Below, piece after piece: positions 1 to 64,000 of a DNA stretch of 64,000 bases (the first letter of the stretch is position 1; every line of letters begins with the position of its first letter). A program made the translations under genes and the position numbers. The notes below the pieces were generated by a model. That model was not told the DNA's origin. It did no database searches and saw only the letters and a list, made by a program, of their open reading frames with translations. Source of the DNA: Capsicum annuum. Taxonomy: Eukaryota > Streptophyta > Magnoliopsida > Solanales > Solanaceae. The stretch lies in NCBI RefSeq assembly GCF_002878395.1, contig NC_061112.1, positions 40,354,784 through 40,418,783 on the forward strand, given 5' to 3'.

Positions 1-300
1 AATTTGTATAAACTCTAATATGATTATGCGACTTGTTTACACTCGTTCATATATGTAGAAACCCACACTATATTTATTTTTAATTTATTTATTCATTTTT
101 GAACAACATCCAATTGATGGTCTATAACAGTGTACATAAATCTCGGTGGACTACGAATAATCAGGAGATCAATTGATACACTCCTAATGGTGTAAGTCTA
201 TGATAGATCAAACGAATCGATGGACCCTCAAAGGACAAGTATATTTTTACATGGATTAGACATGGGTCAACATCGATGACAATATATTAAGTGTCACCAA
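1..300. other. AT-rich sequence without recognised gene
   Basis: No reading frame, repeat array or transposon end could be supported here. The sequence is AT-rich and runs into the 60-bp tandem array that begins at about 301. It may belong to the MULE or to its insertion site, but I could not find a terminal inverted repeat that would decide this. Confidence 0.4.
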
Positions 301-590
301 CAGTTTAAGATTATCTATTTAAATCTTTTTTAATTTAATTATTTTGTTTCACCAGCACCAAAATATGTTATTATCTGTTTAAATCTTTTTTAATTTAATT
401 ATTTTCTTTCACCAGCCCCAAATTATGTGATTATCTATTTAAATCTTTTTATATTTAATTATTTTCTTTCACCAACCCCAAAATATGTTATTATCTGTTT
501 AAATCTTTTTTAATTTAATTATTTTATTTCACCAGCCCCAAATCATGTGATTATCTGTTTAAACTTTTTTTAGTTTAACTATTTTCTTTC
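301..590. repeat. 60-bp tandem repeat, about five copies
   Basis: Five consecutive units start at 301, 361, 421, 481 and 541 with an exact 60-bp period. Each contains the words TTATCTRTTTAAATCTTTTT, TTTAATTATTTT and TTTCACCAGCCCCAAA. Copies 2 and 4 share AAATATGTTATTATC, while copies 3 and 5 share ATGTGATTATC, which suggests an older 120-bp two-unit period. The first unit diverges at its left edge and the last at its right edge. This is a minisatellite with no evident coding content. Confidence 0.9.
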
Positions 591-1709
591 AAGCGACAAG
601 CTACTGATGGCCCATTGATTCACACGGTCTACGATCAAGTACTATGTCTGGTCGAGGAGTGACAGAGTCTAAGATCGATGATAGACTATATATCATTTTT
701 AATCTCCGTGAATTTAATCAAGTCAATCTACAGTAGTATTCATTGAACAAGGAATAAATATTTGAAAAGTTGTTTGTACAGAAGAATAACCAACACAGAA
801 AAAATAATCACAAAAAAGAGGGAAAACATAATTTAGAAACTGAAATACTTATATTCATCTTGTTCATTTCATTACATACATTTTCCATTATCAAACAACA
901 AAAAGGCAAAAAAAGAAAGCTTTCTTCTAATAAAATCCTACCAAGAAAGCTTCTTCAGCAATGACAAAACAAAAAAACTTTAAAAAATAAACTAAAATAA
1001 AAACTTAAATTAAATTTAGTGGGATGGTGGGAGGTGATGTAGTCATTATCGTCCATTCCAAGCCTATCTAGAATCGCCCAAAGGAAATGAGCAGTACAAT
1101 GGAGCTCACCTCCAAGTACACTCGGTTTTCGTCCAGACCATAGAAAAGTGGATTAAATCATTCTGTAATAGCAGGAGATCATAGTGACAAGGGGAAACTC
1201 GTCTGATTGGGCGTAGGGTAATTCTTTGACCATGAATGACTTTTAATTTTGATAAAGAAGAGCATTTATGTTGTTTTGGGTTTAGGTACAACTGAATGCT
1301 TACATAGAAACAAGCATTGTACTTATACACCTATAGAAGGTGACCTTTTGTATTCCCACCCAATGGTCAATTGATGCGTGTGGGAATAGAAAAGGCTTAC
1401 CTTGCATATACCAGTGGTTTTTCTTAAGAACAAACGTGTTTGCATCTTTTAATTAAATGGGAACAAGAAATAATAATTTAATGCATCGATTGGAGAGATA
1501 TGGTGGTAAAAGACCCACATAGCCTGTTTGATGAGTAATCATATAAAAAATGCATAATATTTAATAGACCATATAAAATATATACCAAAAAATGATGTTG
1601 CCTACCATAGACAAAGCATATAGTCTATTACAATTGAACGTTAAATTCTATAGAAATACACATTTATCCCCCAAAACAGTAGCTTTATAACTGAAGAAAA
1701 AAAGCCTAT
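591..1709. other. Non-coding sequence downstream of the MULE transposase
   Basis: I recognise nothing certain in this stretch. It holds A-rich and T-rich runs and short open frames (for example 1106-1330 on the minus strand) with no family resemblance. It lies 3' of the MULE stop codon, so it may be the MULE's 3' non-coding part plus flank. No inverted partner of the sequence around 17500-17590 was found. Confidence 0.4.
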
Positions 1710-2265
1710 CTAAGATTTGTTGGCCATGCTACATGTGGTTATTTTGTGCCCTGATTTCTTGAATATTGAACACCTATTCCTCCTTTTGAACTTGAACGTT
1801 TCATCGACGCCCTTAACGCATTTGATTTTCTTCCTTCCGAGTTTAGGATCATAAGGGGGTAGAGAAATCTTAGTGTCTTGCGATTCCCGTGGAATAGTCC
1901 ATTCGGACTCTGAGGGGATAACGTTAATATATTTAGAGTATGTGAAGAGGTAAGTTTCAACTTTATAAATTGGCGAAGAGTACTTGTAGATAGAGTTACC
2001 ATAAACTTCGCCATCATCATACTTTGCTTGCAAAAAGGCCATTGCATGTATGCACGACATTTTCACAAGTCATATTTCCTACAAGAACAACTCCTCTCCA
2101 AGACATTAACCTTGGTAGTAACACCGCTTCCAAACATGTTGAATTGGTCCAGATCCCCATTTGCATTAGTCACATACAAGTTATCGCTCTCACCCTTATT
2201 ATCCCATACTATCTTTTCCGCACAAGGCACAAATTTATTGTTTGTACTGTCGAGAATGGCTTTCT
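1710..2265 (-). pseudogene. MULE transposase, C-terminal part (SWIM zinc finger, Zn knuckle)
   Basis: This is the 3' end of a Mutator-like transposase, a cut-and-paste DNA transposase. Reading down the minus strand from 2265 one sees NKFVPCAEKI, then YVTNANGDLDQF, then CSCRKYDL, then SCIHAMAFL. Together these give the C-x-C ... C-x-H pattern of a SWIM finger. After PPYDPKLGRKKIK comes CSIFKKSGHKITTC, a degenerate CCHC knuckle close to the stop. A one-base loss at about 2066 breaks the frame inside the SWIM finger. The N-terminal and catalytic parts lie at 15222-16853, separated by the nested element 2266-15221. The family assignment is firm from the motif order. Confidence 0.85.
2261..2265. 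repeat. Candidate left target-site copy of the outer gypsy element
   Basis: TTTCT abuts the LTR edge at 2266, and ATGCT abuts the opposite edge at 15222-15226. Three of five bases agree, so this is a decayed target-site duplication at best. The better evidence for insertion here is that the MULE reading resumes on the far side. Confidence 0.4.
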
Positions 2266-2963
2266 TGTAACGCCCCAAAAATGGGTCCCAAAGCATCACA
2301 CGGTGCTTAAGTGTACAAGTAGCCCCAAGATAACCCTTTGAGCCTACTACTTCACATAATAACTTGCTTAGAGATGAAATAGACAAATCACGGGCACTGA
2401 TATATCAAAATAATAAGAAATACTATGAAAATACTTTGTTTGAAGAACCATAATTCTGGAAATCTCGACCAACTAACAATCTGACAACTAGTCTGAAAAA
2501 CCCTCTACTACTCAAGAACTAGAGAGCCATTGGGACAGGTCCCCAACTGGCTCATACTCAACTGAAAAGAGATGAACAACTACTAGATAAACTGAATATC
2601 TAAAGATAATCGGTCCTCGAACCATGAGGACTCACCATTGTGGAGATGTAGATAAAGGCACTTGAGGATCACTGACGAGGCTGGGATGGAGTACCTAAAC
2701 CTACATTATGAGACAATGTAGCACACAGACGTATATGTGAATCAGTACTTTGGGAATGTACTAAGCATGTGGAGGTGTATGCAAATAAATAATCAGTATC
2801 ACAAGTCTTAATAGAAAATATACATGCTATAACAGATGACTCACATAGCTTAAATAAAATTCTCATAAGTTGTGGTCAGGAAATAGACAATAGAAATCAC
2901 GTGAGTTATTTCACATTAATCTAGATCGGTATTCTTTCTTTGTTCTCAAATTGTAAATTAGAC
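2266..2963 (-). repeat. Truncated 3' LTR of the outer gypsy element
   Basis: 698 bp align almost without gaps to the first 698 bp (plus-strand sense) of the complete LTR at 12836-15221. They share the left border TGTAAYRCCCCRAAAATGGG and the word AAATCACGGGCACTG. Similarity ends at 2963, where gag-related sequence begins. The rest of the LTR (about 1690 bp) is gone. The retained part includes the three-hairpin module at 2613-2762. Confidence 0.88.
2613..2762 (-). promoter_or_regulatory. Three-hairpin LTR module, outer family copy 1
   Basis: In element sense the order is HP0 (2762-2744), HP1 (2721-2701), HP2 (2631-2613). HP0 has arms AGTAC/GTACT and a 9-nt loop. HP1 has arms CTACATT/AATGTAG and loop GTCTCAT. 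HP2 has arms GTCCTC/GAGGAC and loop ATGGTTC. The same three hairpins, with different HP1 arms, occur in the other gypsy LTRs. Their function is unknown. The palindromes are read directly; an RNA role is inference. Confidence 0.75.
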
Positions 2964-2965
2964 GA

Positions 2966-3239
2966 AGGTGATGGCATAGAAGAACGGCTCTGGAACTGAG
3001 GGCAGTTCCCTCCATAGGACCTAGCTTAACCATACTTATGCTGCTTGGATCTAGCTCTCTTGTTTCCCCTTACCCTATCTCTTTTCCTTACCTTATAGCC
3101 TCTATTTGCTGTGCATGTATTATCAATCTGGATAGATCCATATCCGTTTTTAACATAGCAGTCCTATACTCTTTCAACATCAACCCAGAAACACCTATCA
3201 CAAACTTTCTTATGCTCGAGCGGGCGTCAGTAACCAAGT
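2966..3239 (-). pseudogene. Gypsy gag fragment, C-terminal side
   Basis: The minus strand reads KFVIGVSGLMLKEYRTAML, then DMDLSRLIIHAQQIE. This is the typical segment of plant Tekay/Del-like Gag upstream of the zinc knuckle. It continues the gag that stops at 12062 on the other side of the nested element; the CAAGT duplication marks the break. The fragment ends at about 2966, where it is fused to the truncated LTR. The zinc knuckle itself was not recognised. Confidence 0.75.
3235..3239. repeat. 5-bp target-site duplication CAAGT (left)
   Basis: CAAGT immediately precedes the LTR start at 3240 and is repeated exactly at 12057-12061, immediately after the LTR end. Five bp is the normal gypsy duplication length. 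It proves that 3240-12056 inserted as a unit into the gag of the outer element. Confidence 0.9.
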
Positions 3240-4944
3240 TGTAATACCTCAAAAAAATCCAAACCAATATTAGAACCATGTTTAAAGATCATTCTTAGTA
3301 CATCATGGTTATTTTATAGTTTTATGAGAAATTTAGATGTATATTAAGTCTTCAAATAACTCTCAGCTATCAGACGAATCAAAATATTCTATACCGATTG
3401 AATTCTTGGAAAGGATATTGCTATAGTCAACTTTAAATGAGAATATATCTCATTATAATATGAATTATTGAGATCATCACCTACCAATAGATATATAATT
3501 GAATTATCTTTCCAACGATATCAATTTAGCTTAAATCCAATATTGGAGAAAAATGTTATGCCCATTTTACTCCGACATGTCCGCCTGACAAATGAGTGAC
3601 AACATGAGCTGACGACTTATCACAAGTCTGATGTCTTATCAGCCCATGTCGTTAGGCTTAGACAGAAACCCAAAAATTCCAGCTCCCAGGTGATGACCTG
3701 GGCTGATGAGATATCACAAATCTGACAATTTATCAGCTTTGGTCGTCAGCTAATAATTTTAGCAACTGGGAGGTGATTTTGTGGGGGTATTTTGGTCTTT
3801 TCTTTTACTTTAAACACGATATTAAAGCCCTGAGAAGGATATTTTCCCATTATGTTCTCATTCTTCTCAAGAACAAGAACATTCTCTCCCAAAGGGGTTA
3901 AACCCTAGTCAAGAAAAATCAAGAACAAGCCTAAGGATTTCTTCAAGAACCTTCAAGAAATATTAGATCTCTTTCAAGATCAAGCTTTAAGGTATGCGTA
4001 GTGTTCATCCATGGATTCCTTTGATCCATGGAGCTCAAGAATTAAGTTTTAAATAATAAATTGTTTTTATCTTGTTGTGGTATGATTATGTCCATGTTGA
4101 TGGTTGTTATTTGGGTTTCAAGGTAGTATCTTAATGTATTGGCATGAAGTATGTAAGCATGTTTAGATTAAATACATAACTTTGGGTGACTTAGATCGTT
4201 AAATTTATAAGTATACCTATGCCCAAAGTTGTGCATGTAAGGTGTTCGACAAAATGTCTAGAATGATAAAAAGCATGATTTCATGACTCAATAGTGCTTA
4301 CATGACAAGTCCATGCTATATCCCTTATGATTCAACATAAATTCCATGCTATTTTTGTTTATTGATTATTGTGATGTGGAATGCCCATGACCTTGAAGTT
4401 ATGAAAGTATTTACATGTTATACGCATTTCTTTCCATGTATAAGATGTTGAGGACCATGTGTAGTATGAAATCCCCTATTTATGGTATAACGAATTATGG
4501 ATTTTATTCCTATGATCAAGAAGTGTCATGTGTGTCAGTTTCCTTATATCGAGTCATGGGGGTACTTGTATCGAACAATTTAGCTATATGCCTAGAGCCA
4601 TGTCATGTTTCACAATACTCTCAGTTAAGCCATAATCCCCAGAATTCAGTCAACCATGTGACTCAAGAAATCTCAGATATCTCAGTTGTTCAGTAATCTC
4701 AGTGATTTCAGTATTCTAATTAAAATCTCAATAACTACAATACTCTTAGTTAGTCCTCAGACATCAGTATCTTCCATCAGTCAACGAAACTCAGTAAACT
4801 CAGTTTAGCCCTGCTAAACAATACCACTAGTATCAGTTCAGTAAATTAGTTCAGTTCAATTAATCAATTCAGTTCAGCTTAATTAATTAGTTCAGTGTCT
4901 TTCAGATGGGAGTTGGATTCAGAACTGAGTGAGCCTAGGAATGG

Positions 4945-5466
4945 GGACTCACCCGCTAGATAGGACTGAGATCCATAGAAGCAATCCTAAGTTCTAAAGC
5001 TACGTAGACAGCATAGGTACGAGATGTCACCCATTAGATAAGACTGATATACTCAGGGATCACCCGTTAGCATATTTAAATATATAGGACTGATCCTAGG
5101 AGTCACCTGATAGATTTGGACTGACTCCACAACAGTTGTCTTTACCAGTGGCACGGTACTGACACCCTTCCAACTGGGGTTACAGGTTAAACCCCAGAGT
5201 AGCTAGAAGGGGCATGTCGGTTAGATGAATACATCCCACAGTTTCAGTTATATAATTAGAACTGTCAGATATAGTAAATCCTTATCAGTATAAATAGAGT
5301 TTGGGATCACCATTAGATAGGACTGATCTCAACTATGGTCAATCAATATCAACATAATCAGATTTAGAGAGACCCTCTAGGTAGGACTGATCTCAGACTA
5401 AGTCAAATCATCTTTATTATCAGTATCATCAGATTCAGAGATCACTCGCTAGATAGGACTGATCTC
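4945..5466 (+). repeat. LTR hairpin array, about seven units
   Basis: Units share a core like CCCGCTAGATAGGAC but have different self-complementary flanks. Unit 1 is GGACTCA (4945-4951) with TGAG-A-TCC (4967-4974). Unit 3 is GGATCA (5057-5062) with TGATCC (5091-5096). Unit 4 is GGAGTCA (5099-5105) with TGACTCC (5122-5128). Unit 5 is GGGATCA (5303-5309) with TGATCTC (5324-5330). Unit 7 is GAGATCA (5438-5444) with TGATCTC (5460-5466). Units 2 and 6 are imperfect in this copy. The core is constant while the stems vary unit by unit. Confidence 0.75.
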
Positions 5467-5901
5467 AGATTTAGTTACTTAGATATAGTATGAAACTCAA
5501 CTAGTTCTATCAAATTCAAGACTATCAGATATAGTGACTTATGTTATCAGTTATGTAATTTATCAGAACTCATGTTATCAATATTCAGCTTCAGAACTGT
5601 CAGATACAGTCAATCAGACCAGTTCTTTATAATCAAAACTGTTAGACACAACTATTCGTGAATCAGTAGTATAGTATCAGTCCCTCAGTATATAGTAATA
5701 TAGTATCAGTTTTTCTCACTCATCAGTGACTCAGATGTCAATATCAGAAAACTTAGCAGTCAGAACTCGGTATTCAGTCCTATCACAATGTCAGTTATAA
5801 TTACGTATGCATGGATATATTCTCACATTCATGTTAGTCAGTCAATTAGTATTGTTCATGCATATAAACCCTATTGCAATTAGCCTACCTCACTTTCATA
5901 C

Positions 5902-6037
5902 CAGTACATTTAAAGTACTGACTCATTTGCGCTATGGTGTCTTATACCATAGGTTTAGAAGCACGAGATCCAGAGCATCAGTAGTATTCCAGGTTTTAAC
6001 AGACAGAGTTAGCAGTGAGTCCTCATCATTCAAGGAT
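5902..6037 (+). promoter_or_regulatory. Three-hairpin LTR module, family A 5' LTR
   Basis: HP0 (5902-5920): arms CAGTAC/GTACTG, loop ATTTAAA. HP1 (5932-5952): arms CTATGGT/ACCATAG, loop GTCTTAT. HP2 (6019-6037): arms GTCCTC and AAGGAT, loop ATCATTC; its outer pair is G-U and its innermost pair is a mismatch. The module ends about 330 bp before the LTR 3' end. Confidence 0.75.
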
Positions 6038-6374
6038 GATATTTTTTGATTATATTACTATTTTAATTTTTAGTTTATTTCAGTAGATGGAGTTTGTTGG
6101 GGACTTGTCCCATCAACTCGTTATTCAGACAGTTTAGAGGCTTTCAGACTATAGCATGCCAGACAGTTATTTTAGATTTATTTTTGTATTGTATACCATA
6201 TTTTCAGTCATGTATTAGTATTGAACCTTATGACCTTTCAGTTTATGTTTCCATATTTTATAGCCTTTTATGTAGTATACAGGTACAGATAGCATTCATG
6301 GGTTAGCTTGTGGTCCTTCGAGGTCATGAGCACCATGTAGCATTTCGGTTTAGAAATTTATGGCATTACAAACT

Positions 6375-6386
6375 TGGTATTAGAGC
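6375..6386 (+). other. Primer binding site, initiator-Met tRNA
   Basis: TGGTATTAGAGC lies 4 bases after the LTR end. It matches the complement of the plant initiator-Met tRNA 3' end (TGGTATCAGAGC) with one C-to-T change. It marks where reverse transcription would start. Confidence 0.85.
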
Positions 6387-8917
6387 CTAAGGTTCAATAG
6401 AGTCATAGAAAGTCTGAAATTCGCATCTAGTAGAGTCTTGTACATAGGTTCGTTGTGCACCACACTTATATGCAGGAGGCAATAAGATGTTTTAGGAATA
6501 GTTTCCCTTCTTTCATGTCTCAGGCCGTGTTATAGAAAGGTCCTCTAATAAACTCATATAGATTCTCATCATGCTTTACTCATGTCAACTCCACCTTACA
6601 TTCAAGGTAACAAAAATAGTGGAGCTTAAAGTCCTAAATATATGGATTTCTCAGACAGTCCCTACAGACAGTTATGGGATTTACCATATGCTTAGATAGT
6701 ATCCCTTAGTTCCGTTATGTTCTAAAGTTGTATGAATCTTATTCATGATCATGAGAACTCGTTCTCAAACCCAGATTTAAATATTCCACCAGATACCTTC
6801 TCAGAATCCTATGATAGCATATGACTAGAGTTAAAAGCATGAATCCAGGGGTTTAGTAGTAATGGAGTTGGGATAACATTATTCGGATTGATCAGATTAT
6901 GTATTCATGGGGATAGTTGTTCCAGAATAAATTAGTAGGCTTGAATAGTGTGAGTTAGAAATTTAAGTTTATTGACTTGATATTAAGCATGAAGGTGTGA
7001 ATGTGATATTAGTAGTATGTGAGGAAACAGAGGCAGATGATGTGTTTAGTAAGGCGAGCATGTATCGATCAGAGTGTAAGTATATGATGATGATTGCAGT
7101 TCAGTTCAGAGATTAGTTTAGTATTTACAGTCTTATGATGGTATATCAAGTACCCAAGTCAGGCTCTCAGATTTTAGTAGTAGTGCCAGTATGTACAAAA
7201 AAATAGTTAGGGAAGATAATCCCCGACCCATCCTTATCTCAATGTAAAGTTTCACACTCCAGTCGGCATGATGCCTATACATGTTTCATGTCTCATCTCC
7301 ATGAACACGACTTATATTCATGCTTTCCATAGAATCATGTACGATTCTATTTCCCAGCATAAGGGGTCGGTTATATTCCCCTCAGTAATACAAATCATGT
7401 CCCATGAATACAGAAAGCTCCCAGCTCAGATCATATATCTCATGACTCATGTACACATATTACGCTTTACAGATTTCTCAACTCCCATGACTCATGTTAC
7501 ACTCCTATTGATCATTTAATCCAGGATATGTCATGTATATCCTCAGTTCTAACCTTCTGGGTACATCCATATTATTGATATCCTATTCCTCAGGCCTCAG
7601 TCATGTGTCAAGTTTAGATACTGTCTATTCATGTTTTAGGTCCTCTTGATTCAACTCCTTCAGTGAGCTCTCTTTGTGAGAATAGTGTAGTGATGAGTAG
7701 TTGCTTAGATAAGTGAGAGAGTAAATGATACATGTTAAGAGAAGGTTGTTGCATGCTTACTTTACAAGAGGGTGTAGTTATGAAAATAGGCTTGAATGTC
7801 ATGATAAGTGTGCAAGTAAATGGCTAGCAAGAGGTAGTATTTAGAAATTGTGAAATTTTAGAATGTAAGTGTACATTCAGAGCCTTGACTTATGTCAGCC
7901 TTCATTTTGCAACTATCATAACTCAGTTACCATCTTAGTTACAATTTCAGTAATCAATGTTCAGGCTCAGAATCAAGAATTTTAGTATCAGTCTAACCTT
8001 CAGCTATCAGTACTCAGTTATTAGGACCCAGTATCTAGATTCAATATGGATCCTAGTTACAATCTTAGTTATAATATATGCTTCAGTCAGTAATTAGCTA
8101 AGTTCATGTGTCATGCCTCAGTTTCAGATCTCATGTAATCAGTCGTGATTCAATTTCCTGGTGCCTTGCGCATCACCTCAGCTTTCCTCAGTAGCTCAGC
8201 CAAGTCAGTATTCTGTGAGGGACCTAGTCAGTATTCCCCAAACTTTCATAACATAAGCATTCCATTCTCTCTTCATGTAATGAATCTAGTATGGGCTAGG
8301 AGATACTCATAAGTTGACCCTTAAGCTCTAACCTCAGTTGCCTGCCATGTACTACAGACTCAGTTCAGTTCATTTATCATGTTCCAGACTCAGTTATGTT
8401 CTCGTGTTTCTACTCATGTATATTATGTAATTAGTCTCAGACACATCGATATTTTTAGTTCAAGTTAACAGTCTTCCTTGAAGTTACTCATTCTCATGTT
8501 CAGATATTAGTAACAAACTTGGCATTAGTTCTATGCTCAGTTTTCTGTTCAAACTTGGTATCTTTACCATTACATGTTCAGTCGCATGTTCATAAGTTAG
8601 TTCAGTTATGTATTCATGCATCAAATATGCATGATAAGCTTATCAGTACTTTCAGTCATGTATTCACATATCATGTCAGTCATAAAATTAGGTATCAGAT
8701 ATGCATTCTTATTATGAGAAACTCAGTTCATCAGAACACTCAGTCATGCATTCATGAATCAGTTACTCATGCATCAGATATGCATGTTCAGTATGATGTA
8801 TTCATCTTATTAGTCATGTTAGTCCCAAACCTATGTTTCAGTAGTGTATGTCTTGCACGTACTTCAGTTGATCTTTTCTTCCATCTCAGTCAATCTCATT
8901 TGAGGACGAATGTTTCC
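6387..8917 (+). other. Non-coding interior of the LARD-type element
   Basis: The first 150 bases resemble the normal gypsy leader (GTGCACCACACTTATATGCA at about 6455). After that no Gag, protease, RT or integrase motif can be read in any frame. The sequence is rich in CAGT and CATG words. From about 8600 it matches the 3' interior of the element at 53891-60130, with shared words such as ATGCATCAGATATGCATG. The loss or replacement of the coding region is therefore complete, not a series of stops. Confidence 0.75.
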
Positions 8918-8927
8918 AAGGGGAAGA
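8918..8927 (+). other. Polypurine tract
   Basis: AAGGGGAAGA lies 3 bases before the 3' LTR start at 8931 and follows GAGGACGAATGTTTCC. This is the usual plant Tekay-like arrangement and would prime plus-strand DNA synthesis. Confidence 0.8.
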
Positions 8928-10628
8928 TATTGTAATACCCCCCCAAAAATCCAAACCAATATTAGCGCCATGTTTCAAGCTCATGCATAGTACATTATGG
9001 TTATTTTATAGTTTTAAGAGCAAGTTATATGTATATTAAGTCTTCAAATAACTCCTATCTATCAGACGAATCGAAATATTCTATACTGATTGAATTCTTG
9101 AATGGATATTGCTATAGACAACTTCAATTGAGAATATCTCTCGTTATACTATGAATTATTGATCTCATGACCTACCAACAGATAGATAATTGAATTATCT
9201 TTCCAACTATACTGGTATTACTTAAATCCAATATCGGAGAAAACATTTATACCCATTTTACTCCGACATGTCCGCCTGACAAATGAGTGACAACATGAGC
9301 TGACGACTTATCACAAGTCTGATGTATTATCAGCCCATGTCGTTCGGCTTAGTCAGAAACCCAAAAATTCCAGCTCCCAGGTGATGACCTGGGCTGATGA
9401 GATATCACAAATCTGACAATTTATCGGCCTTGGTCGTCAGCTGATAATTTTAGCAACTGGGAGGTGATTTCGTGGGGGTATTTTGGTCCTTTCTTTTACT
9501 TTAAACACGATATTAAAGCCCTGAGAAGGATATTATCCCATTATGTTCTCATTCTTCTCAAGAACAAGAACATTCTCTCCCAAAGGGGTTAAACCCTAGT
9601 CAAGAAAAATCAAGAACAAGCCTAAGGATTTCTTCAAGAACCTTCAAGAAATATTAGATCTCTTTCAAGATCAAGCTTTAAGGTATGCGTAGTGTTCATC
9701 CATGGATTCCTTTTATCCATGGAGCTCAAGAATAAAGTTTTAAATAATAAATTGTTTTTATCTTGTTGTGGTATGATTATATCCATGTTGATGGTTGTTA
9801 TTTGGGTTTCAAGGTAGTATCTTAATGTATTGGCATGAAGTATGTAAGCATGTTTAGATTAAATACATAACTTTGGGTGACTTAGATTGTTAAATTGATA
9901 AGTATACCTATGCCCAAAGTTGTGCATGTAAGGTGTTCGATAAAATGTCTAGAATGATAAAAAGCATGATTTCATGACTCAATAGTGCCTACATGACAAG
10001 TCCATGCTATATCCCTTATGATTCAACATAAATTCCATGTTATTTTTGTGTATTGATTATTGTGATGTGGAATGCCCATGACCTTGAAGTTATGAAAGTA
10101 TTTACATGTTATACGCATTTCTTTCCATGTATAAGATGTTGAGGACCATGTGTAGTATGAAATCCCCTATTTATGGTATTATAAATTATGCATTTTATTC
10201 CTACGATCAAGAAATGTCATGTGTGTCAATTTCCTTCTGTCGAGTCCTAGGGGTACTTGTACCCGACAATTTAGCTGTGTGCCTAGAGCCATATGATGTT
10301 TCATGATACTCTCAGTCAATCCATGATCCATAGAACTCAGTCAACCATGTGACTCAGGAAATCTTAGATATCTCAGTAGTTCAGTAATCTCAGTGATTTT
10401 AGTATTCCGAGTAAAATATCAATAACTACAGTACTCTCAGTCAGTCCTCAGACATTAGTACCTTCTGTTAGTCAACGGAACTTAGTAAACTCAATTTAAC
10501 TCTGCTAAACAATATCACTAGTATAAGTTTAAGTTCAGTTTAGCTAATCAATTCAGTTCAGCTCAATTAATCAGTTTAGTGTCATTCAGATGGGAGTAGG
10601 ATTCAGTACCGAGTGAGACTAGGAATGG

Positions 10629-11153
10629 GGACTCACCCGCTAGATTGGACTGAGATCCCTAGAAGAAATCCCTAAGTTCCAGAACAATGTAGCCAGCGTA
10701 GGTACGAGATGTCACCTATTAGATAGGACTGACATACTCAGGGATCACCCGTTATCACATTTAAATATATAGGACTGATCCTAGGAGTCACCCCCTAGAT
10801 TAAGACTGACTCCACAACAACTGTCTTTACCAGTGGCGCTGTACAGACACCCTTCCAACTGGGGTTACAGGTTGGACCCCAGACTAGCTAGAAAGGGGCA
10901 TGTCAGTTAGATGAATACATCCCACATTTCAGTTACATAATTAGGACTGTTAGATACAGTCAATCGTTATCATTATAAATAGACTTTGGGATTACCCGTT
11001 AGATAGGACTGATCTCAACTATGGTCAATTAGTATCAGCATAATCTGATTCAGAGATCACCCGCTAGGTAGGACTGATCTCAGACTAATTCAAATCATCT
11101 TTATTATCAGTATCATCAGATTCAGAGATCACCCACTAGATAGGACTGATCTC
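10629..11153 (+). repeat. LTR hairpin array, second copy
   Basis: Collinear with 4945-5466. Unit 2 pairs better here than in the 5' LTR: GAG-ATGTCA with TGACAT-A-CTC. Unit 4 is GGAGTCA/TGACTCC around a changed core. Unit 7 is GAGATCA (11125-11131) with TGATCTC (11147-11153). Confidence 0.72.
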
Positions 11154-11588
11154 AGATTTAGTTACTCAGATATAGTACATAACTCTACTAGTTCCATCAG
11201 ATTTAAGACTGTCAGATACAGCCACTCATGTTATTAGTTATGTTAGTTATCAGAACTCATGTTATCAATATTCAGCTTCAGAACTGTCAGATACAGTCAA
11301 CCAGACCAGTTCTTCATAATTAGAACTGTTGGACACAGTTATTCGTGTATCAGTAGCATAGTATCAGTCCCTCAGTATATAGTAATATAGTATTAGTCTT
11401 TCTCACTTATCAGTGACTCAGATTCAATATCAGTAAACTCACTAGTCAGAACTCAGTATTCAGTCCTATCACGATGTTAGTTATAGTTTCATATGCATGC
11501 ATTTATTCTCACGTTCATGTTAGTCAGTCAATTAGTATTGTTCATGTATATGAACCCTATTGCATTAAGACAACCTTAATTGCATACA

Positions 11589-11723
11589 AGTATATTTAAA
11601 GTACTGACATATTTGCGCTATGGTGTCTAATACCATAGGTTTAGAAACATAAGATCCAGAGCGTCAGTAGTATTCCTAGTTTCAGCAGATAGAGTTAGTA
11701 GTGAGTCCTCATCATTCAAGGAT
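11589..11723 (+). promoter_or_regulatory. Three-hairpin LTR module, family A 3' LTR
   Basis: HP0 (11589-11605): AGTAT/GTACT with loop ATTTAAA and one wobble pair. HP1 (11618-11638): CTATGGT/ACCATAG, loop GTCTAAT. HP2 (11705-11723): GTCCTC/AAGGAT, loop ATCATTC. Two point changes from the 5' LTR copy fall in the HP1 loop and at one HP0 pair that becomes a wobble. Confidence 0.72.
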
Positions 11724-12056
11724 GATATTATTTAATTATGTTACTATTTTAGATTTCAGTTTATTTTAGTAGATGGAGTTAGTTGGGGACATGTCCCATC
11801 AACTCTTTATTCAGACAGTTTAGAGGCTTTCATACTATAGTATGTCAGACAGTTATTTTATATTTATTTTGGTATTGTATACCATATTTTCAGTCATGTA
11901 TTAGTATTGAACCTTATGACCTTTCAGTTTGTGTTTCCGCATTTTACATCCTTTTATGCAGTATACCGATACAGATAACAGTCATGGATTAGCTTGTGGT
12001 CTTTCGGGGTCATGAGCACCATGTAGCATTTTGGTTTAGAAAATCAGGGCATTACA

Positions 12057-12061
12057 CAAGT
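12057..12061. repeat. 5-bp target-site duplication CAAGT (right)
   Basis: Exact copy of 3235-3239. After it the antisense gag of the outer element resumes. Confidence 0.9.
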
Positions 12062-12626
12062 CAGAAGCATATTTTTCTAACTAGTTGAACTTCATGAAGT
12101 ACTCCTTAACAGTTATGGAGCCCTGCCTTAAGTTCATAAACTCCTATACTTTCGCCTCCCTCATCTCTAATGAAAAGAACTTATCCAAAGATGCATCTTG
12201 AAACACCTGCCAAGTAATAGGGGCATCATCTTCTTCTTTACTCTTCTTTCATGTAACAACTTAGTCATAAGAAATGTCCTTCAACCTGTAAGACGCCAAC
12301 TCTACACTTTCTTCCTCAGACACATGCATCATTTGAGTAATCTTTCTCACCTCTTCAAGATATATTTGTTGGTCCTTACCTACCTTGGACCCATATAACT
12401 CTGGCAGATTCATCCATATGAAATCACGAATCCTGGCAGCAGCTAAATCACTTTCCTACTACTGCAGAGCTGTGGCCTAGTTATTGGCCTGAATATTCAC
12501 AGTGACTGCTTGGGCTAGTGCCTAAAAAGCTGCCTAAAACTCGGCAAGGGACACATTTTCGTTTAAGGGATCAGTAGGCTAAGGTTGCTGATTATTGTTG
12601 TTTCTGCGGGCTCGACGCGGAGACAT
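12062..12626 (-). pseudogene. Gypsy gag, N-terminal part (outer element)
   Basis: The minus strand from the ATG at 12626 reads MSPRRARRNNNNQQP, later ALAQAVTVNIQANN, RIRDFIWMNLPELYGSKV, MMHVSEEESVELASYRLKD. This is the usual N-terminal half of plant Tekay/Del Gag (capsid), which packages element RNA in virus-like particles. Many TAG stops fall where glutamine is expected. The frame continues at 3239 across the nested element. The RT-bearing part is absent. Confidence 0.8.
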
Positions 12627-12819
12627 TTTCTGAAATAAGAGAGCACGTATTAATAGCTGAGAGAAACATCTTTAAACACGATAGACTCTGAAAGAAAGAA
12701 ATGACTTTTTCCAAAATGTTATGTAGCTCCTTGCTCATAGATGTGGCGCGCTACTCACCAATGATCAAGAATCTACTTAACGTGACTTGTCAGACTCCCT
12801 AGGACTCCTTAAACCTTTG

Positions 12820-12831
12820 GCTCTGATACTA
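12820..12831 (-). other. Primer binding site of the outer element
   Basis: On the minus strand TAGTATCAGAGC follows the LTR end (12836) by 4 bases. It matches the initiator-Met tRNA complement with one G-to-A change. Confidence 0.8.
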
Positions 12832-12835
12832 AGTT

Positions 12836-15221
12836 TGTAATACCCCGAAAATGGGTCCCGAAGCATTACATGGTGCTTAAGGCTACAAGTAGCCCCAAGC
12901 TAACCCTTTAAGCCTGCTACTTTATGTAATAACTTGCTTAGAGATGAAATAGACAAATCACGGGCACTGTTATATCAAATCATAAGAAATACTGTGAAAA
13001 TAATTTATCCGAACAACCATAATACTTGAAATCTTAACATACTAACAATCTGACAACTCGTCTGACAAAGTCTTTACTACTCAAGAACTAGAGAGCTATT
13101 GGGATAGGTCCCTAACTAACTCATACTCAACTAAAAAAAGATGAACAACTACTAGATAAACTGAATATCTGAAGATAAACGGTCCTCAAACCATGGGGAC
13201 TCACCACTGTAGAGATGTAGATAAAGGCACTCAGGGATCATTGATGAGGCTGGGAGGGAGCACCTGAACCTACATTATGAGACAATGTAGCACATAGACG
13301 TATATGTGAATTAGTACTTTGGGAATGTACTGAGCATGTGGGGGTGTATGAAAATTAATAATCAGTATAACAAGTCTTAATAGAAAACATGCATGCTATA
13401 ATAAATGAGTCACATAGCTTGAATAAAATTCTCATAAGTTGTGGTTAGGAAATAGATAATAGAAATCAAGTAAGTCATTTCACTTTATTCTGGATCTGTA
13501 TTCTTTCTTTGTTCTCAACTTGTAAATTAGATGAAATCTTAAAATATCAACTTTCAAGACATAAGTTATAATCTCATGAAAGCAAGAAACTTCTTGGGAA
13601 TTTAATAATCATGACACTTGAAAACTTTAGGAATCATAGGGTCATAACATTCAAAATCAATATACCTTCAAACTTACACTTTTCGCTTAAGGATAGTAAA
13701 ACTTCTTTAAAACTCAAGAACTTAATACTTTAGGAACTTTAAGACTTGAGACTCTCAGAAACTAAGAAACTTTGGGACACTTGGGACTCGGGATTATATA
13801 ACTTTCAGAGTTTCTTCTAACCGATATAAACCATGTGAGCTATATGGAGTCCAACGTATTGCCCACGTTGGGGAGAGATGTTCTATCCTTGCCATCAGAG
13901 TAGAACCTTTAACATTTAGTGATCATTAGCTTAACCCATTTAGGGTAAATCAGAAACCTATGGGGGCACGTAGTTCTGGGGCATGAGACCTCGGAATCAA
14001 GCCCAACTTGCTGCTAAATACTACTCCCTTAGCTCAGAAATTTAAAAAATCCACCTTAAACAATTCAACAATATATAATGGGAGCCAATATGCTTCCCCT
14101 TTATCTCAAATCAAACAAATAATGTGGATTTCTTTCTTAGCTTAGGATCAAAACTCAATTCTTTTCTTGAAATCTTGATAGACTTTTCATTAAAGTTTTA
14201 AAATCTCAACAACATAGAAATATAAGTACACTTCTTAGAGTATGAATAATTAATCCTCAAAGACTCACAATTTCATAATAAAGTTCAACTCATGACAACA
14301 ACTCTTGGAAATTCTTGGAAACATGATATCAATATAGGAATGTGCAATTTATATCAAGAACTCTCAATTTAGATCCTAATTGAACAAAATAATCATGCAA
14401 TTTAAGACTTGAACAATTCCATAATCTCATAAACTTGAAATATAGTAAAATAATATGAATTCATCTTGGAAATACGAAATTCTTTAAGAAAATCTAAAAC
14501 TTTTGGGCACCAGAATGAAAGAGTGTTCTTGTTCAAACCCCACATACCTTGAAATTAAAACTTGAGTGATTTCTTAACTTTGGGTTGCTATTCTTGAAAT
14601 TAATGGGTCTTTCTTGTAGCCCTCGGAATGGGCATTCCAATTCTAAAAAATTATTGAAAACCAATGGTTAAATTTTGAGTTCTCTTGAAGTTTGTGTAGA
14701 AATCCTAAGCGATGTTCTTGGTGGTTTTTGATGAAAGTATGAATAATATGGTATTTTTGGGGTGTAATATCATGTTAAGGATGATAAAAAAGTGGGAAAA
14801 TACCAACTTTACCCTTAATGAGATGGAGAAAAGAAGCTGAAAACTGGGCACAAAGGCTATAGCCTGGGTGGCGCCTTGCCCAGAGCCTTTGCTAAGGTAG
14901 GTAACGCCTTGTCCAGAGCCTTAGCTAAGTTGGGCGGCGCCCCTTAGTAGCCTTTAGCTACTGGTTTGGCACCCTAAACGTGCCCTAAGTAGATTCTAAA
15001 AATTTTGAAACTCACCCGAGATACCTTATGACCTTGCCCTATTGCAACGCAACAACAAAATCAAGATATGGAGGTCGAAAAGGTCATGAAATAATTCATC
15101 AAAGTTTGAGGGATCAATAATGAACTAAGTGTTGTAACAATTAGCTAAAATTCTAAGTGTTAAGCTTCTTTTAACTTGCTTCGAAGGCTTTGATGATGAG
15201 AAAACTTTACAGGGTTTTACA
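12836..15221 (-). repeat. 5' LTR of the outer gypsy element
   Basis: 2386 bp. On the minus strand it begins TGTAAAACCCTGTAAAG at 15221 and ends GGTATTACA at 12836. The last 698 bp match 2266-2963. It contains a GC-rich cassette with repeated GGCGGCGCC/GGTGGCGCC words (about 14835-14995) and the three-hairpin module (13182-13331). The right border rests on the TG start, on position relative to the MULE frame, and on a weak target-site match (ATGCT versus TTTCT). Confidence 0.75.
13182..13331 (-). promoter_or_regulatory. Three-hairpin LTR module, outer family copy 2
   Basis: In element sense: HP0 13331-13313 (AGTAC/GTACT), HP1 13290-13270 (CTACATT/AATGTAG, loop GTCTCAT), HP2 13200-13182 (GTCCCC/GAGGAC, loop ATGGTTT). 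The T-to-C change in the HP2 arm leaves one G-C pair as a C-A mismatch or, on the plus strand, a wobble. The other two hairpins are intact. Confidence 0.7.
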
Positions 15222-16853
15222 ATGCTGCTGCCTAAACTTTTCACCAAATTTTCTAGAAATTTAATTGAATATGTACGACAACGGGGGTACTCCCATTCAT
15301 CCATCAACACTGAGTTGAGTGACTCGGCGATGTTTTTGGTCATTACATTGTACCTATTTCTTGGGAAGTGTGCTCTACTCCATTTCTCAAAACTAAGCAT
15401 ATTTTCAAGGACATGTACTACCTCAAGGTAATTATTCTTCAATTCCTTAAAATGATCGCTAAATTCATCAAGTGAATAAGCCTTTACCGTGGTGTAGAAT
15501 AGATAAAGATGTTCTCCACAGTATTAATTTACACGAAGATTTTCAGTGAGGTACCTCATGCAAAGTCCATGATGTGCACGACTATAAATACGGAAAAAGA
15601 CATTAGCAATGCTAATGTGCCTATTCGGAGATGACACATAGATTTGGTTCATCTTCTACTATAGACTTCAACTTCTCGACGTAGAATGTCCAAGAAACAT
15701 TATTCTCTTTATCCATAACATAAAATATAATTGGGAAGATATGATTTTTGGTGTCCTATGCAATGGCACTCAGCAACACACACCCATACTTACTATATAA
15801 ATATCTTTCATCAATGATAATTACCTTTCTCATGTGGGTATATTCCCGTATGTAAGCTCCAAATGCTAAAATATAGTAAACAAATGATCCATCCATCCTG
15901 TTTACCATGATATAGTAAGAAGACCCGAGATTCAATAACTCCACCATGTGGAAAAAAGTTGGCAAGCAATCATATTCGTACTTTGGTGTCCTGCGAATGA
16001 TGTTCTTTGCGATTACACTTCCTTTCTAACACATCCAATAGCTTGCGTTGCAATGCAGCTCCCTAAACACAATCCTCTAAATTTCTCTTATGCCTGACCC
16101 TTACCATCCCAAAAATGATTTATACATAGTGAAGCAATCAATTAAAATGAGATTATCTTATGCCTACCCATGGTGTGTTCAACACCACACGTGTGGAACC
16201 CAACATACGTGTATATGCAAAATCTGTTTGAGAATTCATACTTCTTTTCCCATAATAACCAGCTGCAACCACGAGATACACTTTTTGCCTTCAATAATTT
16301 GGTGCATCTCTTCACCATAAAATAATTAAAAGACTACCTAATCGTTGCTCTGTCTAGTAGTATTTTGGGCTCTTTCTTGTTGGAGAACGTTTGATCATAA
16401 TATAAATTGATTCCATCAGCGAAGGAATGTCTTGGTTGTGATTTCGTTCCACAATCATCTTTTGCATCTTGCGAGTCCAATGAAACGTCTTCTATCTGCA
16501 TAGAATCATCTTCAATATTAATTGGATGATCACAATTGTTCTCATAATCATTCAAATCATCATCGACTGTCGGGCGCCGAGGTGGAGTGGTGATGAATTC
16601 AGCGGTCCTTCAAAGGGACTCTCAACTACATTTATCCTTAAATAGCCCTATAGCCATTTGCATCAACATCCATTATGTACAATGAAATATGTATATCATT
16701 ATTTATGATCGTAGGATGCACCTTTTCCCTCGAATACATTAGATAACGAATCAGTATGTCACTTGGTGCACAATCTAGATCCCTGCTTTGCATTATGCTT
16801 GCAACCAAGTCATCGTATGAACTGTTGCAGTGAACAGTAATGGACAGTTTCAC
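15222..16853 (-). pseudogene. MULE transposase, N-terminal and catalytic part
   Basis: Minus-strand segments in order: 16853-16638 with LDCAPSDILIRYLMYSREKV (plant MULE N-terminal domain); 16555-16334, an acidic linker; 15965-15756 with FHMVELLNLGSSYYIMV, then HMRKVIIIDERYLYSKYG, the first catalytic-Asp region of the MULE fold; then frames with NNVSWTF and a His-rich AHHGLCM-like stretch near 15560; then WSRAHFPRNRYNVM and NIAESLNSVL at about 15380. Several frameshifts and stops. The frame is broken at 15222 by the outer gypsy element and resumes at 2265. About 0.73 kb of possible 5' sequence precedes it. Confidence 0.85.
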
Positions 16854-17588
16854 CTTGGTAAAAGATTTTCATTTCCAATATTTGGGAGTCTCCTCCTATT
16901 CTCCCATGAAATCACCCGAAACCAAAATAAATTCTACAATAGACATCCTAGAATTAAGCTTTAGTCGACGGTCGATTATGTTAATGGTCTATATCGGGAT
17001 ATATGCACGGTCAATGATTGGTCGATGACTAGGCAGATATCCGTACAAAAATCTTGAAATTGCAAATATTGTTTCTAATCAACGATCGTTGCGTTTATGG
17101 AATAGAGAAATGAACTTAGAATTGCCTAAGCTACTGTAATGTACTTTCTAAAGAGGTTTTGAGTAATGTGAGTGATTTAAAGCTTTTTAACTACGGTGGA
17201 AAGTGTGTTTTAGAAGACAGAAAATAAATGAGGTGATAATGGATGCAATGGACAAGATTATGATGTTTGTAGACTGATTTAGAGCTGATCACTAAAAAAT
17301 AAAGCTGAAAAAGTTGCCTGAATCGGAGCTTTTTGGAGGGAAAGAACCTTTTATTTTAAGCTTTTGGATTTTTTTTAAAACTATTTTGGAACCCCAATAT
17401 ATTTTATATATAACTGTGGATGATGGAGGGTGGGTTAAAGTGTATTATTAGAAACTTGTGGGTGAATTTGTTAAGTTGGATAGATTGGATGATGAGGTGA
17501 ATTAAAGTGGGTATATCACAAAATTTTCAAGACTTTTGTATAAATGATAAAATAGGTTTGAAAAATGCCTTTTTGGCAGCTTTGCCCA
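16854..17588. other. Probable MULE 5' non-coding region
   Basis: No coding signal seen. Lying just upstream of the MULE start on the minus strand, it is the place to expect the MULE 5' UTR and terminal inverted repeat, but I found no inverted partner near 1-1700. Positions 17480-17580 are AT-rich. Confidence 0.4.
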
Positions 17589-17900
17589 GAAGTCATTCTC
17601 CAAGTGGGTTTTCCGACTATCGTTTAATGAACGTCAAAGAGAGTGATAGTCTAGACGTGAAAATTCCTTAATTATTGTCCAGTTCATCCTATCTTTACCT
17701 CAGCATAAATAGATGTTCAGTTCTGTAACTCTTTTGCATCATAATACTTACTTTTTTTCTTTTTAATTGTTGAGGGGCACTCGACGTGAACTGCTTTTCC
17801 ATCATACATATCGTAATAAATCCATATTATCTGATCTTCTCCAAATATATAGTTTATTAATTGCTCCACTTTTTCTGAGATATTCTTCATTTACATCATA
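17589..17900 (+). repeat. Segment homologous to 48246-48560
   Basis: About 310 bp share order and words with 48246-48560: AAGTCATTYTCCAAGTSGG, CGACTATCRTT, ATAGTCTAG, GGGCACTC, TCATACATAT and TGAGATATTCTTC. Outside these limits the two loci do not match. In both, a short frame ends KSFSKxVFRLSFNExQxE followed by a stop. This may be a dispersed repeat or a duplicated piece of a gene. Confidence 0.6.
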
Positions 17901-17991
17901 TGCATGGTGATGACACACATTATTCTCTAAACGCATTTCTTTAGCTTATTATTTACATTGTAGCCAGTAATTATATTAACGACCATAGTAC
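17901..17991. other. Spacer with copia target site
   Basis: Short AT-rich flank ending ATAGTAC (17985-17991), which is repeated after the copia element at 23943-23949. Confidence 0.6.
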
Positions 17992-18761
17992 TGATGGATT
18001 AGCATTTTAATATTTCATAATATTAATTTGCTTTATTGTTTTCTTGGAATCTCATTTCAATTGCCCATTATTATTTTAAGTTACATTGCATTGGGCATTA
18101 ACTTATTATGTTGTCATTGCTTCTTCCGTTGCTGCATTCCCATTGTAATGTAATGCCACTTTATGCCTCTTTATTCATACTTTTCACTATTGGAAGGTGA
18201 AGCACCCATTTTCCATTTATTTATAATTCTTATGCCTTTAAATACAATAGTTAGTGATGACAGAATGTGGACATAAGTTTCTTGTAATTTTTGTAACTTC
18301 TACCATTATTCTTTTTAGTATTCTTGTAACTCTTATAATATCTAGGATATTGGTCTTTCCTCTTTACTATCCATTTATTCTTTCTATTCATTGCATGAAA
18401 TATTTTCTCACCTATAAATAGAGCTGGTCTTGCATATTTTTTAAAGTACGTGAAAATATTGAGTTAACAAAAGTTAGAAAAAAAAGTTTATTAGTTGAAT
18501 GGAGGTGTTCTTTTTGTGGAGCTTTGAACTCAATTCTGGTCTATAGTTTTTGAGTTGTTCTTTGTGAGAAGGTTGTTGTATCCTAGAAAGGACAAGTTAA
18601 GAAGATTATTGCTGGATAAGTGAAACTTTGTTGCATTAGGCTTGAATCTCCTTAAAAAGAGCGAGATATCTGCGCCTCAGCGAAGAAGAGAAAGATATTC
18701 TTTTAATTTTCTTTATTTGTAATTTTTTTCAATTGTGATTTTTATTGTAATTTCACCAATA
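17992..18761 (+). repeat. Copia 5' LTR
   Basis: Starts TGATGGATTAGCATTTTAAT and ends near TTTCACCAATA. It is collinear with the 3' LTR, sharing TTTCACTATTGGAAGGTGAAG, GCCTTTAAATACAATAGTTA and GAATCTCCTTAAA, but differs by several indels. The pair is clearly old. Confidence 0.85.
18412..18422 (+). promoter_or_regulatory. TATA box of the copia 5' LTR
   Basis: CTATAAATAGA is a canonical plant TATA box about 420 bp into the LTR. The matching site in the 3' LTR (23643-23653) reads CTACAAATAGA, so the element's downstream promoter copy has lost a core base. Confidence 0.75.
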
Positions 18762-18798
18762 ATTTTAAGAAGATTCAATCGCAACAACTGAAAAATCA

Positions 18799-19655
18799 AT
18801 GGATGTCAAGATGACAGATCTTAATAAGCCATTCCGGTTCAATGGTACTCATTTCAGAAGGTGTAAGGGTAAATTACTTTGCTACTTAAGTCTTCTCAGC
18901 GTGTCTTATATGTTAACTCAGAAGAATCCAAATAAAGTAGATAACTCGTACATGAATGATGAAGAACTTATTTTTCTTCAAGAGAAAGTTGAAAAATATG
19001 ATGATGACTTCTACCAGTGTTGGTATCTTCTTCTTAATTGTCTATCTATTAATTTTATGATTATTATGATAAAACTTAGTGGAAAGAAAATTTGAAAAGC
19101 ATTGCAGAGTATGTATGACACTATGGAGGCGGAAGAGAAAAAAATATACTGCTAGCAGATTTTTCTATTTTTAAATGGTGGACAACAAATAAGTGGTAGA
19201 CCAAGCTCAGGACTTCATAATTATTGTTGGAGAGATTAGGTCCGAGGAAGTCAAAATTGGAGATAACCTTATTGTTTGTGGCATAATAGATAAACTTCCA
19301 CCTTCTTGGAAGGAATTTCAAAAAAATTATGCACCATAAGCAAAAGAAAACTTCATTTGGCACTTCGATAGTGAGAATCCTCATGGAAGAAGAAGCAAGG
19401 TACCAAGCTACACTTTTGCAAACAGAAGAAAACAACATCATACCGGAGGTAAATTTAATTACTTCAAATAATGTTGCCCCTGAAACTGACAAAAATACTT
19501 GTTTGAAGACTAAGAAGAAAAATTTTAAGAAAAATAATGGTAGACATCCAAAGGGCAATAACGGTCGAAATAACCAAGCAAAAAATTAACATGTTCAACA
19601 AAAGAGACCGTGCTTTGTCCGTGACAAGAGTGGACATATTGCTTGATTTTGAAAA
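18799..19655 (+). pseudogene. Copia gag
   Basis: The frame opens at ATG 18799 with LNKPFRFNGTHFRRCKGKLL and continues through WYLLLNCLS, then in other frames [24 protein letters not shown] and [15 protein letters not shown] (about 19190-19330), then a basic KKKNFKKNNGR tail (19329-19589). A degenerate zinc knuckle follows at about 19615-19655 (CFVRDKSGHIA): the second cysteine and the last cysteine are lost. Gag forms the particle in the cytoplasm. Several stops. Confidence 0.8.
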
Positions 19656-19739
19656 TTTCAAAAATATGGGCCTACACCTTAGGCAAACATTATCGAAGAA
19701 ATATTTGTGGAGGTGATAAAAGACATAAATATGATGGAG

Positions 19740-22680
19740 AATGTTGATGTATGGTGAGATGACTCTGGTGTAAACCGTTTTGTCTGTTATGACAAAGACT
19801 GCTTTAAAAAATATGCTCCTTTTGAGGAACCTAAAATTATCATGCTTGGAGATTCTCACACAACTTAAATTCTTGAAACGGGTGATGTTGAGCGGAGTTT
19901 TACTTCTGAAATGATATTGATATTAAAAGATGTAACTTTATACTCCTTCCATGAGAAAAAATTATTGTTTAGTTTTCTTCTTAATCAAGTGGGCTTCAAA
20001 TAGATCATTGAATTTGACAAATATGTAATTGTGAAAAATAATATTTTTGTGGAAAAAGGGTATGCTTATGATGGGATGTTCAAGTTGAATATTTAAATGA
20101 ATAAAATATCTACTTTTGTTTACATGCTTTCTTCTATTAATTTTTGGCATGCTTATTTGTGTCATATAAATGATCGTTATATGGGAATATAAGTAGTTTA
20201 GGATTAACACCAATGATCAAAAATAATTTTGAAAAATGTAGGACTTGTAGTAAAGCCAAAATAGACAAAGTCTCATTTTCAAGTTAAAAGTAAAACTGAT
20301 TTATAAGAATTAGTTCATACTGATATTTGTGAACTTGGAGAAATTTTAACTCGTGGAGGAACTAGAAATTTTATCACTTTCACTGATGATTTTTCTAATT
20401 TTACATATATTTTCTTAATGAGAAATAAAAGTGATGCTTTTGAAAATAAAAATTTTCTTCATAAAATTGAAAATCAGTTTGGTAGAAAAATAAAAAAAAT
20501 TGGATGTGATAGACACCGTGAATATGAGTCACATGAGTTCAATTATTCTGTTAGATCATTGGGTATAATTCATGAAACTACTCCTCCTTATTTACCCCCA
20601 TCTAACGTGTAGCGAAAATAAAAAATAGAACTTTGATTGAGTGAACTAATGTCATGTTAATTGATTCTTGCGCACCTTTAAATTTTTGGGGTGAAATTCT
20701 TTTGACTGCTTGTTATGTGTTGAATTGTGTGTCTCATAAAAAGACCAACTTAACACCTCTTGAGTTGTGGAAATGTCATAAGAAAATTTAGAATATCTAA
20801 GAGTTTGTGGTTGCTTAGCGTATGAAAGGTTAATGGATGCTAAAATCTCTAAGTCGGGTAAAAAATTTACTACTTGTGCTTTTTTTGGTTATGCTTCAAA
20901 TAGTACAGCCTATAGATTTTTTAATCTTAAAGATAGTGTTATAATAGAATTAGATGATTCTATTTTTCATGAAAATAAATTTCCTTTTGATTCTAAAAAT
21001 AGTGGGGGAAAAAGGATGAAAAAATATTTTGTCACTACCTAGTTCTTCTACTTCTATTTTAAAAATAAAGAAAATAATAATTTTGAGTCAAGAAGAAGTA
21101 AACGAGCTAGAGTAGAAAATTTTCTTGATCCTGATTATTATGTTTGAGATGACCCTCTCACTTTAAAAGAAGTTTTGTCTTCACATGATGTTATTCTTTG
21201 GAAAGAGGTTGTAAATGATGAAATGGAATCACTAATTTCTAATAAAACTTGGAAGATAGTATTTACCATTGGATTGTAAAATAATTGGATGTAAATGGAT
21301 CTTATGTAAAAGGTTTAAACCGAATGGATCTATTGATAAATATAAGACTAGGCTAGTGCTTAAAAGTTTTAAGCAACTAGAAGGCCTAGAATTTTTTGAT
21401 ACTTTTTCTCAGGTAACTAGAATTACATCTGTTAGACTTATAGTTGCTATTGCTATAATTTTTTATTTACAAATTCATCAAATGAATGTAAAAATTATTT
21501 TTTAAATGGAGATCTAAATGAGGAGATTTATATGGAACCCAAATATTTTGTTGAAGCTGGCAAATAGAGTAAAATGTGTAAATTTATTAAATCTCTATAT
21601 GGCTTGAAACAGTCACTAAAGTAATAACATGAAAAGTTTGAATCCTGCATGATTGATAATGACTTTAAAACAAATGAATGTGATAAGTGCATATATCTTA
21701 ATCTTGAAATAATTCACATGTTATTATTTATCTATATGTTGCTGATTTATTGATCTTTGACTCTAACATGAATGTTATTGGTGAAACTAAAAATATTCTA
21801 GAAGCCATTTCGCTATGAAAGATCTTGGTGATGCAAATTTTATTCTAGGATTAAAAATTACTAAAATATGTGATGAGTTTTTTCATTACCAGTTACATTA
21901 TGTTGAGAAAATTTTAAGAAATATAATTTCCTTGATTGCAAGCACGTCGTAACTCCTTTTGATTTTAGTGTTCACTTGTTTTCTATTGAAAGTGAAAATA
22001 TTGTGATAAACCAAAAAAAATATGCTAGCATAATTAGAAGCTTGAGATATGTGACTGATTGCTCTAGGCCTGATATTTCATTCACAATAGGAGTACTTAG
22101 CAGGATAACTAGCAAGCCAGGATATGAAAATTGGATTGCTATAGTGAGAGTTATGAGATATTTAATTGGAACAAAAACTTATATTTTGTTTTATAAAAAA
22201 TATCCTATTGTACTTGAAGGATTTTGTGATGAGGATTTGAACACTTATCAGGTGATTCCTTATCTACTACTAGTTATACTTTTACTTTGAGTGGTGGTGC
22301 TATTTGTTGAAAGTCTGAAAAGAAAACTATTATTGCTAACTCTACCATGGAGGCTGAACTAATTGCTTTAGCTTCAGCTAGTGAGGAAGCGAATTAGTTG
22401 AGATATTTTTTTTTTCAAATACCTTATAGTAAAAAACAATCAGCTCCTCCTATTTTAATTTATTGTGATAGAACCAGTACAGTTGGTTGAGTTCAAAATC
22501 ATTATTACAATGGTAAATCAAGACCGATAAGGAGAAAACACAGTAATGTGAGATTATATTTGAAAAATGGTACCACTAATGTTGATTACATAAAATCTTG
22601 TGATAATCTTTTAGAACCATTGACTAAGATATTAACAGGAGAAAAAAGGTCTATAGAATATCGAGGGAGATGGGATTGAA
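19740..22680 (+). pseudogene. Copia pol (protease, integrase, RT, RNase H)
   Basis: Protease at about 19748 reads [12 protein letters not shown], where the family has DSGA. The integrase region has FWHAYLCHIN (about 20140), DDFSNFTYIFLMRNKSDAF (20380-20450) and SLGIIHETTPPYLPPSN (20550-20610); the post-core segment is at 20833-21042. RT runs from about 21260 (GCKWILCKRFKPNGSIDKYK) through IHQMNVK and KSLYGLKQS. Its YVDD active site reads YVAD at 21735-21746, removing a catalytic aspartate. RNase H (about 22230-22660) has ANSTMEAELIALASASEEAN. Frameshifted throughout, not functional. Confidence 0.85.
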
Positions 22681-23236
22681 GCCTATAAATTCCTAAGTCA
22701 TATGTAAGGAAATCTAACCTGAGGGCTAGAGATCCTATAAACAGGTTCAATGGAAAAAATGAATAACATGATCAGTTGTTGTGAAAAACATAGTATTTTT
22801 TTATCCCTCCCTATGCTATGAGTGTATATACCTATAATGATCGTGAGGTTGAGTTTAAATTAAAATTAGTAGTTCGTATGAGTTGGGTGATAAAATTACA
22901 GGAGAACTCTTGATAGATTTTACCTATGTGAGTGTGGAAATAGGCCGATTCCTATGAGTATAAGGCTCATTCTCAAAGACACTCATGAAATCGGGATAGC
23001 ACAAGGCTGTAACATGCTGGCTATATAGCTCATGTTAACACCTTGACTATTATGTGTAAGTGGTAATGTTTTATTTCCCTCAGAAAGTCATAATTCAAGT
23101 CTGAGACCACTACAACCTGAAATAAAAATTACTATTTTACTAAGTAGAGGTTCAATGCAGATCACCACTTCATTATATATGGTAGTCTTCCTTTTTCTAG
23201 TAGACTATTATTCTAATATTAAAATAAGTGAGGAAT
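22681..23236 (+). other. Copia 3' untranslated interior
   Basis: About 555 bp between the RNase H end and the 3' LTR. No coding signal. The bases before the LTR (AAGTGAGGAAT) are a weak polypurine tract. Confidence 0.55.
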
Positions 23237-23942
23237 TGATTGGTTAGCATTTTAATATTTTATAATAATAATTTTCTTTATTGTTTGCTATGTGGATGTA
23301 GGCAGCTCATTTCAAATATCCATTATTATTTTATTTTTTAGGTTACCCTGCATTGGACAGTAATTTATTATGTTGAAGCTTAAAGTCATTGCTTCTTCTG
23401 TTGTTGCATTCCCTTTGTAATGTAATGGAACTTTATTCCTCTTTATCCATATGTTTCACTATTGGAAGGTGAAGTAACCATTTCCCATTTATTTATAAGT
23501 CTTATGCCTTTAAATACAATAGTTAGTGGTGGTAGAATTATTCTTTTCATTACTCTTGTAACTTTGTAACATATAGGCCATTGATCTTCCCTTTTCACTA
23601 TCCATTTATTCTTATTATTCATTGCATGAAAGATTTTATCACCTACAAATAGAGATGGTCTTGCATATTTTTTAAAGTGCAAGAAAATATTGAGTTAACA
23701 AAAGTAAGAAAAAAGAGTTTATTAGTTAAAGGGAAGTGCTCTTTTTGTGGGGCTTTGAACTTAACTCTTATCCAGAGTTGTTGAGTTATTCTTTGTAAAA
23801 AGGTTTTTGTATTCTGTAGTGAGCTTGAATCTCCTTAAACAGAGCAAGATATTCACACCCCAGATAAGAAGAAGAAGATATTCTTTTTATTTTCTTCAAT
23901 TGCGTTTTTTTAGTTGTAATTTTTATTGTATTTTTACCAACA
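23237..23942 (+). repeat. Copia 3' LTR
   Basis: 706 bp from TGATTGGTTAGCATTTTAAT to TTTTACCAACA, collinear with 17992-18761 and shorter through several small deletions. Confidence 0.85.
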
Positions 23943-24004
23943 ATAGTACTATGACAGATATACATAGATTGATAGTCATGTTTAGTCGCCTGATAATATA
24001 AAAA
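23943..24004. other. Spacer between copia and family B array
   Basis: Opens with ATAGTAC, the repeat of the copia left flank, and ends in an A run. This 62-bp island is probably the pre-copia flank. The base string next to the B LTR (AAAAA) only weakly matches the other side (AGGAA at 44948). Confidence 0.5.
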
Positions 24005-24799
24005 TGTAACACCCTTAAAATTTTTGCAATTTTACTTTTGATCCTTCTATATTTGAAACATTAATTTTTGACTTAAATTATGTTTAGGTATGTTAATAGG
24101 GTGTTTCAAAAGAGTTTCAAACTTTTCGAAGGGGGCTCGGGGTTATTTTGAAATTTCAAGCCAGTAAGCCTCTATGTTTTTGGAGTACCATAAAGGTTAC
24201 CCTCTATGATATTGGCGTGGCATGGAGGTAATGTGCCTTTACGATATTGCTATGTCACAAAGGATAATCTCTACGATAAGCAGTATGACATAGATGATAG
24301 ACTCCACGATATGACTATGCCACACTGATTTTTTAAATTCATGCAGTCTTTATTTTATTCACTTGGGATGAGGGGTTTTTTTTAGGTCTTTTCCCTTATA
24401 TACTACCCTTAAACATAAAATAGACTTATCTCATTAGTTTTTTCCTAAGATCAATTGCTCTCTTTCACTTTCAAACTCATAACCCAAGAAAAACTCAAAG
24501 GTTTCATAGAGGATTCCTTATCCGGGTTGTAAGCTCCTCATTCCTTTCAAATTCTTGTGTGTCTAAGACATGCATCTCTTCTACAAATTGATTTTATGTA
24601 AAAGCATGTATTTAAATTTTATCACTGTGGTTTAATTGTTGGATTTTGAATGTGAGTTGAGGTGTTTAGAATGGTTATTGCATGAATTGGATTTCCATGG
24701 TTTTGGATTGATTGTTTATACTATAATTTCATGAATTATAACTATTAAACTGCATGGGTGTGGGAATTGGAATGGTGGCCATGGATTGATTTTGAATTG

Positions 24800-25000
24800 G
24801 AACTTTTGAGTCTAGTTGACTAAACGGGTCGATTACCAATTGGATAAATATTTTAAAGTCCTATTGGTTGATGGGTTACTATCCCAGTTGGGTAAATAGG
24901 TTGGAGTCCTATTAGCTGATGGGTTAGAGTCTCAGTCGGCTAAATGGGTTAGACTCCTATTGGTTGATGGGTTAGAGTCCTAGTTTGCTAAATAGTTTGG
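24800..25000 (+). repeat. 48-bp minisatellite in family B LTR 1
   Basis: About three units of GTCCTATTGGTTGATGGG plus GTCCCAGTTGGCTAAATGGG. Each 48-bp unit is two diverged 24-bp halves. The same array lies at about 37330-37540 and 43780-43970 in the other two LTRs, with different copy numbers. Confidence 0.8.
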
Positions 25001-25547
25001 TTTGGCATGATGACATTGACTTTTAAGCTTTTTTATTTGGTATGATGATACCATTCGATAAATACCTTAACGGATGACTCCTTATTTAATGAATGAGAGT
25101 ATGTAAATATTTTAATTAGGCTTAAAGAGGGTTGTAGAACGAAGACATAAAGGTAGAGGCCCTGAGCGTCTGATACTGAAAATTCAGACTTGTTGGCGTA
25201 AGGATTGGTCTTGACGATTGTGTGCATATGTCACACTTGATATATGTTTTGAGGGACGGCTGGTTGCCTTGGTGGCTTTAGATATTCCTCATTTTTCTCT
25301 AGTTCATGCATCTAACACACACTGGATCCTTCTAGTGAGGGGAGTCAGACTTATATAGCCCATGGGTTCCTTTAAGATGGTAAAAGCTACGTATTCTAGG
25401 TTTATATTTTGTCTCTCATGCTAAACCTTGTTCCTTATCGCAACATCTTATATTTATATATGTGTATGATTATGTGCAGGTAATTTTGAATGATTTTGGA
25501 CTGATTTGATCATGGAATTATTTTATTCTTATTCCCTATGTTACATG

Positions 25548-25727
25548 CTTGAGCTCAACCCGTTAACGGTCTTCAGACGCTGTATCTCTATGTGATACAA
25601 GAGTCGGAGACACTTCTATTTTATCTGTGCAGTGATAGTTTATTCTTGAATTGTTCATAAGTCATAGTTTATTCTTGGATTGTTCATAAGTCATCTTGAA
25701 GTGGTGAGACTCCTTCTTTCAAAAGGA
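25548..25727 (+). promoter_or_regulatory. Three-hairpin LTR module, family B LTR 1
   Basis: HP1 (25581-25599): arms TGTATC/GATACA, loop TCTATGT. HP2 (25711-25727): arms TCCTT/AAGGA, loop CTTTCAA. HP0 (about 25548-25565) is degenerate here but clear in the other two B LTRs. The sequences differ from family A, but order, 7-nt loops and distance to the LTR end agree. Confidence 0.6.
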
Positions 25728-26042
25728 CTGTTGCTTCTTGGTTTAGTCTATGTCATAGATAATTTTAATTAGTTTCCCTTTTTGGCTATTTTTTGGGGCA
25801 TGTCCGACCTATGATGATTTTTGTTTCTTAGAGCCTTTATGGATTACCATGGATTGGGATAGTCATTGGATTCTTAGTTTCTTTTTTAGATATCTTCTCT
25901 TTTTGCTCATGTTTATATGGATTGCTCCAACCGTTATATATGAATCACGTTTAGTTTGATTAAGCAAAGGGGATGGTCTTTGGTCCTCGATGGATTTGAG
26001 ATACCCATAACAACCAGGCCCTAGTTTGAGACATGACAATCT

Positions 26043-26054
26043 TTATATCAGAGC
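26043..26054 (+). other. Primer binding site, first family B element
   Basis: TTATATCAGAGC, four bases after the LTR end, matches the initiator-Met tRNA complement at 10 of 12 positions. Confidence 0.75.
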
Positions 26055-26246
26055 ATGATTTAGAATCGTTAGGTGTCCACAAAGCCTTGTCGAGTAGAGT
26101 CCATTTTATGGGTGTGTAGCGTGCCATACTTATAAGGAGGGGGCTATAATATATTTAGGAATGTTCCATTTCTTTTGTTAATTTTTAGGATATAGAGTCT
26201 ACAGTCTTGAATATCCCCTAATTCTTATTTGTTTGCATTTTAGATT

Positions 26247-27480
26247 ATTCCTTCTCAAAGATCTGATGCACATGGAAACTTTTCTGTCCCGCCTGAGGAC
26301 AACTTGGATGGAACTCGTCCTCCTTAAAGAGTGTAAACTCGGTCTAGGGTCCCTACTCCTTACTGCCCTTATGGAGTTCCACCGATTCCCACTAGTCCTC
26401 CTCGGGCTCCTCTGGGTGACGTGTCTAATACTGAGTTTCACCAGATGATCTATTTGCTTACTCAGTTGGTGGCCTTTCAGTCATGGCAGTATAAGCATGT
26501 TACTTTTGTCACTCCTTCTTCTGAGGTTACTAAAGTTGGCTAGTTTATGAGGTTGTGTCCTCCGGCTTTCACTGGCTCTAAGGTTGAGGAGGATCCTCAA
26601 GGGTTCATTAATAAGATGGAAAAAATATTTAGTGTTATACATGCTTATGACTTTAAAAGTCTGGAGTTTTCTACCTACTAGCTGAAGGATATGACATATT
26701 AGTGGTATGAGGAGTGGAAAGCAGTCGAGGGGTAATGATGCTGAGCCGACATTATCGGATGAGTTTTTTAGTGCTTTGCTTGATTGATTGTTTCTTCAAG
26801 ATTTAAGGGAGGTGAAGGTAGAGGATTTTATTAATTTAAAATAGAGGAGACTAAATTTAAAGGATTATGCTTTGAAATTCTGTCTCGCTATGCTCTGGAA
26901 TTGGTGTTTTTTGTGCGGGTAAGTTGAGGAAATTTGCTTTAGGATTGTCTTGGACTTGGTATTGGAGTGGAAGGCTTCCTATTTGAATAATGATATGGAT
27001 ATCTCTAGAGTTTTTGTGTACAAGAAATAGGTTGATGTTGAGAATAAGAAGCAGGTAGAAATAGGGGAGAGACAAAGTTAGAAGTTCAGGCATTTAAAGC
27101 AAGGTGGAGGTCAGCACAATAATGGTATAGATAGTACACAGTAGGGTAGGAATAAAATTGGTGAAATTCATATTCATTAGGTACTGGTCCATATCCTAAG
27201 CCCTCTGGTGATCGACGCCTTGAGACTGACAGTGGGTTTAAGGCACAAGGTCCCCAGTGGATAGCTAGTGGAGTTCAGTTAACCCTATCTTATCCCCTTG
27301 GCATTTTGCGGTCAGGTGCATCATGGAGTTTATGAAGAGGGGAGAAATAATATCTTTAATTATGGATAGCTTGGTCACATACGACGAGACGTTTCCTCAG
27401 CCAAGGTAGTGATAAGAGCTAATAAGGTCCCGATTGCTACACCTCCAGCTCTTATACCAAAGGGTGCTACATCTGGTTTT
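26247..27480 (+). pseudogene. Family B gag, first element
   Basis: The start codon is lost (ATT at 26247, where the second element has ATG at 38755). Readable pieces: AHGNFSVPPEDNLDGTRP, LRPPAFTGSK-like and EEDPQGFINKMEKIF (about 26570-26630), then KLRKFALGLS-like pieces near 26930. A knuckle remnant IFNYGxLGHIRRD lies at about 27360. TAG stops at 26541, 26679 and 26700 sit where the second element has CAG. Gag would encapsidate the RNA. Confidence 0.8.
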
Positions 27481-27539
27481 GACATTGTTTAGAATCATCT
27501 CTATGGTCTTAATAACCATAAGTAATCTGAGGCCTCTCT

Positions 27540-30166
27540 TGATGTTGTCACCAGTATGTTATAGCTTTTCTCATGTAATGTATAATTTTTTCTTAATTTG
27601 GGTTCTACCCTTTCTTATTTGACCCCTTGTGTGGCAGTGCAATTTAGTTTTAGTATCGACCCCTTTCTTATTTTACCCCTTATAGGGGTTCTATGGTGCT
27701 ATCTTTCACAGGGAGACATTGGTGGATCTGATAGAGCTGGATATGTTAGACTTTGGTGTGATCTTAGGGATGGATTAGCTTTATTTATGTATGCTTCTCT
27801 TGATTGTCAGACCAGTATGGTCAGTTTCCAATTCCTGAATAAACTAGTGATTGAGTGGGATGGGAGTTCCTTAGTGCCTAAAGAGAGGATCATATCTTAT
27901 CTTAGAGACCAAAAGTTAATTTCCAAAGGTGTCTTTATCATTTGGTTTTTGTTAAGGATTCTAGCTCCAATGGTCCCTCTTTAAAATCTATTCCTATGGT
28001 TAATAAGTTTCCTGAGGTCTTTCCTGATGATCTTTCCAAAATTCCTCTTGATAGGGAAATAGACTTGGGATTGATCTTCTACGCAATACCATCCTATCTC
28101 TATTCCTCTTTATAGAATGGCTTTAGCTTAATTAAAGGAGCTAAAGGAGCAGTTGAAGGATTTCCTTGATAAGGGTCTCATTCATCCTAGTATGTCTTTA
28201 TAGAATGCTCGTATTCTTTTTGTGCATACGAAAGATGGGTCTTTGCAGATGTGTATAGACTATTGATATTTGAATAAGGTTATGATATAGAATAAGTACC
28301 CTCTCCCTAATATTGGTGACCTCTTTGTCTAGTTTCAGGGTGCTATGTACTTTTCTAAGATTGATCTTCGGTTAGGTTATCATCAGCTGAAGATTAGGGA
28401 GGTAGATATCCCTAAGACTGCTTTTCACACCTCGTATGGTCATTACGAGTTTATCGTCATGTCTTTTGGATTGAATAATGCTTCGACAATATTTATAGAC
28501 CTTATGAACTGGGTGTTTAGGCAAATTTTGGATTTACTTGTGATTGTGTTTATTAATGATATTTTAGTGTATTCTAAGAGTGGGGAGGATCATACCAATC
28601 ACCTCCATAAAGTATTGTAGACTCTTAAGGATCAGCAGTTGTATGCTAAGTTTTCAAAGTATGAGTTTTGGTTGAATGTTGTGACCTTTATTGGTCCTAT
28701 TATTTTTAAGGAGGGGATCACGGTGGGTCCTCAGAAAGTTAGAGCAGTTAAGAAATGGCCTAAACCCACGACTCCAACTGACATTCGGAGCTTCTTGGGT
28801 TTAGTCGAGTATTATAGGAGGTTTGTGGAGAGTTTCTCTTCGAGTGTAGCCCCGTTGACTAAGTTAAATCATAAATAGGTGATGTTTCTGTGGTTCGATG
28901 CTTTTGAAGGTAGTTTTGAGAAGTTGAAGGATAAGTTGACTTCTACTCCAATTTTGATCATACTCGAGGGTATTGATGGTTTTGTTGTATATTATAATAC
29001 GTCATGTGTGTTGATGCAGCATGGTAAGGTTGTGGCCTATGCTTCTAGACAACTCAAAGTTAATGAGAAGAATTACCCGACATACTACTTAGAATTATTG
29101 GCTGTGGTTTTTTCCTTAATGATTTGGCGTCATTGTTTGTAGAAGGTTCATATGGATATCTTTTCTGATCATAAGAGATTGTAGTATGTGTTCACACTAA
29201 AGGAGTTGAATCTCAATCAAGGAGATAAGTTGAGTTGTTCAAGGACTACAATATGAGCCTTCATTATTATCCAGATAAAGCTAATATGGTTGCTGATGCT
29301 CTTAGCAAGTTTGCCATGGGAAGCTTATCTTATGTGGATGAGGAGAAATGAGGCCTGGTGAAGGATATTCACTAGTTAACTAATCTTGGAGTTTGTGTTT
29401 TTGATTCTAAGAATTAAGGTGTGATTGTTTAAGAGATGGTGAAGTCATCTCTTGGTTCCCAGTGAAGGAGAAGCGGGTTTTGGATCCTATCTTAATTCAG
29501 ATTAAGGATGATGTGGGTCCGCAGAAATTTATGGCTTTTAAGATTGGTGGTGATGGTACTTAAGGTACCGACGTAGATTGTGTGTTCTTGATGTTGATAG
29601 GTTGCGAGAAAGGATATTAGCTGAGGCTTATGAGTCAAGGAATACAATTCATCTTGGTTCGATGAAGATGTATCTCGATTTGAAGGAGATCTATTAGTGA
29701 AATAACATAAAAAAAAACGTGGCCTATTTTTCAGTTAAGTGCATGGTTTGTAAACAAGTGCAGGTGGAGCACTTGAGGCCTGGTGGTTTATCTCAAGAGA
29801 TTGAGTTGCCTATGTCTAAATGGTAGGTGATCAGTATAGACTTTGTTATAGGTCTTCCACGGTCTCTTAATCAGTTTGATTCAATTTAGGTCATCGTGGA
29901 TAGGATGACTAAATTTTCTCATTTCTTGTCAGTGAGGACTATCTACTCTAGAGAGGATTAAGTTGCATGTTATGCCTATTTCTATTATTTCAGACTGAGG
30001 TATGCAGTTCTGTTCTCATTTTTGGCATGCATTCTAGAGATGTTTGGGGACTAAGGTGAACCTTTGCACTGCTTTCCACCCTTACATGGATGGACAAGAA
30101 GCGAGGAGTATTCAGACTTTGAAAGATATGCTAAGGGCTTGTGTGATTGACTATGGTGGTAGTTGG
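27540..30166 (+). pseudogene. Family B pol, first element (protease to integrase core)
   Basis: Protease at about 27598: LGSTLSYLTPCV. RT from about 28030: EIPLDREID-like, then [18 protein letters not shown] (28345), [16 protein letters not shown], and the active site FINDILVYS (28549 on) where the family has FIDD, so one catalytic Asp is Asn. SFLGLVEYYRRFVESF at about 28790. RNase [21 protein letters not shown] (about 29030-29090), ADALSKF at about 29295. Integrase: VEHLRPGGLSQEIELP-like (29760), TVDRMTKF (29900), then QTLKDMLRACVIDYGG (30110-30160). A solo LTR interrupts it at 30167. Confidence 0.88.
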
Positions 30167-30537
30167 AGTAACGCCCCAAGAGTACACCCTAGGTGTCACA
30201 TGATGGTTACAGTCACGAGGGACCACAAGCTAACCCATAACCTGGTACCTACTGTGAGCACAGAATAAAACTGATACCAAAAGGTCATATGCAGATTTAA
30301 CAAAGGAATGCCATAAGGTTTTTAAGTCATAAATCTAATAAAGTCTGTAAAAAAAATTGATAATGATGATAAAATGGCTGACAATGACAACTAAAAATAA
30401 AAAACTGACTAACTGTCAGTACTAGTCTGAAAAGCCTCTACTGACTAACTGTGGAGCTGATGGGACAGACCCCCAACTAACTCCGACTAAATAGAAAATA
30501 ATGAAACTGATAAAGTAATCTGAGATAAATAAATTAT

Positions 30538-30680
30538 GTCCTCGAAATATGAGGACTCACCACTGCTGTGGCAGATAGTCTGGAAAGTCTATGTGTAATT
30601 TGAGAACTCAGCATCCGAACCTATGATATGATACATCATAGCACAAGAAACGAGTATCGAATAAGTACTTTGAATGTACT
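30538..30680 (-). promoter_or_regulatory. Three-hairpin LTR module, solo LTR E
   Basis: In element sense: HP0 30680-30664 (AGTAC/GTACT, loop ATTCAAA), HP1 30641-30621 (CTATGAT/ATCATAG, loop GTATCAT), HP2 30556-30538 (GTCCTC/GAGGAC, loop ATATTTC). All three stems pair perfectly. Compared with family A, one G-C pair of HP1 is A-T here. Confidence 0.78.
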
Positions 30681-31040
30681 GGAATGCTAAATAAGGTAGG
30701 CTGATATGCATGGTTTCATATGTATGAGTAATAACTGACTAGATGAATAACACGAAGTATTGAATAGATGCATGAAAACTATATAGAATGAGAATGCATG
30801 ACCAAGCATAAAAGATATTCTGAATATAATCTGTAAACAGAAGTACTGAAATTTGATAAATGAATAACCGATAAACTTTAAGCTATGGTTAAGTAAGACT
30901 GAGCTAAATTCTTAACTGAGTACTGAAACTAAAACCTTTGGAGATATCATCTAACCAACATGCCCTACTCTGAGCTGATTGGGGTCCAACCTGTGACCCC
31001 AGTTGGAAGGGTGCTAATACCGTGCCATGGGTACTAACAA

Positions 31041-31145
31041 TGGATGTGTCAACCCTAAACTAGCAGGAAGACACCTTGTTAACCGTAAACTAATAAGAAG
31101 ACTCATGAGATGCGTGTCAACCCTAAACTAGCAAGAAAACATCTC
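31041..31145 (-). repeat. Hairpin array, solo LTR E
   Basis: Two clear units: GTGTC (31046-31050) with GACAC (31070-31074), and GAGATG (31107-31112) with CATCTC (31140-31145). Both enclose a core read on the minus strand as GCTAGTTTAGGGTT. A third unit between them has decayed. Confidence 0.65.
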
Positions 31146-32813
31146 AAATCTACACTGACTACGTAGTTCTGTAACTCAGGGATTGCTACTAAGGTTCACA
31201 CCCTCAATTTCCTGGTAAGCCCGAAATCCTGGGTTCACTCGGTACTGAATTCTACTTCTAACTGAACTAATATTGATTACCGGATGCTAAGCTTACTGGG
31301 CAAGTGACTGATAATGAGGGTTAATTGGGTGAATATGCTCATGGTTTAGATGAACTCTTCTGTAACTACTGAAATTCTATAAACAGTTAAGTATTCGTGT
31401 ATTCATAACCCCCAGGACTCGATAACAATGACAATATGACCACTCAAAGCTTTGTAACCATGGAAGGAATCATTATTCACAATTATTCACTTAAGCATTT
31501 CATTAAGCAGATGGGGAATAAGACTTTAACATGGGGATACTTTATAAATATGAAAAGATCACACAATCACATGACCAAATCATAAACTGGGGGTTTTATT
31601 CTGAAGTCACATGAACATGATATGGAAATCATAATATTAAAAACATATTAAAGCTTTAGGGACATATTAAATAGTCAATGTTTAACATCCTTTCATCTTG
31701 GCATTTTATCAAACACTTGATATTCATAGCGTAAGCTAAGCATGGGAATAGTTTAAAGCTTGTACTAATAACATGATTTTGATACTAAATCACCAATTAA
31801 GGTTTTAAATCAGAGAACAATATTATTCAAACTTGTAGGGTTTAATAAAAACAATAATTTCATGTAGACATGATATAAAATTCAAAATTCATGAAAGTTC
31901 ATGGACATAATTCATAAAACATATAAAGATCATGCTTTGAAAACATAAAAATAGATTGTTAGAATCCATGGGTGAAAGGGACCTATGGATGAACATCTAA
32001 CATACCTTGCTTGAAGAATCTTGGAGGTTCTTTTGTAGGTTTCTTGGACTTGAGGTTGAATCTTGGAGGCTATGGTTTGTTCTTTGACAGAGACTACTTT
32101 TGATATGGGAGAAACTAAACAAAATAATGACCTAATAGGACATTTTGTCTTTAATCTCGTATTTTTCATGGATTGGGGTCATGGGACAAAGGCCAAACTA
32201 CCCCTGGGATTAATTTAATTTTTTTCACTGAAAATCCCGATTTTGACCATCACTGCGACGCGGTGCTATCATAGTAAGTCACAAAAATTTCACAGTAAGT
32301 ATAGTCTAAGGATGAGTGTGAAATTACATTTTGGCAAGACACAGTGCTATCACGTTGTGTCACTAGAAAATGAACGAGTGTAAAATTTCACCTTGGCACG
32401 ATGCGATGCTTCTTTGAAAAAGGACGAACGTGAATTGAGGAATCACCACGATGTGGCATGATCGCGGTCAGCTACTTTCTCACACTAAAAGTTTCATAAC
32501 TTCTCACCCCTGTATCGGATTAAGGAAAAATTGGTATTGCTGGAGAGATAATTCAATTATCTATCTGTTGGTGGGTCTTGAGATGGAAAAAGTTGAGTCG
32601 AGCAAAATATATGCTCGTTTAAAGTTTACTAAAGCAACATTCTTATCCAAAACTCAATTGGTAAGGGTTATTTTGATTTATTTAATAGCTAGGAGTTACT
32701 TGAAGCCTTAATATATATCAAAATCACTCATAAAACTAGCAAAGAACTATAATTTATTTCTCATGAGCTTGAAGCATAGTTCTACTATTGGTCTAGATTT
32801 TTGGGGTATTATA

Positions 32814-33648
32814 GTTGAATTGATCACTTTCCTCTCACTGAGTTTTCTTATAATAACAACTATCATTTTAGTAACTAGATAGTTCCGTTCGAGGCTTTGT
32901 ATAGTAGGAGATTTTATTCTCCTACTAGGTGGTTCAAAATTGGGGAGACTAGATTGTTTGGCCCTGACTTGGTTCATTAGGCCATAGAGCTGGTGAAGGT
33001 GATAAGAGATAGGCTTAAGGCCGCACAAAGTTGCCAAAAGTTCTATATAGATATGAGGCAAAGAAAGTTGGAGTTTTATGTAGGTGATTGGGTGTTTTTA
33101 AATGTGTCTCCCATGAAAGGAGTGATGAAATTTAGGATGAAAGGATGCTTAGTCCCTATTATGTTGGGCCGTACTTGATCTTGAGAGAGTTAGGAATATT
33201 TCCTATGAACTATAATAGCCTGCAAGTTTGGCTTCTATTCACCCCGTATTTCATGTATCAATGATGAAGAAGTGTGTGGGTGTCCTTCGTTTGTTGTGTC
33301 TATTGAGAGTGTTGGTGTGAATGATTCATTTTCTTACAGGGAAATCTAATTGAGATTTTGCATAGAAAAGTTCATAGGTTGAGGACCAATGATGTGGTAT
33401 AAGCAAAAGTCCTTTGGAGAAATCAAAAGGTGAAGAAACTACTTAGGAAGCTGAAAAGGATATGAAGGCTAATTATCCATTCTTGTTCTATGTGGGACGA
33501 AAGTGATTAAGGTATGAATTATATTTCCTCTTATTACTTTATGAATTTTTCCTTTGATTCTGGTGTATTCCTGCTATTCTCATGCTGAAAATGTCCTATT
33601 ATCATTTAGGGATGAATGATCCTAAGTGTGTGTGTAGGGGGAGGTTAA
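32814..33648 (+). pseudogene. Family B integrase C-terminal part, first element, with 3' end
   Basis: Continues the integrase: FLLTEFSYNNNYHFS-like (32830-32870), RRFYSPTRWFKIGETRLFGP-like (32905-32965), KVIRDRLKAAQSCQKFY (32993), RKLEFYVGDWVFLNVSPMKG (33060-33120) and a tail VGVNDSFS. A degraded TWEAEKDMKANYPFLF-like end lies near 33450. The polypurine tract is TAGGGGGAGG (33635-33644) before the middle LTR at 33649. A TAG or frame change occurs in each block. Confidence 0.82.
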
Positions 33649-33984
33649 TCTAACTCCCAATTTTTTTTTGTCATTTTATTTTGATCCTTTCATGTTTGGA
33701 ACATCGATTTTTGGCTTAAATTATATTTAGGTATGTTAATAGAGTGTGTCAAAAGAGTTTTGAAATTTCTAGAAGGGGTTCGAGGCTATTTAGAAATTTT
33801 GAGGCAGTAAGCCTCTGAATTTTGGGCATGTCAATGAGGTTACCCTTTATAATATTAGCGTGGTACGAAGGCAGCTTGCCTCTGTAATATCTCTATCTCA
33901 AGAAGGACAATCTCTGCGATAAGCAACTTGGCATGGAAGATGGCAACCAAGATAAGGCTATACCACACTGATGTTTTAAATTCA

Positions 33985-33989
33985 TGTGG
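33985..33989. repeat. Target-site duplication TGTGG (left)
   Basis: TGTGG abuts the solo LTR at 33990 and is repeated exactly at 36691-36695. The host LTR sequence reads through if one copy and the insert are removed. Confidence 0.85.
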
Positions 33990-36690
33990 TGTAACACCCT
34001 AATTCGCCGAACCGGAATGCTACACGGTGCTCATGACCTCGAGAGACGACAAGCTAGCCCATGACTGATATCTGTACCTGTATACTGCAAATTATGATAT
34101 AATAATGCAGAATACATAGAACTGTAAGGCCATAAGGTTCAACTGAATACAATCATGTGGGTGAAAATACCCAAAACAACTCAATATGAACATAAATCTG
34201 AAAGCCTCTAAACTATCTGAATAAGGAGTTGAAGGAACATGTCTCAAACTAACTCTATAATACTGAACTGAAGAAATAAATAAATGTATCAAATCATATT
34301 GTCCTCGAATCAATGAGGACTCACTGTGTCTCTGCGACTGGAATGCTACCACTACTACTGGGCTGGAGCTCGTGTCTCGGAACCTATGGTGTAACATGAA
34401 AAGAAATCACCATAGCGAAAATGCGTTAGTACAACTGGAGTACTAAGTATACGAGGAAGGTAGGCTGAACATAAAGGGTTTCATGCATGAACAACACTGA
34501 CTGACTAATATGAACGTGGGAGTGCAAACACACGTATATAGAAACTAGGACCATGAATACGTGATAGCACGACCTGTAAGCTAATACATGGTTTACTGAT
34601 AACTGTCATGACGATACTGAAACTGATAACATAGATGATTGTATCTGACAGTCTTGTATATACTAAAATTTGAAGAACGCCTTGAGTTCTTTTACAGAGA
34701 CTGATGCTGAAACTGTGGGAAGTAGTGTTTAACCGACATGCCCCATGTATGCCATTATAGCTAAGCTGGGTTCCAATCTCTGCCCCGACTGGAGGGGTGT
34801 CAATACCGTGCCACGGGTAAGGACAACCTGTGAGTGACCCTTATCTGGTGGGTACTCAATGAGAATGTTGGGAACCCTAAAATAATGGGTTAATCCACCT
34901 CATCAACCCTAATCTGACGGGTTAAGATGTCTCAACCTACGATGGCTACGTAGTTCTGGAACACATGGATGACTACTAAGAATCACACCCTAAACTGGCG
35001 GGTGAGTTCCCATCCTTGGGTTCACTCGGTGCTAACCTCTACTCCCATCTGGAGGGACTGGACATGAATAACTGACTCTGCATGACTTAATCTTGCTGAA
35101 TTCCATTGACTGGCGGAATGTTACTGACATCTAACAATTGACTAAGATCATGAGTTTTTCCTGAGTCACATGACTGACTGAAGTCTATGGAATCATAGCT
35201 TGAGGTTGGATATCGTGAAACATGACATGGATCTAGGCACACAGTTGTAGTTTTTGGGTACAAGTACCCCCAGGACTCGATGGAAGGAAACTGACACACA
35301 TGACTGACTTGATCATAATAGTAGAGTCCATAATTTATATTATCATAAGTAGGGATCTCATACTAAGCATGGTTATCAACAATGTATTGCATGGAAAGGA
35401 TTTCATATCACATGGAAGTACTTGCACAATCTTAATATCATGTTCATTACATAATCATATTGGCAACACATACCAATAGCATGGAAGTTCATGTGGAATG
35501 CATGGTTATCATACATCTTGTTCATAAGTAGGATTTGCAAGTAAACATAGCATAATCTCATAAGAATAGTTCATGAGTATTCCAACAACATTTACAAGGC
35601 ACATTAACAACATAGAAGTCATTGGAACGTAAGGGCATATCATGAATCCTTCACTTAGTTACAATTTAGCTATATTACATGATTTCTAGTTTCTTAGGCA
35701 TTTTATCAAACACCGTACATGCACATCTTAAGCATAGGTGAAATCATCAAATTCATACATCATGAACAACCCAATTTACATGTTTCCAACTCATATAATA
35801 TCATGTAATTCAAAACAACCATATAAAGATTCCATCTTGGGAATCACCCAATATCAACAACATGATCATCAACACCCAAAATATAAAAATCATACTTTAT
35901 AATGAAAAAGAGCATTTTTGAACTTTATGGATGAAAGGGATCTATAAATCAACTCACGCATACCTTAGAAGAAAAATTCTTGATGATTGATGGACGAATT
36001 TCCTTAAAATTGGATCTTCAAGCTTAGTTACGCAACCCTAGTTGTTTTTCTCTTTTAGTGCTCTTGGATGATGAGCTTTGAGATGAAAATAGGGTTGTAA
36101 TATGTTTAGAAGCTATATATTTCGTAGGGTTAAGTTTAGGGACGTGTAAGGAGTGTTAAAAGACTTAATTACCCCTAAAATAACTCAAAACGGAGTATTT
36201 TTGGCACCTGGAATTGACTAAGGTGGTGCCCAAGTGACTGCCTAAGCTAGGTTAGGCGGCGCCTAACCAATCACCTATGTTTGGGTTGGGCGGCGCCTAA
36301 CCAATCGCCTATGCTTACTGTCTCTCACAAAAATAGGCATAACTTATCGCTCGGGTATTGGATTAAGGTGAAATTGGTATCGTTAGAAAGAGAATTCGAT
36401 TCTATATAATTTGGTGGGTCTAAATCAGACAAAATACCACATTAATATCAATTTATACTCATTCAAAGATGACTCTTGCAGAATAAAATAATAAAACTTG
36501 ATGGATTAAAAAACTCTTAGCTTGTATTACCTTAAGTGACTCATATGAACATGCTTAATGCATCATAAGCTATCCTATCACTAGGATATTCACTGTAAGT
36601 CATGTACTCAAGTATGAATCACAGGATAGGAGATTTCATACGTAGAAATACTTATTCACTTCCTAGCTTAGAAACATGCAGGGTATTAAA
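33990..36690 (-). mobile_element. Antisense solo LTR inside family B middle LTR (family D)
   Basis: 2701 bp. Left border TGTAACACCC, right border GGGTATTAAA (one base off CA), exact TGTGG duplications on both sides. It shares with the family A LTR the words GCTCATGACCTCGA and GACATGCCCCAT, and the AGGACTCGAT block. It contains the three-hairpin module (34301-34444), hairpin units (34832-35010) and a cassette with two GGCGGCGCCTAACCAATC copies (36195-36325). No internal sequence, so it is a solo LTR. Confidence 0.9.
34301..34444 (-). promoter_or_regulatory. Three-hairpin LTR module, solo LTR D
   Basis: In element sense: HP0 34444-34428 (AGTAC/GTACT, loop TCCAGTT), HP1 34415-34384 (CTATGGTG/CACCATAG, a 16-nt loop), HP2 34320-34301 (GTCCTC/GAGGAC, loop ATTGATTC). 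The HP1 loop is larger than the usual 7 nt, yet the stem is one pair longer. Confidence 0.75.
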
Positions 36691-36695
36691 TGTGG
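36691..36695. repeat. Target-site duplication TGTGG (right)
   Basis: Exact copy of 33985-33989 directly after the solo LTR. Confidence 0.85.
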
Positions 36696-37329
36696 TTTAG
36701 TTTATTCAATTGGGATGAGCTATTTTTGGGTCTTTTCACTTATGTACGACCCTTAGACATAACTTAGACTTATTTCATTAGTTTTTTCTAAGATCAATTG
36801 CTCTCTTTCACTCTTAATCTCAAAACCCAATAAAAACTCAAGGGTTTCATTGAGGATTTATCATTTGAGTTCCAAGATCCAAATTGCTTTCAAATTCTTT
36901 TTGTCTAAGGAATGTATCTTTTTCCTAAATTGATTTTATGTAAAAACATGTATTTAATTATTATACATATGGTTTAATTGTTGGATTTTTAATATGGGTT
37001 GTGGTATTTGGAATGACTATTGTATAAATTGGATTCCCATGGTTTTGAATTGATTGTTCATACTGTATTTTCATGAATTTGAGCTATTTAAATGAATGAG
37101 TGTGGGAATTGGAATGGGGGACAAGGATTTTCCCAAACTTGATGGTATAATGGTTTGACATTGGCTTTAACCTCAACCTAGTTTGTGAAATTTGATTTAA
37201 GACATAGATATCTGCATAAATTACTTCACTTGTGAAACCTTGCATTGCATAAAAGGTCATTGGAACATAAATTTTCTCTAGAAAGGCCGTGGTGGCCATT
37301 AATTGATTTTGAATAGGAAATTTGGAGTC

Positions 37330-37540
37330 CAATTGGGTAAACGAGTAAAGTCCCAATTGGCTAAATATTTTAAAGTCCTATAGGTTGATGGGTTAGAGTC
37401 CCAGTTGGCTGAATGGGTCAGAGTTCTATTGGGTGATGGGTTATAGTCCCTGTTGGTTAAATGGGTTAGAGTCCTATTGGCTCAATGGGTTGGAGTCTTA
37501 TTAGCTGATGAATTAGAGTCCAATTGGCTAAATAGTTTAG
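37330..37540 (+). repeat. 48-bp minisatellite, family B middle LTR
   Basis: Same two-part unit as 24800-25000 with more, and more scrambled, copies. Repeated TTGGCTAAATGGG and GATGGGTTAGAGTCC words alternate. Confidence 0.75.
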
Positions 37541-38084
37541 TTTTGCATGATGACATTGGCTTGCAAGCTTGTTTATTTGGTATGATGATAACATTAAATA
37601 AATGCCTTAACGGATGACTCCTTGTTTAATGAAGGGAAATATGTACATATTATAATTAGGCTTACAGGGGTAGTGTAGTAAAGCTGTGAATATATAGGTC
37701 CCAAGGGACTGATACTGGAAACTCATATTTGTCGGCGTGAGGGTTTGTCTTAGTGACTATTTGCATGTGTCATACTTGATATATATTCTAGGATACGACT
37801 GGTTGCCTTGATGACTTTAGATTTCCCTCATTTTTCTTTAGTTCGTGAAGCTAACACGCACTAGAGCCCTTTTGGTGGAGGGATTTAGACCTATATTGCC
37901 CATGGGTTCCTTTATGATGGTTAAGTGACATAGTCTAGGCTAATATTTTAACTCTCATGCTAAACCTTATTCCTTATCCCATCTTTTATCTATATGTGTA
38001 TATTATTATGTGCATGTTATTTTGAATAATTTTGAACTCACTTGATATTGGCATAATTTTATCTTTATTCCCTGAGTTACATGC

Positions 38085-38233
38085 TAGTGCTTACCTCGCT
38101 AACCATCTCTGAATTCTCTATCCCCATGCGATGCAGTCTTTGGAGATACTTTTATTTTTCCTTTGCAGTGATAGGTAATTCTTGGATTGTTCATGAGTCA
38201 GCTTGAAGTAGTGAACCTTCTTCTTTCAGAAGG
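38085..38233 (+). promoter_or_regulatory. Three-hairpin LTR module, family B middle LTR
   Basis: HP0 (38085-38101): TAGTG/CGCTA, loop CTTACCT, one wobble. HP1 (38119-38133): TATC/GATG, loop CCCATGC, shortened stem. HP2 (38216-38233): CCTTC/GAAGG, 8-nt loop. Confidence 0.55.
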
Positions 38234-38549
38234 CTTGTTACTTCTTTTTTAGTTTATGTCATTGAATGGTTCAATTGGTTTCCCTTTTTGGCTATTATTG
38301 GGGCCATATCCCAACCTAGTATGATGTTAGTTTCTTACAGGCTTTGTGGATTACTGTGGATCGAGATAGTTATTGGAGGCTTAGTTCCTTTTTGAGTTAT
38401 CTTCTCTTCTTGCTTATGTCTATTTGGATTGCTTTTGCTTTCACATATGAATTGTGTTTTATTTGACTATGCAAAATAGGTTATCTCTAATCCTTGATGT
38501 ACTTGAGATACCTGTCATAGATAGGCCCTTGTTTGGATTGTGACAAACT

Positions 38550-38561
38550 TGGTATTAGAGC
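38550..38561 (+). other. Primer binding site, second family B element
   Basis: TGGTATTAGAGC, the initiator-Met tRNA complement with one C-to-T change. Confidence 0.85.
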
Positions 38562-38754
38562 ATGATTTAGATTTGTTGGGTGTCCACAAAGCCGTGTCGA
38601 GTAGAGTGCTTTTTATTGGTTTGTAGTGCACCACACTTATAAGGAGGGGGGATATAAGACATTTAGGAATGTTCCCTTTCTTGTGTTCTTTTTTAGGCTA
38701 TAGAGTCTAAGGTCTTTAATCTCTTTTAATTCCTATTCTTTCGTGTTTCAGATC

Positions 38755-40130
38755 ATGCCTCCCTAAAGATCTAGTGCTCATTAAACTCTTCTATCCCACT
38801 TGAGGACAACATGCACAAAACTCATCCTAGTTATAGAGTTCAGAACTAGTTTAGGGTCCCTACTTTTGATTTCTTCAAAAGTTCCACTGGTCCCCACTAG
38901 TCCTCCTTGGGCTCCTCAGGGTGCTGTATCTATTGCTAAGTTTAGAAAGTTAATCCATTTGCTTACTCAGTTGGTGGCCTCTCAGTAACACCAGTCTGAG
39001 CATATTACTTTTATCACTCCTTCTTCTAAGGTCATTATAATTGGCCAGTTCATGAGGTTGAGTCCTTCAACTTTTACTGGATCTAAGGATGAGGAGGATC
39101 CTCAAGGGTTCATTGATAAGGTGGAAAATATATTCAAAGTGATGCATGCTTTTGACTTTGAGGGTATGGAGTTTATCGCCTACCAGCTTAAAGATGTGGC
39201 ATATCAGTGGTGTAAGGAGTGTGAGAATTCAAGTAGTGATGATGTTAAGCCAGCATTATAGAATAAGTTATTAGTGGTAGAAGGAGTGGGAGCATTTGAG
39301 TGGTGATGATGCTAAGCCAACATTATGGGATAAGTTTTCTAGTGCTTTCCTTGATCAATTCTTTTCTCAAGAGTTGAGGGATGCGAAAGTAGAGGAGTTC
39401 GTGGATTTGAAATAGAGGAGGATGACTATAAAGGAATATGCTTTGAAATTCCACCAGTTGTCTCACTATGCTTTAGAGTTGGAGTCTTTTATGTATGCTA
39501 AGATGAGGAAGTTTGCTTCAGGATTATCTCAAGACTTGGTGTTGGAGTGTAGGGCCATCTTATTGAATAATGATATGGAGATATCTGGAATTATGGTGTA
39601 CATGCAATAAGTTAAGAATGAGAAAAAGAAGTAGACAGAAATAGGAGAGAGGCAAAGTAAGAAGCTCAAGTATTTAGAGAAGGGTAAAGGTCAGCACAAT
39701 AATTGTAGAGATAGTAGGTGGTAGGGAAGAAAGAAGAATTAGGGGAAATCTTATTTGTTGGCTAGTTCTCTATATCCTAAGTCATCTGATTATCAACACT
39801 TTTAGATTGATACTGGGTTTAGGGCACAAGGTGTCTAGTTGTAGGCTAGTGGAGCCTAGTCAGCCCTATCTTATCCCTCTTGTCATTTTTATGGGAAGGC
39901 GCATCATGGAGTTTGTGAAGAGAGGATAAATAAGTGCTTTAATTATGGCCAACTTGGTTACGTACAATAAGATTGTCCCTCAACCAAGGTAGCCATGGAA
40001 GCTAATAAGATCCTTATTGCTACACTTTCAGCTTTTGTGCCAAAGGGTGCGACATTTGGTTCCAGTACTATTTGGAATCATCTATTTTCTTTTGCTACCC
40101 TTTAGGAATCTAAGGCTTCTCCTGATGTTA
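38755..40130 (+). pseudogene. Family B gag, second element
   Basis: ATG at 38755 (MPP, then a TAA where CAA is expected). Readable: MRLSPSTFTGSK and EEDPQGFIDKVENIFKVM (39052 on), YQLKDVAYQW, then MTIKEYALKFHQLSHYALEL and RKFASGLSQDLVLECRAILL (39422-39600). The zinc knuckle at about 39935 is damaged (CFNYGQLGYVQ...DCP): one Cys and the His are replaced. A local duplication of about 65 bp lies at 39209-39340. Confidence 0.83.
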
Positions 40131-42811
40131 TAACCGATACATTATAACTTTTCTCTCATAATGTGTATTGTTTACTTGATTTGGGTTCTACCCTTTCTTA
40201 TGTAACCCCTTATGTGGTTGTGCAATTTGGTTTTGGTCTTCGAGTCTATTTTTGAGCCCTTTTCTATATCTACTCTAGTGGGTGTTTTTATTGTGTCTAG
40301 AAGAGTTTATATGGGGTTGTGTGGTCTCTATCTTTCATAGGGAGACATTGGTGGATCTTATAAAGTTGGATATGTTTGACTTTGATGTGATCTTAGTGAT
40401 TGATTGGATTCATTCTTTCTATGCTTCTCTAGATTTTTGGTCCCATAAGGTCAATTCCCAATTCTCGAATGAACTAGTGATGAGTAGAAAGGGACTTCTT
40501 TAGTGCCCAAAGGGAGGTTCATCTCTTATCTTAGAGCCCAAAAGTTGATTTCCTAGGGTGTCTTTATTATTTGGTTTGGGTAAAAGATTCTTGCTCGAAT
40601 GATCCCTCTTTGAAATCCGTTCCTATGGCTAATGAGTTTCCTAAGGTCTTTTCTGATAATTTTTCCAAAATTCCACTTGATAGGGAAATAGACTTTTGGA
40701 TTGATCTTTTATGCGATACCTGTCCTATCTCTATTCCTCCTTATAGAATGGCTTCAGTTGAATTGAAGGAGATAAAAGAGCAATTAAAGGTTATGACCTA
40801 TGATTCTAGGAAGATCAAAGTTTATCAGAAGAATTACCCGACCATGACTTAGAATTATTGGCTGTGGTTTTTTCTTTCAAGATTTGTTATCACTTTTTGT
40901 ATAGGATTCATATGGATATCTTTTCAGATTGTAAGAGCTTGTAGCACGTGTTCACCAAAAGAAGTTGAGTCTAAGGCAAATAAGATGGCTTGAGTTGCTC
41001 AAGGATTATGATATAAGTCTTTATTTTCATCCAGATAAAACTAATATGGTTTTTGATGCTCTTAGCAGGTTGTCCATGGGAAGCTTACCTCATATAGATA
41101 AGGAGAAACAAGGCCTGGTGATTGATATTCATCGGTTGAAAAATCTTGGAGTTCGTATTTCTGATTATAAGAATGGAGGTGTGATTGCTTATGAAGTGGT
41201 GAAGTCATCTCTTGGTTTTGAGGTGAAGGAGAAACGGGTTTTGGGATTCTATCTTGATGTTAATTAAGAATGATGTAGGTCAGCAGAGAGTTATAGCTTT
41301 TGAGATTGGTGGTGACGGTATCTTGAGGTACTAAGGTAGATTATGTGTTCCTGTTATTGATGGGCGGAGAGAAATGATCTTGGCTTAGGCTTATAAGTCA
41401 AGGTATACATTTCATCCTGGTTCGATGAAGATTTATTACGATTTGAAGGAGATCTATTATTGGAATAACATAAAGCGAGATATGGCCTATTTGGTGGCTA
41501 AGTACATGGTTTGTCAACAAGAAAAGGTGGAGCACTTGAGGCCTAGTGGGTAATCTCAAGAGATTGAGTTTCCCATGTAGAAATAAGAGGTGATCACTAT
41601 AGACTTTGTTATAGGTCTTTTGCAGTCTCATAATCAGTCTGATTTGATTTGGGTCATCGTGAATAGGATGACTAAATCTGCTCATTTCTTTCCAGTGAGG
41701 ACTAACTACTCTGGAGAGTATTGTGCAAAGTTGTTCATTCAGAAGATTGTCATGTTTCATGGTATGCCTGATTCTATTATTCCAGAAAGAGGTATATAGT
41801 TCTCTTCTCACTTTTGGAATGTATTCTAGAGAGGTTTGGGGACTTAGGTGAACCTTAACACTACTTTCCACCCTCAGACGGATGAACAAGCGAAGAGGAA
41901 TACTTAGACTTTGAAGATATGCTAAGGGCTTGTGTGATTAACTTTGATGGTAGTTGGGTTAATCACTTGCCTCTCATTGTGTTTTCTTATAATAACATCT
42001 ATCTTTCTAGTATCTAGATGGATTCGGTTGATGCTTTGAATGGTAGGAGATGTTATTCTCTTACTGGGTGGTTTGAGGTTAGGGATATTAGATTGTTTGG
42101 CCCTGACTTGGTTTATCAGGACATGGAGAAATTGAAGGTGATCAGGGATAGGCTTAAGGCCATAAAAAATTTCCAAAAGTCCTATGCATATGTGAGATAA
42201 AAAGAGTTGGAATTTGATTTAGGTGATTAGGTTTCCTTGAAGGTGTCTCCTAAGAAGGGAGTGATGAGATTTGGGAAGAAGAGAAAACTCGGTCCCCTTT
42301 ATGTTGGCCCATATTTGACCTTAAGAAGAGTTGGGAATGTTACTTATGAACTAGAATTGCCTGCAAGTTTGGGTTCCATTCACCCCGTATTTCATGTATT
42401 AATGTTGAAGAATTTTATGGGTGATCCTTCGTTGGTTGTTCCTATTAAAAGTGTTGGTGTGATGAATTCATTGTCTTATGAGAAAGTCCTGGTTGAGATT
42501 TTGGATAGACAAGTTGGTAAGTTGAGGACCAAGGATATGGCTTAGGTAAAGGTCCTTTGGAGAAATGAAAAGGTAAAGAAGCTACTTGGGAAGCTGAAGA
42601 GGATATGAAGGTTAAGTACCAATTCTTGTTCATGTGTCACATGAAAGTGCTTAAGGAAATGGAGTGTCACACGAAAGTGCTTAAGGTATGAATTCCATTT
42701 CCTTTGATTATTTTTTGAGTTGGTCATTTGATTTTTGTGTATTCCCGCTATTCTCGTTCTAAAAGTGTCCTAACTAATCATTATGGGACAAATGATCCTA
42801 AGGAGGGATAA
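40131..42811 (+). pseudogene. Family B pol, second element, RT deleted
   Basis: Protease at about 40170: LDLGSTLSYVTPYVVVQFGF, then WGCVVSIFHRETLVDLIKL and DVILVIDWIHSFYASLDF (40310-40440). The RT begins (KIPLDREIDFWIDLL, 40660-40710; MASVELKEIKEQLK, 40748) and then jumps at about 40790 to the RNase H region (QKNYPTMT, 40826). About 875 bp including the RT active site are missing. Integrase: TIDFVIGL (41593), second catalytic position PERG where DRG is expected (about 41785), RACVINFDGSWVNHLPLIVF-like (41930-41985), ELEFDLGD, then [20 protein letters not shown] and [12 protein letters not shown] (42300-42410). A purine tract AAGGAGGGAT precedes the third LTR. Confidence 0.86.
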
Positions 42812-43779
42812 TATAACACCCTTAAAAATTCATTTTATTTTTTTACCTTTGAGTGTTTGAAACATTGATTTTTGACTTGAATTATGTTTAGTATGTTAAT
42901 AGGGTGTCTCGAAAGAATTTTAGAATTTTCGAAGGGGGTTCGGGGGTATTTTAGAATACTAAGGAGGTAAGCCTCCACCTTTTGGTGTGCTACAAAGGTT
43001 ACCCTTCGCGATATTGGCGTGTCACGAAGGCAGTGTGCCTCTGCGATATTGTCGTGTCACAGAGGATAATATCTGTGATATGTAGCATGGCACGGAGGAT
43101 AGTCTCCATGATAAAGTCATGCCATGCTGATGTTTTAAATTCATGTGATTTTTGTTCTATTTAGTTGGGATGAGGGGTTTTGGGGTCTTTTCACTTATGT
43201 GCGACCCTTACACATAAAGTAGACTTATTTTATTAGTTTTTCTAAGATTAATTGCTCCCTTTCACTCTCAAACTCAAAATCCAAGAAAAACTCAAGAATT
43301 TCATGGAGGATTTATCATCCTAGTTTTAAGCTCCAAATTGCTTTCAAATTCTTGTGTGTCTAAGGCATGTTTCTCTTCCCTAAATTGATTTTATGTAAAA
43401 GTATACATTTAATTATTATCCATATGGTTCCATTTTTGGAGTTTGAATATGGGTTAAGGTGTTTGGAATGATTATTGCATGACTTGGATTCCCATAGTTT
43501 TGAATTGATTATTTATACTATATTTTCATGAATTTGAACTATTTAAATGTATGGATGTGGGAATTAGAATGAGGAACATGGGTTTCTCAAACTTAATGGT
43601 TTAATGTTTGGAATTGGCTTTAACCTCAACCCAATTTGTGAAATTTTAATTTGAGACATGGATATATGCATAAATTATTTCACTTGTGTAACCTTACATT
43701 GCATAAAAGGTTAATGGAACATAAATTGACCCTAAAAATTCCCTTGTTGTCATGAATTGATTTTGAATTGGGACCTTTG

Positions 43780-43970
43780 AGTTTAGTTGGCTAAACGGGC
43801 TGAGTCCTACTTGGCTAAATATTTTGAAGTCATATTAGTTGATGGGTTAGAGTCCCAGTTGGCTAAATGGGTCGGTGTCCTATTGGTTGATGGGTTAGAG
43901 TCCCAGTTGGCTAAATGGGTTGGAGTCCTATTGGCTGATGGGTTAGAGTCCTAGTTGGCTAAATAGTTTG
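43780..43970 (+). repeat. 48-bp minisatellite, family B LTR 3
   Basis: Three regular units of 48 bp made of GTCCTATTGGTTGATGGG and GTCCCAGTTGGCTAAATGGG. This is the cleanest of the three arrays. Confidence 0.82.
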
Positions 43971-44512
43971 GTTTGACTTGATGACATTGGCTCGAAAGCT
44001 TGTTTATTTGGTATGACGATACCATTTGGCAAATTCACTAATGGATGACTCCTTGTTTAATGAATGAGAATGTGTAAATGTTTTAATTAGGCTTTAAAGG
44101 GATTGTGTACCGAAGCCATAAAGGTGGAGGTCCCGAGGGACTAATACTGGAAACTCACGTTTGCCAGTGTGAAGGTTGGTCTTGATAACCGTGTCCATGT
44201 GTCACACTTGATATTTATTTTAGGGGATTGTTGGTTTCCCTGATGGCTTTAGCTTTCCCTCATTTTTATTTATTTTTTGCGGTTAACACACACTAGGGCC
44301 CTTTCGGTGGGGGGAACCGGACCCATATAGCTCGTGGGTGCCTTTATGATGGTTGAAGCTACATAATCCAGGATAATGTTTTAACTCTCATGCTAAACCT
44401 TGTTCTCTTTTCCAGCATCTTATATCCATATATGTATATGATTGTGTGCATGGATGATTTTGGACTGATTTGATCATGGCATTATTGAATCATTATTCCT
44501 TGAGTTACATGC

Positions 44513-44661
44513 TAGCGCTTACCCTGCTAACCATCTTCGAATGTTTTATCCCCATGCGATGCAGTTATCAAAGACACTTCTATTTTTTCTGTGCAGTGAT
44601 AGGTGATTCTTGGATTATTCGTGTGTCAGCTTGAAGCGGTGAGCTTCCTTCTTCCAAAAGG
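44513..44661 (+). promoter_or_regulatory. Three-hairpin LTR module, family B LTR 3
   Basis: HP0 (44513-44529): TAGCG/TGCTA, loop CTTACCC, one wobble. HP1 (44547-44561): TATC/GATG, loop CCCATGC. HP2 (44647-44661): CCTT/AAGG, loop CTTCCAA. It ends about 286 bp before the LTR end. Confidence 0.55.
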
Positions 44662-44947
44662 CCTGATACTTCTTGGTGTAGTTTCTGCCATAGGATGATG
44701 TTGGGGGCATGCCCCAACCTAGGATGATGTTGGTTTCTTAGAGGCTTTATGAATTACTATGGATTAGGATAGTTGTGGGATTCTTAGTTCCTTTTTGATC
44801 TATCTGCTCTTCTTGCTCTTGTCTATTTGGATTTCTCCAGTTGTCATATATGAATTGTGTTCTATTTGACCAGGCAAAGAGAGTGGTCTCTGGTCCTCAA
44901 CAAACTTGAGATACCCGTCACGTCAGGCCTTGGTTCTGATCGTGACA

Positions 44948-45547
44948 AGGAACTTTTATCTTGACAAGTTAAATTGATCTATAACATATAACTTTCCATC
45001 TCTAATTAATATGTAACCTAAAGATAGAGTGATAATCCATTCATATTAGGGTTAAAATTGAACTGAAAGTTGATCTATATATGTAACTTCTGAAATGTTA
45101 TTCTTAAATCTCAAACAGAGAATTTTTGTAGGTCGGTCTAGCACAAAGAGAGAAATAGATACAAATGTTAAGTGTTTTTCATAGCCAGCTATTTAATTAG
45201 AAGGACGTGTTAGTGGAGAGTTAATTTGAAAAAATCTAACCTTAAATCTCCTATGCAAAAAATAGTCAAGTCGTAAAAAAAAAGAAGTAAATGAAAAAAT
45301 AAGGAAAATTATTTGATAGTAATAAACAATGACGATTTTAGCATCCAAGATATTTATCTCATATGACACCACAAAAAAGAAAGTGATTACTTTATTTAAA
45401 ATTTTAATTATCTAATTTTTTAAAATTCATTTACATTTGTTAAAAAAACACCAAGAACAAATCAAAGTGTCTAGAGCCTTTTTTTAGTGGTACATGGAAG
45501 AGTTAGCCAAAAAGTCAACCAAACTCTTATGGACATTTGAACACTAA
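44948..45547. other. AT-rich intergenic sequence
   Basis: Nothing recognised. It ends in TAA (45545-45547), a candidate target site for the next element. Confidence 0.5.
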
Positions 45548-46276
45548 GGACCAGTTTGGTAGAATGTAATAATTAAAATATTCCTAGTATTAAAATTTAA
45601 TTCAACCAAATATCATATTTGGTTGATAAATTTAACTTAAACACACCTAATACAAACTTAATACACTATAGGAGATCTTATCTTATGCAAAGAAAATCAT
45701 GGGATTATTAATATCAGGTTTAACAATACATGAACAAGACAATGAAATAACTAAATTACTCCTCAATTTCTTTATACAGTCTATAGAAATTACTTTTTCC
45801 ATTTTAAATCTCGTCTCTACTAGTTCGGTTGTATGCTACATTATATTTGGCCAGCTTCCTTTTGCTATCCCTAGGTGCAGATTAATAACGATTATATTTT
45901 GTCAGCCTCCTAATTTTTTTGCTTCTTTAGTGAAAAACTAATGAGCATGAACACATAGTCAAACTTTTAATTCAATTTTTTACTTTTCAAACAAAGTGAA
46001 AAGGATGATTTGAACAATTCATATTTTTATTTTTAACTTGTCAATTTAAATGAAATAGAATGTCTGACAAAAATTCAAGGGCATAATTGTAGAGAATGTT
46101 TTTGTAGAGTTTTAAACGAAAGACAATATATTGTATATATAGTTTTTAACACAATGAACCAAATACTAGATAAAAAATAATCCTGGCATTAAAAATCCCT
46201 GTATTAGTAATTCATACATCACTAATTGTTATATTACTAATCCCAGCATAACTTGTTATCGTACCAAACAACCCCT
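45548..46276. mobile_element. Harbinger-like MITE candidate
   Basis: The left end GGACCAGTTTGGTA and the inverted right end (reading GGGGTTGTTTGGTACGATAA) are similar, and TAA flanks both sides (45545-45547 and 46277-46279). A 3-bp TAA/TTA duplication fits the PIF/Harbinger group. At about 729 bp it is long for a MITE and may hold a secondary insertion. The open frame at 45699-45941 has no family resemblance. Confidence 0.55.
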
Positions 46277-46279
46277 TAA

Positions 46280-48144
46280 AAGATAGTCATATACCCACTT
46301 TTAACGACACCATCATTCCAAGTTCTAATCCTAGCACTTCTAGCCCAAAGATTTTAACTAGTACAAAAAAACCCTTACCCCATTATGCTTTTAAAAATAC
46401 AAAATAGCCCCACCCAATCATCACGAATAAATAACCTAATTAAATTTTCAAAAATAAAAAATCTTATTTAGATCAAAACCCCCGATCCTTTATTCCCTCC
46501 AAAAACACACATTTTCTTATGCCATAAAAATCAAATTTGAGACAAATTACGATATTTTTTAATAAAAGACAATACTCTTTCATTGTTAAAAGTTGAAATC
46601 CACTACTGTTAACTTGAATCATTCAAAATCTATCATCTCTCCAGCAAATAGATTTTGAAGTTGTTTTCTTCCTTGTTGTGTAATCTTTCATTTTTCAGCT
46701 CATTTAGCTACATTAGATGGTATTTTTCAGTGTATAAATATAATATTAAATCAGTATCCATTGCAGTAGGTATGATCATTATTGGTAAGCTCCAATTTTA
46801 TATCATTTTTATCCGGCGAATTTCTGTTACATTTATCAACGACTACAGTCCATTATTTATCAAAATCCTAGTAGAGGCATCAATTCTTGTTAGTATATGA
46901 TGTCTATTGTAGAACATATTCTTGCTTCTAGAGATTATATAAAGGAATGGGAGAAGACTTCAAATTGCTGGAATTGAAAATCTTGAACCACAGTTACAAT
47001 TCCAATTGCCCTACGTTGCAATAGTTTGTATAACGACATGACTGCAAGTGTTATAAAGAGTGGAGAGTTATCTTATGATTCAAGCGAGGTTAGCATTATG
47101 TAACGACATGAATTTATAAATATTTCTATTTGTATGTGTTTTTACTATTTTTTCCTTTCTTGTAATTGTTACATGTTGATTTTAAAGTCTGAGGCACGTT
47201 TCCTGATGCAATCAAAAATAATTTGTGTGAGATTATATTTTTAGAGGTTTGAGGAGCCATATAGTTTCAATATATATTTACTGTTCTATGTATCGGATGA
47301 CAAAGCAAACTGTGCCAACAGATCCGGTTAGTACTAAGTTGGTTCTATTTTGAGGCCTTTATACCTTATTTCGGCCCTTCATTTGAAAAATAGTAAAATA
47401 GAGTTGTGATGTTTAATTTACTGATAACAACCCTTTTTTAAATATTTGACATCTTCATTAAATTCGAAACATCAAATTTAAGCTGGTAACCTATATGATT
47501 TGTCTCTGAGGGGTCCCGATCAAATTTTGAGGAGGATCCGATCGGAGCTTGGTAGGCTTGGACCAAAATCAACATTTCTTGACATCTGGCGCTACCACTT
47601 AAGTGTCCAAGGTCCATTAAACAGAAACCTTTTTAGCGGCCCAAGACAACTATAAGTAGTTAATAAAAATAACTATGTGTACACTGGTGTTTGGGATCGA
47701 GTTCAAATTGCATATAGCCTTTCTAAAGATTTGGGTTTCCTAGGATTTTGAGTTGGTGTCATTTATTCCAACATTAATATGATTGTCTCCGAAGCCATAA
47801 AAATGTTCAGTTTCGGATTAATTTCATCTCAAACTCAGTACCTTCATTCCATTATGCTATTAGACAAGAAATTCATGAAAAAGTATGTGCCCGAAAATCA
47901 AAAGAGGCTCAAGAAATGTCATTAAATGCTAGTTTAAGGTCTTAAAAAAATTGGGATCAGCTTCCTTTCGAGCAATACTAGATTGTTTTGTTGGATCGAC
48001 ATAAAACACCTCCTAAGTTCAAACACATTTTATGGAGAAATGGAATTATGGAAAAAAATAGTCTACAATGTTGAGCTAAATATTTTACCTAGATCGTCAT
48101 GCCATTATATGTAACTGAACTGATTTCGTGTAAGTTCCGCTAAC
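46280..48144. other. Intergenic sequence, no recognised gene
   Basis: AT-rich. The 46655-46900 open frame is hydrophobic and low-complexity, with no recognisable family. A mildly GC-richer stretch near 47500-47650 is probably old transposon debris but could not be assigned. Confidence 0.4.
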
Positions 48145-48306
48145 ATGTCTGAAGATACCATAAACATCGCCATACAATGCCTTAATGCTTTTGTTGATTC
48201 AAGGGATATCAATGACATACAAAATCATGAACATTCTAATAAGATGAAGTCATTTTCCAAGTCGGTTTTTCGACTATCATTCAATGAACATCAAGGAGAA
48301 AGATAG
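48145..48306 (+). CDS. Possible 53-codon open frame, unknown
   Basis: ATG at 48145 to TAG at 48304-48306. It begins MSEDTINIAIQCLNAFVDSR and ends KSFSKSVFRLSFNEHQGER. Only the last 19 residues have a counterpart, at 17590-17650, where the same frame also stops right after the shared part. No signal peptide, membrane segment or known domain. It could be a gene fragment or a chance frame in a repeat. I assign no function. Confidence 0.25.
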   Translation: MSEDTINIAIQCLNAFVDSRDINDIQNHEHSNKMKSFSKSVFRLSFNEHQGER

Positions 48307-48560
48307 TCTAGCCATTTTGAAACTCACTAAATATTTGTGCACAGGATTTTTTTTTTAATTTGAGTCTCCTAAATTTTTTGTAGCATTATATATAAATTCT
48401 TTTTAATTTTAGAAGGGCACTCCATCTATATGATGGGAAGAGAAGTACTTTTCTATCATACATATTGTAGTCAATCTAATTATCAACTCTTCATAAATAT
48501 TCAATCAATTCTGCTACCTCACATTTTTTCTAAGATATTCTTCGCTTAATGAAATAGTGT
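48246..48560 (+). repeat. Segment homologous to 17589-17900
   Basis: See the partner entry at 17589-17900. The similarity begins at AAGTCATTTTCCAAG and fades after GATATTCTTCG. Several small gaps separate the copies. Confidence 0.6.
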
Positions 48561-48639
48561 TTCCTTTTTTAATTAAGGCTACATTTTTTGTATTTTATTG
48601 ATCGAAAAAGGTGTATAAAAGAGGAGGAAAACTCTTGAT

Positions 48640-49506
48640 AAGTGTTTTGAAAGGCTGGACGTCAGGCGATGCGTGAGCCTCGAGGTGATGAGCATAAACT
48701 CCATGAATTTTTAAATTTTAATTTATAATATAGTAAACTAATGTTAGAATTTTTTTTAAATAATAAATTAATAATTTAAAACAATTAAAAGCATGATTAA
48801 TAAAATTTATAGAAAATAAAATTTCAAATATAATTTGACAAGTATAAATAAAGAAATGCTATAATAGCTACTATGAGATAGAAATCAATTCTATAATCAT
48901 AACTTTCACCTAATAAAAGAAATAAATTTTAGTAAAATATATCACAATTGGGCTATGCAATTTACAATCATAAAAGAAAATAATCAATAAACATTATTAG
49001 TACACTTACAATAATTTTAAGATGATAAAGCACAATTATTTACTTTCAATAGCGATTATTTTTTGACGTATGACAATAATATGAAGACTAATGATAAGTG
49101 AAGATATAAAAGTAGATAATTAAGTTCTTAAAAGAAATAATGTTAAATGATATTCACCATGATGATACTTTCAAATAGTAAATATTTAATAAAATCATTT
49201 GTTATTAGAGTTTTTCTCAGTCTTTCTTATTTCTATAGATGAGAAAAGCTATTAATAATCATTTATTTATTATAGAATTATAAGGGTCGACAATGTTAAT
49301 TAAAGAATTCGATACATAATTTTTCTAAGATTTGTTAGGCGATCCCCAAGCATAAGGCATTAGGCGTACTTAGAATGTACCATCAAGTGCTTTGGGGGTA
49401 AGTTTCATAAGACTAAGCCCCACACCTATGACTCAAGGCATTGGGCTAGTATCCTGCCCTGGGTCGAGCCTCGAGGCGCACCCCAAAACTGCCTTTTAAA
49501 ACACTG
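48640..49506. mobile_element. Non-autonomous DNA transposon with GC-rich ends
   Basis: The left end has AGTGTTTTGAAAGGC then GCGTGAGCCTCGAGG. The right end read inverted is AGTGTTTTAAAAGGC then GCGCCTCGAGGCTCG. The 620-bp middle is AT-rich and non-coding. Flanks CTCTTGAT and TTCATCAT agree at 5 of 8, which would fit an 8-bp hAT-type duplication but is weak. There is no transposase. It is best called an unassigned TIR element. Confidence 0.6.
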
Positions 49507-50520
49507 TTCATCATACCTACAAAGAATGGTACAACACATATTCTATATATCACAGTAGGATTTCTATGTAAGCCCACAAAAACAAAAGAAGGAATGCCTT
49601 TGAAAAGTGTTCCTTATGGAACATCAAAAATGAAAATTCCAAACAAGTCTTTGTCCAAGGAGATGTAGTTCTCTTTAGTATTCGATCTAAGATAAGGCAC
49701 ACCCATTTTATTCATATTAATTTTTTCTTTTTCTTCTCTTGGTGGTGTGTCCAGATGACACTTCTCTTGGCACACCTATCATATATATTGTAGTCAATTA
49801 AAGCCATGTCTCTATTTGATTATGCTCGCTATAGATTTTGGTAATTATATTAACCATTATATAATTGGTTATCGATTGAGGTTTCTGCTATTTATATAGA
49901 GACAGAGTTACTTTTTGACAAACATAAGTCAATAGTGCTTTGAGTTATTTAATTATGATTAACAAGAGAACTCATTTCAGAGGAAGTTGCCGCTAATTAG
50001 TTATTAAGTTGATTAGGTTTGAATCCTTATTCATTACTTCAAGTATGGTTATTGAGCAGGGCTGAAATTAATTTTGACGATTGAAAAATAATTACCAAAG
50101 AATCAAGTTCCTTAGAAACACTAATATGCTGATAACTAGTTGTATTAAGACATTTAAAGAACCAGGTTCCTAAATGGCTGCAAATCAAAAGATGCAACGC
50201 TATTTATTTTTAGGTGCAAGTGAAATTTTATTAGAAATTGTTTTGTGAGATTAAAGTGTGCACTAAGGAATTCATGTTCTTGCACTTGTATAAAAAGGAA
50301 AGATTTTTAGACATTTAAATAAGTAATTGAGAAAAAAAATTATTTTTTTTGGTTATAGTAAATTTTGATGCAATAACACTATAGCAATCTCTCAAAAAGA
50401 AAAAAATAAGGTTAGTTAACAGTTCATGCTGATGGTTAGAACCCTTAACAAGTCAATGACTCTAAAAAGAAAACAATAACGCCAAAACAATGACTAAATG
50501 TTAAAAGAAGTTTTGTAGTT
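49507..50520. other. AT-rich intergenic sequence
   Basis: No gene, repeat or element end could be supported. Confidence 0.45.
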
Positions 50521-50627
50521 AAAATCTGTTGAGATTATCCTAACTTAAATTATGCACAGTTAATATTATGTACAGTTAATATTATTAACTATGGATAATT
50601 TAAGTTAGGATAATCTCAATAGATTTT
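50521..50627. repeat. Long palindrome at the start of an RE1-like LTR
   Basis: The arms, about 45 bp, read AAAATCTRTTGAGATTATCC then TAACTTAAATTAT on one side and their complement on the other, with few mismatches. The centre holds two copies of TACAGTTAATATTAT-like words. It could be two inverted LTR tips or a MITE inserted at the LTR edge. Confidence 0.75.
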
Positions 50628-50717
50628 AAATATTAGATAGTTTTTAGGGTATTTAAACTGACTAGACAGTCGATTATAGTCTTAGATATAGACGGATGGC
50701 TTCTCTCTTTGTTTGTC

Positions 50718-50725
50718 TATAAATA
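50718..50725 (+). promoter_or_regulatory. TATA box in the RE1-like LTR
   Basis: TATAAATA about 190 bp into the LTR. The context GTCTATAAATAAAAA is a good plant core promoter match. Confidence 0.6.
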
Positions 50726-51329
50726 AAAAAAATTAGTTTTTGGTTTCTCATTATTCATCTCTTAGTATATATTCTCTCTAAGATATGCTAAGCTCTGATT
50801 GCTCCACTAATGGAGTCAGTGGCCTGCTTTTATTGGAACTTTCTCAGTTTTAACTTCAGAATATAGCGGAGAACTTGAATCTTGCCTGCATAAATATCTC
50901 TCAATGTATCTTCTCTGAATCACAATTTGTTTCTCACTCATAATTTTATTTTCTTCAATTACCGCAATCTAAATGTTTTTCTCGACCTCTTTCTGTGCTT
51001 ATCTTCCTACAGAATCTCTATTATTGCAATTTCTTTTTTTTTTTTCATAATTTCTCAATTTCACAAACTTAATTTGTGGTTATCATCATCACTTTCCTAA
51101 TTTTGCAATCATGATTTGTGCTTATCTTTGTAATTTTTTTTGTCACAATCTTTTTTTGCCCATTTTATTATTGTCTCTTGTCTCATCTAGTTTACCTGTC
51201 TATCGAGTCATAACAACCATCACTGGTCAAACCACCCAGACGACTCATGGGAATATTAGTTCTATTGATTTTGAGTACACATATCAAACTGAAAATATAG
51301 GATTGAGCTTTCTTCTTACTATTTGTGAT

Positions 51330-52260
51330 GACACTGGATATCGATCATGGAGGTGATGTATACTTTGTGCACTCTCTATCAAAAGCAAGATAAATTCTAT
51401 AATTGGAAAGTCCAAATGACAAATCAAGGATTCACCAAACTTTGGGCAATGGGAACATTATGATAACATTGAATTCCCTTTTACGTGATTAATTAGAAGA
51501 TAGTCTACAATATTTGAATGATGCTAGGGAACTATGGAGAGAATAGAAAGATATGTATGACAAAAACAAATAGTGCAAAACTATATCAATTACAAAAGGA
51601 AATCAATAATCTCACACAATAAAGTTTAGGCATCACTAACTATTTCACCAAGATGATAAAGCTTCGAGAAAAGCTTATCACACTCAATACTCGTACAAAC
51701 TACACCTGCCCATGTAATTGTGGTGACAAAGCTAGCATGCTTAAAACTGAATAGGACATATGTTTAATTCAGTTTCTTATGGGACTCAAGCAGGTGTGTT
51801 CACTTATGTTTGATAATATTTTGATAATGAATCCCTTACCTAACCTAGCACATGTTTCTCAATATTAATTCAAGAGGAAAAACAACGAGAAGTCATACCT
51901 AGGCATCATTTTGATTTCACTTCCATATCTATGAATACATTAACAGGAGCAATAAATGCAAGTTTTAGAAACAATTATTCGGCCACCCAAGGGCTAAATT
52001 ACTACAACAAGTAGAGTAATTCTAGGAAGCAACACTATAGGTCAAATTCATCAACATCAACTTATCATACTGGAAATTAAATTAACTTGGAGGTCAATGA
52101 ACAAACTATTCAAATAACAAGAGTCACATTTTTCTAACTATTGTAAGAAAATTGGTCATACCAAGGATAAATTTATAGACTATATGGCTTTCCTCAAGAT
52201 TTCAAGTTTACTAAATGAAAGAGCTAAACTTCCACTTATAATATTCATGGAGGATATCTT
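51330..52260 (+). pseudogene. RE1-like copia gag
   Basis: Frames with stops read SLQYLNDARELWRE, YQLQKEINNLTQ, GITNYFTKMIKLREKLI, then TCPCNCGDKASML, LIQFLMGLKQVCSLMFDNIL and NPLPNLAHVS (51480-51860). This is the RE1-type Gag order with the C-x-C cluster before FLMGL. Near 52130-52190 a knuckle remnant (YCKKIGHTKDKF) is followed by YGFPQDFKFTK. Confidence 0.78.
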
Positions 52261-52779
52261 GAGGGTACTAGTGGATTAGATGGAGAAATCACTTGTCATA
52301 TAGGAATCATATAGCCTTGATTAACTGCATTGCAAAAAGAGAGATGCCCACATTTTGAGAAAGGAGCAATGTGACTAATTTATCAACTTTCTAAATCATT
52401 TTCAACCTAGAAATATTGAACATGACCTAAAAAGCTTTAATAGTTGAGCAGTGAACTTTACATATATCATTGCTTCTCACTCTATTATGACCAAGAATGA
52501 TAAACTAAATTATGATTATGACACATTATCCGTTGAATCTTGAATCCTAGACTCTAAAGCATCTCACCACATGACTTACAATATAATCGTGTTGACCAAT
52601 GATACAATCCTTCCTCATCTCATTCTTGTAACTTTGTTTAATAGGTATACAATTAAGATAACAAGACTTAGTGATTAATCTCTCACTCCAGCTTTCAGTT
52701 TGTATAAAGTATTGTATGGGCTTAGTTTTAAGATTAATATCATTTTAGTTCATCATTTGGTTATGCAATTATAAAAAAT

Positions 52780-53450
52780 TCTTTATTTTAGCAGTTTTCA
52801 TACATTTTGCAGGCTCTTTCACTGAAGAGGCCTCTGTAGATTGCTAAGGTCAGAGATGGTCTAGACTATCTTTGCTCAAAGAGTCACAATAATTATTTGA
52901 GTTTAGAATCTATAACTCCTACGATTCTTATGACATGTCATTTTCTACTCCTAGTTTGCCTGATTTTCTAACTAGTTTTGTTAATTTTAATAATCAAGTT
53001 TCATTTGTTTCATCTTTCTTTCCATAAGACTTTGTAAATACTCCCGGTTTCATGAATAAAGAAACTTGTTCTAGTATGAATACTTATTTTCTCTCTGCAT
53101 CACATGATAAAATTGATGACCTATTAGCGTAGTTGAGTCTATGACATGTAACTTTTTTAAGAATGATTCTTGGCACCAAAACAACCTTTTCTTTGCACTC
53201 TTTGTCCATGGGTAGGCAGTCTAGATTGCCTTTTCCAATAAAAACAAACAACACAACAAAACCTTCTGAATTGTTATATATTAATTTATAGGGACCATAT
53301 TATATTACCACTCATGACAATTACAAGTATTTATTACCATGGTACTAACTATAGTATATCAACTTGGACACATCTGATAAGTAGTAAGAGAAATACCCTT
53401 TAAGTTCTTAAATCCTTTATTTCCCTTATAGAAATAGATGTGCTACAGGT
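52780..53450 (+). pseudogene. RE1-like copia GAG-pre-integrase and integrase start
   Basis: Shifting frames give LKRPLQIAKVRDGL-like and YLCSKSHNNYL (52830-52900), then KQPFLCTLCPWV and SLDCLFQ (53175-53240), and YYITTHDNYKYLL (53300-53335), matching the start of the RE1-type integrase. The core Asp and Glu of the integrase lie beyond the truncation. Confidence 0.7.
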
Positions 53451-53890
53451 TTATATAACTTTTATCCTTAAAATGACACAAAAAATACAATTTACTTAGG
53501 TTGTTTTATTAGATATAAAGTGTTTTTGTTATATTTTTGTAGTAAATTAGGTTTTGGAAATATTCTATATGAAAGGAGTGCCACAAAACTGGGAACCTAT
53601 ATCCCATATGTGCTACCAACGATTCATAGATACCAAAGTAGGTGTCAGAACTTGGAGATCTAGAGACTTAGAAGTTTAGACAAAAGACTCTATCAATTAC
53701 GAAGAGGCACCTACAGTTCATAGGTGACAAAGCAGGTGAAACAAAGGCAAAGTTCGAAGAGTTCAGGAGCTGTAGGAGAAAGAGAGCTACCTATATGGAC
53801 CACCTATAGACCATAGGTTCCAACTATGGACCATAGGTGGCCTAGTAAGTGGAAACTGACCTTCATTTTCCTTCTTCATTTATGAGTTAC
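53451..53890 (+). repeat. Athila-type 5' LTR, left part (probable)
   Basis: From about 53570 the sequence has GACCATAGGT, CCTATAGACC and GTGGCC words repeated in the manner of Solanaceae Athila LTRs. It is cut at 53890 by the element 53891-60130 and resumes at 60131. The left LTR edge is unclear within 53440-53570. Confidence 0.5.
53886..53890. repeat. Target-site copy GTTAC (left)
   Basis: GTTAC before the element, GTTGC after it (60131-60135). Four of five bases agree. Confidence 0.55.
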
Positions 53891-55769
53891 TATAATACCC
53901 CATACTTCTATGTAGCTTGAAATCATCCCAAAAAATATTAGAAACTTACTTTGCAAGATGAATCGACTTTTATACGTGTGGTATTTTTAAGATTTTCACT
54001 TTTTTTTGAGTGAGAAATTGAATAAGGTTTCCATTGATACCCATTTTTTCAAAATCCGATATTGGGGTAGAAAGTTATGGCCAAAATATAGAAATCAGTC
54101 AAAACTGCACAGGTGCAATGGTGAGGGCCGACGGACTGTCGAGGTAGCAAAGGACAGTCGCCCAAGCCATCGTAGCAGAGGAAGTGAGACCACATTCTAC
54201 CTAAGGGTGATGGCTTACGATGAAGGACCATCGAGCTAGCAATGGACCTTCGCCCAAGCCATATAGGAGAGGTAGTGAACCCCTTTTCTGCCCAGGTACG
54301 ACGGTCAGGACCGATGGACCGTCGACACAGCGATGGAACACCTCACCCACCATCGTAAATTTCATTCAATTATTTTAATTTAATTTTAAAAAGGTATTTT
54401 TAGTCTTTTACTACCATTTCTAATGCCTAGTTATATCAGATCAAGGCTCATAAGTTCATTATCCATCTACAACATCAACTTAGGGTTTTCTCTCAAAGAT
54501 AATCCCCAAGAATAAGATCAAAATCCTTCTTCAAGAAACTAAGAGATTCAAGTTCCTCAAGTTCAATGACTTTAAGAAACTCACAATCAAGATATGTCAT
54601 GTGCTGATTCATGGGCCCCATTCACCCACGAAGCTCAAGAATCTCTTTTCAAAGTGTATTTATGAATGTTCATGATTTAAATTAAACTAAAATTCATGTT
54701 CATGATTTTGTGAGGTTTTGATTTATTTTTTAAATTACATATTCCAATGATTGACCCTAGGATATGGTGATTTGCATTATAATTATGATAAACCCCTTTA
54801 ATTTACAAGTTGATTGATGTATCCATGATTATTATATGTGTTGATTATTGTATGAACAAAGCATGCTCCCCATGTATTTGATTGAATGCCTATGTGAAGG
54901 AAAAGTGCAATACTAGTATGATAATATGAAGTCCCCATTCATGTACAAGTTTCTGCATGTTAGGTATTTGATGAAATGTTTTAGTCAAATAAATTATGGA
55001 TATATGTGTAGCCATTGTGGTGATTTAGAACTTTTACTTCATGAAATCCATAACTTATTATATTATGTATTGTTGATGTTGGTCATGTATTCAAGAATGT
55101 CATGCCTTGTTAGTTTCCTTCTATCGAGTCCTGGGGGTAATTGTACCAGAAAATTTAGCTGTGTGCTTAGAATCGGTATCATGTTTTCAAGTTACTCTTA
55201 GTCAAGCCATGATTCATAGAATTCAGTCAGTCTTATGACTCAAGAAAACTCACCAATTCTAGTAATCTAAGAGATCTCAAAAATTCAGTAGTCTCAGTAG
55301 TATTCCGTCAGTCAGCGGAACTCTATGAATTTAGTGTAGTCCAGTTCAGTTAATCATGTTTAGTTTCTATTCAGATAGGAGTAGAATTAGCATCGAGTGA
55401 ACCCGAGGATGGGAACACACACTGTCTGATGAGGGTGTGATTCTTAGGAGCAATCCTTATATTCCAGAACTATGTAGCCAACATAAGTTGAGACATCAAC
55501 ACTATCAGATAAGGGTTGATGAGGTGGATAAGTACTGTCAGCTAAGGGCCTTACCGTTCTCTTTTGGGTGAAACTGTCACATGAGGGTTACCCACAACTT
55601 GTCCTTACCAGTGGTACGGTATTGACACCCTTCTAATTGGAGTTACATATTAGACCATAACTCAGTTATATTGTGTTATTTAGGGCATGTCAGTTAGATA
55701 GGTATTTCCCATAGTTTCAATTATAGAATTAGGACTGTTAGATACAGTCATTCAGTCTCAGTAATAGAG
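53891..55769 (+). repeat. Truncated 5' LTR of the family C element
   Basis: Collinear with 57475-59350 up to a shared TCTYAGTAATAGA, then replaced by integrase sequence. Contains a cassette (54095-54360) of repeated GACCGTCGA/GGACCRTCG words and hairpin units, the clearest being CATCAAC (55494-55500) with GTTGATG (55515-55521). Confidence 0.85.
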
Positions 55770-55774
55770 CTCAC

Positions 55775-57125
55775 ATTCTCTGATGTCCTACGTTGTCAAG
55801 GTCGTCTGTGTATCCTAGGTGTAGATGACTTAAGGTAATGAATTCTTGCAGAAGCGTATGGTGCATGCTACTCTATTTATCCATGGGCCATAAAGATGTA
55901 CCGCGACTTGTGAGAGATGTATTGGTGGAGTGGGATGAAGAAAGATATTGCAGAGTTTGTGACTAAGTGATCTATATGTGTGTAGGTTAAGATATATCAT
56001 CAGAAGCCTAGTGGGCCCATTCAGGGATTTAGTATTGCTACTTGGAAGTGGGAAGAAGTGAACATGGACTTTGTGATGGGTTTGCCTCAAACTCGTCGCA
56101 AGCCTAATTCATCTGGGTCATTGTAGAAAGAATGACCAAGTCAACTTATTTTCTTCTAGTCCATACCTCTTATTCAGCTGAGGATTATTCCAAACTCTAC
56201 ATCCGAGAGTTGGTCAGCTTGTACGGAGTTTCGTTAGCCATTATCTTAGACAGAGATACCTAGTTCACCTTTTATATCTGGAAAGCATTCCAAAAGGATC
56301 TTGGTACCCAAGTTCATCTTAGTACCGTCTTTCATCCTCAGATAGATGGTCAAGCAGAAAGGACCATTCAGACATTAGAAGATATGCTAAGGGCGTGTGC
56401 AATTGATTTCAAGCGTAGCTGGGACGACCACTTGCCCTTGATTGAGTTTGCATACAACAACAACTATCATTCCAGTATTAAGATGGCTCTATTCGAAGCT
56501 CCCTATGGTAGGAGATATAGATCTCCAATTGGTTGGTTTGAAGTTAGTGAGGCCTCAGTTATAGGGCCTGAATTAGTATTCGATGCCTTAGAAAAAGTCT
56601 AGTTGATCGTAGAAAGACTCCGATCTACTCAGAGATGATAAAAATCTTACGCAGATGTGTGCAGAAAGGATCTCGAGTTTGAGATTGGTGATTATGTCTA
56701 TCTAAAGATGTCTCCTATGAAGGGAGTGAAGAGATTTGGCAAGAAGGGAAAGATCAGTCCCCGATATGTTGGTCCCTTCAAAATTCTCAGTCGTTTTGGC
56801 AAGGTAGCCTATGAGCTCGAATTTTCTTCAGATCTAGCCTTAGTTCATCCAATCTTCCATGTATCTTTGCTCAAGAAGTGCATAGGTGACCCAACAATAA
56901 TAGTCCCTATTCAGAGCATAGATATTTAGAACAGCCTCTCTTATGAAGAGATTCCAGTTGAAATCCTTGACTATCAGACTCATAGACTGAGGAACAAAGA
57001 AGTCCCGCTAGTCAAAGTTTTTTGACGAAATCAGTCCGTTGAGGGAGCTACTTGGGAAGCAGTAGCAGACAGGCATATCAAGTATCCTCGCCTCTTCTCT
57101 GCCAACCCAGATCAAGATCAAGGTA
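55775..57125 (+). pseudogene. Family C integrase and pol C-terminus
   Basis: Frames give WWSGMKKDIAEFV and CQQVK-like pieces (55925-55995), NMDFVMGLPQ (56055) for the first catalytic Asp, LDRDT (56250) for the second, and TIQTLEDMLRACAIDF (56365-56410) near the Glu. Then WDDHLPLIEFAYNNNYHSSI, RRYRSPIGWFEVSEASVIGP (56384-56600), LEFEIGDYVYLKMSPMKGVK, YVGPFKILSRFGKVAYELEF and LVHPIFHVSLLKKCIGDP (56657-56929). The tail has GATWEAVADRHIKYPRLF (57050-57095), the Tekay-type ending. The largest intact frames are 72 and 90 codons. Confidence 0.88.
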
Positions 57126-57462
57126 ACAATTTTTCTTAAGCTTATTTATTTTCATATATAGAATTCCATAACAAACTTTGTACTAAATACCATTGCATAT
57201 TCAGTCATGCATTCATGCACCAGTTTGGTCATATAATCATGCATCAGATATGCATTCTCATTGTAAGAAACTTAGTTCCTCAAAACACTCAGTCATGCAT
57301 TCATGAATCAGTTACACATGCATCAGATATGCATGTTCTATATGATATATTCAGTTATATATGATGTTAGTCATGAGATCATGTTCAGTTATTCATGTTT
57401 AGTATTTACTTTAGTTTATCTTCTCCTCTCTCACTCATTCTCATTCAAGGACAAATGTTCTC
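57126..57462 (+). other. Family C 3' non-coding interior
   Basis: Contains CAGTCATGCATTCATG, ATGCATCAGATATGCATT and GAAACTYAGTTC words that recur in the same order at about 8600-8800 in the LARD-type element. Confidence 0.75.
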
Positions 57463-57472
57463 AAGAGGGGAT
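57463..57472 (+). other. Polypurine tract
   Basis: AAGAGGGGAT directly before the 3' LTR start at 57475, after GGACAAATGTTCTC. Confidence 0.8.
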
Positions 57473-58991
57473 ATTGTAATACCCCATACTTCTACCTAGC
57501 TTAAAATCATCCTTAAAAATGTTAGAATCTTACTTTGCAAAATAAATCAACTTTTATACATATGGTATTTTTAAGATTTAAACTTTTTGTTGAGTGGAAA
57601 ATTGAATAAGCTTTCCATCAATACCCATTTTGTCAAAATCCAATATTGGGGTAGAAAGTTATGGTCGAAATATAGAAAGCAGTCAAAACCACCCAGGTTC
57701 GATGGTAAGGGCCGACAGACCGTCTAGCTAGGGATGAAATGTGGCCCAAGCCATCATAGCGGAGGTAGTGAGACCACATTCTGCCTAAGGACAATGACTC
57801 AGGATGATGGACCATCGAGCTAGCAATGGACCGTCGCCCAAGCCGTCGTAAGAGAGGTAATGAACCCCTATTCTACCCAGGTGCAATGGTCAGGACCGAT
57901 GAACCATCGACACACCGACGGACCATCACACCCAACGTTATATATTTTATTTAGTTATTTTAAGTCATTTTCAAAAAGGGATTTTTGGTCTTTTACCACC
58001 TTTTCTAATACCTAGTTATATCAGATCAAGGCTCATAAGTTCATTATCCATCTACAACATCAAAATGAGGGTTTTCTCTCAAAGATAATCCCCAAGAACA
58101 AGATCCCAATCCTTCTTCAAGAAACTAAAAGATTTAATTTCTTCAAGTCCAAGGACTTCAAGCAACTCACAATTAAGGTATGTCGTATGTTGATTCATGG
58201 GCCCCTTTCACCCATGAAGCTCAAGAATCTCTTTTCAAAATTCAAGATTTTAGTATTTATGAATGTTCATGATATTAATTGAATTAAAATTCATGTTCAT
58301 GATGTTGTGAGGTTTTTATTTACATTTTAAATTACATATTCCAATGATTGACCCTAGGTTATGGTGATTTGCATAATAATCATGATAAACCCTTTCAATT
58401 TACAAGTTGATTGATGTATCCATGATTATTAGATGTGTTGATGATTGTATAACCAAAGCATGCTCCCCATGTGTTTGCTTAAATGCCTATTTGAAGGAAA
58501 AGTGCAATACTAGTATGATAATATGAAATCCCCATTCATGTACAAGATTTTCCTTGTCATGTGTTTGATGAAATGTTTTAGGTAATGAATTATGGATATA
58601 TGTGTAGCCATTGTGGTGCTTTAGAAGTTGAACTTCATGAAATCCCCAATTTATTGTATTATGGATTGTTGATGTTGGTCATGTATTTAAGAATGTCATG
58701 CCTTGTTAGTTTCTTTCTATCGAGTCTTGGGGGTACTTGTACCCAAAAATTTAGCTGTGTGCCTTGAATCAGGGTTATGTTTTCAAGATACTCTCATTCA
58801 ATCCATGATTCCTAGAATTCAGTCAGTCTCATGACTTAGGAAGACTCAGAGATCTCAAAAATTTAGTAGTTTCAATAGTATTTCATTAGTCAGCTGAACT
58901 CTGTGAATTCAGTGTAGTCCAGTTCAGCTAATCATGTTCAGTGTTTATTCAAATAGGAGTAGGAATTAGCATCGAGTGAACCCAAAGATGG

Positions 58992-59100
58992 GAACACACA
59001 CTGTCAGATGAGGGTGTGATTCTTAGGAGCAATCCTTGCATTCTAGAACTATGTAGCCAGCAAAGGTTGAGACATCAACAATGTTAGGTGAGGGTTGATG
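58992..59100 (+). repeat. Hairpin array, family C
   Basis: Unit 1: GAACACAC (58992-58999) with GTGTG-A-TTC (59014-59022) around ACTGTCAGATGAGG. Unit 2: CATCAAC (59073-59079) with GTTGATG (59094-59100) around AATGTTAGGTGAGG. Weaker units follow to about 59180. The bulged A in unit 1 is in the same place as in family A unit 1. Confidence 0.75.
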
Positions 59101-59641
59101 AGGTGGATAAGCATTGTCAGATGAGGTCCTCACCATTATTTTTTGGGACATTGTCAGATGAGGGTTACCCACATTTGTCCTTACCAGGGGCATGGTATTG
59201 ACACCTTTCCAATTGGGGTTACAGATTGGACCCCAACTCAGCTATATTGTGTTATTTAGGGCATGTTGGCTAGATGACTATTTCCTATAGTTTCATTTAG
59301 AAAATCAGGACTATCAAATAGAGTCATTCGGTCTTAGTAATAGATCTCAGGTAGTTCTATAGAATTCAAGACTGTCAGTTACAGTCAACTCAGAATAGAA
59401 TGGAGCTCACCTAGTTTCATCAGAAACTAGACTATCAGATACAGTTACTTAGTATCAGTTATTTCAGTTATACAGTTATCAGTATCTCATTTTACTAGTA
59501 CTCAGATTTAGTAATCATGTTATCATGACTTAGTTATAATTATTATGTATTCATGTATGTATCCTCACATTTATGTTATTCATTCAGTTAGTATAGTTCA
59601 TGCATGTTAACCCTTTGCATTCAGCCTACCTCCTATGCATA

Positions 59642-59778
59642 CCAGTACACTTAATCGTACTGGCACATTTATGTTGTGGTGTTTTATACCATAGGTTTAG
59701 AAGAACGAGCTGCGAAGCATCAGTAACATTCCAGTCTCAGCAGTCAGATTTACCAGTGAGTCCTCATCCTTCGAGGAC
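59642..59778 (+). promoter_or_regulatory. Three-hairpin LTR module, family C
   Basis: HP0 (59642-59663): CCAGTAC/GTACTGG, loop ACTTAATC. HP1 (59674-59694): TTGTGGT/ACCATAG, loop GTTTTAT, two wobble pairs. HP2 (59760-59778): GTCCTC/GAGGAC, loop ATCCTTC. Confidence 0.78.
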
Positions 59779-60130
59779 ATGACCATTACTTTATTATCGC
59801 ATTAATTAATTTATATCAGTAGTTGGAGTTAGTTGGGGACATGTACCATCAACTCCTTATTCAGACAATTCAGTTAGTTAGAGGCTTTTTAGACTATCAT
59901 GTTCAAACAATTTATTTCAGTCATTTTAGGTATTTTATACCCCCTCCAAATGTTATATTTTATCAGTTATGTTATAGTTTTGAACCTTATGGACTTTCAA
60001 CCTTTATTTTTACATTTATATCGTATATTATGTAGTGTTTAGGTACAAATATCAGTCAAGGGTTAGCTTGTCGTCCTTCGAGGTCATGAGCACCGTGTAG
60101 CATTCTGGGTACCAGATTTAGGGCATTAAA

Positions 60131-61095
60131 GTTGCTCCCTAGGGTTTCCTTGTAATCTATATACACTCTTTTGATGTTTTTAGTTAGTTTATGCACTCTA
60201 TATACATACAAACATTTATTTGATTCCAAGATTAGATTTTGATCTAAGGATTGCTTTGTTCTTGATTTTGGCTTATAATTTAGTTACACACTAGGTTTTA
60301 TTCATTTATTATTATGATATTGTTTGAATGTATTCAATTATGAATTACTTTATCCATTTTACAATAATAAATGGCTAAACACCTTATCTAGTGCTGTGGG
60401 AACCCTGGAAGATTGATGAAGTTAAGGAAGTGCTAAGTTGTTCTGAATTGATATTCTTGTATGTAGTATGGTTACCTTTAGTTTAATGGATTTTTTAGCA
60501 GTTTCAAAGGTTAAGATCCCGCCTAGTATATCACTATTTACTTCAAAACAGGAGTAGAAAATAAGTAAATATAATCACAACTGTAGTTTGAAGATTGATT
60601 GTTGATCTAGGATAATCAGTACAATCTATGTAACACAATTATCGATAATCTAATAACATAAAACTCAAAAGGTAATAGTTAATTGGGATCTAGGATAAGG
60701 GTTAGTAAATGATATCCTAAGACTCAAAAGGTAAAGGGTGGAATATTTCATTGAGTCTATAAGACAAATGATTGTACACAACTTATCAGATTCTACATGC
60801 ATATCGAGTTTGTTTAAGGAAGCACGATAAACCTACTGAGTTGAGAAGACAGGAGGAACATAGTCATAGTGTTCATCCCCGCCTGATTACAACCAAATTT
60901 GAGTTCTGTTACTTGTTTGAGATTACTACTACAAACTCGTTATTTACGTCTTACACTGGCTATTAGTTCCATCAAATGTGATATATATTTCCATGTATTC
61001 CCTTTTATTCAACTTGAACAAGAGTTGGGATACTATACTTGACAATGACTACTTTACCTTTGATTGGAAGTATAGTTTGGGCATTGATCAAAATT
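60131..61095 (+). repeat. Athila-type 5' LTR, right part
   Basis: Resumes after the nested element with GTTGCTCCCTAGGGTTTCC. No gene motifs. It ends just before the primer site at 61096. The open frame 60978-61238 crosses the primer site and is not a protein gene. Confidence 0.55.
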
Positions 61096-61115
61096 TTAGC
61101 ATCGTTGCTGGGGAA
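61096..61115 (+). other. Primer binding site, tRNA-Asp type (decayed)
   Basis: TTAGCATCGTTGCTGGGGAA aligns with the Athila/Tat primer site complementary to tRNA-Asp (TGGCGCCGTTGCCGGGGA). The differences are G-to-A and C-to-T, as expected from methylated-cytosine decay. Confidence 0.7.
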
Positions 61116-61276
61116 TACAATGTTCAATTATTGATTAAACTTGCTAATGTTTTTGGGTTTTCATTTTCTGTTCTTATTTGGGTATATGATGGTGTATGCC
61201 TTATACCAGGAGTCAAGGCAATCCCTTACTCCTACTGAATCCTAACCCAAAAAGACTCTTATAGCCTAATAATACA

Positions 61277-63100
61277 ATGACGGAACCAGTAAGTGCAAGC
61301 CATCTTGAAGGGGTTTAGGATGATCCTAATACAATACCTTCACCTTATCCAAGTAATCCTCATAATATTTCTAACTAACAAATAGAGAAGTTATTAAAAG
61401 ATGAAGCTACCAACCAGAGAAGAGATGAGGAGGCTTGGATAGCTTAGCAGGCAGAGGTAGCCAGGCCAAGACCAACAGTTGATCATCAAGTAGTACTCGA
61501 AGTTAAGTGATATAGAGTTTAAGGTTGTTAGGCTCAAGTTCCCATCATACCAATACTTTTATAGATATAATGATGAAGAGGATATGAGATATATTGATCC
61601 AACATAAATATGAGCTACCATTCTTTCTGCACTTCAGCCTAATGTGAATTTTGACATAACAAATGTCATGATCCAACTATTGAATTTGAAAGATTTCTTT
61701 TCACACTTGGCTAAAGACGACTCAAATATGAATTTTTGTAGTTTTCTTGGGATCTACATATTTTATACTATTTTAGGGGTGAATCAGGAGGAACTTAGAT
61801 TGAGGCTGTTCCCTTTTCGTTGACTGGAGAAACGTCTTTGTAGTTGGGGGAACTTTCTAGAGGATCTATTACCACTTGGAATGAGTTGCGCAAGCAATTC
61901 TTAAACCGCTTGTTTCCTCTGGCTAGAATTTTATAGTTAAAAGATAAAATATACAACTTTAGGAAGCTATATTTGGAGTCGATGTATGAGACTTAGTTCC
62001 AATTTAAGAAGAAACTGAGCATGGTAGCCAATAATGGTATTCCAGGAATGGGTTTGTTGGAGATATTTTATAGAGCCCTAAACATCAGTTCACGAGCTAT
62101 CACAGACACAATATGCATTTATGAGATTATGCTTAGAAGAAACATATGAGATTCTAGACTATATTTCTCTCACTAACCAAGGGTGGCATACTCGAGAGGC
62201 TGATAGAGGTGCTGGCACTTATGCCATTAAAGCTTTTGGTGACCATAGAGTAGTAGATGATTCTGTGGTGTAAGATATTGTGCAGCTGAGGACAAATATT
62301 GGGTTACTGACTAAGTAGTTCACAATAGTGAATTTAAATAAGGTAAATGCAGTAGGTACACAGGGTTCAAATGTTCAGAGCATATGGGTTTGATTTTGAG
62401 GAAAAGGCTAAGTATCTTGATCACAAATTGGCAGGTTTATGAGCAAAAGATAAAGGAAACTAAGTTTGGAACTATTATGGAGATAGATATAGAGATCACA
62501 ATAAGGAACATGATAGTGACTGAAGGAGAAAAGATGACTACAAAGAGATGGGAGATAGGTATATCCCAATAGGTAACCGTGATATGGAATCAAGAATGGA
62601 GGCCATGTTGTACAAACTGGTTAAGGGCTAAGAAAGTCAATAAATATGACTTAAGGAGATTAAATTTGATATCTCATGTCTGACCTACAAGGTTGATTCT
62701 CATGCTACTATAATCAAGTAATTAGAGATGTAGTTTTGACAGATGCATGCTACTTTAAATCAGAGGCAGCCGGTTACCCTTATAAGTAATGTGGTTCAGA
62801 ATCCAAGAAATGATGATCATTGTCTCTCTATTACAACTCAAAGTGGTAAGTATACTATTGATCCCTCATTGCCTACTAGTATGTGCTGAAGAATAATAGT
62901 ACTATGGTAGATGAGACACCTGCAATAGAGTCAGACAAGGCGACAAACGTTGATGTTAATGCTGGGAGGATAATGGTAAGGGCAAGGTTCATAAGCCCAT
63001 AGAGAATAAAATTCCATGATCTCCCCACCTTTTCCTCAAATATTAAAATAAAAGGAGGTAGGGAAGTTCAAGAGAATCATTGAAATTCTGAAATATCTAA
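61277..63100 (+). pseudogene. Athila-type gypsy gag
   Basis: Opens ATG 61277 (MTEPVSASHLEG, then a stop). Readable: LNLKDFFSHLAKDD (61680), EELRLRLFPFSLTGE (61790-61830), RGSITTWNELRKQFLNRLFP (61860-61920), FRKLYLESMYET and MVANNGIPGMGLLEIFYRAL (62020-62085). Later NVVQNPRNDDHCLSITTQSG (62790-62850) matches the conserved Athila step before protease. Many stops. Gag makes the particle shell; not functional. Confidence 0.8.
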
Positions 63101-63720
63101 GTTTGGAAACCTCTCTCCTTGAGGCTCTGGAGCAGATGCCTGGGTATGAAAGATACCACCCTCATGTAGGAATGAAAGAATCATTGAAAAAGAGTGAACA
63201 ACTAGTTTTGAGGAAGTTGGTAGATTTTACCATTTCAATGTAGTCACTTTTAAATCTCTTGCCCAAAAAAAAATAATCTCGGTGCATTTACGATCCCATG
63301 TACTATTTGGACATCTAGATTTGCCATAGTATAATATGACTTAGGAGTCAACAAAAATTTGATGCCACTACCATATTCAAGAAATTATGATTAATCTTTT
63401 CAAAGCCGACTACTATGCGGTTGTTGATGGCAGACTGCATAGTAAAGAAACCCGTAGGCATATCATTTGATGTGTTGATGAAAGTTGATAATATTATTTT
63501 TCTAGATGACTTTGTCATTTTAGATTGTGAGGTTGTTATCGATATGCCTATCATATTCAAAAGACAGTTCATTGCCATGGGTAAAGCGATGGTTGACATG
63601 GAAAATGGGGAACTCATGTTCAAAGTCAATAATGAAGAAGTCACCTTTAATGTATGAAGAACTATGAAGCATCCTACTGACATGAGGGTGGTATCGGTTA
63701 TCAATTGTCTTGATGATGTT
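63101..63720 (+). pseudogene. Athila-type aspartic protease region
   Basis: SLLEALEQMPGYERY (63115-63155) then LGAFTIPC near 63270 and NLMP (63355) mark the approach to the protease; the active-site Asp-Leu-Gly motif is damaged near 63335. The frame 63415-63657 reads MRLLMADCIVKKPVGISFDV and FVILDCEVVIDMPIIFKRQF. This is the conserved protease flap and C-terminal half of Athila/Tat elements. Reading stops at 63655. Confidence 0.85.
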
Positions 63721-64000
63721 GGAGATTATTCCTTTTGGTACCTTGATGAATTCTAAGCAGTCAAGGTACTGATGCTACGTCGTGATGTTAAATCAAGCGT
63801 TGCATGGGAGGCAACTCTTCGGTGAAGTCTAAGTAACCATCTTAGCCACATTGTACCGCGATCTTAATTCAAGCATTGTGTGGTAGGAAACCAACTATTT
63901 TAGTGTTCATGTTTGATTTTATTTTTTGTATGTACGGTAGCATGAGGAACAACCTAGAACAGTATAATACACTGGTTGATTAAGGATATTCTTGTCAAGA
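63721..64000 (+). other. Athila 3' spacer after a pol deletion; window edge
   Basis: Shortly after the protease remnant the sequence becomes non-coding (GCGTTGCATGGGAGGCAAC at about 63800, a word usual in the 3' spacer of such elements). RT, RNase H and integrase should lie between the two, so they appear deleted at about 63740. The element continues beyond the window. Confidence 0.6.

What the first reader, a model, noticed from the sequence alone, without database searches (positions are those of the whole stretch)
5902..6037. Three-hairpin module conserved in gypsy LTRs, mostly with 7-nt loops
About 300 to 375 bp before the LTR 3' end, three consecutive palindromes recur in the same order within 135 to 150 bp: HP0 (AGTAC/GTACT), HP1 (CTAYRRT/AYYRTAG) and HP2 (GTCCTC/GAGGAC). 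I see them in family A (5902-6037, 11589-11723), outer (2613-2762, 13182-13331), E (30538-30680), D (34301-34444) and C (59642-59778). Most loops are 7 nt (some HP0 loops are 8 to 9, and D HP1 is 16). The rest of these LTRs is poorly conserved between families. This suggests a structured RNA signal (packaging, dimerisation, strand transfer or 3'-end formation) or a palindromic protein site. Function is inference.
Basis: partly seen in the sequence, partly recalled or inferred. Interest (0 to 1): 0.87.

Follow-up and report, generated by a model that had tools for sequence, protein, structure and literature searches.

The report
Hairpins in plant retrotransposon leader intron
The three hairpins are real and belong to a longer, conserved series of RNA stem-loops in an abundant group of plant jumping genes; they sit inside what looks like a removable intron, which could let the element keep its genome RNA apart from its protein-coding message.

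Summary
HP0, HP1 and HP2 are at the stated places in all seven copies and are not confined to them: in the 3.2-Gb host genome the HP2 motif has 70,639 matches (up to 2 mismatches), reversed control 1. HP1 with six free stem bases has 36,947 matches, control 6; in 86 of the first 100 listed all three free pairs are Watson-Crick, in four stem types. Stem mismatches are mostly G·T, not A·C (169:57; control columns 1177:1285; HP2 left out), so the selected molecule is probably sense-strand RNA. The larger find: HP-D starts about 16 nt after a conserved splice-donor-like site, [AC]AG|GTATG, inside the LTR, and an acceptor-like site lies 3 nt before the gag AUG. Hairpins and primer-binding site would lie in one leader intron (1.9-2.4 kb in the three copies with both ends exact). 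Best reading: signals marking unspliced genomic RNA for packaging or dimerisation. Structure well supported; intron strongly predicted, not seen in RNA; function inferred. No Rfam match at gathering score.

The parts
3992..3996 (+). Predicted 5' splice donor AAG|GTATG in LTR A5; equivalents: A3 9683 (+), C3 58178 (+), D 35963 (-), E 32005 (-), O3 14547 (-); C5 copy mutated (AAGATATG)
   Evidence: in these six LTRs the only match to [AC]AG|GT[AG][ATG]G
3855..3991 (+). Exon-1-like leader of A5 (start approximate; TSS not mapped): T-poor, no ATG in its last 120 nt
4008..4032 (+). HP-D of A5: 9-bp stem, 7-nt loop, 16 nt after the donor; C3 58194-58218 (+), D 35924-35948 (-), E 31964-31990 (-)
5902..5920 (+). 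HP0 of A5 (CAGTAC/GTACTG)
5932..5952 (+). HP1 of A5 (CTATGGT/ACCATAG, loop 7)
6015..6037 (+). GTGA plus HP2 of A5 (GTCCTC..AAGGAT, imperfect)
6090..6119 (+). HP3 of A5 (not in the finding); A3 11776-11805, C 59826-59855 (+), O5 2524-2553, O3 13093-13122, E 30454-30483, D 34226-34255 (-)
6301..6334 (+). HP4 of A5, 36 nt before the LTR end (not in the finding)
6374..6387 (+). Primer-binding site of A (TTGGTATTAGAGCC); O PBS 12819-12831 (-)
   Evidence: that it is the initiator-tRNA-Met type is recalled
11588..11723 (+). HP0-HP1-HP2 of LTR A3
2613..2762 (-). HP2 (2613-2631), HP1 (2701-2721), HP0 (2744-2762) of O5
13182..13331 (-). HP2 (13182-13200), HP1 (13270-13290), HP0 (13313-13331) of O3
30538..30681 (-). 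HP2, HP1, HP0 of the E solo LTR (about 30168-32811)
34301..34446 (-). HP2, HP1, HP0 of the D solo LTR (about 33991-36690)
59643..59778 (+). HP0, HP1, HP2 of the C 3' LTR (57475 to about 60128)
12619..12635 (-). Predicted 3' splice acceptor of O, TTTCAG|AAAATG, directly before the gag-like start codon

Best explanation
HP0, HP1 and HP2 are part of a series of six conserved sense-strand RNA stem-loops (HP-D, HP0, HP1, HP2, HP3, HP4) in the 5' leader of an abundant chromoviral (probably Tekay/Del) LTR retrotransposon group in a probably solanaceous genome. Shown by sequence: the stem-loops, their covariation as a set, their order, and their place between a splice-donor-like site in the LTR and a splice-acceptor-like site 3 nt before the gag AUG. 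Strongly inferred: this stretch is an intron. Transcription starts at a TATA promoter in the first third of the LTR; splicing joins a short ATG-poor exon to the gag AUG and gives a translatable mRNA without hairpins or primer-binding site, while unspliced RNA keeps both and serves as genome. Inferred: the hairpins are recognised in the unspliced RNA, most likely by Gag for packaging or as dimer contacts; HP4, 36 nt before the LTR end, may instead serve the start of reverse transcription.
For: Structure. HP1 pair 5937-5947 ranks first of about 204,000 column pairs and is significant within the 46 proposed pairs against a phylogeny-aware null (E 2e-4 and 6e-4); HP3 pair 6094-6115 E 0.008 and 0.010. 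Sense RNA: G·T:A·C 169:57 in HP0, HP1, HP3 and HP4 against 1177:1285 in control columns; RNAalifold sense/antisense -37.7/-28.7 and -16.4/-5.7. Donor: 6 of the 7 window LTRs that keep this end; 12 of 20 genome loci exact, 4 more one base off. Composition step at the donor, n = 17: T 0.26-0.28 in the 180 nt before, 0.38-0.46 in the 120 nt after; ATG 0.1-0.6 per 100 nt in the 240 nt before, 4.3-6.2 after. Acceptor: 10 of 14 PBS-bearing loci have YAG directly before the gag start after a pyrimidine-rich tract; O, F1 and F2 in the window too. The PBS lies between donor and acceptor. Both ends exact in one copy: O3 (1,918 nt), L053 (2,406), L048 (2,446).
Against: No RNA data: neither TSS, splice junction nor structure was observed. 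Only two of the proposed pairs are significant on their own, and none over all column pairs (best E 0.95 and 2.8), because the 60 sequences fall into few clades. HP2 hardly varies, most loci were retrieved by it, and its G·T:A·C is 5:4. Of 20 long loci 4 show no donor; of the five long loci with a PBS only two (L048, L053) have both ends exact, L051 has a one-off donor 1.2 kb before the acceptor, L045 no donor, L043 no acceptor and a decayed donor. In A5 the place before the gag-like ATG has no YAG. 24 of 127 candidate spliced junctions were read and none is a spliced copy (20 flagged and 3 judged by eye as mutated acceptors, 1 unclear). HP1 loops are 13-18 nt in 11 of 60 copies. HP-D reaches my stem score in 13 of 25 copies (3.8% of shuffles), folds better in antisense, and its G·T:A·C is only 47:30. 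HP0 and HP4 are not unusually conserved. Nothing here tests Gag binding.
Confidence: 0.5

Rival explanations
1. The hairpins regulate splicing: they keep part of the transcript unspliced, or mask decoy splice sites. GTGAGT overlaps the 5' edge of HP2 and a T-rich stretch ending in CAG or TAG follows about 57-77 nt later.
For: HP-D lies right after the donor; GTGAGT is invariant in the seven window copies; T-rich stretch ending in AG before HP3.
Against: HP0, HP1, HP3 and HP4 lie far from both main splice sites; 50 of the loci beyond the window were retrieved by GTGAGT, so its conservation there is no test; such an intron would be very short for a plant (recalled).
Confidence: 0.2
2. Reverse-transcription structures in U5: they place the tRNA primer or help strand transfer.
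For: HP4 lies 36 nt before the LTR end and its fold is sense-specific (-10.2 against -0.9).
Against: HP-D, HP0, HP1 and HP2 lie about 0.34 to 2.3 kb upstream of the PBS in A5.
Confidence: 0.15
3. A palindromic DNA-binding site of a host or element protein.
For: Short palindromes in an LTR; HP0 and HP2 stems scarcely vary.
Against: Stem letters change together (HP1, HP-D); G·T accepted more than A·C.
Confidence: 0.05
4. No intron: the promoter is near HP0 (TATA-like CATATAAACC at 5861) and the hairpins are a TAR-like 5' end of the transcript.
For: TATA-like word about 40 bp before HP0 in A5.
Against: That word is not kept in C, D or O; the ATG-poor exon, donor and acceptor would be unexplained.
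Confidence: 0.07
5. Ordinary LTR homology with incidental palindromes.
For: A, C and D are 68-76% identical; no pair is significant over all column pairs.
Against: Compensatory stems in 100 listed copies each of HP1 and HP-D against shuffles; unguided alifold recovery.
Confidence: 0.03

Closest known systems
Retroviral leader with major splice donor and packaging hairpins (HIV-1 DIS/SD/Psi; passages of PMC7599994)
   Same: Series of stem-loops near PBS and gag start; residues from the major splice donor to the gag start codon are needed for packaging
   Different: Here the donor-like site lies deep in a long LTR, upstream of the PBS, so splicing would also remove the PBS; the acceptor is at the gag AUG itself; the hairpins are spread over about 2 kb; no function tested
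R-U5 leader intron of HIV-2 and SIV gag mRNA (recalled; the passages of PMC4576183 found under 'intron', do not mention it)
   Same: An intron within R-U5 upstream of gag
   Different: That intron is short (recalled); here about 2 kb, in a plant element, and including the PBS
BARE1 distinct RNA pools (passages of PMC3735527)
   Same: Plant LTR retrotransposon that separates translated from packaged RNA; spliced RNA encodes Gag
   Different: Copia; [quoted passage not shown] its pools also differ by promoter, cap and poly(A)
Retrosat2 of rice, LTR over 3.2 kb with R of 2,023 bp (passages of PMC3485330)
   Same: Very long LTR with promoter near its 5' end and a long R
   Different: The word intron does not occur in its text and 'splic' only in a reference; its secondary-structure passages concern proteins
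LTR profile HMMs (passages of PMC3601003)
   Same: Links residual conservation in long R regions to stem-loops
   Different: No plant Gypsy model in its table 1; no hairpin series like this in the 12 passages seen

Membership tests
Tekay/Del lineage of plant chromoviruses | Ty3/Gypsy pol with integrase C-terminal SH3-like domain and chromodomain | tested here: inconclusive
   SH3_Tf2-1 PF24626 in C and F, RVT_1 in F; among the 120 listed of 954 relatives of the C piece, one named solanaceous protein (P0083, Solanum lycopersicum) and several unnamed ones also carry PF00385 Chromo; the chromodomain-like pieces of C itself gave no Pfam hit
Tekay/Del lineage of plant chromoviruses | Reverse-transcriptase phylogeny within Tekay | not tested
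   No reference tree made; the lineage name rests on recall and on passages of PMC7076952 (Tekay/Del predominates in Capsicum annuum), and that the genome is Capsicum is inferred from its size
LTR retrotransposon | TG..CA LTR pairs, target-site duplication, PBS | tested here: met
   A: TGTAATACC...CATTACA, 5-bp duplication CAAGT, PBS after the 5' LTR
Retroviral-type packaging signal (Psi) | Conserved RNA stem-loops in the leader | tested here: met
   By sequence; that the region is leader RNA is inferred
Retroviral-type packaging signal (Psi) | Present in unspliced but absent from spliced RNA | tested here: inconclusive
   Follows from the predicted donor and acceptor; no RNA observed
Retroviral-type packaging signal (Psi) | Gag binding and selective packaging | not testable with these tools
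   Needs experiment
Spliceosomal intron | Donor, branch site, pyrimidine tract, acceptor, U-rich body | tested here: met
   Sequence features only; CTRAT exact in 5 of the 10 acceptor loci, variants in the others
Spliceosomal intron | Spliced transcript | not testable with these tools
   No transcript data; 0 spliced genomic copies among 24 candidates read of 127
Any Rfam family | Covariance-model match at gathering score | tested here: not met
   0 matches in 64,000 bases; with E up to 5 only weak matches in 3240-6450, none over HP0-HP4

The most novel reading that the evidence does not exclude
An abundant plant retrotransposon group uses a retrovirus-like RNA switch: a leader intron of about 2 kb, starting inside the LTR and ending at the gag AUG, holds the primer-binding site and six covarying stem-loops that together make the packaging and dimerisation domain. 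Splicing thus irreversibly assigns each transcript to translation or to replication, and non-autonomous members persist by keeping the intron signals without the acceptor.
Probability: 0.4. Interest if true: 0.85.

Novelty: new variant of a known kind. Interest (0 to 1): 0.74.

Why it matters
How plant LTR retrotransposons divide one transcript between translation and packaging is largely open; a 2025 review (PMC12786077, passages) says plant LTR elements generally lack introns, naming Ogre and EVADE as exceptions. If true, a group with tens of thousands of marked copies in one crop-sized genome has a built-in splicing switch and a candidate packaging domain with exact boundaries, testable wherever long-read RNA data for such elements exist. 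It would also help locate promoter, leader and cis signals of long-LTR elements and of copies that hitchhike on them.

Tried and rejected
Relatives outside the window: viral contigs by HP2 and HP3 pattern and by two protein pieces, none usable; genome contigs by HP2, 0. Rfam: nothing at gathering score, weak matches off the module. TAR-like start next to HP0: dropped because the TATA-like word is not conserved. Spliced retrocopies as proof of splicing: 127 AAG|AACATGCC matches; the 12 loci returned plus 12 chosen from the 100 listed for exon-like letters were read, 0 spliced. In one search my HP4 pairs were out of register; one search gives the corrected ones. The script stopped with an error at its last windows; one search failed on an assertion and was redone. 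An earlier count said 14 of 20 donors; the recount is 12 of 20 exact. Literature: eleven paper requests, one not accepted (bad term), ten answered (one search listed none). No listed title or abstract start described a leader intron in a plant Gypsy element; eight papers were seen as passages only, the rest as listings. The count of intact acceptors (YHYAGAACATGCCTCCYARRA) did not complete.

Rows dropped: L001 from the 60-sequence alignment (it is A5 itself); 4 of 58 loci without an HP2 anchor (54 kept); alignment columns over half gaps. HP2 pairs were left out of the G·T/A·C total because most loci were chosen by HP2; pairs whose commonest type is G·T were left out too.

Full report
1. The observation. 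In sense orientation the order is HP0-HP1-HP2 toward the LTR 3' end. The elements: A has 3.13-kb LTRs (about 3240-6370 and 8931-12056), a 5-bp duplication CAAGT and a 2.6-kb internal region; C has a 3' LTR at 57475-60128 with pol remnants before it; D and E are solo LTRs inside a third element F; O surrounds A, and pieces of a MULE-like ORF (by eye) lie on either side of it. A, C and D are 68-76% alike over their last 500-600 bp, so the evidence in the window is about five families.

2. More than palindromes by chance. Unguided RNAalifold on the seven LTR ends gives -37.7 in sense, -28.7 in antisense, and -7.0 +/- 3.0 in 60 column shuffles. Sliding windows over the whole LTR alignment give z -9.2 (HP0+HP1), -4.6 and -4.1 (HP2), -5.6 (HP3), -4.2 (HP4), and -7.7 for a further hairpin at A5 4008-4032 (HP-D); also -4.5 at 5076-5205 and -3.2 at 3562-3672; no other window that ran is below -2.6 (the last windows failed). 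Counting 45 named pairs: 93.3% standard, 10 pairs with changes on both sides, 17 such cells; shuffles 88.7%, 4.7, 5.6; further pair types 27 against 24.3 (63 of 500 as high); sliding the partners gives at most 52% and 3 pairs. HP1 is paired in 100% of cells; its main forms are CTATGGT/ACCATAG, CTATGAT/ATCATAG and CTACATT/AATGTAG.

3. Genome-wide. Of the first 100 listed HP1 matches, 86 have all three free pairs Watson-Crick and 3 more pair with G·U; four stem types occur, among them one TGC/GCA; random re-pairing gives 32.6 on average, 49 at most. Of the first 100 HP-D matches, 92.6% of 800 free cells pair, against 82.7% (maximum 84.5%) after shuffling; 6 of 8 pairs show Watson-Crick changes on both sides; eight distinct perfect 9-bp stems occur, 30 copies in all. 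Matches are listed in order along contig C1, so these are samples of one chromosome, not of the genome. HP-D's G·T:A·C is 47:30, a weaker bias than in the other stems.

4. Phylogeny-aware test and its limits. 53 genome loci and the 7 window copies were aligned by sequence only (60 rows, 643 columns used; mean identity 63%). With substitutions re-dealt along the tree, the highest of about 204,000 column pairs is 5937-5947 of HP1 (E 0.95 and 2.8 under two nulls, so not significant over all pairs); within the 46 pairs proposed it has E 2e-4 and 6e-4. HP3 pair 6094-6115 has E 0.008 and 0.010. HP1 5936-5948 has E 0.12-0.13, HP1 5935-5949 0.42-0.54; no HP4 pair is below 0.14 and no HP0 or HP2 pair is informative. 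The null is my own script in the manner of R-scape, not R-scape. The structure is thus supported as a set and by the free-stem samples, less so pair by pair. HP1 arms have 2.6 substitutions per column, its loop 7.3, HP3 3.8, all columns 7.5; as low as HP1 are 22 of 562 windows, as HP3 1 of 544, as HP0 138 of 566, as HP4 113 of 534, so HP0 and HP4 are not unusually conserved.

5. Which strand, DNA or RNA? In HP0, HP1, HP3 and HP4, at pairs whose commonest type is Watson-Crick, there are 169 G·T and 57 A·C cells; in 451 control column pairs with complementary majority letters 1177 and 1285; in HP2 5 and 4. The four helices lean the same way (32:17, 17:7, 53:11, 67:22). Related copies are not independent, so the binomial p (5e-14) is only a guide. 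A DNA palindrome or an antisense RNA would not prefer G·T.

6. The predicted intron. HP-D begins about 16 nt after AAG|GTATG. In the window this donor-like site is in 6 of the 7 LTRs that keep that part (C5 reads AAGATATG), and in those six it is the only match to [AC]AG|GT[AG][ATG]G. As [AC]AG|GTATG it recurs in 12 of 20 longer genome loci, 1.2-2.3 kb before HP2, and with one base off in L043, L044, L051 and L057; four loci (L045, L046, L047, L056) show none; other matches to the looser pattern occur in L055 (two) and L056 (one). In 17 copies, T is 0.26-0.28 over the 180 nt before and 0.37-0.46 after; ATG is 0.1-0.6 per 100 nt over the 240 nt before and 4.3-6.2 after. TATA-like words lie about 145-175 nt upstream in some (A5, D, L039, L048, L053, L055), not in all. 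Of 54 anchored loci 14 have a primer-binding site; in 10 of these 14 a YAG lies directly before the gag start after a pyrimidine-rich tract (L016, L023, L028, L032, L033, L038, L045, L048, L051, L053; CTRAT upstream in L016, L028, L045, L051, L053, variants in the others); L001 (= A5), L015, L019 and L043 do not. O, F1 and F2 in the window have such a site too. Both ends exact in one copy: O3 1,918 nt, L053 2,406, L048 2,446; L051, with a one-off donor, 1,215. This is the anatomy of a spliceosomal intron whose exon 2 starts AAC-AUG.

7. A second family. F, whose LTR gives no significant match to the module's profile HMM, has a decayed donor-like CTAAG|GAATG or CTAAG|GCATG in two copies and CTAAG|ACATG in the third, an HP2-like hairpin after GTGAG or GTGAA (25700, 38207, 44635) and an HP3-like GTTGGGGGCATGCCCCAAC near 44700; an HP4-like fold appears in the three-copy alignment but not as a simple stem. 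This is suggestive only.

8. Mechanism. Splicing would give gag mRNA free of upstream ATGs (38-82 between donor and LTR end in six window LTRs), the PBS and the hairpins; unspliced RNA would be the genome. Conserved signals confined to the unspliced form are what a packaging or dimerisation domain requires, as in HIV-1, where residues between the major splice donor and the gag start codon are needed for packaging (passage of PMC7599994). I give this about even odds as a whole. Splice control is the main rival, because HP-D lies close to the donor and GTGAGT touches HP2; HP4 may serve primer placement. That A lacks the acceptor fits a non-autonomous element that does not need its own gag, but whether A has a working gag was not tested.

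9. Known or new. No Rfam family matches. Splicing in plant LTR elements is reported for BARE1, Bagy2, Ogre and CRR (passages of PMC3735527), EVADE (PMC12786077) and sunflower elements (PMC7730604). The ten answered searches listed no paper that by title or abstract start deals with a leader intron or a conserved hairpin series in plant Tekay-type elements; subscription journals are mostly not held. Hence: new variant of a known kind.

Noticed in passing
24005-44948: F element is a tandem LTR-internal-LTR-internal-LTR array, its middle LTR split by the D solo LTR and its first internal region by the E solo LTR; it has HP2- and HP3-like hairpins and acceptor-like sites of its own.
   Followed up: partly
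5155-5232 (A5) and equivalents: Conserved bulged stem (GACACCC..GGGCATGTC around CTGGGG..CCCCAG), z -4.5 in the window 5076-5205, equally strong on both strands; not explained.
   Followed up: no
3629-3717: U3 hairpin of family A with weak, below-threshold matches to miRNA-precursor models in Rfam.
   Followed up: no
2066-2404 and 15128-15523, - strand: Pieces of a MULE-like ORF on either side of element O (recognised by eye; no Pfam hit).
   Followed up: no
17992-23944: Another LTR element with its own LTR pair and an integrase core PF00665 at 20307; copia type by eye, not tested.
   Followed up: no
309-591; 24836-24995, 37349-37497, 43802-43971: 60-bp tandem repeat at the window start; 48-bp tandem repeats in each F LTR.
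   Followed up: no
6345-6361 (A5): Column pair 6349-6357 near the LTR end ranks second of all pairs in the covariation scan (E 2.2 and 4.8, not significant); a possible further small hairpin.
   Followed up: partly
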